Positions 1-64,000 of a stretch of DNA of 64,000 nucleotides are shown one piece after another. Under the pieces are notes generated by a model. That model saw only the letters and a program-made list of their open reading frames with translations. It did no database searches and was not told where the DNA came from. The stretch covers positions 7,539,513 through 7,603,512 of the forward strand of contig CAXIPT010000002.1 of the NCBI GenBank assembly GCA_964030475.1, read 5' to 3'. A program made the translations under genes and the position numbers. The stretch's first letter is position 1. Each line of letters opens with the position of its first letter. Source of the DNA: Tethya wilhelma. Taxonomy: Eukaryota; Porifera; Demospongiae; Tethyida; Tethyidae.

Positions 1-767
1 GAACGAGTAGCGCATGCGAACTTCGCCTGACCCTTCCCCCCCCCGCCCGATATAAAAGAAAAAAGGGGCTGGGCACGAGACTAGTGATATGGGACTAACT
101 CGTCAGCCTTCTTGAACTCAGTTCTAATTAATGCCCACTCAAGATAAAAGGCAAATTATGCAACTACCGCTACAATCCATTCTTACCATCTTTAAGTATG
201 TTACAATTGCAATCGAATTTCGTTAGAAGACGTCTAGGTGCCTTTATCTTCAGCAATCAGCCTAGCAGCTCAGCATGAGTCGAGTCAAGATTAGAACCTT
301 CTTCAAAATTTCATACACGCTGCATAGTCTGCTCTATAAATAGGTAGATATAAATACGGTATACGCCTCCTACCTGTATACCCCGCCCAGGAAAACGTGA
401 ATTTAGTTTGGAAGTCAGGACATCAGAGAGAAGAAAGAAGAAGCCCATGTTCGCGTGTTGATCTCACTCTCTATGTTTTGATATCAGTGCCAGTAGGTCT
501 TAAGGACGGCAATCAGAGATATCTTTCGGTGCCCACGTGTACATCTGGTTTGGTAAGACAATACTGACTGTTTGTCTAGCATATGCGCACTTTTGCTGTG
601 AGGAGGAACCTAACTTTTACAATACTTGCAGGCTACATTTTACTATTGATGAAGAAAACCACATAGTTCAATCCATGGTTTATTAATCTACAAAAATACT
701 GGACTACTAAATTGTTTTTTTTTTTGTAGTTGTAGGTTGACTCTCAGTACTGTCTCCTACTGCAGCT
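1..767 (+). promoter_or_regulatory. Upstream region and probable 5' UTR exon of the RhoGAP gene
   Basis: No protein-coding signal is visible. A good splice donor (GTAAGA) begins at 553, and a pyrimidine-rich acceptor ends at 729, just before the start codon at 768. This suggests a non-coding first exon ending near 552 and one 5' UTR intron. No clear TATA box is placed. The exact transcription start cannot be read from the sequence. Confidence 0.45.
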
Positions 768-3476
768 ATGGCCTCTGTCAAGGCTGTCTATGACTACACT
801 TACGATTATGAAGGAACCAAAATATCATTTGAGAAAGATGAAGAATTTCAGCTCCTAGCCAAATCGAACAAAGATTGGTGGCAAGTCAGACGCTGGAGCA
901 AAGATGGCGTTGCACAAGATATTTATGTACCAGCTGTTTATGTGCAAGAAGTAAAGAAAGAGGTGGTAGAAAATAAGAATCCAACCTATGAAAACATTGC
1001 CGATCTCAAAAGAAAGATAGTAGAACTTGAAACTACGTCTACAGGTAAACAGAATGGTAAAGGAATTGGAAACTCTAGCGCTACATCAAGTAAAGGCTAC
1101 AAATTGCCCCCTGTTTTAACCAAACCATCAAAAAGAAAGTCATCAAAGGAGAAAACCCCAGCCGAAACTAAGTCTGCTGCTAATGACAAAGAGCCTCAAC
1201 AATTACCGCCTTCAGCAGATTCAGAAAATTCGAAGACTCCAAAAGAAAATTCAAGCAGCCCCAAGGATTCAACACTATCTCTATTACAAAAATTCAACCG
1301 TGTACCAGTTAGTGAGACTTCATCCAAACTTGACGTTCAAAATCACGATGTTGAAAACTGTCCACCGAAGACAAGAAGTAAAAGTGTAAATACAGCTCTA
1401 GAGTTTACAAAGCGTGAAGCACCTGCTGCAGAATCAATCGACAAACCTGTGCCGAGCAAGCCAGTTGGTAAACTACGCATACCTCCTCCTGTGATGCCCA
1501 AGAGAGAGAAACCCACAACTGATCGACCAAAGTCCATGGTGCTCTTTAGCCCAACCTCTCCATTGGGGGAGAATGAAAAATCAGTAGCTAATGTGTTTGC
1601 TGAAAAAGCAAAGCAGAACAGTACCTCGAGTGTTAGTGTAGCAGATGAATTGAAGAAGGTTTTCAACCAAGATGCTTCATCAAGTAAACCTGTAGGTGTG
1701 CTCAGTAAGTCACTGGACCTCAGAAAGACACCTTCTCCAAAGGAAGCTGAGGTTCAAAAAAAGGTATGGTATGTCTTAGAGTGCTAGTTTGAGAACTGTG
1801 AATTGCCTATAATTGAGGAATTCTCACTCCATTATGGTGTAGTTTTCTCCAGTTCATGCCTTCCACTGTTGACTGTGATTGTTGTACCCATTGCTAATGG
1901 TACACACCTGTACCATGTGATGATTATAAACACTATGTTAATGAAATTACATTGAAGCTTCCCTCATTTGTAGTAACCACAGTAGTGATTCTTAGCATGT
2001 TGAATTATCTGCCAGGCATTCTTCCTAAAAGAGTTGCATGTTCTTCTTGTGTTTGTACTCTACATGTGTCTGTAGCAGCTAATGGTGTTTGTTGGTAGCT
2101 GTGGTAGTAGTTATTGTAGGTATTCTCATACATGTTACTGTGTTGCTGGTTATTGCAAATCTATTCTTGTTTCTCTTTATTCAACAATACGTTCTCATTC
2201 AGTTTGATTTAACATTTGTTTCTAGCTGAACCAACTGAAAGTCAAAGTGTTGGTCTTTCGAGTTTTAAGTAAACTCTTCAGATTGTTCAAGTCTTTTCAA
2301 CCTGCAACAGATGCATAGTATCATGTAGGAAAGGCAGGACACCAGTTCGCTTTCAACTTTCAATGCCTCTATCAACTGTTATACTATGCATGACACTTTG
2401 ACAATGAAACTGACACATTTACCTTTTTAGAAGCATCCTCCCCTAGGTGCTGGCATTGCTATTAAGCCATAGCTACTTGATCTTGAGAGGTAAAGTGTAT
2501 AGTTGCGTCTAACAGTGACAACAATCCATATCTTGGATAAATAATAGTTGGGACAAAAAAAACAGGTAGACTAATCAACAAATCAACACACAATATATGT
2601 TTCTGTCAGTTCTGCTACAACAACAGTTTCTTTTTTGACAATTACTCCATTGCATACAGTACATGTTTATCTCCTTGATTGTAACCCAGCTCTCTAAGCT
2701 GTTAGACCTGTCCCTAAAGAGAATTAGACCTGTCCCTGAAGGGGATGCTGGTAATGTGATTTGTGTGTGGAGCTGATGAGAGCTGTAACCATGGATCATA
2801 TAAAGTAATGAAAGATTGAACAGCAAGCAAACAGAAGTGTACATGTTTGGCTTCCTTTGTGAATGGTTTATAGTTTCACTTACATTGCATGTACATACTC
2901 TAATGTTTATATGTATATCATCCCAGTTAGGATTTAACCCGTACATCACACATATGTACAGCTGTGCTGCATGCTTGAATACTGCTGCCCTTTGTATACT
3001 GCCTTGTGCAAAATTTTCTGTATGTCTTAATACACTCAGTCCATGACAGTGGAATGGTGTTTTGTTTATATTGCCTGATGTTAGTATGGACGTATTCAAC
3101 TATTATTCCCTAGTGTTTTATGGTCAATATTTTGATAGTTGGAATGTGTATCATTGATCACCTCCACTGTGAATGTATAATACTGACACAATGATGTTTG
3201 TGAGTAAATTAGTGAATTTTTGGAAAATAATGACTTGCCCTTCCTAAGATTGTAGCTCTAGCACATATCATGTTCCACTGTATAGCCACATACATTGACA
3301 GTCAAAAATTTGACTGTTTGGACTTTGACCATCAAACTGTCAAATTAAAATCCCTGTCAATTTCCGGCTATACGGTATTTCTAGTCTCTTTTAAGTGCTC
3401 TTTGATACATAATTGCTTTTATTTGTACATTATATACTACGGCCATTTGTTATGAGATTTGGTTTGCCAGCTGGTG

Positions 3477-3518
<42 letters not shown>

Positions 3519-4358
3519 CTAGTCATACTTTTTGAATGTTGAAAGGCTTATGAAAGGAAGTAGTTTGTATTGTGCTGTGAACCATTCTGCTTGTTGTCAG
3601 CTAGCAGCTTCATTTGGTGGCTGCTTATCTTTTTCGCATATTCTTAATCTTCTATTTTGATTGATGTACTAAGTATAGAGAGACCCTGCACGGCTTCTAT
3701 TGACTGTTGTCATTAAAGAATGTATGTACTCGTCTGTCTCACTGTTTCCAGATTAACTTGTTTGTGTATGTGTGTATGTGTGATGTTTATATTTCTGACA
3801 TGCTTCAATTTGTTTGCCCACAGAGCTTTCCACTGTTTCTTGGAGTGTCATTAGAACTATCTTGTTACCTATTTAGACATTTTTGTGGCTTTGATTTGCC
3901 CTAAAAATAGACAAAGAATTGTAAGCAGTGGTTGTGATTCTTTCAGGTGATACACTCATAACAATGTGTAAATACACCAAACTGTTGACTTGGCTTCATG
4001 AGAAGGCAAACAAACTCTTTTCTGCTGTTGTCTATTAGCTTTGTAAGAGGATTGGAGGAATGCACATTAGTGTGTGCATGTGCTATGAAAACATCCTACC
4101 TGTACACAGTGTGTCCCTTACCCTGTGACTTCCATTGCACACACACATGGAGTATCATACCTAATTAGGTGAGAAAGAGCATCATGTAAAATTGTAGCAA
4201 TTTAAGCTTTTATGTTTAATCTTGTATTCCCTTTCTATAATCTCCTACAGAGACCAACTATTATGATGAAATAGCTTAGTGTGATATTAACTTGACTTGT
4301 AGCCTTTTTTTTGTATTTTCATGAAACTTAGCATATCAGGAAGTTTGTTTTCAGTCCC

Positions 4359-4429
<71 letters not shown>

Positions 4430-4433
4430 ACAC

Positions 4434-4467
<34 letters not shown>

Positions 4468-5604
4468 ACACACACACACTCACACTTTAGGTTGAAGAAG
4501 TTCAATCAGTTGCCATGTCTTCTCCTCCTGTTGTTGCCCCTCCCCCTCCCCCCGCTGCTCTCCCTCTGGGTTGGACAGAGCACAAGACTGGTGATGGTCA
4601 CATCTACTACCACAACAGCACCACAGGGGAGTCCTCCTGGACACGCCCCCAGCCACCACCAACTGTACCAGAGGAAACAAAGAACACAGGGAACAGCTTA
4701 CTTGAGGTACATGTTAATCTTGTGGGCCTGAGGTTAAAGTCTGCCAGCCAACAATAGAGTTCAGCCAGAGTCACTAAATCATTCTACATTTAAAATCATT
4801 GGCTGTTTTACTGCACAGCTTTGTAGTGATAAGTGCCCAAATTAGAAGTTTTCCAGACTTTTTATGATGGGTGGAGGAATAAGGAGGAGAGAATGTTCAA
4901 GAATGATGGCAGAGGCAATCAGATTGTTGCATTTAGTCACAGTCATTTCTATGTGCTGTTTCTTGATGCAAACCTTAGTCCTTTAATATTAAGAAGCTCT
5001 GATTTCAAACCCATTGCTGTCATATTCGGCTGCTCATAATCTATGAGTATCTCTATGTATATGAAAATGTCAGAATTCAGCTTCCCTTAGATTCACTTTG
5101 GAGACTTGAACATCTGATAGTTGTGATATGTAAGTAGTGGGCAGTGTGCTAGGTTGTGGAGGATTCAGTTTCTTTACAAGGATACCTGACATGCTCTACT
5201 GTAAACAAATTGTCTTCTAAAGCCAGTACAGTGTTGTGTCCATCTGCAGCTTGAAATCCTTGTATCTACAGCTTATAAATGTGCATGTATTAATTCTGTG
5301 TACACACTCATTTTTGATTTGAGCCATTAAATACATGCATAGTGTGTAGCGATAGTGTTTAGTGGGTTATAGTAATGATGATGTAATGTTCAATCTGTCG
5401 TTACAGAAAGTGGCACCTCGAGGTTGGACCAAGGAAATCAATCCCATTACCAGTACCCCTGTCTTCACAAACTGTAGAACAGGAGAGAGATGGGCTATAG
5501 GCAGTGATGGAGCTGGAAACACGTACTTCTACAACATGTCAAACCCCAAGCTCACAGTAGGAGAGTTACCAGAAGTTACTGATGTACGTTTACGTCTGTG
5601 TGTG

Positions 5605-5666
<62 letters not shown>

Positions 5667-8600
5667 CAATGTGTGATTTGAATATGATGTGATGTAGGTT
5701 CCTCAGAGAGCTGTAACTGCCCCCAATCCTCAAGAAGCCATCTATGATTCTTTGGATCCAATTGAAAATGTGGTTAGTATTTTGTGCATTTTGATGTGTT
5801 TCTATAACAGTATTATTAACTTAGATATAATATTGTTAGTAGTGACATGTGTGGAGTTGTAACTCTATCCTGTCTGGGTTAATCAACTTAGTTATGCAGT
5901 ATATTAATTAGTTTCTGTCAATGCTTCTGAATAGGTGACAGTGTTGTAGCAGTGTAGCCTGGTAAGATGATCTACATTCACTACTATGAATGTTAAAAGC
6001 TTAAGCATGTTGATATTCACTGTCATTCCTGATGTACCACTACCGTACACTTGTTAGCTGACAGATGTGTGTACATGTAGTTATTGTACTTAGCATACTG
6101 CTACGTATGTTGAAGTACACTGTAATAATTCAACAGTGTCAATTCCATTGTCACAAATGTCTATAAATTTGTACAGGTTATTTACGTACACTAGCTGTAT
6201 GTATTGTCATCATCTAACAGCAACTCACATGAATTGATGCATACATATATTCCCAGTAGACATATACGCACATACACATGAAAAGTTGGAATGTACTTGT
6301 CCTCAAACTAATGTGGTATCAACATCTCCAATCTCTTTAACTGAAGCTATATTATTAACTATGCCTTGTTGTTTAGAGCATATGGTACATTGTTCCATTA
6401 TGGCCAACACACCCACACACTCCCACCACCAGCCTCCTCACCGTCCCAGGAGCTCCTCAGAGCACAAGATAGAGTCAGTGCAGTTATCACCAAAGCATGC
6501 ATCTTTATCTCGTACCACAAGTTCTCAGGGGGTGGGAACACTTACCTCACATATGGAGTTGTTTGCTTCGACTATGTCAGGAGTTCTGGTTAGTAGATAC
6601 AATTGTGCATGCACAATGTGCATAGGTACAAGTCAACCACAATCCCAGAGCACTACATGTATTCATAACTTGATTTTGGTATATTCAGTACATACACCAT
6701 GGATGACATCTTGTTAAGTACATTTCAATTTTTTTTTCACTACTTTTAATATCTGCAGAAGAAGCATGGTTACCTACAGAGAAAAAGAATATACGATGCA
6801 CAAGGGAAAAAGTAAGAATTAAAGTTTCAAAGGTTTACTGATACTGAAGGTGTTGAGCCTGGGATGAGGCTGTTGCGGGGACAATATTTGCATGTACCTG
6901 TTCATCTGTGATATGTATAAAGGTTGATTAATTTTTCTGTGAACTGAAATGTTTTCAGAGTCAAGAGTAGCTGGCAAAAGCTGTTTGTGATGTTGCAGAA
7001 TTATGAGCTTCATTTCTATACTGACCACAAGACCAAGGACTCCCCAGGAGCCAAGCCTGTGTGCGTCTTTTCTCTAATGCACTCAACAACTGCCCTCTAC
7101 ACCAAAGACAAGAAGAAGAATGTGTTCCAGGTTTGTACCTCTCACTGTAGTGCATTGCAGCTACCACTGATCAAACAACTGTCAAATTTTCATCTGTCAG
7201 GTCAGTGCCCCTTTTGGAGAGCAATTTCTCCTTCAAGCTGAAACTCCTGCCTTGTTGAATGATTGGTACTCTACTATTCAATCTGCTATTAATAAAGCTG
7301 TGAGTTGCAGTATTTGTACACATTTAGCTACCAAGTGATAGTCCTCTTTCTCCAAGGACAAGGTTGTCCTGTAGAAAATGTGTTAGTAGCTGCTTATTAT
7401 TAACTCCTAGTTGAAGAGAACAAAGCTTTTTAAATTAAATTTTACTTAGGGGCTCTCTCAAACAACTTTCCATAACTGTATGCATTGACAAGAAAGCTTT
7501 CAAAAGTACTATAGTGTGTACTAAATAATATTTGATAGTTTACTGCATGTAACATACTTTGTACTTATAATTTTGCATGGGTTTGCAGAACCAAGAATAT
7601 AAAGAGCATCCTGAAAGATATGCAAACCATCAAGGAGATAGCAATGGCAAGGGCCGAGAGAAAAGACCCAGCAAGCCTGGAAGACAGACCAGTGTCTCAG
7701 GTATTAGTGACATTTAGTTGTTGAACAACACTTGCATTTCATCAAGAGAAAAGATTGAGATGTACCAATACTTAGTTCTACTATGTTCGTGCCATTAAGA
7801 TCACTTTTTTAACTGGGAATTTCTGGTGAAGATTTTTTTGTAGATCTAAATTTTGAGGAATTAATCATGCTGCTTAGAGAAATGTAGTCAGTTGAATGGT
7901 AGTTGAAGAGTATCATCACATTTGTTAGACCCTCTATCTACTATGGGCAAGCAGCTCCTCAACAAATATCTCACATTCATTCAATTCATTTTGTCATTCC
8001 AGAGGAGCCTGGTGATGAAGATGAGGGGGATCCTGATGATGCTGACCTCAGCGCTGCCGACAGAAGTGGTAAGATATTTCTTAATGATTATACGGCTCTG
8101 ATCATTACATGTGGTGTGCAATATTCTAGTTCGTATTCGATCTCGTTTGAAGAAGTTGATAGCCAAGAGACCTCAAGTGGACCAACTGAAGACAAAGGGG
8201 ATCATGGAAGGTATGTGCTCCTGTGATGTGTGCCATTGTGCAACTGTTGTGGAATGTTTTATAGGTGTTAGGGTAAATAATTATCAGTCCTAGAAAACCA
8301 GCCAACAAGGAATACTATAGATATTCAGAACTTCTACATTTACCCCTGTGTGTTTGTTGTGTGTACATGTAGTGGGTTACTACTAAATTGAGATAAGCTT
8401 GCATGCAATATTTATTTAGTGACAGTGTTTACCCAACTGGTGACATGTTCCTGTTATACTTTCATATGCTGTTGTATGGGTAATCTCTATGTCATTAGGA
8501 CATAATTGATTGTTCATGTACACGCAGATCAGCATATTTCAACCCCATACTCACCATACACCATAATCCTAAAAGTTTTCACCCTCAGCTTACGTTCACT

Positions 8601-10061
8601 TAAAGGTTGCAGTAGTCATTTTGTGTTTTCTGTTGTTGTGTTATTGTTTTTGTCTGTTTGTTTGTTTCATTGCAACTCCTGAGCTGGCATCCATTCTAAA
8701 GACTTATCGTAAAGATTGAGATGTATAGTAGATGTACTGTATGCATGTGCAGTAATCAAGAATCTAGATGTCCACAAAGTGTACATACATTTATCTTCTG
8801 AGGTCATGATTTGCAGTTCTAAGTGGCCATTACTGTACAAGAGCTGTGCTTGGTTGTGCGGTCTGTCCCTAGTCACCTTCCAGTCTAATAGTGCATCTAC
8901 ATGTTTGTTTAGTCTCTGTTGTTTAGTATTGACTAGTTGAGTGACATGTACTCATATTCCTTAGAGCTGATTTCTAGGACAGTATCTGCCAAAACGTCTG
9001 ATAATTTGATTAGCTGTATTGTGTGCCAAGGGTTTAGAGTTTATTGCCTTTGGTGCTTTCATTATAATGGTATTGAATTACTCAACAACCAGGTTGTTAG
9101 TACATTTGATAATCGCCACCTTTGGTGTATTATATATAGTACTGAAGATTGTTTAGGTTTGTGTGTACTGTCAAACAATGCCTTGTGTATGGCAAAGAAT
9201 CTACCTGTAGATGTGAACCTTTATAAATGACAGTTTTCATTATTCAAAGTTTATTTCTGTCTTACCAGATCCTGTGTTTGGGTGTGAGCTCAGTGCGCTA
9301 TGTAGCCGGGAGAACGGTACTGTTCCTCAGTTCTTTATGAGGTTCATTGAGCACATTGAGAAGAATGGTCTTGATGTGGTGGGCATATATCGACTGTCTG
9401 GAAATGCGGCTTCCATCACTAAACTACGATATCTTATAGAGCAAGGTACATGTTGTAGAGCTGCAAATTATATCATTTCTTGCTGTAGCTGCCAATATCC
9501 CAGGAAACTGTGATCGGTGATAATTTCCTGATGTACTTTCACTGATCCAAGCTTCATGGTATTGTTTGCTTCAGCAATGAACAATTGTCAATATAAACCT
9601 TACATAGGAATTTACTTGTTGAAAATGTACTAATGAACATTATTTTCATAGTATGCATACCTATTATAAAAACTTTTGATGTTTTACTCATAAACTTATG
9701 TTACAGATGATTTCAACTTGGATGACTCTCAGTGGGCTGACATCAACATCATCACTGGCTGCCTCAAGCTGTACCTAAGGGAACTCCCTGATCCTCTCAT
9801 ACCCTTCAAGCAGTTCAGGAGCTTCATTGATGCTGCCAGTAAGTCTTGCTAGTGCTAGTGTCAATCTGTGTGCATCAAATGTACATCAATCCTCTTCTTC
9901 CAGGAGCGCCTACACAACCACAAAGAGTCCAGTTGATATCTGCACGAGTGAATGAGCTCCCTACACCAAATTATTGTACACTTAAAGCACTTACACAGCA
10001 CCTAAGAAAGTATGTCTTATTAGTGTCTGTATTTTCTCTCTCACTTGTACACAGTTTCTCA

Positions 10062-10145
<84 letters not shown>

Positions 10146-10404
10146 CATTTATTTGCATGACCCTTAAGTGGGCAGCACTCAATGCATGGTTGAGTACTGC
10201 ACACTTATTAAGGGCATGCAACAATTTTGTTTGCCATTGACCCCTTTGACTCCTAGTTACATACGTACTTTATTGTCACCTCCACCCAGCCACTAACCAG
10301 CGATAACTTTGGTTGCTAGGCAATGGCAAACAAACACTCACACTCACACACTCACACTCACACTCACACACACACACACACACACACTCACACTCACACT
10401 CACA

Positions 10405-10439
<35 letters not shown>

Positions 10440-10617
10440 CAGGGTTGTCGAACATGGTCATGAAAATAAAATGCAAGCAACAAACGTTGCCATAGTATTT
10501 GGACCTACAATAATGCGTGCTGAACATGACTCATTTGAAATGGCCACTCTAATGCCTGTTCAAAATGGCATTATGGAAGTTTTTATTAATGAATTTAGTA
10601 GCATTTTTCGAAAATAG
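768..10617 (+). CDS. Rho GTPase-activating protein, ARHGAP12/15/27 type (SH3-WW-WW-PH-RhoGAP)
   Basis: Predicted to switch off Rho-family GTPases at membranes by stimulating GTP hydrolysis. Coding exons: 768-1763, 4491-4706, 5407-5583, 5698-5772, 6379-6588, 6759-6811, 6959-7130, 7201-7299, 7589-7700, 8003-8068, 8130-8210, 9269-9445, 9707-9838, 9904-10009, 10443-10617. All phases agree and give about 948 aa. Domains in order: N-terminal SH3 (residues 1-62, AVYDYTY and DWWQV motifs); a long Ser/Pro/Lys-rich linker; a first WW domain (LPLGWTEHKTGDGHIYYH) around 347-376; a second, degenerate WW-like segment around 405-440; a PH domain around 535-640 ending in NDWYSTIQSAI; and RhoGAP from about 753 to the end. 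The arginine finger in GIYRLSG is at about R794, and VAIVFGPT is present. The order matches the ARHGAP12/15/27 family. Exon 5 (linker) is the least certain because its acceptor is weak. Several introns hold AC or GT repeats. Confidence 0.93.
3481..3516 (+). repeat. (GT)n microsatellite in RhoGAP intron 1
   Basis: About 18 uninterrupted GT units lie inside the 2.7 kb first coding intron. The tract is complementary to the AC tract at the 3' end of the same intron. Confidence 0.95.
4360..4484 (+). repeat. (TC)n(AC)n compound microsatellite at the intron 1 acceptor
   Basis: A TC tract (about 4360-4396) passes into an AC tract with occasional TCAC interruptions. It ends six bases before the splice AG at 4489-4490. 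The repeat occupies the place of the usual polypyrimidine tract. Confidence 0.95.
5598..5664 (+). repeat. (TG)n microsatellite filling RhoGAP intron 3
   Basis: TG repeats make up more than half of a 114 bp intron (5584-5697), starting about 15 bp after the donor. Confidence 0.95.
10062..10439 (+). repeat. (CA)n and TCAC minisatellite blocks in the last RhoGAP intron
   Basis: A pure CA tract (about 10062-10143) and a mixed CA/TCAC tract (about 10331-10438) lie in the 433 bp last intron. The second runs directly into the acceptor AG at 10441-10442. Confidence 0.95.
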
Positions 10618-11211
10618 GTTCACATATTATTATGTTATTATGTTTGTTTTGTGTGGTCTATTACTTTATTTTGTTGGTTTATAGTTAGTTTGGTCTGGGC
10701 TTTTAACTCAAAAGATGGTTGGTGATCATATTTAATTATTATTATTATTATTATTCCTGGTAGGTTCACAACAATTGTTCTAACCCACATTTTTTCCTTC
10801 TCCAATAATAATAATCGATGAATGAAATTTTTTGTCTGTGATCCGTGAAACAAACTTGCTTGAGTGACTTCATGATCTGTCTTATAATTATGCATGCAAT
10901 TGCAACTTCATGTAGTGAAAATATGGATTGGCTAATAACTATTCAGTGCATGCAGGATTGGTCATAATAATACAATAATTATTAAAATTTATATACCCAC
11001 CACTGACACATGACCACCACGTACACCGTGACCCACACAAGGATTGAGGTTCCAGAACTAAAGTTATAGTAATTAATTACAATCTGTGCACCAGCACCTG
11101 TTTTGATGGAAGCTATATATACCTCAGCTACTTGTAGTGGTCCTACAGTCATACTCTTTCGCTAGGAAAAGGTCGCAGCAATCATAAGTAGACCCACGTG
11201 GCGGCTGAAGA
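10618..11211. other. Intergenic spacer between RhoGAP and methyltransferase-like gene
   Basis: Holds the 3' UTR of the RhoGAP gene and the promoter and 5' UTR of the next gene. An (ATT)n run lies near 10733. A CACGTG hexamer lies just upstream of the next start codon (about 11194-11199). No further gene seen. Confidence 0.5.
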
Positions 11212-12263
11212 ATGGTATAGCTACATAAATTTTCACTACCTTAAAGTCCTTATCTGTATTTCTTTTTAGGAGCTTGATTCAGCCAAAGAATCATTTGTGA
11301 ACCTCTTGGGCCAAATCGATCATGATTCAAAGCTGGAGTTTCTCAAATGGGTGGCCATGGAGTACAGTCCTGGACCCTCTCTCAGCAATGGCGATGATGA
11401 CATGACAGAAGAGGCAGAAGAAAATGGTTTGTATTGTAATTGTATCCATTTTCTTTCACTTTGTACCATTTCACTTGAACCCTGTAAGAGAACCTCAAAC
11501 ACTCAAGACGCCTGGCCCAGAGTCACATCCATCCAGGGGCGATGACTCCTATATGCTCTGTACTTGTGGCTGTGACTGTGGTCTTGACCACTCTAAATTA
11601 ATTTTTAATCTTGACCTTTGACCAGTGCTAAAATTTGAACTTGACCATTGACAGTAGCTGTTGTATAATGTCATTTGAACGACCATTACCAGCGATAGAA
11701 ATTTCACTTTGACCGTTGACCATCATCTTGACCGTGACAGGCACAGAGCATATGGGAGCTGCCGCCCCTGGTCACATCCATTCTGTGTGTAGACTTGTAT
11801 CACGGGTCAACCTCTATCATATAAAGGAGCTGTAAGTGACGTACTGTTTGCCATTGAGGCTAAATCTTGTCAGTTTCTACTTGTAGAGCGCAATGTCCTC
11901 AATTGTTTAGTATGATATGTTATTATCTATATAATTATATGCTAAAACCTAGCAACTCTGGCTGGCAGACTATATCTTCAATTAATTATGCATGTAATAT
12001 GTTAGAGATTAATTAATATTATTATTTCTAGGCTTGCTAGACAACATAGTGGAGGACCTTCGTAAGACACTACCACCCACAGCACTGGCACCGGGAGAGA
12101 AACAGATATTTCCCACCCAAGGCACTGTAAGAATTGTTAAAGTACTGCATGGTAGTAGTTATAGAATTTTACTTGCATGATCAGACTTCTCTGGAAAATG
12201 CACCTGCAAAGTTGAGCGTTAATATTAATTACCAATCTTGTAAGATGATTATACTTGTGTATG

Positions 12264-12307
<44 letters not shown>

Positions 12308-13717
12308 TTTATGAAGGATTCCATGGTGTGGTGCAGTGCTTAGTGACTGGCCCTCAAAGGCAGCCAAAAATAGTTTTTGGTTTTACATGTAATACGTGTG
12401 TGTGTGAGAGTGTGTACATTGCTCATAGAATGCTGGCCTGTCAGATGCTAACACTCTTCATGTGGACTCCTTCCTCTATCCTACTGAAGAAGATGTGGAT
12501 CAACTCTGTACTCAGTTGGACATCAGTAGGAACTACTGTCTCAACTGTGGATCATGGAAAACACTACCCCTAAGTATGTACACAGTATGTATGCTATTTG
12601 TGGCCAAGTCTCAGAAGAAGTGGTGTACCTAGTATGTTTTTGAGCTTGCTTATCTATCTCATTTAGATTTCGTCACTCATTCTCTCTCTCGTGAGCAGCT
12701 CAAGTTTCTCTTCACCGATCTCTTGCCTGACTTGAATGGGAAGGTGGTGGTGGATGTTGGTTCCAGAATGGGACCTGTACTCTATGGGGTATGTCTGAAG
12801 AAAGATAATAATGCTAATAAGATGTAATAATTTTATGCTAATGAGCTCAAATCTGCAGAAATTTTCTCTGTTAACTTTTCCAATGTCAATCCTACATCCT
12901 TTTCTCTATCTCTATGTATCCTTTACTCTCTTTATTTGTGCATTTACTCATAGGCATATGAATATTCTCGTGCCTCTCAAATCCATGGTGTGGAGATGAA
13001 CAGCTACTTCTGTGAGCTCCAGTTGAGTATCATTACCAAGTACAACCTTGGTGGTCGGATAAAGGTGGTCTGTTCTGATGTGTGTCATCAAGCCGAGCTG
13101 CTGGAAGGAGCTGATGTGATTGTTTTGAACAATGTGTTTGAGTTCTTCTGTAGCCTGGAGGAGCAAGCTAGGTGAATAATTATGCATAAAATTGATTTTG
13201 GTATTAGAGTAGCATTGTATTTGCCTTTAATTTTTATCAGCCTTGTAATCAGATCGGGAGCTTTGTAATGTGTATCTACGACTTCTTTGTCTGTAGGATA
13301 TGGCAGTTTCTCTTCTCCAAGGTCAGAAAGAGGGGTACTCTTCTTGTGACTGTCCCCAGCATAGAAGAGTCATGGCAGAATATCTCCTTCAAGGTATTAT
13401 AATTTATGCTTGCTTTAATTTTCTGACACAATAGATGTATGGTAATTAAGGGGACACCATTTTCACAAGCAATTCTAATTCAGGCTGCCAATTTTAGCAG
13501 TGATCTAAAGTTTTCAAGTGATAACTCAGCACATGTATGCATGCTTTGATTAAGTATTATGTTTTCTCTGTTATAATAATTTTCATGATTTGCTTGTTTT
13601 GATCATTTTTGTTGATGTATATAGGCTCCAATAAGTCAGTGGGTAAGTGAAATCCCAACTGGTATTCCTTTGGATGATGAAGAACTAAGTGGTATTCACT
13701 TGTACTGTGTTCTGTGA
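11212..13717 (+). CDS. Class I SAM-dependent methyltransferase-like protein
   Basis: Exons: 11212-11214 (start codon alone, then an intron), 11270-11426, 12032-12126, 12429-12573, 12667-12788, 12954-13171, 13297-13393, 13625-13717. Phases agree and give about 309 aa. The SAM-binding motif I is VVVDVGSRMG at about residues 160-169. It is followed by an acidic strand-2 motif (IHGVEMN), a putative motif III (VCSDV) and LNNVFEFF, as expected of a Rossmann-fold methyltransferase. An NCGSW sequence sits just before the fold. The carboxyl end (GIHLYCVL) resembles a conserved, poorly studied animal family that I recall from fish genomes. The substrate is unknown. The start is inferred: the only phase-compatible ATG is split from the body by a 55 bp intron, so exon 1 is less certain than the rest. 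Confidence 0.8.
11534..11770. mobile_element. 237-bp MITE in intron 2 of the methyltransferase gene, rich in TTGACC motifs
   Basis: The ends are inverted (CAGGGGCG left, CGCCCCTG right), with further inverted similarity around CTCCTATATGCTCTGT. The element is flanked by the direct repeat GTCACATCCAT at 11522-11532 and 11771-11781, a likely target duplication. The interior has many TGACC half-sites, including TGACCTTTGACC at 11612-11623. Confidence 0.8.
12266..12305 (+). repeat. (GT)n microsatellite in methyltransferase-like gene intron 3
   Basis: About 20 GT units within the intron 12127-12428. Confidence 0.95.
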
Positions 13718-13933
13718 CTGTTCCTGTAAATTATTTTTGTTACTGTACATTACTATCGCGCTTTTTTGAAATCATTTTAAGTCTCTGTGTAAAATCACTA
13801 AATTTAATTTCAAATAACCTGATATTTGATATCTCATGAATGATGCTGTAACACTAATATAATTTTCAGTGTCTCTTTAATTGAGGTTACCATATAATTG
13901 TGGCTAACGAGGGCCTGCAAAAAGCCTAGGGCT

Positions 13934-14648
13934 ACTCAGGTAGGTTAAGGAATGGTTACAAAAAGTGGCCAAAATTAGTATTCATATTATGCGAAAAGTG
14001 AATAACTTGCAATTGTGTTTTATTAATTGTACTGAAATGAAAACACGATATATGATGCTAATCTAAACATTTCAAGAAAATTTGCGTGATAGCCATAGTC
14101 ACATGACCTCTAATTTCTGCTGATTGAGCAAATTTTGAAAGTACGTCTAAAACTGTACGAAATTGACAGCTGCATCATTTGGGACAAATTGTATCTTAAA
14201 AAGCTCAAAAATTGTAACAACTCCACATTTTCATAATGAAAATTTTTTGCTTCGTTAAGAAGTTATTAGCCACAAAACACCAATTTCTATTTAATGCACA
14301 CCCATTTCGAGACTTTTAAATGCTATAACTTAAACACAAAGCGAAAATCCCTAAATATGAAAATGTGAAGATGTACATTATGTTGACCTAATTTAGTGAT
14401 GGAAGTATTGAAACTGAAAATCACTTCTTTGTTAGGGTAAAATGCATACATTCATGTGCACTTTTTGTTTGCCGATTCAGCAGAAATGAAAAGTCATGTG
14501 ACTATCATTATGGAATCAGTTTGTTTAAAGTATTATACTTTGGGACATTTCTTGTTTCTATGGATATAGTATCTATAGTAACAAAGTTATGGTCTTCTCG
14601 CATAATTTTTCAGTTAATTAGAAATACCTTTCCTTAACCTACCTGAGT
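13934..14648. mobile_element. Long imperfect inverted-repeat (foldback) element, about 715 bp
   Basis: The left end ACTCAGGTAGGTTAAGGAA is mirrored at the right end. Inversion continues inward: ATTATGCGAAAAG matches an inverted copy near the right end, and AGTCACATGAC at about 14096 pairs with an inverted copy near 14496. No open reading frame is seen. No target duplication could be assigned. Confidence 0.75.
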
Positions 14649-15187
14649 TATGGGGGTAGAGCTGAGTCAACTCCTATAGGCAGAGCTTGAATGAGAAAAA
14701 TTAATGTAAATACCTGTGACACTGGAAGTCAGAGTCAGTCAGTTAATTGGCAGTCAGAGTCATTGTTGAACGATTTGCTAATGATGTCCCAGTTATAAAA
14801 TTAGTAAAAATTATTCTACTAAAACACTAAATTTTGGCTGCTATATAATTGTTCAGTTCAATATTAATTATTGTGCACTGATAATCTATTGTGCATGCTC
14901 GAAGGAGACAATTCTCCATTACTTCAGTATGCAGATCAATTGCATTGGTACTTGGAATTTCAATTCAATAATAATTATGTTAGTTTACCACATACCTTGT
15001 CTACATGTGTATTACATGCAACATTGATCAGACAATATTGTATTTCAGTACAAAAGTAAGTAATCAAAGCACTATACTAACAACACGTACAATCAGAACA
15101 ACTCTTCTATAGTTCAAATTCATGTGTGCCAAACTAGCTAAAATAAAACAAACTATAACGTTGGCAAAAGGCACTTATTAATAGTCA
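14649..15187. other. Convergent intergenic spacer
   Basis: Lies between the methyltransferase-like gene (with the foldback element) and the 3' end of CYP51. AT-rich with no gene or strong motif seen. It should include the 3' UTR of CYP51 on the minus strand. Confidence 0.4.
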
Positions 15188-18100
15188 TCAAGCTGTTTTT
15201 CTACGTCTGTAGTTTATTACTGGTTTGGTAGGAGTATGAATCATAGTGGAGTAGTTGACAGGAGGGAAGTAGCCGTCAGCTAAATCAAACTCATACTTCC
15301 TCAATAGAACAGACCAAATAGTTTTGATCTGGATATAGGCAAAGTTTTCACCCACACAGCGATGACGACCTACACCACGAGAGAGGATGCACCATTGCAT
15401 AATTATTGTGAAAATACGAAAACTAATGTGTAGTGCACAAGCATAGATTCCCATGCACTGATTGTCCTTCTAGCCTTGATCTTTCCCAGGCTCCCTCCAC
15501 ACGAATATTATCGTGACTGCACAATCAGTTATGTATATACTGACCTGCACCAAACGGTACATATGCAAATTTTTCTGATTCAAGCTGTTCTTTTTTCAAA
15601 TATCTGCAAAAAAATACAGGTATGCATGCTAATAACAAAACTAACAATAACAGCTATAGTGCATTAATTTAATTATAAGTTGTACCTATCAGGATTATAC
15701 TGTTCAGGATTGGGCCAAATGTCTGCCAATCTTTGATTGACTGTTGGAGAGACACAGACTTGATGTCCTGGTGGAATAGTGTAGCCAGAAATTTTCTGTA
15801 TACATAAAGGGTGCTACATTAACACAACAATGTATGTGTACTACCATTTCTTCTTGTACAATAATAGTACATGTAGCAATCAATACAACAACAAACTGAA
15901 CAAAGGGTAACTACAAAGATCCACCTGTGGTGTTTTCACCATTCTCATCATGGTCATGATCGGAGGGCGGAGTCTAAGAGTCTCCTGAAGACACCGGTCA
16001 AGAAAGGATAGCTCTATTACCTACTGAGTGCATTTCATGATGTAAAGGTAACCAGTAGGATTGCAATACTATCTTACACTAAACCTGGTCATATTCCAGT
16101 GGGGGTAGATCTTTGCCACAGACTTTTAGCTGCTCTTCATAGGCCTGGTCCTGATGAGGAAACAATAAGTGAATTAAGTTATACTTCACATGGTGACTAC
16201 AATGGTGGCATATATAATTATTGTTCACCTGAAGGTTCTTGTTTTTTGCCAGATAAAAGCCAAGCCAGGCACTAGTTGTTGATGAGGTGTGTTGACCAGC
16301 CAGCAAGAATCCAATCAGCATTCCAATTATCTCATCATCGGTTAGAGGGCGGCCATCTCTACTCAAAATACAGCAACAGTGAAGGTCCATCACCGCAATA
16401 GGAATTGCTCGTATGTAAAGGGATAATAAAGTTATTGGAAGCACTTACTTGTACGTGCTATGAAGTAAGTTGTCCAGCATGTCATCCTCATGGTCTCCCA
16501 GTTGGCTTTCTCGTCGCTTCTTAATAACCTCAGCAAAAATTCTGTTCATCTCTAGTCTTGCATTGTCTCGTTTCCTGTATTAGTAACATATGACATGAAT
16601 GAAACTCTACTAGTGGTAATTAAAGCAGCCATGAACAACAGTAACACATTTGACCTTGTCATCTGATCACATACATCTTCATTATGAGCCCATAGGCTTG
16701 CTAACTCCAATGATGTGTGCACATACTCACATCACACCAGATAAGCTTGTGATTGGGGCAAGCCTGAGCGAGCCCCATTGGAACGGTAAAACATTGAGGC
16801 AACTGTAACGGCGTTGACCAAACCGGAAATAGCAATCATGCTCAAATTACGCGAAAAATTAAAAGAAAATTAAACATCCTGGCCTCAGATTTATTTACGG
16901 TATTTCTATTTACTCGAGCGCACGCAAAATCGAAGAAAGTCCTTCAAGCATATGCTTCAAGTTAGTTGTTGCTTTAGTACTGCCACTCACAGTCAGCTCA
17001 GTCTGACAGTACTTGGTACTTCCACTCACAGGTCAGCTCAGCCTGGCAGTACTGCCACTCAGTCTCACAGCCTGACAGTAATGCCACTCACAGTCAGCTA
17101 AGCCTAGCTTGTTTCTTCACTCCTTTCCAGGCGAATGGGCAGCCAGCCTGCTTGTGGTCTTGAGTTATACTTTTAACATATTTTAATAGCTAGAATCATT
17201 TCAATTTTTCCTATACCAAGAGTACTGAGATTATAATCACGCTCTTATCTACTTTGTAATAGCATAGTCCTGTGAATGAAGATCCTTCGCTCAGGCTCAC
17301 CCAACGATGTTTCCATCTGACTAGTTAGATTTTAATTACATATTTCCCACCTACCAATTAACTCACTACAAACAATGATGTGTAATCACCTAAATGATGG
17401 TAGTGGAAGCCAGGTTGGCAAGAGCCAAGCAAGGTGAGAGAATCCTCCATCGAGATCAGAATATAGTTTTGCAACATATTCATCTAGTCTTTCCCTGATT
17501 TCCTTGCCTGTACGTAAGATTATATTGTGGAATAATCTTTAATTTGTGTCAAGTGTATTAAAATATTGATTTATTTCACCTATCCCTATGTAATTGTTAT
17601 CACAATGTATGGACGTACCATGAAGACAGCGACTAGCTGTCAATATAATCAGTTCCGATAGTGCAAGGAAGAGATCTAGTGGAATCATAATAATATAGTT
17701 TAGATTAGGGTATTGGTATTTCATCAGTATACAGATAAGCGATACCTTTCTTCCCAGAATCTCCCCACCTCTCAAAATAGTCAATGGTCTCTCTCTCTAT
17801 GAGAGGTACATATCGCCGAAAGTGAGCCACAGACAATCCTGTCTTTAGCATTTTCTTTTGCTCTAAAAATACCTAGTATGTATTGGGCACCAATAATGTG
17901 TGAATCAACCACTCTTGTATGCTTGCAAACATATATACCAGTAGTTGAATTGTATGATTATTAACCAATACAACTTACACTGTTTGGTACATCGTATGCC
18001 ACACCTTTCCCAAAGACTGGTGTCACTAGTTTAGAGTAGACTTCTTCAGCATTACAGTCCTGGTTCTTGGAATTGAAGAAGAGTGCTGATGCATCAGACC

Positions 18101-19044
18101 CAATCAGATATGTGAACGTCTTGCCCACCATTGTGAAGCTGAATACATTCCCATACTAGAATACAATTACAGTAAATTGAATTGCAATCAGAGACAAATT
18201 CTGCTGCAATATTGAGACATGATTCTTAAATTTATTGATCTAGCATGAAATGAACTAGCAAAGCACAAGTGTGCTGTGGGGTAAGCTCTTTGATCTTTAT
18301 AGGGAGTGATTGAGGTTGATGGCATTGCATGATAATCATGTAGCTATAGGATACATATAGTGAATGTCCTCACAACAGCTTGACCCCAAAGCCACATGAA
18401 TGTATGGAGATATTTGGACCAATTTACAAATAAAGTGTCAAGTGAGACCACATGGATGAATTAGAAGGCTACTGTTCACATGTGCAAATGGCATGCCATA
18501 CTAAGGAAGAATAGATTTCGAATTTCTTATTACTAAAAAAATCTTTTAACTTGGAATTAGTATGACAGCATTAATTTTATATCTTCCTGATCCTTTCTTG
18601 CTCTTTTAATATTATTATGGTATAGAGATGATCAGTTAATCTATCAGTTAGCCATCTATGACGGGTTGTTAATCACTCTTAATTTTTAGTAACACACCTA
18701 CCTTACTCCGAGCTTTTATGAGAAAATCAATAGGATTTTGGCCAAACTCTATTGCATGTCCAAGGAATGGAATAGCAGAGCTGATGTGTGGGGGGAGGCA
18801 CTATATTAAAGAAAAGAGAGAATTTTTTTGAAAATTATCTGGTAATAATATAAATTATTAGCTAATGAGGTATAAATGGTGTGACTATAAATGAACATTC
18901 AAAGCTGACCTCTCCTTCCTTCATTTTATAGCCATTGTGGCCTAGTTTTCGGTAAACGTAGAGAAGCCCTACCACGACCAGCACTGCCAGGGAGGTTGAA
19001 TTGAACACTGCAACGCCTTCCAGCACACTTGAAGTTAATCCCAT
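15188..19044 (-). CDS. CYP51: Lanosterol/sterol 14-alpha demethylase (cytochrome P450 family 51)
   Basis: Removes the 14-alpha methyl group of lanosterol by three oxidations; it acts at the ER with a P450 reductase. Exons in coding order: 18910-19044, 18702-18800, 17979-18155, 17746-17872, 17619-17675, 17390-17507, 16449-16574, 16229-16358, 16085-16150, 15925-16020, 15686-15795, 15545-15603, 15188-15369. Phases agree through all 13 exons and give about 493 aa, close to the animal enzyme (about 500). A single N-terminal membrane anchor lies at about residues 15-33. The B'-region has GVAYDVP. The I-helix signature AGQHTSS is at about 300-306, the K-helix E-x-x-R (ETLR) at about 358-361, and the heme loop VPFGAGRHRC with the ligand cysteine at about 438. 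Carboxyl-end segments such as [16 protein letters not shown] are typical of CYP51. The frame stays open upstream of the chosen ATG, but this start gives the usual anchor. It is divergent to lanosterol synthase. Confidence 0.96.
16755..17302. mobile_element. TIR element in CYP51 intron 6 (GGGGCAAGCCTGAGCGA family)
   Basis: The left end GGGGCAAGCCTGAGCGAG and right end TCGCTCAGGCTCACCC are inverted copies about 550 bp apart. They lie in the 815 bp intron between CYP51 exons 6 and 7. The same ends bound an element in an intron of lanosterol synthase. No coding region is seen. Confidence 0.7.
16977..17107 (+). repeat. Degenerate minisatellite, about four units of 29-40 bp
   Basis: The core TGCCACTCACAGTCAGCT recurs about four times with variation, inside the TIR element in CYP51 intron 6. 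Confidence 0.75.
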
Positions 19045-19332
19045 CTCTAGTTCAGATGATCGAGTACTTGGGCTCGTAGAAGCGTGGAACCAACTCTGGT
19101 GTCTCCTAGAAGCATAGATCAGAACATAAATCATGCGTTTTGGGAATAGTGGGTGGGGCTGAGTGTCAGCTGATGTCGACCTGGTGAGATTGGGCACCGC
19201 GCCCACGTGTTTGTCTTGGTCAGCCCATTGATATTAAAATGTAGGCTACATTTTCTATATGGTCAGCCGATCCAGACCTGTAAAGTAGCGGTTCGGTGAA
19301 AAGAATCCTTCTCATGCCTTTTGGTTGCATGC
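19045..19332. promoter_or_regulatory. Shared divergent promoter of CYP51 and lanosterol synthase
   Basis: Only 288 bp separate the two start codons, so both promoters and both 5' UTRs lie here unless upstream non-coding exons exist. Visible motifs: a CACCC/Sp1-type box (GGGTGGGGC, 19151-19159), an inverted CCAAT box (ATTGG, 19189-19193), and a palindromic E-box CACGTG (19204-19209). NF-Y, Sp1 and E-box/SRE sites are typical of SREBP-controlled sterol genes in other animals. I see no perfect classic SRE. Regulation is therefore inference. Confidence 0.65.
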
Positions 19333-22300
19333 ATGATGAGTGGTACTATCAGTACTGTCAAAGAAGCCACTGATTTGACCAAATGGAGGTTGCACTGTGA
19401 GAGAGGCAGACAAACATGGGAATATGATGAAGTGAATCGCTGTGGCAGGGCATCTAATTTCATCGAAAAGCATGCATTAGGATTGAAAACAGTAAGTCAC
19501 CTACTGAAAAAGTTCACATACAGGTTTCAGCTATCCCACAAGATGGACATCATAAATATTTGCTCATCTTGCACTATAGGATTGTGATGCTCCTCAACTC
19601 CCTCAAGCTTCTACTCCGTTGGAATCTGCTAGAAATGGAGTGATATTTTATTCTAAACTGCAAGCTGATGATGGCCACTGGACTGGTGACTATGGTGGCC
19701 CACTATTTTTGATGGCAGGTTAGTATACTATAACTGTTATATGCGTGATGTGGTCATATGACTGAAGCACTTCTAAACATAGCTACCCCATGTCATAACA
19801 CCCAAGAGACACTGCTGTGTGTGTGATGATCATATCCTTTACTAGTGTATTAACCTTTGTCAGTGTATTAAGGTTGTCAAGTCCTAGGAATTGCGTCACT
19901 ATTTATATGCGATGTTTTGTTACCAAAAACAAAATGTGTGACAAATACGAAATACATGTACGTACATGGAGCTAGTATCTGGACGTGTTACCCAGATCAC
20001 GCTACAAAAAAGTCACATAAAGGTCATAGAACGTCATAAGACATCACACATTTTGTTTTTAGTAACAAAGTAGTGCTTATAATATAGTGACACAGTTCCT
20101 TTAATAAGTGTGGATTAATCCAATCATGCACGAGCAATGAATACTTTGGAACTAGCATAGTCAGTGGCTTGAGTCTGATTGCCAAGTTATTTATTAGCGG
20201 ATATTTGCAAATTAAATATCATCCATTATTGACTATAATTAACTCCATTGTATACTAAAGCTTGATTTTTTTTTATCGAATATCAAATTCATTGTTCTGA
20301 AAAGACATGAATGCCATAATATTATGCTTGGTCATAGGTAATCTTGATATCTGTAAATCTTGATTAGAACTAATACCAAATGCAACTGTTATAAACTCTT
20401 TGTCATAATAATATTATTTTAGGTTTAGTGATAGTCTGTCATGTTACTGAAACTCCTCTTGGTAATCCTCAAAGAATTGAAATGATCCGCTACCTCAGGA
20501 ATGTACAAAGAGACGATGGAGGCTGGGGACTGTGAGTTTACTACTATGATCAGCTATGAGCATGTTGTACTGAATACAGTAGATTGGGAAAATTTGTTTG
20601 TTTAATTTTATTATTTTGACAAAAGTATAATTATAGAGATTGCCATTATTATGTTTTTAATTGAGTTGTTTTGAGTTATATATTAGCTTGGGTAATGACC
20701 AAAGCATTGGTTACAATATTATCATGTGCCCAATGTAGAAAGTAGAGCGGAGGTATTGTAGCATTAATCAAAGCAAGACTTCTACTGTGGCTATACTTAT
20801 TGCAATTGTCCATTTCTAGCATACATCTTGGGTTCACTCATGTACATTGCAGCTCAACACTCACTTTCCTTTCTTATTTCTTCCAATGTGGCACATATTT
20901 GTGCATACAATCATTGCATAGCAATTCCCATGCTCAACTATTTTTTACTATACTTGTGTACCCTTCTAGTCACACTGAAGGAAAATCGACCGTCTTTGGT
21001 ACTGCACTAAACTACGCCACCATGAGATTACTGGGAGTTGCCAAGGATGATCCTGATATCGTAAGAGCCAGGGCTTTGTTACACAGTCTTGGTGGTGCTG
21101 TAGGCATTCCATCTTGGGGCAAGTTTTGGCTGTCAGTGCTCAATGTGTACGATTGGAATGGAGTCAACTCATTACTTCCAGAGTTGTGGTCAGTTTGAAT
21201 AAGTATTAGTTATGGTCTAATGACTTTGTGCGTTAGTTTAAGGATCATTTTAATCGCAGGCTTCTTCCAAGATCACTTCCTATCCATCCATCTAACTGGT
21301 GGTGCCATTGCAGACAGGTGTGTTGTAGTGAATGGATCTTTTAAATCTTAAAATGCATCTTTATGTTCATTCCATTCAAGAATAATTCCTAACCTGTACT
21401 TATTAATAAACATACAATAATGCTATAGGTAAGATCTGTATGTTTAAGTGGCCATACCTATTATAGTGTGTATCACTTGTTTGATGCTAATTATAGCTGT
21501 TAAATTTGGATGAATGCTTTATCTTTTGAAGGTGTACCTTCCAATGGGCTACTGTTATGCTCACAGGATATCAGCCAAACCCTCAAAGGTCATTCTTGAA
21601 CTTAGAGAGGTATGGTATACAAGCCAGGACTGAACATCATACCCTTGAAACTAAATAATTTTATACTTTAATTTACAGGAGTTGTATGTTGAATCTTACT
21701 CTTCAATCAACTGGCCAAGGCAAAGGAACAATGTAGCTCAAGGAGACATCTATAATCCACACAGCCGGCTTCTAGATATTACACTAAGTAAGTTATGATC
21801 GATTAAGGGTAAAATTGCCTGCCAATCCTTTGTCAATCCCGTTAACTACAACTCACTTGTGTAGGTAAAATATAATTTTTTATTGTCAATTTGGTTAATG
21901 ACTTAATTCCCAGTTGCAGCACATCTAATGCTCTAATGCATACATGATAAATGGTTTGCATGTGTATTGTTTGCAGGTATTGCCAATCTCTATGAAAGGG
22001 TATGTAGCAGTGTTGTGCGATCCTGGGCTGCTGAAGAGTGTCTCATGCAGATCAAGGCTGATGACCAATTTACACACTGCATCAGTATTGGTCCAGTGAG
22101 TAGCCTGATAGCTATGTTTGTTGTGCCATTTCATGTTTCATTATAAACAGTATGCACTGTAGATATCCAAAGTGATTCAGATGCTAGTGAGATGGCATGC
22201 TGATGGACCAGACTCACCTGCCTTCAAGGAACATGTGAGCAGGATTCCTGACTACCTCTGGTAAGATCTAGATGTTTCAAGAAAGCCTTTCTGAGCTATA

Positions 22301-25300
22301 TACTATTTCTTTAAATTACTCTAATCACTGTGTTTATAGGATTGGACTAGATGGCATGAAGATGCAGGTAAAACAGTACATCCATTGTATTTTTACGTCA
22401 TCATTATAACAATTATTATAAATTATGCATTGAGATGTGGTATTACCATATATCCACATCTGTGATCCACAATAAACATTATAAGTTTGAACTTATTTCC
22501 AGGGAACAAATGGTTCTCAATTATGGGACAGTGCATTTGCAGCCCAGGCTTTCCTAGAGGTTGGTTTGAAAATTGTTGCTCGGCTGGTTAGCTTATAACC
22601 CTAGTCTATGATTATGTAGGCATCAGCATTCAAAGAGAGTGATTTCAACCGTACATTGAAATCTGTTCATGAATTCTTTAGAGTGACACAGGTATAACTT
22701 ATTAGAAGCTATAACGTATAAACATTGACATTCTTGTCTAAACTTGTGTTTATTTATTTTAGGTCCCTGACAACCCTCCAAACTATAAGAAGTTTTACAG
22801 GCAAATGAACAAGGTAATTTTCAATAATTCAGAGTCTAGCTAATTATCAATTTGTTTAGGACTGATCACCTTCAAAGTAAAGTTAATAATTATTTATGTT
22901 CAAATTTACCTTTATAATAATAACTTAATTGTTTTGTGAACCATACAGGGAGCCTTTCCATTCAGCACAGTAGATTGTGGGTGGATTGTTTCAGACTGCA
23001 CAGCAGAAGGTCTTAAATCTGTAATGCTACTACAGGAGAAATGCAAGTATGTAATTCTTAGAATCGTAAAGGATAGTAATATTAGAATTATATTTATAAG
23101 AATTTCTCACATACAGTTTTCTAGGGGAACATATCAATAAGGAACGACTGTATGATACAGTTGATGTGGTATGTTGATAATTTGGTTACCATGTACAGTG
23201 CACGTGGTTTTGCCTTTGCGCAGAAAATTATTTTCAGGTAGTTTCCATTCATTTATTAGTAGTTTGTTGTTTCACTGTCCAGCTACTTAGCATGCAGAAC
23301 AGCAATGGTGGGTATTCATCGTATGAGACCAAGAGGGCAGGGGGTGTAATGGAAATGCTGAACCCTGCTGAGGTGTTTGGGGATATCATGGTTGACTACA
23401 CCTACGTGGAGTGTACATCAGCTGTACTGCAAGCATTGAAGCACTTTACTGACAAATGTCCAGAATATAGACAAAAAGAGATTAGGTAAGCATTGTGTTA
23501 AGGCATGGGCATGCAAATTTCATACTGTTTACATTGATGATGTCATAACAGAGAGTGCTTACACAAAGGGTTACGATATATCCTGAGTATACAAAGACCA
23601 GATGGCTCATGGGAGGGGTAAGTGATAGTAGTATGTCATTGTAGCTTATGATAGTAAACTGGTTATGATGGTGAATATGCAGGAGTTGGGGTGTATGTTT
23701 TACGTATGGAACCTGGTTTGGTCTAGAAGCACTGGCATGTATGGGTAGAAGATACGATTATGGGTGAGTGTCAAAATTAACACTTTCTCTGTTCATAGTT
23801 TTATATTAATTGTTTCATAGTATGAGTGGTTTTTTCTCCGAGCCATGACATAATTGTATCCACACATAGCACTGCTGGATATGAGGTTAAGAAAGCTTGT
23901 GAGTTTCTCCTGTCCCGTCAAATGGCTGATGGAGGATGGGGTGAAGATTTTGCTGTAAGTTGCAAGTGTAGAGTATCAAGTCGTAGCAGGTCTATTGTGC
24001 ACCTTAACGTGTTTGTTTCTTTAATAGTCATGTGAGCAGAGAGTTTATGTACAAACTGAAGGCTCTGAGATAGTGAACACTTGTTGGGCTCTCCTGGGTC
24101 TCATGGCTGTCAGGTATATCTTAGTGATTGTGGTTGATTCCTCATTCCACTTAGGCCTATGTTTTTATTTTCTTTTTATAGTTGAAAATGACCATACCAT
24201 AATTATAGCACAAAATATTGCCTAGCAGGAATAAAATTTTGCAGATTAGCAAAAATTTCATGATTGGTGGATCTGGATTTTAACTTCTGAGTTAACTATT
24301 CCATTAGCAATAATATTATTAATGCTGTTGTTTCTATATTATGGCCAGGTACCCTGATCCAGATCCAATCATCAAAGGCATAAAAGTAAGTCGGAGAGTG
24401 CATGCATTCATTTATTGATAAAAATCCACTGTCCTCCCATATCAGGTCATCATGGATAGGCAACTTGGCAATGGTGATTGGAAGCAGGTATACAAAATTA
24501 AAACTAATACTAGGAAAATACATGACATTGATAGGGGCAAGCCTGAGCGACATCATGTATAATTTTTACAATATTTCATGTATCTTAAGCTACTGCATGG
24601 GTATCTTGTCAATTGCAGTTTGCACAAGTTGTCAACAGTCATACATGTAGGATCTAGCCTTGTAAACCAGGCCCTCCCCGCTATCCTTAGCACTTATTGC
24701 TAAGCGCAGAAGTGTAGGATCACTAGAGTTGTAGTCTTGCCACACTTGATCCGTCCATACTGATATTGGCACAAAGAACACGATATTTCAGGCTATGCAT
24801 GGTATCATTGCTATGATGACTCTATAGAACTGTGACCCATGTGTTTTCATGGGCAACCACTGATGTGGTGCGGGTACATATTAATCCCTCAGAGCTATGT
24901 AGAGTGTGTGAGTTTTCTGATCGATTTATCAGTGGTAGACTATATGCTGCTACTAATTTTTTGTGAACTGGCTGCCAAGCATCTTGCTATCAAACATAAC
25001 ACCATCAAAGTTAGCTAGGCTAAGCCATAGATTAGGTGGCTAAGTCTGTCCACTGATGCTCATTGGCAATGTTCATAGCGCTCCACTGAATGAAGCAAAC
25101 GTCTCTGCTATGTCTATATTCATATATCATCAGGTTGAGCATAAATGAAACTTACAAAATGCTGAGTAGCTAGCTAGCAGTACACTTCACTCTGTTAAGT
25201 GCTTGAAGTAGTCACATCAGCAAACACTCAATCAGTGCTGCCACATGGACGATCACATGCACATGGTCTAGAAGCTGAAGGTCAAAGTCTTTGATTATCG

Positions 25301-25576
25301 AGCATACGAAGACGACAAACCAAAAATACCAGCAGAGCCGACCTACTCACAAAATTAATGTGGGGCTCGCTCAGGCTCACCCCAATTAATTTATTAATGT
25401 ACAGTGAAGTTTGCACTTCTAGTAATTGTATGGTATGGCTGTTTTGTATTTTGCAGGAGGGTATTAAAGGAGTCTTCAACAAGACTTGTGCTATCACTTA
25501 CACCAGTTACAGAAATATATTTCCTATTTGGACACTTGGCAGATTTTCACACATTTATGGTGATATTGCTGTTTAG
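19333..25576 (+). CDS. LSS: Lanosterol synthase (2,3-oxidosqualene cyclase)
   Basis: Cyclises 2,3-oxidosqualene to lanosterol. Exons: 19333-19491, 19580-19718, 20423-20531, 20970-21188, 21260-21317, 21532-21609, 21679-21787, 21977-22095, 22163-22260, 22340-22367, 22503-22559, 22620-22691, 22763-22813, 22949-23046, 23117-23168, 23283-23485, 23552-23617, 23683-23763, 23870-23954, 24028-24113, 24349-24385, 24446-24487, 25457-25576. All 23 agree in phase and give about 721 aa (human 732). The catalytic acid is in VSDCTAE at D448. With a constant offset of 7 to human numbering, H225, Y496 and C526 match H232, Y503 and C533. Residues that separate lanosterol from cycloartenol synthases are of the lanosterol type: T374, C442 and V446. 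QW-type repeats are present ([27 protein letters not shown]). The start is the first of two adjacent ATGs; the N-terminal CERGRQTW segment fits animal enzymes. Divergent partner of CYP51. Confidence 0.97.
19884..20102. mobile_element. Inverted-repeat MITE in LSS intron 2
   Basis: The left half (AGGAATTGCGTCACTAT, then CAAAAACAAAATGTGTGA) is mirrored by the right half (TCACACATTTTGTTTTTA, then ATAGTGACACAGTTCCT). About 220 bp, non-coding. A related end (GTGACACGGTTCCTT) occurs near 41709. Confidence 0.7.
24534..25383. mobile_element. TIR element in LSS intron 22 (GGGGCAAGCCTGAGCGA family)
   Basis: GGGGCAAGCCTGAGCGA at 24534 and an inverted copy ending GCTCAGGCTCACCCC at 25383 bound about 850 bp of non-coding DNA, which makes up nearly all of the last LSS intron. 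It is the same family as the element in CYP51 intron 6. Related GGGGCGAGC motifs recur near 29583, 36862, 38194 and 38401. Confidence 0.7.
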
Positions 25577-26130
25577 CATGGATGGCCGTTTCGGATGCAT
25601 TACCATATATATATAATTATAATTATATCGTTTTACTTTTTTTTTATCCCATGCAATGTTAACTTATTGTTGCCAAGAGTATTGTTGTTACTATTATCTA
25701 TGCTTATTATGATCTTTGTGCATGTACCTAATTGTGAGAGGGGCTGCACCTGTCTAGAGCTGCTTCTTCTTCTTCTTCTTTCTTGTACCAGCAGTACTAC
25801 TGACTTCTAGAGACTCTAGTAGAGAGTACTACTTTTCTACTTGGCAAAAATTAAATGGGTTCTCAGGAAGCTGATACAGAACAGTTGTAATTCTGGATTA
25901 TCGATCCAACGGGTCAGGATTGGTCATGTGATCTGGGAGGAGGCAGGCAATATCCCCTAAGATTCCTAGGTGTGCAGATGAGTGGGTTTACTTCAGGTTT
26001 TTGGGCAGGTAGAGTATACATTGAATTCAGGTAGTGATTTCTGCATTAGGTTTAGCTCATATTGTTGCAACCAATGTTCAGATATAGCCATTATATCAAC
26101 ATTCTAATCGATTTTCGTAAGTACAGTGAG

Positions 26131-26250
26131 TAGGCCTGCTGTTAAGTTACTAGAGTAGCAAAGCGGAATAAAAACAGTTACAGTTGTATGGTGAGAACCT
26201 AAAAATATTTTTGTAAGAAAAAAAAAGAATATTGAGGTTCATTTAAATAA
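26131..26250 (+). repeat. Direct repeat, copy 1 of 2
   Basis: About 115 bp starting TAGGCCTGCTGTTAAGTTAC is repeated with about 85-90% similarity (by eye) at 26579-26693. Confidence 0.8.
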
Positions 26251-26578
26251 AATACAATATAGGCTCGTAAATTAGGCTTATATATAGTACCCTCCATTTT
26301 AGAAAAGGTTTGGTGTAAATGAATACTTTAGCACTAGTCTAATAGAGATATAATGAGCCTTTACCTCACTCAAACTTCACTTGCGCGGGCTCATCCCACC
26401 CATGCATGGCATATATCAAGTACGTAATTACATCAATATACACTGAAATCAAGGCATGATCTGTGTACACAATACAAAATTAACATAATTATAAAAAAGT
26501 TCATAATACACAACTCACAAGCCACGCCTCGTACCCAGCCTACCTACCCGATGCAGTTTAATTATTAAACTTGTGGAA

Positions 26579-26693
26579 TAGGCCTGCTGTTAAGTTACTA
26601 GAGTAGCAAAGCAGAGTGAAAATAGTTATGGTGAGAGCCTAAAAAGTAATTTGTAAGAAAAAAAGAACAAAATTTAATAGTGAGGTTCATTTA
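26579..26693 (+). repeat. Direct repeat, copy 2 of 2
   Basis: Second copy of the repeat at 26131-26250, ending in GAGGTTCATTTA. The 330 bp between the copies is AT-rich with no feature seen. Confidence 0.8.
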
Positions 26694-29528
26694 CTTGCAA
26701 CTCATGCCGAGGCCATGTCTGACTGTTCAAATGTTCCGTTCATTTTCAAAGCTGTTCTTCATAAAATTAGTCTAAGTTGCAGTCAAAAAAATTGTTAACT
26801 CTCCGTTTCCGTTGGCTAGACTTGTGCTAATAACCAAACTTAGCCTACTAGAGTACTATAAATTCTAAAATTGAACTAATGATTGGTGAAAACGGATTGG
26901 CGATTTGGTAAGGACTGCCAATATTAAATCTGCTAAACAGTCATTTTTGCGCATGCACGTAATATTGATGCAAGCGCAAACGCCAAAATAAAATCCGCCA
27001 ATCATGAAATTTTGGACAATCTGGCAAATTTTATTCCTGCCACTATTTTGTGCTATATGGTATTAATACAGTGGAACCTCTCATAACGGCCCATCCCATA
27101 AGTGGCCACCTCCGTGTATATACTAGCCACTGGCTGGCTGTGGTAACAATTGAAAATACCATACATCTACAACCTAAGCAACCTCCCACGAGTGGCCGCT
27201 GATTCTTTGCAAATTAAACTATCTCTCAACAAGACGGCCAAGCAAGAAACCATGCCTGATATAATTATATTTAAATTTCCTATCTCATCGTATATATACC
27301 ACAAGTTTAAGAATTAAAATTAATGCTGGCTACATGTATAAGGCCTGGGAACGAGGCTAACAAACATAAATTATACGTTAAAATGTTTCAAATATTGTGA
27401 ACATATAACATTTGTTACTTGTCAAGGGAAAACCTGCTGGTTAGGAAAATCCGCGAATTTTGAGTTAGCTATTTCACGTATTTAGGCCTTCTTGGGAAGC
27501 ACATATCAAAATTTAATGTGCATAGCTATGGTAGTTTTCCAAATATAGCTCAGCCTCCACTCAGTGGCTTCAAAAAAAAAACGGTCGCTATGTAAACTAT
27601 GGACAGTCCCATTTAGTGAGAAGCAAATAGCTAGGAAAGAAGACCCAAATAAGCCTCAAAATAACCTGTACAGGATCACTGCACAGGGAGAGAGGCAATA
27701 CCTACCAGTAGAAAGCTACTGTATGAAAGCGCTTGAATTAGACAAGCATGTGGGCAATTCTGGGAAAATGTCAACCACTAGGTCAAAGTTTGAAACTTAG
27801 TACAGAAAAGGTTTATATAGTTCATTTTGTAAGTTATTTATTGCATTTTAATATGAAAATTTTTGCCCTGAATGATGATTACCTAATGAGATATGCTCGT
27901 CATTGTGTAACTACCATGGCAACTGAATATTTCAAGGAATTTAAACCAGTGTAGTTCCTAGCCTCCTGCTGCTTGGAATTATACATTCTAGGTTCCAATA
28001 TATATATAGCATGTTTGAATCATTTATGAGGCACTTCGTAAGAAGCAATAATATATAATATGTTACTGCTGTCATTAAATAAATTATGGCGAGTTAATTA
28101 CTTGATATGTACGTCCATCACAAAAAAAAGGCCTATTATTAAGCTTCTTCACTATATCAAAGTATTTCTAAAACCATTTCATGGGCTCTTTAAACTTACA
28201 ATTAGGTATATAATCCACCCTTAGTTTGATAGCCACTCTTACCAAACTCGACAAAAAAATTGCATTAAACCTTGTATGTCTGTCACGTATGTCAATCACA
28301 ACTCAAGGGATTCTACTTAAACTTTATTCAGTAAACTATTTGTATACTTTGTTGTGTTCAAGGTTCACTAAAAGTGCATATAAAGGATTTATGGAAGCTT
28401 TAAAGCAGGCTGGGGAACTGAATATCTACAAAATACACTGAAATCATTGTTGGATAAACTCTATGCATGGAACACCGTAGGAAGTATAAAGTCATGATAC
28501 ATATATTAGACTAATCAAATAGTCCATAGATTTCTACTTATCGTAGGTGCAATCACAAAGTACATCTGGCACATTTCTCTACATAGAAACATTAATTTAA
28601 TTAGCATACTTATTGCTGCAGAGCTCTATGTATCAAATAAAACTTTAGGGTTAAGATTATACAGAAGCTGGATCAATATTACTTGTCACTTCACAGAGTT
28701 TAGGTTTAAACTCTTTGTACCCAGTAGTTCATAAATTTTCTGCATACGTCCGTCACAGCCCTTTAAGCAAGCTTATATCTTATTCTATAGCTATAAACTT
28801 AAAATCATTTACATTTGTAGATAGCTAAAGTCTAGGCTTTACTACAAATATGTATTGTGCTAAGTTTGAACATTAATTTTGTGTAAATGGACAGACCCTA
28901 ATAACTTGTCTGAATTGTACGTCCGTCACACCGGAATTGCCCATGTACAAAGCTTTAGCTGACTTTTCTCTGTCTGTGCTGCAGCAAAATTTTGTGATCA
29001 ATCAGCTTACAAGTGAGAGAGAACACCAAATAACAATTCATTTTTAGTGGCAGCTGCCTTGCTCATAAATATTCACTACGGTTGGTTGCACAGCATAGCA
29101 ACTGTTCCACGTGTTAGCAACTAAGTAAAAATGAATGAGGCTTAGACTACTCTCTGCAATAGAAGCAGCTCTACCCCTCAGATTTTGCATGGAGCATACC
29201 GAGATGTAGCATAGCGCATCCGTGTAAGAAAAAAAAATTCGCGTAAAAATGCGAATTAAACTAAAACCGCATTTTACTCCAAAAAACAATAATTTCCTAA
29301 CCGGCAGATTTTTCCTTGTCAGGTCACATTTGGTATTATAGTTATTTGTTGTTTTTCTGCAATAAAATACAAGACTAATAGTTATAATAATATATACATG
29401 AAAATTTTCATTTAAATTGTTTAACAATTTTTTTATGCTTATAGGACTGCATTGTAATGTACAACATGAAACTGCCAATCACAATCGTGAACAGAGAGTT
29501 TTCTCTTGAAGATACTGTATAATATATA

Positions 29529-29894
29529 ATAAAAGACTATGAGGTAGCTAATAATATAACTAATGGCATGCAAGCATGGAGTGGGGCGAGCACGAGCAAG
29601 CGCATGCGTATGGAATCTTGCATGTAGGAATTAGCCTCGTTGCAGCTAGGCTTCACCTTTGACTCTACATGCACTGAGGTCAAAAGGGAGCCTAGTATAC
29701 AGTGAAACCTCCACGAACAAAGGACACTTTGGGGCCAATATAAATTCAGCTTATTTGTCCTTTGTAGACAGGTTGTCCTCTTCTCGGAGGTTCTGTTTGT
29801 GTAATAAAAGACTATGAGGTAGCTAATAATATAACTAGTGGCATGCAAGCATGGAGTGGGGCGAGCACGAGCAAGCGCATGTGTATGGAATCTT
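29529..29894 (+). repeat. Pair of 91-bp direct repeats flanking and entering a MITE
   Basis: Copies at 29529-29619 and 29804-29894 are nearly identical (two differences seen by eye). Each contains GGCATGCAAGCATGG and GTGGGGCGAGCACGAGC. A third, partial copy lies at about 38378-38430. The second copy interrupts the inverted-repeat element at 29698-29971. Confidence 0.8.
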
Positions 29895-29971
29895 AAGAAT
29901 TGTCCTTTGTTGAGAGGTTAATAATACAGTGTTCCTTTCTCGGAGGGTCCACTATCGGAGGTTCTACTGTA
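29698..29971. mobile_element. Pogo/Tigger-like MITE (CAGTNNAACCTC ends)
   Basis: The left end TACAGTGAAACCTCC and right end GGAGGTTCTACTGTA are inverted and begin and end in TA, as expected of Tc1/mariner-pogo type elements. The middle carries the 91-bp repeat. Related ends occur near 27070, 47867, 53461, 54165 and 55342. Confidence 0.7.
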
Positions 29972-30608
29972 TACGTAGGCTATCTGGAAATGAGGCTAGA
30001 GCATAATTATTATTTGTTATAGCACTGGTGAAAGAGTATAATGGCATAAATAGACAACACACATAAAATGAGAGTGCTAAATTGACACACAAAATGTGTT
30101 ATCTAAATGTCTCCAGTTTTAGCACAACTACACACATGCCGATTTTAGTGTGTTAAGCCCAAAAGTGTGCCGATTTGAGTGTGCTAAGCCCAAAATTGTG
30201 CTGAATTGTGCTGTCCTTAAAATTTCACTGCTTCCAATGCCCCCACAATACTATAAATTAAAAATAGTTGTTTCTTTTTCAAATTTACAACTAAGAAAAA
30301 TTACTTGATGACAAAAATCAAGGGTGTACATGTAAATGTGATACAATGAGTATACAGTGAGAAATAATTGAAGATTATTACATCATGACATATGTTAACA
30401 ATGAACCTTGATCTTGACATAGTCAGGTTGTCTGATTTTGACAGTTATTGCCAATGCTTTCAGTATGGTTTAAATCAGTTCCAGTAAAGTTTCTCTTGAT
30501 GCAAAAGACCACCATTGACAAGCTGTACAATTATATAAAAAGAAATAATATTATGTTATATATCATATTATTAGCAAAGTTTTGTGTGTCCGTCTGTCCG
30601 TGTGTGTG

Positions 30609-31887
30609 CATAGATAATAGAGACTTCGTACCGGGATTGGAAACTGCTCACGTGCGCGTATCTGCTTGTTAAATTACCGCGGCACAACCGTGTTGGAATT
30701 TTAATGAGATGCATGAGATGCAAAGTGCTTCTGGAAGTAGCTGTAGGAGCAGCTGTCCCGTGGTTTTTTTGTGAAAACAGACAAAAGTGTAGCTACTGCA
30801 ACTGGTGGTTACTCTGTAAACACCACCCCAGTCTAAATCATTTTTAGTGGCTCAATTTGTGCAAGTCCAAGTCTCATCAAGTCTAGGGATGCGCTTCTAA
30901 ACGGTAGTCTTTTGAGGCCATACTAGCCGTTGCTATGAGGTACATTTTTTGTGGGGGTGTCATATTGTACTAAAACCTGTACAGTGCCTTATTTCCAGTC
31001 CAAAAGTATGGGATAGTGCTGTTGTTTTGCATGAGCTTTAGTTTTTGTAGTTTGAGCCAGCATGGAGCCAGCAGTGGTACATTAGATTCTATATGCGAAT
31101 TTAGACCTCAATTTTTTGTGGGGTAACCACTTCATGACAAAATGTTGAATGAGGTTACTGTCTGCTGTAAAGGTTTGCTTTATAGTTGTTATTTTGCGCT
31201 GCGGCCAATATCAGTACAAAATATATTTCCTTTTCAGATAGTACTCATCCGACTTTGAGTCCAATTCAGTATCCATATCTCAAAATTTCAGACTACACAG
31301 GATCCATGACATGCTAACAGTGTGGCACATAAACATCCTCTAAATACTAAAACCATGCACTAGTATAATGGTGTCTTCAAGGTAAAAGTTTAGCTTTTAC
31401 AAGTCTTTTTTTAACTCAGAGAATCATGTCACTTGTTTGCAGTTGCTTGGAGGGTACTTACAGTCACTTGTTAGAAGCAAAATCATACTTATTTTTAGTA
31501 TAGACTTGGATAAAGTCTCTGTAGCGTTCCAAGGACAGAAATCATGGTCTCTCTGGAAGTTTTCAGTTGAAATTGGCTCTCTGTGAAACCGCCTTTATTT
31601 GAGCTCCATTGAAAATCTGCAGTTGCCAAGTAAGGCTGATCTGTATACTATTGAGTAGCTCTTTCAGATAAAGTAACTTTAAAACTGTATATTTGTCTTC
31701 TCTTTGCAGTACGCTCCGCTAAAAATTGTACATTTTGCTTCATTTCTTGAAACTGGCTTACTGTGGTGTGCGTTATTTAAAATAACGCCAACAATGGGCA
31801 GTATCTATTCCAACGCGGACGATCTGTACATAAGATACGCGCACGTGAGAAGTTTCCAATCCCGGTACGAAGTCTCTATTATCTATG
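30609..31887. mobile_element. Element with 55-bp inverted repeats 1.2 kb apart
   Basis: The arm 30609-30663 (starts CATAGATAATAGAGACTTCG) is repeated in inverse orientation at 31833-31887 with one mismatch seen. The interior has no recognisable coding capacity. A partial copy (ATAGATAATAGAGACTTC) is at about 50756. Confidence 0.7.
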
Positions 31888-32174
31888 GTGTGTGTCACGG
31901 GAGTTCACCGGAAGTGATGCGACCTCGAGCTAAAACGCTACTTTTTCTCTGGATTGTGGAGAATACAAGCTACGAAAAGTGTGCCTAGAGAGCTAGCTTA
32001 GATAGTGCTTGCCTAGGATAGAATCACAGGCGCTACAAATATAGCTGACTGTTTTGGAGATCGGCTGACAAGGCTTACCAGTGGCGTCGGTATCCGACAA
32101 AGAAGTGTGATAGAGCAGCCAATCTTTCACAAAAGAAGCGTAGCAAGGAGAGAACTTTCGCTTCTAGGAGTCTN

Positions 32175-32755
32175 GCTTTTCCTAGAAGGAAATAAAAGTG
32201 GGTGGATAAGTGTAGGGTGAATTTTGGATCACAATGCTAACAGTGAAATTTAGTGTGCCATATCCTGATTGCACCATTTATACTTTAAAACTACACTTCT
32301 CCTATTAGCTCCATCTACTTTGCCAGCAAAATAATTCCAGACTAGTACTGAATCATCACATTGTAGGAGGCTTCAGCCAGTTTAGTCAACCTAGCTATTA
32401 AAGTGATTGCATCTTGCCAGTGACATATTGGAGCCTCTGAGGTCAAGTAGATATTGGTTGTAATAATAATATTATTATTATTATACCTGACAAATTATGT
32501 TTAACCTTACTTATGGTAGCAATAATTATGTTTGTTGAGGCATAGCATAGATCATTCATAGGCCTGGCAAATGTATGGTTTCATATGGAAAAGTCTCGTG
32601 GAATTGTTATTTTTCACACTGATGGACTAACCTGTAGGCATACTGAAGTTGGAGTGGGGGTACCGGGTTGGTGTTGTTGACTCCTTGATCCTTTTGGCCT
32701 CCGTAACCATGGAAACAGGTCATGCACTATGCACGTGCAGCTCTAGGCAGGTGCA
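32175..32755 (-). pseudogene. Inverted partial copy of the 5' region of the MORN2-like gene
   Basis: The reverse complement of this stretch matches 46400-47385: first coding exon (start codon copy at 32710 on the minus strand), intron 1, and the acceptor of exon 2. It lacks the MITE present in the other copy. A short deletion shifts the frame of the exon 1 copy relative to the gene. Similarity stops at the N at 32174, just after the exon 2 acceptor. It is either a partial duplication or an allelic contig joined here. Confidence 0.7.
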
Positions 32756-32770
32756 GCCCCTCCCACAATC

Positions 32771-33402
32771 AAACCCTGTTTACACACAGCGCTCAAGCCA
32801 GCTTCAATCCGGATCAAAGCCAGCTTGGTATTGCGTGTAAACGCTCACAAGTGGCTTGGATCCAGATTGATCCAATCCACATCCGGCACGTGGATTGAAG
32901 CCGGATTGAATCCGGATTCGAACCACACTGGTTCACGTGTAAACAGTCCAAACTGGATTGGAAGTGGATTACAGCTAGCTAGTCATTCTTAGCTAGTAAA
33001 ACAATGCTAATTAGTTAGCTGTGAGTTGTAGAATCGTGCTTAAACTCTAGCGCTATATTTTTTTTACCAAAATTTAGCCTGCTATCAAGAATATCAACGT
33101 ACAAAGAAAAATGATGGATTTCTGTCACAAGAAACACTTGAGAAAAAACAGGAAAGTTACTTTTGCACAAAATAGACCTGTGTAGACTCTTACCTCTGCC
33201 TGTTGAGCTTCCAAAGAAAGAATATTTCACTCGCTTAGATTTTTATTCTAATTAATGCACACCTGGTTACATCATTGATCCGGTTTCAAGCCAGGTTTGC
33301 GTTTACACTACAGCTGGATTGTACTAATAGGTGTAAACGCTCCCAATCCGGATTCTAACCAGTTTGATTTAATCCGGATTGGCGTGTGTAAACGGGGTTT
33401 TA
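32771..33402. mobile_element. DNA transposon-like element with AATCCGGATT subterminal repeats
   Basis: The left end ACCCTGTTTACACAC and right end GTGTGTAAACGGGGT are inverted. The palindrome AATCCGGATT and the motif GTGTAAACG recur several times near both ends. About 630 bp, non-coding. It abuts the MORN2 partial copy. Confidence 0.7.
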
Positions 33403-34296
33403 GGTACACGCACAGAGATCATAATAAGCAACAACAATACACTTACAATAAGTTAATAAAAAGGAATTTTAAAAAAGTAAACAGATAATGGAAACGTATG
33501 NTCGTCACATGATATCCAGTTTTGCAGCTGACTCAGTATAACCAGGAAATTGCTTACACCAGTCACACACTCTACCTGACGAGGTCCCTGGAGGCAAATG
33601 TAGGAATTGAAAGATTGGAAGGGTAGCACTGACATGGTGTTGGCGGGAAGCCACTTTCACCTATTTCTTGGGCCCAATAGCACTTTTTCCTGCAGGTAAA
33701 GACAGAAAGATTGAAGCAGAATAAATGGGAGTGCACAAACGATTACCGTATATAAGTTATATACCCTGTTTTTGGTCCAAGTATGCATCGGACAAAACAA
33801 GGCATACATACATGTACGATTCCATTGACTCACTACTAAGGTCACGTACATTTTGAAAAAAACACAAGCACTTGGACTAATAAGGATACTCTGTTGCGTC
33901 CATGTGTTCATACTAGAGCCAGTATTGCTATCTAAGTCTTTCAGTGCTGTTCTAATTGATAATCGCTATACGTATAGTGGGTGGGGCCATGTAGCCAAAA
34001 TGGCCACTCGAGCGATCGCTTGAACTGAAAATCCTGGCATAGCTCAGAAAAACTACAAGCTTTTAGCTTCTTCACACAAATCAAACTTAGAAAAACACTA
34101 GTTCTTTATGCTAATGCGCATAATTTTCAGCTTAGACCTGCTGCTCTTCAGACTAAGAGTGAACACACACACATACACACGAAAAAAAAAGACTACAATA
34201 ACCCGAGGGTTAACCAGATTCATGACCAACTCAGGTACTTGACACCCACGCATTGCAGTTGTTACTAGCCTCGTAGCCAGGGGCCTGGGTACAAGG

Positions 34297-34646
34297 TAGC
34301 CTCGTCCCCAGGCCCAAAAGAGGGCCTGGTATCTATTGACTGCGCATGCGCCAGTTTGTACCCAAAATCTGGGTACATCGTAAATTTCACCGTAAAATTA
34401 TCCGTATACTCTGTTGACTGGATTACGTCATAGTTTTTTTCGAAGCGATAGGCACAGAAAAGCTAAACGAACGCTTGTCTCTTTCCAAGCACTTACTTGA
34501 TATATTTCCAGAAGAAAAGAGTGAAAAAGCAGCAGTAGCCAATCTAGGTAGGACTGTAGATCAATTTCTTTTTCGCTACAAATACGCGCATGCGCAGTCA
34601 ATAGACACCAGGCCCTCTTTTTTTGGGGGGCCTGGGAACGAGGCTA
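34297..34646. mobile_element. TAGCCTCG-family MITE, 350 bp, 9-bp target duplication
   Basis: TIRs are TAGCCTCGTCCCCAGGC (left) and GCCTGGGAACGAGGCTA (right). They are flanked by GGTACAAGG at 34288-34296 and 34647-34655. The interior is the reverse complement of the element at 46579-46911. Confidence 0.85.
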
Positions 34647-35099
34647 GGTACAAGGCTAAGTTGTTACCAGACTATGGTAACAAGAAACAAATAATACAGA
34701 CTGGCTCCCTTTGGCTAACGAGACAAGGTGTAGCACACATCAACGTGCACCACTTTCTTAGTCTTGTAAGCTCAAGTTTGAAAGTAAAAGAGCATGCTGT
34801 CACTCTGTTTTTGTTTTCTTTTTATTACCTTGCTTAGTAGTAAGATCTAATCAGTCTACAAAATTGATTTTGGTAGGCCAATTATATATATAGAAAGGCC
34901 AAGTAGTTCTATAAATGATTCAATGTAGCGCTATAGCATGCAAGATAAAATTTACATAGAATCTCGTGATTTCAACTCAAGCACTGAACTCACCCTTGTA
35001 AACACTGTTCCCTCAAGCTTTCCTCAACTTCAAATGCCCTAGAGAGCTCGAAAAAGGCCCTAATTTGAAGGTCGCTCTGTCTTGTATTGCCCATTTTAG

Positions 35100-35500
35100 A
35101 TTTTGCTGAATTGGCAGATTTCAAACAATGCGCGCACGTGCTTAGTTCACCTTGCTAAGATATTGATTCCGCGGATCCGCGATCCGGATCGCGGATCCGG
35201 GAAATTGATGATGACGTACTTAGTCTGCACGTGCACTTACATCTAGTGGGCGCGGTCCACTAGATCTCGGCGCGGGTTATTACATCATCGTTTTCGGATG
35301 GTGGCACGTGTTTAGTTACCGATCTCAAAATGCGTCACAAGCAACACGTGCACAGTGAAGTGCAGCAAGGGCGCGCGCACAACGGCCTGTTGGATGGCAT
35401 TACATCATTCAAATTACAATATTGACATCTAAATCTGACGACCGCATAGCTGCGATGACTGCTGTCACGTGATGCTTTTCGATTTCCCGGGAAGGATCGC
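35100..35500. promoter_or_regulatory. CpG-rich island with five CACGTG hexamers and a 28-bp palindrome
   Basis: Against an AT-rich background this stretch is rich in CG. CACGTG occurs near 35135, 35228, 35305, 35345 and 35466. A perfect 28-bp palindrome built of GGATCC/GATCCGGATC units spans 35072+100 to 35199 (35172-35199). No gene start is evident next to it, so the role is unknown. Confidence 0.5.
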
Positions 35501-35673
35501 GAAAGTGAATAGCTCCTGCTAGAAAGGTCTACACGCTCTGATACGACAGACAGAGATTCTCACATCCAAGACCTTCCCATTTGTCTCAAGAAAAGACCCC
35601 CTCGCGTGTCATCCGTACCTCCCACCTTAATATTGTTTGAGTTATAGTAACTGATCCTATAAACATACATAAA

Positions 35674-35709
35674 CAAGGAGTGGGCGAGCAAAGCGAGCCC
35701 AACTCCTTG
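35674..35709. repeat. 36-bp imperfect palindrome
   Basis: CAAGGAGTGGGC and GCCCAACTCCTTG are inverted around GAGCAAAGCGA. It abuts the dispersed repeat that follows. Confidence 0.7.
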
Positions 35710-36373
35710 TAGTTATTATACACATCTTTCCGTGTGTATGGAAGTATATTACTGCACAAGGGCATTATTCCATACACACGGAAAGACGTGTAATAACTGA
35801 TTTGTAGCCCACAGAAAGCAGTATAGACTTCATTGCTAGCTATATGCTAGCTAGTCGTTTACAGGCTAGCTACTATCATTTACAATTAAACCAGTTTGAA
35901 AATGAGAACCCTCGATTACCAGAAGAGTGCTGGATTGAAGGCATGGTTTGTTGAAATTTGACTAGCTAGTCTAGGCTAGGCTAGGCTAGCTAGTCTAGGC
36001 TAGTACGATACAAGCAACTACAAATCTGTAGCTATCTATAGCTATGGAGTCTCTTCGCAGGCTAGCGAGACTAGCTGGAGCCTTTTATGTTCAAAAAAAG
36101 CAACGAGAAATTTGAAAATCCACCAGTGAACAAACAAAATGGCAATCGGATTTAGTCTGTGTTCATCACCAAGTCTTTCTCAACTGAAGCTTGACTCCAG
36201 TGTGGTGAGTATTCTTGTATACGTACGACTGTAGCAGTTTGGTAGCTAGCTATATAGCTAGAGAAATGCTGTACTCTAAGTAACCGCAGTACACAAACCA
36301 CAGTGCAATATCAGTGATATATACGCACTGTCGGCACTTTGATCTACGTCACAAGCGGGCTACAAAAGGCTAT
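35709..36373 (+). repeat. Dispersed repeat, copy A (matches 62921-63419)
   Basis: It begins with a hairpin built from TCTTTCCGTGTGTATGGA and its inverse. It continues through CTTGACTCC-GTGTGGTGAGTATTC and ends with CGCACTGTCGGCACTTTGAT. The same order is present in the copy at 62921. Non-coding. Confidence 0.8.
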
Positions 36374-36564
36374 TGTAATTTAGCACACAAAGTACATGAC
36401 ACATACATGTGACTATACACACTAAAAATGCTCACACAACTCACAAACTTGCTTACCTATAGTGCAAATCGAAGGGAGCACACAACTTAGTTTAAAAGTA
36501 CTGTATACTTGCGAGTGAACAGGCTTGTTGTTAGCGGAAGAACATAGCGATACAATGAGCTTAC

Positions 36565-38271
36565 CTTCATGTAGGTTGTTGCCATCTGGAGTAAAACGTG
36601 CTCTAGTTTTTTGCTGTGCCAATCCTACATAAACACTTCTCACTGCCCGGACGATCTGCCCAGTGTGAGGCCAGTGTTTACAATATTTTCAGGGCTTTGC
36701 AATTTTTCATAGACACGTGGCATGGCATGCGATTAAATTGGAACAATTAGAATATAGTTCAGATATACGGAAAGTCGGTCAAACGATTACATCACTATAT
36801 ATATATATATATATATATATTATACAGACATACAAATCCCTCGTTCGACATGCTTATGTGTGGCTCGCTCATGCTCGCCCCAATTAAAGTCAATTGACTC
36901 AGGGTTAGGGTCTAAATTTAGTGAATTTTAGACGCAGGCATTTCATAATCTAAATGACTCTAGGTACAAATTAACAGAGAGACAAAATGACTACCGTAAC
37001 CCTTAATTAGTGCACATGCATGCGCCAAGCATTAATGACAATGCTGACAAGTGGCTGATTAAATGCCAAATTCCTTTGAAGTGAATGACGTCGTCTGCTA
37101 AATTAATTTTCAAACTTTTAGTAGCTACGCCTTCTTTTTGTTTTTCTTATACTAAAAGAGAGTAGACAAAAGCAACAATCAAGCTAACTAATGTAGAAAA
37201 AGGTCTCACACACTAGGAAATAGCCGCCCATCTAAAGCTTTTTTCCAGCTAGCCAACCAGTCTTACAAAAGCAATGCTATGGCTATATAGCCTAACTATC
37301 CCTGTACCTACACGTGTAGCAAGTTCCAAGCTTATCCTCTGAAGAGTTGTAGAAAAACGTCGCTCTAAACCCTACCATCGCGATCGTGAAGATCGTGACC
37401 AATAGTCGCTCAGTGACGAGTAGGGCCACGCCTTAGAAGCAGTTAAGTTCTAACTCTGACTTGATATTTTAGTAGAGTAGTCCCTTACCTATTAATTTTG
37501 TACGTAAAGTTCAGGGCTAATTGCTTTGCTTGCAAAAAAAGTCACTAAAGTAGCCATTACCTGTTAATGCGTCAAACGCAGTTTGCAGCACCCACGTGTT
37601 GACACGTTCACACGTCATCTGTGTATATGCAAATTTAGTGCAAAAAAGTTAGGGATAGAAAATATATAGCTTCCTTTGTGAGTTAAGGTCCCAAATTTGA
37701 TCTGTCAATAGATGAAGAACTGCCTTAGCATTGTACCAAGTTTGATAGAGTAGACCCCCTTGGCATTCGTCCAAACCATTGCATTTTGTTAGCATTTTTA
37801 GAGCTTTTTTTTTTTTTGCAAAATTTTGCAGATTATGGCTTTGCCAAATCACTACAGTGAAAATTTGACTTTCAAAAACGCTCCAAACCACCCAAATTCC
37901 GCTTGATAGCAACAAATTTGTTGATTTCATGCACTTTTGACTAATTGCAAAGAATTTTGGTCTTGTATGTGGTTGCACTGTACAAAATTAACGTACACGT
38001 ACCTCCTCAATGCATGTTTCCAAAAGTTTTACTGGAATATTCTTAACATCTTCACTTGCTTCTTTAGTCAATTTGTACTTAGTAAGAATGTAGGATTGAT
38101 TTTCACTGATTGAAAGATGTTTATGAAGTGCACTCTGATTGGTCGTGAGGAGCATTGCCTGTAAGGAGATAATGCTTTCTTGATCAACATAATTGGGGCG
38201 AGCCCCACACTAGTGTGTTCAACAGCAAAATTTTCTATATCATAATATTATTATAAGCAAAGTTGTGTCCG

Positions 38272-38321
<50 letters not shown>

Positions 38322-39534
38322 GGAAGGTCACCTTCCGTAACACACGGACACACAAAACTTTGCTTATAATAATGATACTAGTGGCATGCAAGCATGGAAT
38401 GGGGCGAGCACGAGCTAGCGCATGCATATATGGTTGTATATACACTTGCATAGATAATTGGGGATCCATATGAGGTATCAAGAGTAGTCATGTGCCGAAA
38501 TTGTGACACGCCTTGCTTCATTACTTTTTACTGCACTGCTGATTCCTACACTACTTATTTTTTAAAAAAATTTTATAGTCTGTCGTACATCCTCTGTATA
38601 ACTGTAGGTTTTGTTAATGACGATCATTGCCTATGCATGCACATAAGACAAGCGCGTAGGTTCACATGTTCATTGTGATCGTGCACTTCAATTCAGTGAG
38701 AAACTTGATCAGTGAGTGACTGAGAAAGCTGCTGCTTGCAATATTGAGCTGAGAGTAAACTTAAAGTTATTAGTTAAAAGACTCGGAATTGAGCCACTGA
38801 TAATTAGAGAGACCAAAATTAGAGGTAAGGGAGCAGAGTCTGACTAAGAGAAAAAAGAAGAACAAGTAGTACTTTTGGCTCCTATACTAGCATGCCAAAA
38901 TGACTTAAAAATGTGTACAGCTGATAACAGAATAGTGTGGATGATAAACGATGGCCTACAAGAGGGTGTTTATCAACTACTTGTCCAAAAGAAGAAAGTC
39001 TGAGAGCCTTTGGAAGTAAGCAGATATGTGAAGTACGCTTTTTGTAGTCATATGTCAGATCATAAGCTAAAGATCGGAAAGGGTCCAAAGTTCACTTACG
39101 TTCCGAGGGGCAAACTCTGGAAAATAATTGATGTGTTACAGTATCACAACTACACATGTGCAAAGTCTGTAAGTAAAGTGGAAACTTATGCATAGAACAC
39201 TGGAAATCTGACACAAAGTTATTACAAAGTTCAAAAATTGCTGACACAGTACTTTTATTACATTTACATAAAGTACTAACCTTTGCAAGACATGCTTCCA
39301 TATAGATGATTAGGTCTTCTAAATAGCCTCCTTTTTCTATATTAGCTCGAGACATAAACCAACGAAGGGTCTCCGGAATATCAGCTGAAGTGCTAAGAAA
39401 AGAACAAAAGTCTTTTGCAAAGTCAAGTTTGACTTTCACGTCAAGAACTTGAATATTTGCTGTGTGCAGATCTGGCCAGATGCGAAATCTGTACTGAATG
39501 TATGAGAGTGTGTGTGTGTGTGTGAAATGGGGGA

Positions 39535-39582
<48 letters not shown>

Positions 39583-42516
39583 GATTTATAGTGTATACAA
39601 ATTATGTTACTTTGAATGAATTAGCAACAAAAAATATTCTAATTGTGTTGTTATTTTGACTGGGAGTTGATTTCTCAAAACACCATAATATTGTAAAGAC
39701 ATTTCTTGATTCTTATATTGATACAAGGATCATAATGATAGCATAATAATATGAATCCAGCTGGCCGGCTATTACTGGCATAGCACTGAGTTGAAAGGCA
39801 CTGTGTGCATGCAAGTTATATTACTATTGTGCATTATGCATGAAGTAGCTGGGTTACATCATCATGAATCATAGTCTATGCCTGAAGTAAATAATTACAA
39901 TCAGTCTCAGCCTAAACTGCACTGCAGCTTAGCTAGCTGATACATGCCAAATCACACACTTATATGCTTACATAGAAATCAGGCCAATTCTTATGTGTCT
40001 TATGACTAAGCACCACTGACCAACAGCAACAGCAGCAGCAGCCCATCTGAGCATGCAAGCTGCTCCCATTCAACATAAAGAAGCTTAAAGAAGCACAAAA
40101 GCCTCAAACCTCAGCAACTACTGACAGTGTTGCTGGACAGAAAAAATATATTTCTACAAAATCATTCAGATTTATGTAAGTATCATTAATTTTTACACTA
40201 TAGAGCTGTCTTTCTTGAGATTTCGATGGGACAGACATGCAGACAAAACGACTACCATAATCCTCGTCACGTGCATAGCACGTGCTGATCGAGGCTAAAC
40301 TAGTTCCAGAAAAAGTTAAAAGTGCTGTATACTCTTGGCAAACTGGAGATTTGGCAGTTTTAGTACGCGCAACATACAATTAATGGTTGTCATGCATGCA
40401 TTGGCGGATTTGCTTAAGGTTACGGGCTACAGTTGGCTCATGAATATTCATACAATTTTTTGTATTTTATATTTCCATTTATGCGTGTGATAAGAAAGCC
40501 ATTGGCAATCAGCACAAATCTACACTGCATAACTTCTATGCTAAGCGAAACCAGACCTGATTTTGATTATACATGCATAATAATAGCTGCACAAAAATAT
40601 ACAGCACTACATGTAGTATACAAGCNAATTATGTTACTTTGAATGAATTAGCAACAAAAAATATTCTAATTGTGTTGTTATTTTGACTGGGAGTTGATTT
40701 CTCAAAACACCATAATATTGTAAAGACATTTCTTGATTCTTATATTGATACAAGGATCATAATGATAGCATAATAATATGAATCCAGCTGGCCGGCTATT
40801 ACTGGCATAGCACTGAGTTGAAAGGCACTGTGTGCATGCAAGTTATATTACTATTGTGCATTATGCATGAAGTAGCTGGGTTACATCATCATGAATCATA
40901 GTCTATGCCTGAAGTAAATAATTACAATCAGTCTCAGCCTAAACTGCACTGCAGCTTAGCTAGCTGATACATGCCAAATCACACACTTATATGCTTACAT
41001 AGAAATCAGGCCAATTCTTATGTGTCTTATGACTAAGCACCACTGACCAACAGCAACAGCAGCAGCAGCCCATCTGAGCATGCAAGCTGCTCCCATTCAA
41101 CATAAAGAAGCTTAAAGAAGCACAAAAGCCTCAAACCTCAGCAACTACTGACAGTGTTGCTGGACAGAAAAAATATATTTCTACAAAATCATTCAGATTT
41201 ATGTAAGTATCATTAATTTTTACACTATAGAGCTGTCTTTCTTGAGATTTCGATGGGACAGACATGCAGACAAAACGACTACCATAATCCTCGTCACGTG
41301 CATAGCACGTGCTGATCGAGGCTAAACTAGTTCCAGAAAAAGTTAAAAGTGCTGTATACTCTTGGCAAACTGGAGATTTGGCAGTTTTAGTACGCGCAAC
41401 ATACAATTAATGGTTGTCATGCATGCATTGGCGGATTTGCTTAAGGTTACGGGCTACAGTTGGCTCATGAATATTCATACAATTTTTTGTATTTTATATT
41501 TCCATTTATGCGTGTGATAAGAAAGCCATTGGCAATCAGCACAAATCTACACTGCATAACTTCTATGCTAAGCGAAACCAGACCTGATTTTGATTATACA
41601 TGCATAATAATAGCTGCACAAAAATATACAGCACTACATGTAGTATACAAGCATTCCCATTTTCGTGGGTGGGGAAAACACAACATCCCGTCAACTATTA
41701 AATTATAGTGACACGGTTCCTTAAGGTTACGGGCTACAGTTAGCTCATGGATATGCTAATAAGTGCAAGCAAAGTACAAGCTTGTTATAGTTTTTGAGTT
41801 ACGCTTTGTCTTGGGCATCACTTCGAGCGTCAATCAAGCTTCAACCAACAATGGCATTGCAAAAATTGTACGTTTCATATCTCTAAACTATTTTCTCTTC
41901 GTGTCACCCTCTGAAAGGTACTTATACCTATCGTTAGAAGTGCACAAAGCTCCGTTCAGAGTCTTATTGCTGGCATGATTTGCTGACAAAAATTTTCCTA
42001 CAACATTTGTTGTCATCATATTTTGCTTGCATAATAGAACAATGTGGTCAGTTGTTATTACAAATCTAGTATATACCTCAAGTAAGCAGACTTTAAACTG
42101 AAACTCATGTTCGAAATTTATTAGTAACTTTCTGTCCATCATATACAGTGACACAGTGCCTATAATCACCAGAACATAAATCTTGAGACAAAAACTATAA
42201 CATAATATACCGCTATATACTTGGAGTGGACCAACTTTGTTATTTGATCACTTACGCCATGAGCCATTTCAAGCTCTAAGAGCGTGGTCTCGGTTAAGGC
42301 AACACAAATTCCAGAACTATTTAGGGACTGAACCCAGTCATAGGTGTTACGAACTAATTCAATCCGCTTCAACAATGCTGGATGTGATGTACTATCTGTT
42401 TCTAAAGATTGAAACAGGTGTTGATATCCTGGCAACAGGTTGAGGTTACGAATGTCCTCATTGGCCAAGTGCCCATCAAGGGTATATGAGGCCACATTAG
42501 TGTCCAGGCAATATAT
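36565..42516 (-). CDS. Unrecognised multi-exon gene (partial model)
   Basis: Exons in coding order: 42256-42516, [missing exon], 39281-39488, 39100-39166, 38888-39066, 38003-38158, 36565-36624. The last five agree in phase and each has good splice sites, giving about 224 continuous residues. The 42256-42516 exon gives 87 residues (contains LLPGYQHLFQSL) but ends in a phase that does not fit the next exon, so at least one exon is missing. The gap contains a probable assembly duplication. Neither a start nor a stop codon was found. The predicted chain is mostly helical, with a small Cys/His cluster (HMCSCDTVTH). I do not recognise a domain and assign no function. Confidence 0.5.
36799..36821. 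repeat. (AT)n microsatellite
   Basis: About 11 AT units. Confidence 0.9.
38246..38373. repeat. Inverted repeat with internal (TG)n tract
   Basis: ATTATAAGCAAAG plus TGTGTCCGTGTGTG on the left is mirrored by CACACGGACACAC plus CTTTGCTTATAAT on the right. The TG microsatellite is on the left, and GGAAGGTCACCTTCC forms the inner palindrome. Confidence 0.85.
38480..38577 (+). repeat. Solo copy of the AGTAGTCATGTGCCGAAATTG repeat
   Basis: Matches the arms of the inverted repeat at 48290-48697 and the copy at 50802-50898. Confidence 0.75.
39541..39579 (+). repeat. (GA)n microsatellite
   Basis: About 19 GA units, preceded by a short (GT)n tract. Confidence 0.95.
39600..40625 (+). repeat. 1,026-bp tandem segment, copy 1
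   Basis: Repeated at 40627-41652 with a constant offset of 1,027 and no difference noticed by eye. A single N at 40626 separates the copies. This pattern suggests an assembly join between overlapping contigs or haplotypes rather than a biological duplication. Confidence 0.9.
40627..41652 (+). repeat. 1,026-bp tandem segment, copy 2
   Basis: Second copy of 39600-40625. It includes the same minus-strand 91-codon frame (41131-41406), which is without recognisable domains and is probably not a gene. Confidence 0.9.
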
Positions 42517-43429
42517 CTACATGATAGAAATCAAAACAAACAGTGAAATGCACAGCTTATCTAAATGAATGCTATGCGCGCACAATTTTAGCACCCTCCT
42601 ACTCTAAATCCTGGCTACACCCCTGACATTAATGCACTTATGCATATGCTGCATGTTTATAAACAGTTAATCATACCCTATTCATATATTCCCAGTACGG
42701 TAGTACTGGGTACATAGGAATGGCACGGATGGCCCATTAGCACAATACAAATATTCACGCGAATAACTCTGCAAAAACCGGGCGCTTGGCACTAAAAGGC
42801 TTCTCAAGCTACTATTTAGTTCATTCTCTTTCTAACAAGCCCAAAAACATGGCCTAAAACCATCGCTAAAGTATCAAACTAAAATATGCCAAACCTCCAG
42901 TTTTCTCCATCTTCTTCTTCTTCTTCTTCTGTTATGTCACGGCTTTTCTCGAAGACTGTACACTTATAGAAGCTAATTCTTGAACGAATAAACTTGGTAT
43001 GTTGGTCTTCATTCGCTTTTGGCATCGGTTTTCTGTGTCACTCGTCGAGTGGCTCAATACAAGACGAAAAGCGCTTTCTCTGTATGGCAGCCATTATTTG
43101 TAAACCATAAATTATTCATAAGCTAGCTAGCTTAACGACCCTTTCCATATTCAAGTGTGCGTTATTTGGAATTTATTGCAAGATGCCCGTTACAAGCAGT
43201 ACTCCAAGCTCTGTCCTATTTTCTCGTTCTCTGTGTTCAGTTCTTCAGTAGGGAAGTTATCTATAGCTAACAAGACACATATATATCAGATTCAACTTGG
43301 GATTTCAGTATTTCAGCTGTGTAAAAGGCATGACTGTACTGTAGCCGGGATCAAGTTCTCTGCCGGCTCAGGCTAAAAACTGTATTATACTGATATTATA
43401 AACAATTATTTCAAAAAAAAAATAGAACA

Positions 43430-43703
43430 AACAAGTACAAAAAACATTAGAAATGTAATGTAAACATAGGAATGGCCAAATCGTAAAAAAGTGAGCAAAC
43501 AAGATAGGAATGCTGGTCAGATTGAGCGAGTTCATTCCTGTGTCTACAATGTCATTGAGCTCAGTAGAGATATGAACATAGGTGACACAGTGAAATGAAC
43601 TCCTCGCTCAATCTGACCAGCATTCCTATCTTGTTTACTCACTTTTTTACGATTTGGCCATTCCTATGTTTACATTACATTTCTAATGTTTTTTGTACTT
43701 GTT
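43430..43703. mobile_element. Near-perfect inverted repeat, arms about 105 bp, loop about 60 bp
   Basis: The left arm (from ACAAGTACAAAAAACATTAG) and the right arm (ending TTTTTTGTACTTGTTG) pair almost perfectly; about one mismatch is seen over the first 100 bp. No coding frame. The transcript would fold into a long hairpin. Confidence 0.9.
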
Positions 43704-44266
43704 GTATATATAGCTATGGCCCGGGTGTCTCAAGAAAACTTTAGTCATGTTTTGCGCGAATAACTCACGAACAGAAAAGGCAAATTGGACAGGACTTGGA
43801 CGATTCTTCTCAGCTCTCCAACCCAAATAAAATATATATAAATGCACTTTGCTGCTCTTCTTCGCATTTAATACATGGATGGTCAACCGGATGGACTTCT
43901 CAGCTCAGACAGATTATAGCTCTGAAGTGCGTAAATACTCAAAGCTGTCACTAAACCTGCTGTTCTTGAGTTTACTTCTCATTCGGCGATAAAAAGTTAA
44001 GTGAATTTTACTCCTAGAAACTCGAGGAGTAAATGAAGGAAAGACAAAAAAGAAGCTTGACAACTCAAAAAGCAAGGCATGTTTGAGATCTGGGAGCCTT
44101 GCATAGCCAACAAAGTGAGTTAATTAAGAGTGTACTGATGTAACCTTAGTCTCGTTCCGAGGCTCAAAACCTCCTATTCTCATGGTCATGCTAACTTTCT
44201 GCATATGAACAGCGTATACCTTTGCAATTCCTGATCCAAACCTTCTAAAACACCTTAACATCTTCA

Positions 44267-44271
<5 letters not shown>

Positions 44272-44322
<51 letters not shown>

Positions 44323-44369
44323 NNNNNNNNNNNNNNNNNNNNNNNNNNNNNNNNNNNNNNNNNNNNNNN

Positions 44370-44449
<80 letters not shown>
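44272..44449 (+). repeat. (TG)n microsatellite with a 47-bp gap of N
   Basis: TG units flank N at 44323-44369. The true length is unknown. Confidence 0.95.
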
Positions 44450-44451
<2 letters not shown>

Positions 44452-44771
44452 TGTGCCATATAGTTTGTTTAATTGCTGACTGCATTGGTGACTAATTTGT
44501 GTTACTGATTATTATACTACACCATATTATAGCGAAAGTTGGAAGTATACAAGTAAGTAATTACAGCATCACATGCATGTAATTATTGTAATAAAGTTCT
44601 GCATATTCAACTCCTGTCTGTCTACAGATAAAATTCTTGGGACAAAATATAGATGCATTGTCAACAGTAAGTTGCATCATGGTAGTCAATTAACTTGTAC
44701 CATGATGCAACCTTATCATACATTTACAAGGTACGTGTTTCCAATCATGTTAATATGCAACAGGTTGCATG

Positions 44772-45052
44772 CAGAGGAGGTCCAACATCCGCGGGTTAAT
44801 TGCAGGTCCTCGGTGATCACGTGATATTATTTCCGGGTCTCCGTACTTGCACATATCCGTAAGCTTTTAGCCATTTCCAAAGGGTTGTCTTGCTCTCTAA
44901 GCAACTTATCTAGCGAAGTAACAAGAAAGAGAACAAAACTTAGCTTATTTCTAAGCAGTAGCATCTGATTTCAAGACCAGGAAACAGGAGTCACGTGATG
45001 TGTTAATTTAGAAATGGTCTGTAATTAACCCGTGGATGTTGGACCTCCTCTG
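44772..45052. mobile_element. 281-bp MITE with CAGAGGAGGTCC ends and a 9-bp target duplication
   Basis: The TIR CAGAGGAGGTCCAACATCC matches exactly at both ends and continues to 34 bp with two mismatches. The direct repeat GGTTGCATG flanks it exactly at 44763-44771 and 45053-45061. Two TCACGTGAT sites lie inside. Non-coding. Confidence 0.92.
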
Positions 45053-45720
45053 GGTTGCATGTAAGATGTTGCACAGTGTATGCTGCCAAAAACTATTGCA
45101 AGCAACATCTTGCCAAGGTGTTACATGACTGAGTAGAAAGGCCTTCAAAACTTCCTACATGTTGCATGACCACATCAAAGGAATATTCTGTGCAACATTG
45201 TTGCATTAATGTTGCACGTACCATTACCATGCAACATTGTTGTGTGCTAATTTAACATATAAACTCCTATAGAAATAACTGAATGATAATTTTGACATGT
45301 AAATCAATGGCCTCTTTTCACTTTACAGTGTGTTGAATTCATGATTAAGCTGTTTGTAGGTCTTTCAAACTTAAAATTAACTTTCATTATTTTCATCTAA
45401 ACTAGTCAGAAAGTGAGATTTCAAGGAAAACTGGATTGTGGTAGCTGACTGCTGTTGTTAACATCACTGTACACCCATAAGTTGTGCTTCTATAAGGCTT
45501 GAAAATTAACTTCATATAATTATTCATAATAATATTTATTTGATGAGGTCATGCAACACGTTGCATGAAGTTGAAGGCCTTTCTACTTCACCTTGGCCAT
45601 CATGCACTATGCAACGTTTTTGAGCAATATTGTTGCATAATATTATTGATGTTGTACACAACACTATAATTTCAATAAAATTACCATGCATGCGCAACAT
45701 TGTTTTGTAAAGACCATCAT
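45053..45720. mobile_element. Foldback element rich in GCAACATTGTTGC motifs
   Basis: The arms at about 45055-45235 and 45545-45720 are inverted copies (both contain GAAGGCCTTTCTAC or its inverse and several GCAACAT/ATGTTGC motifs). The MITE at 44772-45052 was inserted at its left edge. A related palindrome (GTTGCATCATGGTA and inverse) is at 44670-44712. Confidence 0.65.
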
Positions 45721-46187
45721 GATCATAGACTAGCAAGATTCTTGCATACTGTATGTAAGATGATGCCAAATACTGCTGTATATATGACAGAAATATTGCA
45801 TAGTGTATATGATGGCCTGACAACAGTAAACTTTGAGCAACTTACCGAGAAGAACCGGCTTGAGCTCTCCAAAAAATATAGAAAACGAAAGTAAATGGAT
45901 ACCCCCTATAATATGCAAGGTGAAAAATCAATCAGATGCCAGGTAGAGACCGTCACTGCAAAAAAGAAAAAAAACACACCTCATACTGTTTCACCCATTA
46001 CCAGACACCACCAATTTCAGCCTGAGAAGTTTCATAGATGCAAGTCATGCGCGTTACGCGGGATTTTTTGGTTCTAGATAGTGCCCGGCGAAGTATTGCA
46101 CTGAAGTCTATTTCAAATTCAGTATAGCTTCTTGTTTGTCAAACACATTACTAATGAGGTATTTGTGCCGGTCTGGTGTTGGTGCAG

Positions 46188-46235
46188 ACTTAGCTTCGTT
46201 CCCAGGCTCTCGGCCCACCTACCGGGAACGAGGCT
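46188..46235. mobile_element. Minimal TAGCCTCG-family palindrome
   Basis: About 46 bp: TAGCTTCGTTCCCAGGCTC followed by an inverted GGGAACGAGGCTA. No target duplication recognised. Confidence 0.6.
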
Positions 46236-46438
46236 ACATAATATTCCGAACAGAACTCTAGTCAACTTACCGGCAAAAAGTCAAGAAGGTTCAACTACAC
46301 TAGCCGAGGTCAGAGAGGTATCCCGCAAGTATATTCTATTGGTCAATTTTCTCGTTTTCTGTCATATGAGCACAGCGCGCGCGCGTGGCACGTGGGTGTT
46401 CAGCGTTGCACGTGCGCATAGTGTATGAACCTGTTTCC

Positions 46439-49400
46439 ATGGTTACCGGAGGCCAAACGGATCAAGGAGTCAACACCAGCCCCCACTCCAACTTCAGTAT
46501 GCCTACAGGTTAGTCCATCAGTAACTTTTCCATATGAAACCGTACATTTGCCATGCCTATCAAATTATGATCTATGCTTAGCCTCGTTCCCAGGCCCCCC
46601 AAAAAAAGGGCCTGGTGTCTATTGACTGCGCATGCGCGTATTTGTAGCGAAAAAGAACAGTCCTACCTGGATTGGTTACTGCTGCTTTTTCACTCTTTTC
46701 TTCTTGAAATATATCAAGTAAGTGCCTGGAAAGAGACAAGCGTTCGTTTAGCTTTTCTGTGCCTATCGCTTCGAAAAAACCTATGACGTAATCCAGTCAA
46801 CAGAGTATACGGACAATTTTACGGTGAAATTTACAATGTACCCAGATTTTGGGTACAAACTGGTGCAGTCAATAGATACCAAGCCCTCTTTTGGGCCTGG
46901 GGACGAGGCTAGATCTATGCTATGCCTCAACCGAACATAAAATTTTTCTGTAAGGTTAATAAACATTGTCAGGTATGATATTACAACCAAGATCTACTCG
47001 ACCTCAGAGGCTCCTACATATCACTGGCAAGATGCAATCACTTTAATAGCTAGGTTGACTAAACTGGCTGAAGCCTCCTAATGTACAATCTGATGATTCA
47101 GTACTGATTGCACCATTTATACTTTAAAACTACACTTCCCCTATGGGCCTATCAGCTCCTTCTACTTTGCCAGCAAAATAAATGGATCAACTGACTTATC
47201 CGGCACCTCACCCAGGACCCCTAATCCCTGGCCCTAGCCCTAGTGCTAACCCTAGTCCTAGCCCTGTCCGAGGTGCCGAATAAGTCAGTTGACCCAAATA
47301 AATTTCACTGTTTGCACTGTGATCCAAAATTCACCCTACACTTACCCACCCACTTTTATTTTTTTCTAGGGAAAGCAGCAAAGAAAGAAAAGCAAGGTGA
47401 GCTACAGCTAGGGGAGCCATTGTGGCTTGTATATGAACACATACTAAAGTATAGTGGGACAATTTCAAACACGGGGGGGGGTATTTCCAACAAATAGTGC
47501 TTGGCTCTGAATGCTGTTCAGATTATAGACTTTCTATACAGTAGATCTGGTAATTTAGTTGATGAAGATGGTCATCTGAAACATCAAACTTATTGCCCTG
47601 CCTCATTTTGAAATTGCCTTACCTCATGGAAAATTGGCTAAAACCTTCTTGTGTGTTATGTGTTTGATGTATTGCAATTGTTTTCTGATATCAACCCAGA
47701 TAATACACCTGTTGTTCAGTCAGGCACCTACATTTTCCCTAATGGAGAGAAATATGGTTAGTGCTTTCAATTCTGTACTGTATAATGACAATAGTAGCAT
47801 ATCTGTGGTATGTGGTGTTTGATGTTGAGAATGCACTAGTGAATGATAGAATGTCATTACTAACAGTCAAACCTCCAATAACGGACCCTCTGAGAAGCAG
47901 ACTCTCTTGAGCGGACATAGTCTGTGTCCATTCCAGAGTACTTAGGCAACTTCCAAGAAGTGGACGCTTCTTGCTTCCAGACAGCGGACAATAGCTGTGC
48001 TTCCAACGTGTCTCAAGTAGTAACAAAATTGCCTCCAAATAAAGGACACTCAGGAAACCACACCCAAATAATTGTGCTTCATATGTAAAATCACGAGTAG
48101 ATATGTAAAACCATGCTTGCATATTTTTAAACCTTACAGTGGGTAATGATGAAAATTAACGTTAGGTAGCTAGCAACTATAGATCAATTGAGTAACATAG
48201 AGCATTTTTACTCCAATTTTTCTCTCAGCGTGCATATTCATGTCGACATGTCCCCTCAGGCATGGCATTTGATTCTCAGCAATATTATAACAAGTAGTAA
48301 AAATTTCAAAAAAAAATAAGTGGTGTAGGAATGGGCAGTGTGGTAAAAAGCATTGGAACAAGCCATGTCTCAATTTCAGCACATGACTACTTCATTTTTG
48401 ATTTATTTTTGATCCCTAATATGGATCCTTAGTGTCATAAATGCATGCAATGATCTGTACTACTATAGTACCATATCTTATTGTTGCATTCGTCCAAATT
48501 CCTACTAATCAGTTGGCTAAGCAGTGAAGTAAACCATAACAAGACAGGCAACTTAAACTGGACTGCATGCCGGCCAACAATGAGGTATAAAAAATGAAGT
48601 AGTCATGTGCCGAAATTGAGACATGCCTTGTTCCAATGCTTTTTACTGCACTGCCCATTCCTACACCACTTATTTTTTTGAAATTTTACTACTCGTTCAT
48701 TCACTTTTTCAACACTACAGTGTGGAGACTATCAGAGACTGGTAAGTCACTACAAAAAGCTTGAGTAGCAGCTACAATTTCATTATGCTGGATGAGGCTA
48801 ATGTACATGTGCATAATGCCACGTGGATAGATGACCTTTGAACTCTACCTAAGATGGCTGCATTGCAGTACATGAATTTATACACTAAGTTTTAAAGCTT
48901 TCTAGTTTTTGTTTAGGCCTTTTTGAGATTGAAATGAGTATCAAGGAATGTAGAACCCAAGAAAAGAACTTACTTTGTGCTGTTAAAGTTGGCTCAACAC
49001 ATTCTGGTTCTGCATGCAAGGCCTACAACTCACAAAAACTTTTCTCAGCACTCATAGTGAGCGCTAGTGGGAAGCCACCATAGTGCCATTTTTGTTCTTC
49101 TATCTTTTGATCCCAGTATACATGCAGGTCATATATATATATATATACATTACTTTTTGTCTTTGTGTAGAAGGGGAATATGTTAAGAACAACTCTAGAG
49201 TAATTGAAAGATGTGGAGAGGGAAGACATACCTTTGCAAGTGGAATTGTTTACACTGGAAAATGGGAAAAAGACCGAATGAATGGGAAAGGTACACTGGT
49301 ATCCAAAAAAGAAAAAAAAAAAGAGAGAGAACAATTTCTCTGTTAGATCTTATTAGATATACGATTTGCATGCCTTGTCTTGTCTGCATGCTGTCCAAAT

Positions 49401-50309
49401 GGGTAGTTATTTCCATGAGCCAGATGGGGAGCCATTGAGCCACTTCAGGTGCTACCCTGGACCAGTGGTATATAAGGAGACTTTCCATGCATGGGACAAA
49501 TAAAGAGCTTTTCAACCTATATACCACTCATAGTTCTCAAGGCTAGGCACCTGAATGGCTAGTTATTGCCAATTCACACTAGACACTTGCCTGTGAAGGC
49601 TTTTGGAGTCAATCGTTCAGGTTTCAGATTATTTGTAGAGATAAGAACATTAAAAATTTTCATGATGTTGTGTAAATTTTATTTTACCAGTGTGACTGTT
49701 GAATTATTGCACAGTACACTGTACATCAAATGCCTTAATTTGGGTCTTTGGTTACAATTATTTTCCTAATTTTTTTATACAAGTAGTCTTGTAAACCAGG
49801 CCCTCTCCACTATCCTAGCCTCCCTGTGCTTAGCAATAAGTATAGTTTACGAGGCTGCAGTTGTAGAGCATCTAAATAGTGGGATCATTACTGTACCTGC
49901 ATTTATGTTAATTTTTGTGCAGTCATGATTGCACGCAATATTTTCTATTGAAATAGGGGAAATGAAGTATCCTTCTGGTGCTGTATATAATGTAAGAGAT
50001 TGTGCAAATTTCAATATCTCTATTGATTCCCATCAATATCAATGTTGCTTGTTATATTACAGGGAGAGTTTGTTGACAGTAAGTACTGTGGCAGTGGTGA
50101 GTACGTATGGCCCAATAGTTCAAGATACAAGGGAACATTTGTTGACAACAGGTGAGGAGACTAACTAGCTCTAAGCTATTGATCAACACATCTATTATCT
50201 CATGTCTAGATTGGAAGGTGTTGGAGAATTCACAGACAGCAGTGGTCATGTATGGGTTGGTAACTTTACCTCTAGAGGTAGCAGTGGATTGAAATTGAAA
50301 CTACATTAG
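46439..50309 (+). CDS. MORN2: MORN repeat-containing protein 2-like
   Basis: Exons: 46439-46496, 47370-47396, 47700-47756, 49171-49290, 49957-49991, 50063-50151, 50210-50309. Phases agree and give about 161 aa. A short basic N-terminal part (KAAKKEKQ) is followed by MORN-type repeats: GTYIFPNGEKYEGEY, GEGRHTFASGIVYTGKW, GKGEMKYPSGAVYNGEF, GSGEYVWPNSSRYKGTF and GVGEFTDSSGHVWVGNF. The carboxyl end GLKLKLH matches the distinctive end of animal MORN2 as I recall it. MORN repeats bind membranes or partner proteins. Mammalian MORN2 is linked to sperm acrosome formation and LC3-associated phagocytosis. Exon 1 is chosen by phase and an ATG; it is less certain than the repeats. A partial inverted copy of its 5' region lies at 32.2-32.8 kb. 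Confidence 0.85.
46579..46911. mobile_element. TAGCCTCG-family MITE in MORN2 intron 1, 10-bp target duplication
   Basis: The TIRs TAGCCTCGTTCCCAGGC and GCCTGGGGACGAGGCTA bound 333 bp. GATCTATGCT flanks it exactly at 46569-46578 and 46912-46921. The duplicated segment at 32175-32755 has one GATCTATGCT and no element, so it serves as an empty site. Confidence 0.92.
47867..48060. mobile_element. Pogo-like MITE fragment
   Basis: It begins ACAGTCAAACCTCCAATAAC and contains repeated GGACA motifs like the element at 29698. The right end is not clear. It lies in MORN2 intron 3. Confidence 0.45.
48290..48697. mobile_element. Inverted-repeat element, arms about 108 bp, in MORN2 intron 3
   Basis: The arm at 48590-48697 is the inverse of the arm at 48290-48400 with high similarity. 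Solo direct copies occur at 38480-38577 and 50802-50898. Confidence 0.85.
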
Positions 50310-50820
50310 TTCTTGTGAATATGGGATAGAGTTTCTTAATCACCCCTTATCATTGTGCATCTGCATATTGTTAATGCATGGATCTGTGTACATTAAAAGT
50401 CAATGTCATGTGGTCATGCCTGATGTGTACCTACAACTTGATCATGAGTCTCAAGACACTACAGTATTATCATTTTTACACAATTAGACATGTTGAAAAA
50501 GACATTGTTTTTTCAAATAGCCTGCATAGTGACCCAATACTCATTACTAGACCTTAAGCACACATATTATTTGGTAATTTCTGAGTTGCAATCCAAAAAC
50601 TATACTAGGGATGAACCAATGCTTTTCTATCATACATGTACGTACGGTAGTACGTATAGCAGGAATGGGCCGACTGTCCCATAGACACAATACAAAATGT
50701 TGGCCACCATAAAAATCTAAACTAGACCTTCAAAGTTGCTCAGAAGCTCTCACCATAGATAATAGAGACTTCATACTACGTAAATGACCTTTGAACTCTA
50801 CCCACAAATTGAGACCATGC
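50310..50820. other. Spacer downstream of MORN2
   Basis: No gene seen. Contains a partial copy of the ATAGATAATAGAGACTTC repeat (about 50756) and the start of a solo repeat (50802). Confidence 0.4.
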
Positions 50821-51624
50821 ATGCATTGTTCCAATACTTTTTACCGCACTGCCCATTCCTACACTACTTATTTTTTTGGAATTTTTACTACTTGTTATAC
50901 AGTAACAGTAACTGTTGTAGTTTATGTTTATTTGGCACACAATAATATTAGCAAACCTGAGGCAGTTGCCTTAGGGACAGTGACTCAGGATGTTCCGAGT
51001 CAGATTTCTCCTGATCCACCTCAGTCTCCGATTTATGTCGAAAGTCCTAGCATTCTATCTGTAAGTCATCCTGCGCCTCCTACCTCAGTCTGTTGTGCAG
51101 ATTCTGAACCTCTGAAAGGTCCAGCTTCTTTCACAAGAAGTCAAGTTGCGTGTGCTGCATCCATGGCAGCTGTTATTCCCTCTGCTAGTCTAACCAAAGA
51201 TAATGGTGCTTCCTTTGTTGTGGATAATGTTGTTTCTGTATCCGATCTTGGTTCTGGAGACTTGAAGGATCAGTGTATGGATTCCCCACGAGTTAGTAGA
51301 GAACTCTACCTTCCTGATCATCTCACTGGTGTTACTAAGAACTCTCTTGATTTTGTCAAATGTGAGGACTTAGCTACTGCTACTACTGTTAAGGAACTTA
51401 TGAAACAACAATGGTCCAGGCTAATCTCTCCTGGCAGTTCAATTAAAGTAAAGTACAAGGGAGAGGTGGTTCCTGCAATAGTTGAGAAGAGCCATTTCAT
51501 CTGTAAGCTATCTTTTGACTGTAACTATTATTATGCAACAACTAAGGTTGATGTAAAGTTACATAAAGGCTCTGAGAGTAGACTGACCGATGTGCAATTT
51601 CGTGATGTTTTAGCATTTAGCTAG
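50821..51624 (+). CDS. Unrecognised open reading frame, possibly a terminal exon
   Basis: The frame is open for over 260 codons to a TAG at 51622. The first part (to about 50898) is a dispersed repeat, so real coding sequence probably starts at or after 50903. There an acceptor-like TTGTTATACAG precedes a hydrophobic stretch (TVTVVVYVYLA). The middle is rich in Ser, Pro and Val. The carboxyl third (KVKYKGEVVPAIVEKSHF onward) has a beta-rich look. I recognise no domain. The frame could also belong to a mobile element or a single-exon gene starting at an internal ATG (51163). Confidence 0.4.
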   Translation: MHCSNTFYRTAHSYTTYFFGIFTTCYTVTVTVVVYVYLAHNNISKPEAVALGTVTQDVPSQISPDPPQSPIYVESPSILSVSHPAPPTSVCCADSEPLKGPASFTRSQVACAASMAAVIPSASLTKDNGASFVVDNVVSVSDLGSGDLKDQCMDSPRVSRELYLPDHLTGVTKNSLDFVKCEDLATATTVKELMKQQWSRLISPGSSIKVKYKGEVVPAIVEKSHFICKLSFDCNYYYATTKVDVKLHKGSESRLTDVQFRDVLAFS

Positions 51625-51866
51625 TGTTTAATAATTAACTAATTATTATTGTTTTGTTGTTTACCCTTTTCCTCTTGCGCCTACTTTTGGCGTGTTATAT
51701 TACAATTACAATTACAATATTGTATTTGTGAATTTACACTATTACAACTGTTTACATTGTGGTGTCACATGTATATAGTAAATGCAGTTTAATTTAGCGA
51801 TACTAATGGGCATCTGAACAAATTCTAAACTTTTTTCACTTGACTTGGTGGTGAAACAGCATCATT

Positions 51867-52802
51867 TTAAGACATATGACGCTTCACACCCATTAGCGAA
51901 GGAGTTTTCACTTCCTTTGACGATGTGTTCAGTTTAGGGGCATACATCAGGAGAATGCTCCCAAGTGCTCCCAGGAAGAAGTACAACACCATCCATGTCA
52001 TGTCCTCCTTCCAGTCATCATAGTTGTGAGTAAAGATCCGTCGCGTAGCGGCGTCCTTGAGGCCTGCCAAGAAACCAAAGTAGTGCTTCCCATCTGCTTG
52101 ATCCACTGCATAACGACGCAGGTACAAAGGAGCATCAATGAGGAAGTTATACAGAGGATAGAAAATTGTCACTGGCACCATGATGGCAAGAAACTTCTTT
52201 GCAGACGATGCCATGATGGCTCCGGGACAGAGGATGAGGAGGTAAATGGCTGCCGGCAGGATAATGACATAAGCTAAGGCATCAACGCTGACCTCAATGG
52301 CACACCACAGTTCATTGGTGGTGGCAACGTTGTAGTAACTGCACCCTTCGGCAATGACGTAGATGACAAACGACAACCAGCCAGTGGTCTGAATCCACGA
52401 CCGACCTCCTGTGATCTGTTTATCAACATGACACAGTGCAAGAGTGGTTTGCAGCACACAGCACAGCTCCCCGACACAAGCAAACCCCCTGTCCACAAGA
52501 ATCCCATTCAGTGGTGTGTCCCAGAACACATAGCGCTGCAGGTAGAGACTGGGAAACAAGGAGCGATAGGCACAGTTTATGACATAGGGAATAGCAAGGA
52601 CCCGCATGGCCTGACTGTAGGTTTCATCGGCGGAGTGTGTAGCACGCCAGACATACAAGAGGTGAGCGATGTTACCAATGCAACAGAAAACAACGAGGAA
52701 ACCATACCACGCCCACAGCATACCAGTTCCTCCAATCTCCTGCTTGAAGGAAGGCAGTGAGGGTTCTAGATCTACCACTGTCGTCTGCATCTGGATATCC
52801 AT
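51867..52802 (-). CDS. Intronless multi-pass membrane protein, unknown function
   Basis: About 311 aa from the ATG at 52802; the frame is open further upstream without another good ATG. About seven hydrophobic segments are visible: MLWAWYGFLVVFCCIGNIAHLL, the region around AIPYVINCAYRSLF, LCCVLQTTLALC, GWLSFVIYVIAEG, LAYVIILPAAIYLLILC, FLAIMVPVTIFYPLYNFLI and MVLYFFLGALGSILLMY. A charged loop (DAATRRIFTHNYDDWKEDM) lies before the last one. It resembles, from memory only, a family of uncharacterised membrane proteins in protists and bacteria. It stands out here as a long gene without introns and with more even base composition. That fits a retrocopy, a transferred gene or simply an intronless gene; I cannot choose. 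Confidence 0.7.
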   Translation of the reverse strand: MDIQMQTTVVDLEPSLPSFKQEIGGTGMLWAWYGFLVVFCCIGNIAHLLYVWRATHSADETYSQAMRVLAIPYVINCAYRSLFPSLYLQRYVFWDTPLNGILVDRGFACVGELCCVLQTTLALCHVDKQITGGRSWIQTTGWLSFVIYVIAEGCSYYNVATTNELWCAIEVSVDALAYVIILPAAIYLLILCPGAIMASSAKKFLAIMVPVTIFYPLYNFLIDAPLYLRRYAVDQADGKHYFGFLAGLKDAATRRIFTHNYDDWKEDMTWMVLYFFLGALGSILLMYAPKLNTSSKEVKTPSLMGVKRHMS

Positions 52803-53015
52803 GTTTTTAGACTTTTTTTGATGTACTGTCTCAGCTGCAGGTGGGTATCCACTAGTTGAGTCACATGACCAAACTAATGGCCTGATGCGGTAAGTTCCAG
52901 CCCCACCCACTAGACTAATGCCGTCAGTTCGTGAAAGGTTGTCACTAGGCAGCTGTGTGAATTACAGTGTAATTTAAGCATAGAACCTTGCAAAATAATT
53001 AATCATGATTAATAA

Positions 53016-54204
53016 TTATTGTTGAAAAGATATACTCCATGTGACTGCTCGAACGAAAATAAGAAAATGAAGATAATATACACATGCACCAAACTTAGAA
53101 AAAAATTTTGCTACTCCAATGTGTTCATGCAAACCATGACACCATACAAGTAGACACTTTCATGATTCCTTGTTGACCATTCCAACTGATCATTAGAGAA
53201 CAGCTCATCAATGACAGACTGGTCTTGGACAATAGTTTGCCTTGATATTGTGTAAGACTCAGGCTCAACCAAAAGTTTAAAGCACACCTTGACGTGATAA
53301 GCCACTCCAGTTGTAGAATCAGTATACCTGCAAATAACATAATTATTATACTGCACTAAGTCTTAGGTTGTAGTAGATACATGTAAACATTTGATAAGAA
53401 ACTATGGAAATATTTGCTCATGTCATTGCATACACAAAAGATTGCACAAGCAGGGAATAGAGTCGAACCTCTGAACAAAGGCCACTTTGGGAGCAGAGGC
53501 TTTTGGCCTTTATTCAGAGGTTGGCCTCTGGTGGGAGGTTCTTTGTTATATAAATATGAATTGTGTTAAAGTTGACTGTAATGTTATACATGTGCATCAC
53601 CAGAACACTAAGATTGAATTGCTGAGCCATGACATACATACACTAATAGTTTCTTCAGTGTTTCATATTTTTTTTTGAAAGAAGTTATTTTTGGGGTATA
53701 CCCTAACCTAACTCAAAGACGTGCTTTAATAGCTCCTTGAAGTGTCAAGTCAGGCTCAGAGGTCAGACTTGACTATCAGTAAAACTTTCAGGGTGGTTGT
53801 TCTAAAGGTGAACAGAAGAGGTGGCTCTACACTGGAAACACTTTGTGTGTACTCTTTCCATAGGAATAAACCCTATTAAGACAAGTTACAGCAACTAGTA
53901 GCCTAACAGAAAGATCTACAGCACCAGAGTACAAAAGTTCAATTTTACTGCTCTATATATACACGATAAGAAAGGGAAATTTAAATACACCTAGTTTCCA
54001 GTTTGGTCGTTTTGATAGACAGTATTGCAAAGAATTGGGAGCGTGTAGCTTGGCCACTGGTCAGAATCAAGAAGAGGCTGCTAGTTGTAAGCCATTCTTA
54101 ATTGGTGCCATTGCCTGTGGCCATTAAACGGAGGTTGGCCACTTGTGGGAGGGGCCATTATCAGAGGTTCCGCTGTAATACTTACATAGAACAACATACC
54201 TCTG
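53016..54204 (-). repeat. 1.19-kb segment duplicating the 3' end of the NHR gene
   Basis: Matches 54206-55380 with a few percent differences and small indels. It carries a second copy of the last exon (53111-53327), the preceding intron and the first 5 bases of exon 7, then stops at the N at 54205. The break inside an exon at an N suggests two haplotypes joined in the assembly. Confidence 0.85.
53111..53327 (-). pseudogene. Duplicate last exon of the NHR/ART-like gene
   Basis: An intact 217 bp exon with stop, differing from 54305-54521 at a few codons (for example a carboxyl-terminal NTLE against NTME). It is either the allelic copy or a downstream alternative last exon. No matching full exon 7 precedes it. 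Confidence 0.6.
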
Positions 54205-54304
54205 NTTATTGTTGAAAAGACATACTCCATAGTGACTGCTCAAACAAAAATAAGAAAATGAAGACAATGTACACATGCATGCACCAAACTTAGAAAAAAA
54301 TTTG

Positions 54305-57300
54305 CTACTCCATTGTGTTCATGCAAACCATGACCCCATACAAGTAGACACTTTCATGATTCCTTGTTGACCATTCCAACTGATCATTAGAGAACAGCTC
54401 ATCAATGACAGACTGGTCTTGGACAATAGTTTGCCTTGATATTGTGTAAGACTCAGGCTCAACCAAAAGCTTGAAGCACACCTTGACGTGACAAGCCACT
54501 CCAGTTGTAGAATCAGTATACCTGCACATAACATAATAATTATTAAGTTTTAGGTTGTAGTAGATACATGTAAGCATTTGTATGGAAATAATTGCTCATG
54601 TCATTGCATACACAAGAGATATCACAAGCAGGGAATAGAGTCAAACCTCTAAACAAAGGCCACTTTGGGAGCAGAGGCTTTTGGCCTTTATTCAGAGGTT
54701 GGCCTCTGGTGGGAGGTTCTTCGTTATAATACATATGAATTGTGTTAAAGTTGACTGTAATGTTATATATGTGCATCACCAGAACACTAAGATTGAATTG
54801 CTGAGCCATGATATACACTAATAGTTTCTTCAGTGTTTCATTTTTTTGAGAGAAGTCATTTTGGGGGTATATACCTAACCTAACTCAAAGACGTGCTTTA
54901 ATAGCTCCTTGAAGTGTCAAGTCAGGCTCAGAGGTCAGGCTTGACTACCAGTAAAACGTCCAGGGTGGTTGTTCCAAAGGTGAACAGAAGAGGTGGCTCT
55001 ACACTGGAAACACTTTGTGTGTACTCTTTCTTTCCACAGGAATAAACCCTATTAAGACAAGTTACAGCAACTAGTAGCCTAACAGGAAGGTCTATAACAC
55101 CAAAGTACAAAAGTTCAATTTTACTGCTCTATATATACATGATAAGAAAAGGAAATTTAAATAGGCCTAGTTTCCAGCTTGGTCGTTTTGAGAGACAGTT
55201 TTGCAAAGAATTGGGATCGTGCAGCTTGGCCACTGGTCAGAATCAAGAAGAGGCTGCTAGTTGTATGCCATTTTTAATTGGTGCCATAGCCTGTGGTAAT
55301 TACATGGAGGTTGGCCACTTGTGGGAGGGGCCATTATGAGAGGTTCCACTGTAATACTTACATAGAACAACATACCTCTGCCTCTTGGAGAATACCTCAT
55401 GGTGGGTGCAATATTTAATTGAAGGAGACATAAATATTTGGTTGGGATCAAAACCAGCTGGTTTCCATATATCATTGAAGTGTCCTTCAGGACGAGTTAC
55501 ACATCCATGTCCAGGTGTGGGAGCACCTGTCATGTAAAAAAAAAAGGGGGGAAAAAAAAGAAAAAGGCAAACACTAAATAAAAAAAAGACACAAGCACAA
55601 CTAAAGCAGGGTTCCCTCTAAAGCTTGTCAGAGCAGTGCTGCACCACTCTGGTCTGGTCATACTAAATTTATCTTGATGTGGTTAATTTTAATTAAAAGA
55701 ATGCATTAAAACCACAAGAAAGCTTTGATGTTTTCCCTCGCACCATGCACTCTGATCAACCATCTTGGTAGCCTCGTTCCCAGGCTCCCCCCTGCTTTTT
55801 TGCAAAAAAAGCTAAAGGGAGGGGAGGGGCCTGGGATCGAGGCTACCATCTTGGGGAGAACCCTGCCAGCATTAACAACATAATGTGAATACAAGTTACT
55901 TTACCTGGTAACAACAAGCGTCCAGAGTCAAGAATTGATCGAACATTCGCTACTGATGTTCCATGGTAGGCTTTGTGATATTTGAGGACAAATTCACCAT
56001 TTTGAGATTGTGGGAAAAATAACTGCAATCTATAGCAAATGTATCACACCATTTATAGGTCAATGTTATAGAATGTCATTGAAGATGTTGGTTAGCTTAC
56101 CTTAATCCAAACTTCATCCATCCAAGTGGAACAGAGCATTTAGTAAGAGGTTGTCCATGATATTTCACTGATGGTTCCCTTCTCAATGCTACACAACTGT
56201 CACAGTAGCACTTATCGTACATCCTGTCAAAATAAGATTCTATATAAAAGAGTAGGTATTAAAATAATTATGTTATTCATGTATGCATGTTTGGTAGTTA
56301 GGAATAGCCTTGTACCCAGGCTCTCTCCTTTGACCTTTCACCTTACTGTTAGTGTAAGGTCAAAGGAGAGAGCCTGGGTACGAGGCTAGATTAGGAAACT
56401 GGAAGATCTTTACAATGCCCTTTCATTATTCATGACATAATACACAAGTAAGCATGCAGCAGTAGTAGTACCAGGCATTCCCGGAATCGTATCATAATTC
56501 AGAGGGATTACCCTCAAACATGAATGCCACTCATCTCACCTGGAATATTCAATGACTTCAAAAATCTTTCACATAGTGCTTGGTAATCACAGTGTTTCGA
56601 ATGAGGTTGGCAATCACTGACCACAGACTCTGAAGGACTATCCGAACTCAACACTGCAATGGGAGGTGCAACCTGAACAGTCTTAGAACTACAGATATTC
56701 TTTGATGTTGAGGGTAGCAACGAATTGTCTTCAAGTGACTCCTTACGAGTTTCTTTCTTGTTGGTTGATTTCTTCTTCGATGTTATGCGAAGACTTTTAC
56801 TAAGAAGTTCATATGGAAGCTTGAGTGTATGTGAAGGCTTGGAGAGTTCACTGACATCGACATGGGTTGTAGGATGCAGCTCAATTTTGGAACATTTTCC
56901 ATAGATGTCGATAACTACATATCTCTGCCTTGGTAGCTTTAGAGGAGCTGGAAGTTCAATACATAGGTGAGCTTGATCAAAGAAGAAGTGAAGACTAGTT
57001 CTAGATGTCACTAATACTCCAATAATGCTCCCAACCCCTAATGATGCAATGTCAGTGATTTGAGGCATGCTCATTACTTCCTACGGAACAAATAGAAATA
57101 CACAAACAAAAAATACAGCAGAATAGAGGTTATCCACATGCAGGAGTTATGGGATTGTCCATAGCAATGGAAGCTGTCCACCACTTTGGAGCTTGATTGT
57201 ATAATATACCAAGTTTATAGAATGCTTAGTGGTCAGATATTCGGTTGTTCAAAGATACTTACACAAACGGACATACTAAACAGTACAGATGTAAGTACAC

Positions 57301-58734
57301 GTAAACAACTTGGGTACATTTGGTAGCTATAACATCTAACAATCACAATTTTAAACAGCACACCCATTCTACTCACCGTTCCTCCAACATAGAGACATGA
57401 TACTCCAGCACATGATGCCACAACATAGCTGTGATCCCTCAGCTGACATGCTGTTTCACCACTGCAGGTACATTCCGGAGTTAGACTGGTTACACCCACT
57501 TTGAGTGAACCAGACCAGTCAACAGTTTCAAGAATTTCAAACTATAAAGATAAAATTATAGTTAAAGCTTGTCCAAAACTGTACACTGTTGTAGGCTCTA
57601 TGTAAACAGCCTCTAAACTACTAAAGTTTCTAGTTTCTAGTACAACTATGAGGCTAGATAAAACTATAATAGTTTACATCTCCCATGCATTAGATGTGTT
57701 TCCCTTACTTTCAGTGAGTGATAGGTCAAAGGAAATCAAGACCCTTGGTACAAAGGTTGAGGCATCAGCAAAAAAATTCGTGATATGGGTTTAAAATAAT
57801 GCCAAATGTATTAGATGGATGTTGGTCAAGTTCAAATTAAAGTTTATGCCCAAATTTAAATATTTCGATCTGAGTATATGTACAGTTATTAAAGTACCTG
57901 AAATAAACAACTGTTGGGAAGAGGCAGAGAAGAAAAAACAAGTCCAGAGTTGTAACCTTTAGCTCTCCATGCAGACTTGTAGTTCGCACTCAACTTGATG
58001 TTTTGGCCATAGTGAGAGGATAGCACTGAACTGCACACATGAGCACGAACAGACAGATGTAGTCATGAGTGAATATCTTGTATACCAACATGTAACAGTA
58101 AACTACAACAAGAACAAAAAGATCAACTGTGGCTAACTTAGCCCCACGGCCCAGGCTCCTCCTTCGGTCCTCTGTGAGTGAAAGGTCAAAGGAGAGAGTC
58201 AGGGTATGAGGCTAAACCCACAATTCAGACTATAAAGTGAAGCCTATCAAACCCTATTTCAACAAACTTTAATACATGACATTGCAGCTTAATTGTTGAA
58301 TGCACAACATTCAGTTTGATGCTTGACAGCATAATGATGGATTGTAACTATTTTTAATCATCTTCATAATAATACAGTTACTGGCAATAACCAGAAACCC
58401 TAGCTTACGCCTAGTTCGAGTGGCCATGTGTATATGAGATCAAGAGGGGGAGAGGTATGCAAATGAAGGACAAAGAAGACTGGAACAATTAACACCAGCT
58501 TATCTCCATCAATTAATTGTCATGAACAGCTCAGGCTGAGGAAAGGGGGGCACCTCTAGCTACAAATATGAGGTAGAGGTAGAAATTAAATGCCATGGCC
58601 AGCTGCAGTGGATTTTATATGTCTTCTGATCATACCACCACCCTGATCTGTCAGTAGCTATGTATATGTTCATACCATTGTGAAATAACACCAGCACCAA
58701 CTTCACCAGAGCTAGGTCTTCCTGACTCCATCAT
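54305..58734 (-). CDS. Neuralized-homology-repeat protein with ADP-ribosyltransferase-like C-terminus (NEURL4-like)
   Basis: Exons in coding order: 58676-58734, 57898-58030, 57377-57541, 56540-57080, 56101-56239, 55905-56029, 55376-55526, 54305-54521. Phases agree and give about 509 aa. Residues about 20-180 form one NHR domain (LSSHYGQNIKLS; TVDWSGSLKVGVTS; GVLVTSRTSLHFFF; YVVIDIYGKC). A basic, Ser-rich linker follows, with KKKSTNKKETRK. A Cys-rich element comes next (DKCYCDSC), then GWMKFGLRL. The tail has three motifs in the order of ADP-ribosyltransferase folds: YHGTSVANVRSIL (His), IFMSPSIKY (Ser/Tyr) and FSNDQLEW (Glu). NHR domains usually mediate protein interactions in ubiquitin or trafficking contexts. 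Whether the tail is active is unknown. I believe this arrangement occurs at the end of NEURL4-type proteins, but here there is one NHR domain, not six. Confidence 0.75.
55769..55845. mobile_element. TAGCCTCG-family MITE, 77 bp, 9-bp target duplication
   Basis: TAGCCTCGTTCCCAGGC and GCCTGGGATCGAGGCTA, flanked by exact CCATCTTGG copies at 55760-55768 and 55846-55854. In intron 6 of the NHR gene. Confidence 0.9.
56312..56389. mobile_element. TAGCCTCG-family palindromic MITE, about 78 bp
   Basis: TAGCCTTGTACCCAGGC and GCCTGGGTACGAGGCTA, with an almost fully self-complementary interior. TTAGGAA flanks both sides (imperfect 9-bp duplication). In intron 4 of the NHR gene. Confidence 0.85.
58139..58216. 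mobile_element. Degenerate TAGCCTCG-family MITE
   Basis: TAGCCCCACGGCCCAGGCTC and a diverged inverse GTATGAGGCTA around a TCAAAGGAGAGAG core similar to the copy at 56312. In intron 1 of the NHR gene. Confidence 0.7.
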
Positions 58735-59169
58735 CACGTCTCAAAGACTCAGATGGACGACTCAGTGACTCCTCTGATCAGATGACTCATACAGATCGAG
58801 TGGGCACTGATTGGAAATGTTGGCATCAAATAGAAACAGTTCCACATGGAACACTGATGGAATCCTGTCATGACATGCTGTCAAGCTTGAGGTGGTGTTC
58901 AATTTGTAAAATTTAGAAGGTAAGAGTACGTAGTATCTATACAATATTTGACCTTTTATTCATTTATTGTACAGCAGTGTTGTGCAGCACAAGATTTTTA
59001 AGATGATACTCTTGATATTGTGCAGATTCACAATCCAACATATTGATATCATCCAAGTTTTCATGCCTGCAGTGTCACTATGGAGGGTCATTGCAGTGGA
59101 GCTGGTTGAGATATGAAAGATGCATATCTTTCTAGGTTGAGCAAGTCCTCCCAGGCATGTATTACACCT

Positions 59170-61335
59170 CTCAACTTTTACATTGGTGACCCTGACGCTG
59201 ACGATGTCAGACCCCAGGCCCGAAGTTGCAACAGACGCTCCACGCATTGCAGACCCTCCACTGGATCCACCTGCGACCACCCCAACCTCGCAGCCGTCAG
59301 TCTCAAACTCTGGCCAGCTGATCCAGAAGTCTGGTTTGCCTAAGTGGAAGCCCAATTCACCACAAGGAGCATAACGGCACAGAAGACGATGTTTGACTAC
59401 GTCGTCAGCTCCCTCAGCCCACAATTTGCTACGGAAGTTCGGGACCTACTCCTCAAACCTCCCACCGAGACCCCCTACACAACCCTCGAGGCTGAGCTAA
59501 TCAAGCGAACAGCAGCCTCCGAGCAGCGAAAACTCCAGCAACTCATCAGTGGAGAAGAGCTCGGGCCACTGGCCCAACTTCAAGTCACCTTTTCTACATT
59601 TTCGATTCACACACAAACACTAAAATTTCTTGTAGATACTGGATCAGAAGTCAGCGTTATTCCCCCTACCCCTGCTGATATCGAAGACGCTCACCAGATC
59701 CACGCACTCTCACTGCAGTCAACAACACATCTATCCGTACCTATGGTCAACGCTCTCTCACACTCAACCTTGGTATCACCCCTCTCCCTGAGAAAGTACA
59801 AGCTGTTCGTGACTTTCCTCAACCCCAATCTCAGCGCCAACTATGTCATTTCATCGGACTGGTCAACTTCTACCACAGATTTCTCCCTCACTGTGCTGAT
59901 CTAATGCAATCCCTTCGCTTACTCCTCAAAGGCAAGTCACAGTCTCTCACTTGGACTGAAGAAGCCACTGCTGCATTTAACTCCACTAAACAAGCTCTAG
60001 CCAACGCTTCTCTCTTGTCTTATCCTTCACCAGATGCTCCAACCTGCCTGATGACAGATGCTTCTGACACAGCCGTGGGAGCAGTTCTTCAACAAAACAT
60101 CAACGGCACATGGAAACCCATCTCCTTCTTCTCACGTAAGATGTCACCTGCAGAGACCCGGTACAGCACCTTCGACCGTGAACTCTTAGCTGTGTATCTC
60201 TCGATCAAACATTTCAGACATCTTCTTGAAGGACGAACATTCCATGTGTCAACAGATCACAAACCACTCACTCATGCTTTGAACTCTCGTTCAGATCGCC
60301 ACTCTCCGAGACAAGCTCGTCACCTTGACTTCATTTCCCAATTTACCTCTACCACTCGTCATGTGCATGGCATGGACAACATTGTTGCTGAAGCACTATC
60401 ACGAATCGAAACCAACGCCTTACTCACTGGTCAACCACCCAAAGTAGACTTCGCTGCAATTGCTGCTACTCAAGCTACTGACCCGCTCATTCGTTCACTG
60501 CAATCCTCACCAACATTTACCCTCGTATTGGAAGTTATACCACTCACTAATTCACCCCAGCCACTCTTAGATTGTGCACTTCCACTGGAACTCAACGACC
60601 CATAGTACCACTGTCTTGGCATCGCACTGTATTTGACTCGTTACATGGACTCTCACATCCAGGTATTCGTGCCACTCAAAAACTCATCACTTCTCGCTTT
60701 GTTTGGCCCGGATCAACGCTGATGTTCGTTGATGGACTCGGTCTTGTATACAGTGCCAACGTGCCAAGATCCAAAGACACTCTGTTGTTCCACTCTCTTC
60801 ATTTCCCATCCCCGACGCTCGCTTTGATATCATCCACATTGACATTGTTGGACCACTACCCTCTTCAAAAGGCTACACATACCTCCTCACCTGTGTTGAT
60901 CGTTACACCCACTGGCCTGAAGCCATTCCTCTCACTTGCATCACAGCTGAATCAGTCGCTTAAGCATTCATCAGTGGATGGATCTCCAGGTTTGGTGTTC
61001 CCTCAACCATCATCACAGACTGTGGTCGACAGTTCGAATCTGCTCTCTGGAACAATCTAATGTCTCTACCCAATTGGTACTAAGCGTTCTCATACAACAT
61101 CCTACCACCCACAATCCAACGGAATGGATGAACGTTTTCATCGCCACCTCAAGTCAGCATTGAAAGCTCAACCTCATCCTGAAGCTTGGATGGACAGTCT
61201 ACCTCTCATTCTCCTTGGTATTAGAACCACTCTTAAAACGGATCTCAATTCTACTGCTGCTACACAACTCTTCGTCTTCCTGGTGAATTCTTCATTCCCA
61301 GCACCCCTGATGCTACCCAAGACCCTTCTAACTTT
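59170..61335 (+). pseudogene. Degraded, internally deleted Ty3/gypsy retrotransposon
   Basis: Segments in the expected order, in changing frames. A possible primer-binding region (ATTGGTGACCCTGACG, about 59183-59198). A gag-like part around 59350-59565 ([21 protein letters not shown]). A protease motif [14 protein letters not shown] near 59625-59670. Then the reverse-transcriptase connection and RNase H (MTDASDTAVGAVLQQ, FDRELLAVYLSIKHFRHLL, STDHKPL) to about 60410. Then an integrase with a zinc-binding N-terminus (HGLSHPGIRATQKLI) and, in shifted frames, parts of the core. The reverse-transcriptase catalytic core is absent: protease sequence runs almost directly into the connection region near 59770. 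Several frameshifts and stops break the integrase. No long terminal repeats were found, and homology ends at the N at 61336. Confidence 0.88.
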
Positions 61336-62070
61336 NTTTGACAATACAACTTTAAATCTGTCAAGAGACATGCACATGTTACATAATATGTTGACAGGGC
61401 ATAGCATGTAATTAATGATTAATGTTAAACATGTCATTATCATCATAGGCCACAATACAATGAAGCATTCAAAGACAGAATATACTGTAGTTTGGAAATT
61501 TCTGACATTAATTCAAAAGTGTATGAGTGGCCGAACTTCTAGCATACATGATGTCGATCTTTACCAAATCGCTCAAAATGGCAACAATCATAGTAAGTCC
61601 GTAAAATTAAACAACTGCACAAATACTATGATGAAAAGAAATTAATGGAGTCTAAAGGCCAGTATAGACATTGAATTCGGGTTATAGTGTGAAGTGTAAT
61701 AATATTTTACTCATGAATAGTGCCACTGTGGTTTGACTTACTACAAGCTTGAAGTGTCATTATTCCAATAACTACATTTTTGTGGTTTAAAATATGATGC
61801 GTATATAATACAGTGACAACATATCATGATCTTATGAAAAAATTTTGTGTCTATGGAATTCCTTTACTTTATGAAAAGTACCAACAGATCTGGGTGAAAT
61901 TTTCGATCTCTAGCTATTATACAAAATAATACAAAAGGCCAATAAATTATTGCAATGGAACATTGGTCAAATAATGAAGAAATTTCAAAGGTAAAAATGA
62001 ATGCAAATTTACCTTAAACTCATCTGTTAAGGGTTCATTATTATCACGGTACATCAGAGGAGGTACCGCA

Positions 62071-62262
62071 TAGCAGGAAATTTTCGTGGGGGAAAATTTT
62101 TTGCGAATTTTGCGAATTTTCACGAAAATTTCCCCCTACAAAATTTGTAAGGTACAAGGTCGTCACGTAATATTGAGATGCAATCCACGAAAATTTCCCC
62201 CGCGAATTTCTATTCAAGACGAAAACGCAAAAATTTTCCCCCACAAAAATTCCCGCTTCATA
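62071..62262. mobile_element. MITE with GAAATTTTCGTGGGGGAAAA-type inverted ends
   Basis: TAGCAGGAAATTTTCGTGGG on the left is mirrored by CCCACAAAAATTCCCGCTTCA on the right, and an inner GAAAATTTCCCCC motif is repeated. About 190 bp, non-coding. Confidence 0.8.
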
Positions 62263-62920
62263 ATGATACTTGATCACAAGGGCAAAAAATTTACAATGGC
62301 CAGGTTGGTCATGCAAGCTCTTTATTAAAATTATTAATTTTGATGGTGTGGGCATATACAGTTTTATAATAATTATAACCAACCCCACCTGGGGTTAGAA
62401 AACCAAGGTAAATTAAACTATAAAATACGCATGAGGCTTTGAACCACTTAGGAAATGGACCAGTAGACTACTACTCAATTAATGGTAGATGTATACTAAT
62501 AGTCTATGATTTGACCCCTTGAATATCCATGTGCAGGCTTAAACTAAGAACATCACAGGGAAAGACTTTTAGATGAATTCATACAACTACCAAAACGTAT
62601 TATAGTTATAATTTCGGGGGGGAGGGTACCTACACTAATAGTCTCCTAGAAATTCCAGAGAACAGGAGAAAGGGAAAAAAATCCCTAAGTCTCCCTCCTA
62701 ATTTCGGCATTGCTGAATAATTATAATTAATTTTAACTTTCAGCAAATTACCGTATAACTCCCAAATTTCCCTGGCACAAAAAGTTTGTGAAAAGTGTGT
62801 CTTTAGTGTTTTGAACACATTTTCATGAATCATGCACGATCTTCTGAAATTATATTGCTGACAGTTTTCTAAAGTTTTATATGGAGAAAATTTTCGTTAT
62901 AATGGTCAAATCACGAAATT

Positions 62921-63419
62921 ATAGTTATTACATGTCTTTCCGTGTGTATGGAATATAATGCACGAGGGCTATATAAATAGTAACCGCACGAGGGCATTAT
63001 TCTATACACACAGAAAGACGAGTAATATATATAACCATTTTATAGCCTACAGAAAGCAGTAGCTAGCTGTATGCTAGCTGGTCACTTGCAGGCTAGTAAA
63101 GTTCAATACTATCGTTTATAAACCCGTTTGAAGTGAGAACCCTTGATTACCAGAAGAGCACTGGATTGAAGCCTGTTTTTTTTGAAATTTGACTAGTCTA
63201 GGCTGAGTCTTCTCAACTGAAGCTTGACTCCTGTGTGGTGAGTATTCATGTATCTACAACTGTAGCAGTTTGGTACCTAGCTATATAGCTAGAGAATATA
63301 AACAAGCACTTGTAAGTACCGCAGTACACAAAACCACAGTGCAATATCAGTGATATAGGTGTAATATCACATATATACGCACTGTCGGCACTTTGATCTG
63401 CGTCACAAGTGGGTTACAA
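62921..63419 (+). repeat. Dispersed repeat, copy B (matches 35709-36373)
   Basis: Same order of blocks as copy A, with internal deletions. It ends in GTCACAAGTGGGTTACAA, directly followed by a TAGCCTCG element. Confidence 0.8.
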
Positions 63420-63420
63420 T

Positions 63421-63484
63421 AGCCTCGTTCCCAGGCTCTCACCTTCGACCTTACACTCACGGTAAGGAAGGAGAGAGCCTGGTC
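63421..63484. mobile_element. TAGCCTCG-family MITE, right end missing
   Basis: TAGCCTCGTTCCCAGGCTCTC and an inverted GAGAGAGCCTGG are present. The final GAGGCTA is lost. Confidence 0.7.
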
Positions 63485-63667
63485 GGAAATATCACGTGAA
63501 TTTCGTCATTGATGACGCGAAGGTAGATGTGACCTTTGACCTCTGTCGCGATCATGCCGTTTTACGNCACTGATTCATGTGAGATACATGTGAGGGTGTG
63601 ATAAAAAGAAAAAGAAAAAGATGATATGAAAAAATTGGTGATATGTTCATGTAGAAAAAGTCATAGT

Positions 63668-64000
63668 TTAGTGGACGTAGTGAAGCTCGGAAATGGCCAG
63701 GTCAACTGGTGGTGGTGACTTGGCTGCATGGCCACATGAGGAGCGGGCGGCTCCTCTTAAGCACTGGATGGCTGAACGGAGGAGGGAGAAAGTGAGACGG
63801 CACCGTAGCCATGACATGGTTGAGGAGTAGGGTTGGTCCCACTTCAAGGCTAGAGAGGATGCTAGTCGTTTGTAGAACACTGTGGCTTCATTGGCCAAGC
63901 CTCCGGTGGCTGAGAGGACTATGGGGGTGAAGGTGGCATGCTGTATTTCCCGGATTCTTTGCTCATACTGACGTTTCTTCTGAGCTTCATGTTTGCGATA
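63668..64000 (-). CDS. C-terminal part of a retroelement reverse-transcriptase reading frame (runs off the window)
   Basis: Reading in from the window end, the frame is open for 110 codons to a stop at 63668. It carries IQHATFTPIVLSATGG, ATVFYKRLASSLA and RCRLTFSLLRSAI. I recognise this pattern as the end of reverse-transcriptase polyproteins that are frequent in sponge and cnidarian genomes. The family (LINE or other) cannot be set without the upstream part. Confidence 0.7.
   Translation of the reverse strand, partial: YRKHEAQKKRQYEQRIREIQHATFTPIVLSATGGLANEATVFYKRLASSLALKWDQPYSSTMSWLRCRLTFSLLRSAIQCLRGAARSSCGHAAKSPPPVDLAISELHYVH

Follow-up and report, generated by a model that had tools for sequence, protein, structure and literature searches.

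The physical pairing of genes for consecutive steps of a pathway is familiar in fungi, plants and bacteria. A literature search for such pairing in animals gave only specialised cases, for example the terpene clusters of octocorals, and no report of an animal pair of lanosterol synthase (LSS) and sterol 14alpha-demethylase (CYP51) was found in titles and the beginnings of abstracts, with supplements and closed papers lying outside the search. According to the available part of the octocoral study, a terpene-type cyclase adjoins P450 genes of the same pathway, likewise in an animal, but those clusters serve specialised coral diterpenes, whereas LSS and CYP51 belong to primary sterol metabolism and form a pair of two divergent genes with a triterpene cyclase; contig-level linkage of LSS and CYP51 also extends to other phyla, unlike the octocoral clusters (PMC11784711). 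CYP51 likewise adjoins LSS in the bacterial steroid gene cluster TM7SF2-CYP51-LSS of a sponge community, which the accessible portion of its description presents as a same-strand operon with a C14-reductase, whereas the sponge pair is animal-type, divergent and intron-rich (PMC9531527). Sponge bidirectional promoters resemble the present spacer in serving head-to-head genes less than 1 kb apart, in their rise in G+C and CpG and in a G-box-like E-box; the excerpted text of that study names no pathway link between partners, whereas LSS and CYP51 are consecutive enzymes (PMC4773876). A further parallel is conserved metazoan microsynteny, where, as far as the available text goes, neighbours kept from sponges to bilaterians are ascribed to shared regulation (PMC5429095). 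The words CYP51, sterol and lanosterol are absent from the available main text of that study, and these words and LSS are absent from that of another (PMC8851819).

The window, a stretch of 64,000 nucleotides from the demosponge Tethya wilhelma, was found to contain LSS and CYP51 head to head. In gene models built by hand, CYP51 occupies positions 15188..19044 on the minus strand (13 exons, 493 aa) and LSS positions 19333..25576 on the plus strand (23 exons, 721 aa), with the outer ends of the pair at exactly 15188 and 25576. All 34 introns, 12 in CYP51 and 22 in LSS, are bounded by GT and AG, and each frame has a single stop, which is terminal. Between the start codons lies a spacer of 288 bp (19045..19332), a distance which, measured in this way, fits the limit of 1 kb used for divergent pairs. 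There are no ambiguous bases in positions 14500-26400 (53 across the whole window), and the pair is interior to a contig (C2) of more than 18 Mb in an assembly of 124.6 Mb, the window corresponding to positions 7539513-7603512 of that contig. The splice models bear out the sequence-only reading, which had placed the genes as divergent neighbours with 288 bp between start codons; its description of both models as intact with all key residues also held, with open frames, GT-AG introns and the diagnostic residues given below. In a search of the assembly, CYP51 matches with 76-98% identity were confined to this locus, the remaining matches being at 26-38%, and no second CYP51 was found in the assembly. 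An assembly search with PF13243 gave no match and is uninformative, as it also missed the LSS of the window, whose exons are short.

The LSS protein is an orthologue of animal LSS and aligned with human LSS (1w6k) at 1092 bits, with residues 10-719 of 721 on residues 17-726. Both Pfam SQHop_cyclase domains were detected above cut-off, the N-terminal one (PF13249) at 155 bits and the C-terminal one (PF13243) at 180 bits. Counted on this alignment, T374, C442, V446 and D448 correspond to human T381, C449, V453 and D455, and D448 lies within the DCTAE motif, where we take it to be the catalytic residue. T374, C442 and V446 satisfy the rule for lanosterol-type enzymes, namely T381, C or Q449 and V453 in human numbering, the equivalents in cycloartenol synthase being Y, H and I (PMC4967820). 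In a phylogenetic tree the protein was placed as sister to the LSS of Halichondria (SH-aLRT 99), among animal LSS and apart from five bacterial LSS. It is an animal-type enzyme, predicted from its sequence to convert 2,3-oxidosqualene to lanosterol.

Similar support was obtained for the orthology of CYP51, which matched human CYP51 (8yqo) at 750 bits (residues 46-491 on 10-453) and the Pfam p450 family (PF00067) at 246 bits. The protein contains FGAGRHRC with Cys438, presumably the heme ligand, and ETLR at 358, which we take to be the ExxR motif of the P450 fold. Letters were also assigned, on our assumption, to the substrate recognition motifs, with a 16-residue SRS1 at 118 and the SRS4 signature AGQHTSST around 301. 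SRS1 carries L and is of the animal/fungal type; under the F/L rule, as given in the available part of its source, L marks animal and fungal CYP51 acting on C4-dimethyl substrates (PMC10077716). In a tree without bacterial rows, the protein grouped with five CYP51s, three of them from sponges (SH-aLRT 99). CYP51 is an animal-type enzyme, predicted to remove the 14alpha-methyl group of lanosterol.

The arrangement recalls the bacterial operon, and import of TM7SF2-CYP51-LSS from a sterol-making bacterial symbiont was considered. In the available part of the Ircinia study such operons, with CYP51 adjoining LSS, were described in 115 of 537 symbiont MAGs (PMC9531527). Against import, the sponge genes are divergent and carry 34 introns, no C14-reductase gene was found beside them, and LSS falls among animal LSS and apart from the five bacterial sequences. 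When genome_contigs was scanned with the LSS alignment, 30 loci were obtained, by title all bacterial MAGs and none a sponge, 29 at 39-48% identity to LSS and one at 22%; none had been selected as a sponge symbiont. A CYP51 match (E 1e-10) was present at 0 of these 30 loci, which is thin evidence on bacteria since flanks of 10 kb on both sides were available for only 7 of them (3 kb for 15). No relative was found by single-sequence CYP51 scans of viral_contigs and genome_contigs, nor by scans of viral_contigs with the CYP51 and LSS alignments. Import from a symbiont is considered extremely improbable. The bacterial steroid operon was also ruled out as a class for the pair, which is divergent and has 34 introns; the C14-reductase family lies away from the pair, on contigs C3 and C6.

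The remaining sterol genes that were tested also lie elsewhere, so that the locus represents a two-gene pair and not a cluster, taken as at least three pathway genes together. The squalene epoxidase gene was located on contig C7, partial matches to squalene synthase on C101 and C1 and a partial match to EBP on C5. Sterol C24-methyltransferase (SMT), which acts on the side chain, is on C2 at about 10.2 Mb from the pair, and the nearest of 16 FA_hydroxylase matches is on the same contig at about 5.8 Mb. A Pfam scan of 30 ORFs of the window, a partial annotation, detected domains in 9 and no sterol genes, and neither Rfam families nor tRNAs were detected in the window.

To follow the pair in other animals, linkage was scored where the LSS and CYP51 contigs of one species were of identical size, as read from protein matches and not from gene coordinates. 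The comparison was made by eye on 120 of 493 CYP51 matches and on 120 of 1384 and 120 of 1329 LSS matches, the rows being clusters at 90% identity each named by one species, and only species naming a cluster in both lists were compared. Denticeps, Lepisosteus and, for CYP51, Anolis sagrei had no contig size and were left out, as was Amia, whose name is not the same in both lists; for Anolis carolinensis, two assemblies may have been combined. Identical sizes were found in six other species: the demosponges Halichondria panicea (6511711 bp) and Amphimedon queenslandica (817803 bp), the brachiopod Lingula anatina (271973 bp), the nemertean Lineus longissimus (16534156 bp) and the hemichordates Glandiceps talaboti (29028597 bp) and Ptychodera flava (45584913 bp). 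Among the matches listed, sizes were identical in 6 of 8 non-vertebrates and in 1 of 13 vertebrates (Fisher p 0.003, with species that are not independent), the other 12 vertebrates having unequal sizes. The scaffolds of Aplysia also differ in size. Those of Biomphalaria glabrata were scored as different, although they are unequal by 0.1% only, with a CYP51 row that represents three contigs, and two assemblies of one chromosome may be involved. A CYP51 named Em0004g635a, presumably from Ephydatia muelleri, was among the matches listed, with no Em-type name among the LSS matches listed. In Capsaspora, the locus tags CAOG_01478 and CAOG_05595 point to separate positions of the two genes (PMC4967820).

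Linkage in several lineages, the mark of microsynteny, is therefore seen for LSS and CYP51 by equal contig sizes among the matches listed, and its spread across sponges, a brachiopod, a nemertean and hemichordates suggests that it dates from early animals and is no speciality of sponges. The sequence-only reading, whose interpretation is partly supported overall, had looked to pairing in other sponges, and linkage at least is indicated in Halichondria and Amphimedon by the same contig size for both genes. Its view that LSS and CYP51 are as a rule unlinked in animals finds no support in that form, unequal sizes prevailing in vertebrates but equal ones in 6 of 8 non-vertebrates. Linkage beyond sponges and the distance to SMT weaken the suggested relevance to the unusual demosponge sterols.

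The same sizes could be explained by one conserved animal linkage group, by which both genes would remain on a single chromosome across many lineages, the origin of the tight pair being confined to sponges or to this sponge alone. Equal size of the large contigs of Lineus, Ptychodera and Glandiceps may reflect conserved animal chromosomes and not a tight pair; these three of the six common contigs span 16 to 46 Mb and are uninformative as to distance, and the differing Aplysia scaffolds also fit this explanation. The contigs of Lingula (272 kb), Amphimedon (818 kb) and Halichondria (6.5 Mb), however, demand closer linkage than that of a chromosome, the short ones limiting the distance between the genes to at most 272 kb in Lingula and 818 kb in Amphimedon. 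Linkage without pairing is regarded as rather unlikely.

The 288-bp spacer itself is likely a bidirectional promoter, judging by its composition. Its G+C content is 48% against 39% in the window, a value reached by 5% of 288-bp windows, and its CpG observed/expected ratio is 0.68 against 0.42. AATAAA is absent from both strands of the spacer, and a single ATTAAA lies at 19233. One CACGTG E-box (G-box) was detected at 19204..19209 against 0.039 expected, a count reached in 3.9% of 2000 simulated sequences; this signal is weak, as the motif was one among nine tried and fails correction for nine. Neither an SRE core nor the GC-box GGGCGG was found in the 288-bp spacer, and SREBP control of the pair is unsupported in a spacer without an SRE core.

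The lack of a convincing sterol-response motif would also be expected of chance neighbours without shared control in a compact sponge genome with many head-to-head pairs. The available part of the Amphimedon study puts 45% of genes head to head and counts 11,379 genes whose divergent partner is less than 1 kb away (PMC4773876). Such pairs are so common in compact sponge genomes that selection cannot be read from orientation alone, and it is the consecutive-step partners which make chance pairing unlikely: about 0.02 adjacent sterol pairs would be expected by chance on our own estimate, which assumes a total of about 20,000 genes, with about 20 for sterols. Chance is also opposed by the equal contig sizes in 6 of 8 non-vertebrates among the matches listed, and it hardly accounts for the common contigs of 272 kb in Lingula and 818 kb in Amphimedon. 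Neighbourhood by chance is judged improbable.

The preferred explanation, to which we assign a probability of about 0.62, is that of an old divergent LSS-CYP51 pair kept on a shared promoter, with linkage dating from early animals and mostly lost in vertebrates. The 288-bp spacer would act as one bidirectional promoter, by which the enzyme making lanosterol and the enzyme using it would be switched on together; we infer a shared promoter, co-expression, ancestral adjacency and selection for keeping the pair. If the pair has been kept since early animals, it allows one to ask whether gene order can be preserved by co-regulation of the entry step over several hundred million years, and how sterol control changes once the pair is broken, as in vertebrates.

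A more specific form of this explanation, put forward tentatively, is that a head-to-head, co-regulated LSS-CYP51 unit was present in the last common animal ancestor, persisted in lineages as distant as sponges, brachiopods and hemichordates, and was lost in vertebrates through the early genome duplications, each copy keeping one partner. Human CYP51A1 presumably adjoins AKAP9, and human LSS is, we assume, near PCNT. AKAP9 and PCNT are paralogues, and AKAP9-CYP51A1 and PCNT-LSS would represent the two halves of a duplicated ancestral locus.

The sterol 14alpha-demethylase gene (CYP51; 19044 to 15188 of the window, minus strand) and the lanosterol synthase gene (LSS; 19333 to 25576, plus strand) were spliced by hand, giving models of 13 exons and 493 aa and of 23 exons and 721 aa, respectively. 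The genes are divergent with 288 bp between their start codons, and the pair coordinates and gap proposed in the sequence-only reading matched these models exactly. Its claim that both genes look intact was also borne out, with GT-AG borders at 34 of 34 introns (60 to 969 bp) and a single, terminal stop in each reading frame; positions 14500–26400 contain no N. It should also be noted that a short sequence in CYP51 intron 6 (16752–16777) recurs twice in the last LSS intron (24529–24550 and 25361–25386) and is likely a dispersed repeat.

The products of both genes are predicted from sequence. CYP51 aligned with human CYP51 over 446 residues (750 bits) and LSS with human LSS over 710 residues (1092 bits), with both the N and C SQHop_cyclase domains present in the latter. 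The heme cysteine, ExxR and the SRS1 and SRS4 signatures were all found in CYP51. Its SRS1 has L, described as an animal and fungal trait in PMC10077716. At human positions 381, 449 and 453, LSS has T, C and V, which is lanosterol-type under the rule in PMC4967820.

The LSS tree placed the window protein as sister to that of Halichondria panicea, a demosponge of the order Suberitida (SH-aLRT 99), with both joining Amphimedon (SH-aLRT 100) and lying apart from five bacterial LSS, the bacterial rows carrying a long-branch warning. CYP51 grouped (SH-aLRT 99) with Halichondria, Amphimedon, two unnamed rows and Em0004g635a, presumably Ephydatia from its prefix. For both proteins the top identity was 78%, to Halichondria. 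These placements point to a sponge, likely a demosponge, as the source of the DNA. A bacterial origin of the pair was rejected from the introns, the divergent orientation and the LSS tree. Sponge symbionts have a TM7SF2-CYP51-LSS operon (PMC9531527), an instructive parallel which is however bacterial and on one strand, whereas the sponge pair is divergent and contains introns.

The window was placed at 7539513–7603512 of contig C2 of the source assembly (124.6 Mb, 204 contigs), a contig exceeding 18 Mb because matches fall beyond that coordinate. A CYP51 search of this assembly gave 76–98% identity at this locus only, with the remaining matches (26–38%) taken as other P450s. Squalene epoxidase was located on C7, with partial squalene synthase matches on C101 and C1; C3 and C6 carry members of the C14-reductase family, and C5 a partial EBP match. 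Sterol C24-methyltransferase lies on C2, ~10.2 Mb from the pair, and the nearest of 16 FA_hydroxylase matches ~5.8 Mb away. Thus two consecutive enzymes are paired, and the other pathway genes tested are dispersed over the assembly. The C14-reductase-family (ERG4_ERG24) gene at C3:6423036–6424280 is a single open frame (425 aa, 498 bits), so that retrocopying or acquisition from elsewhere are possible origins; the C6 matches are broken into two pieces. Seven P450 genes (C8:2425006, 2427221, 4739034 and 4742572; C1:8085737; C3:9703860 and 9705811) have uninterrupted frames of 514–560 aa, with 31–34% identity to CYP51 where aligned. Six of the seven lie in close pairs, and these intronless arrays contrast with the 12 introns of CYP51.

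To assess linkage elsewhere, the lengths of the contigs given with the LSS and CYP51 matches were compared within species among the matches listed for both genes (120 per list). Equal length means, with little doubt, that both genes lie on one contig; it does not mean adjacency. Lengths were equal in Halichondria panicea (6,511,711), Amphimedon queenslandica (817,803), Lingula anatina (271,973), Lineus longissimus (16,534,156), Glandiceps talaboti (29,028,597) and Ptychodera flava (45,584,913), and unequal in Aplysia californica and Biomphalaria glabrata. Among the matches listed, this gives 6/8 non-vertebrates vs 1/13 vertebrates (Electrophorus), with a Fisher p of 0.003 that is only a guide because species share history and only listed matches were counted. 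In Capsaspora, a relative of animals, the numbering of locus tags CAOG_01478 and CAOG_05595 (PMC4967820) suggests that the genes lie apart. Alongside this distribution two rival explanations were considered: that the genes are chance neighbours in a compact genome, or that linkage persists through a conserved chromosome, the pair itself being recent in sponges. The chromosome-scale shared contigs may indeed reflect a shared ancestral chromosome, but the 272-kb Lingula and 818-kb Amphimedon contigs need much closer linkage.

It is proposed instead that the spacer (19045–19332) probably acts as a single promoter read in both directions, by which the lanosterol-making and lanosterol-removing enzymes would be produced together, and that joint production may have helped to hold the genes linked. 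Spacer G+C is 48% vs 39% in the window, a level reached by 5% of 288-bp windows, and CpG observed/expected is 0.68 vs 0.42. This excess fits a sponge promoter because C, G and CpG rise in Amphimedon promoters (PMC4773876). In the same paper, a G-box-like E-box is four times as common in promoters classed as bidirectional or putatively bidirectional. A single CACGTG was found at 19204, a count reached by 3.9% of 2000 simulated sequences with nine motifs tried. Neither an SRE core nor GGGCGG was found in the 288 bp; AATAAA was absent from both strands and one ATTAAA was present. Conserved divergent gene pairs are already known, and the surprise is rated to lie in the pathway logic of the partners. 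The nearest animal case found was the octocoral terpene cyclase-P450 clusters (PMC11784711). Literature searches turned up no earlier description of LSS and CYP51 paired in an animal, but supplementary gene lists and closed journals were beyond reach, and the pair may already stand in some published table of conserved pairs.

Left of the pair, plus-strand ORFs with SH3 (741–1784), WW (4494–4694) and RhoGAP (9706–9837) domains follow in that order and likely form one ARHGAP-type gene (741–9837). To the right lie a MORN-repeat ORF (49170–49340, plus strand) and a weak Neuralized-domain ORF below the Pfam cut-off (56517–57080, minus strand). Retrotransposon remains occupy 59344–61411 (plus strand), with RT_RNaseH, integrase zinc-binding and weak integrase-core ORF matches in several frames.
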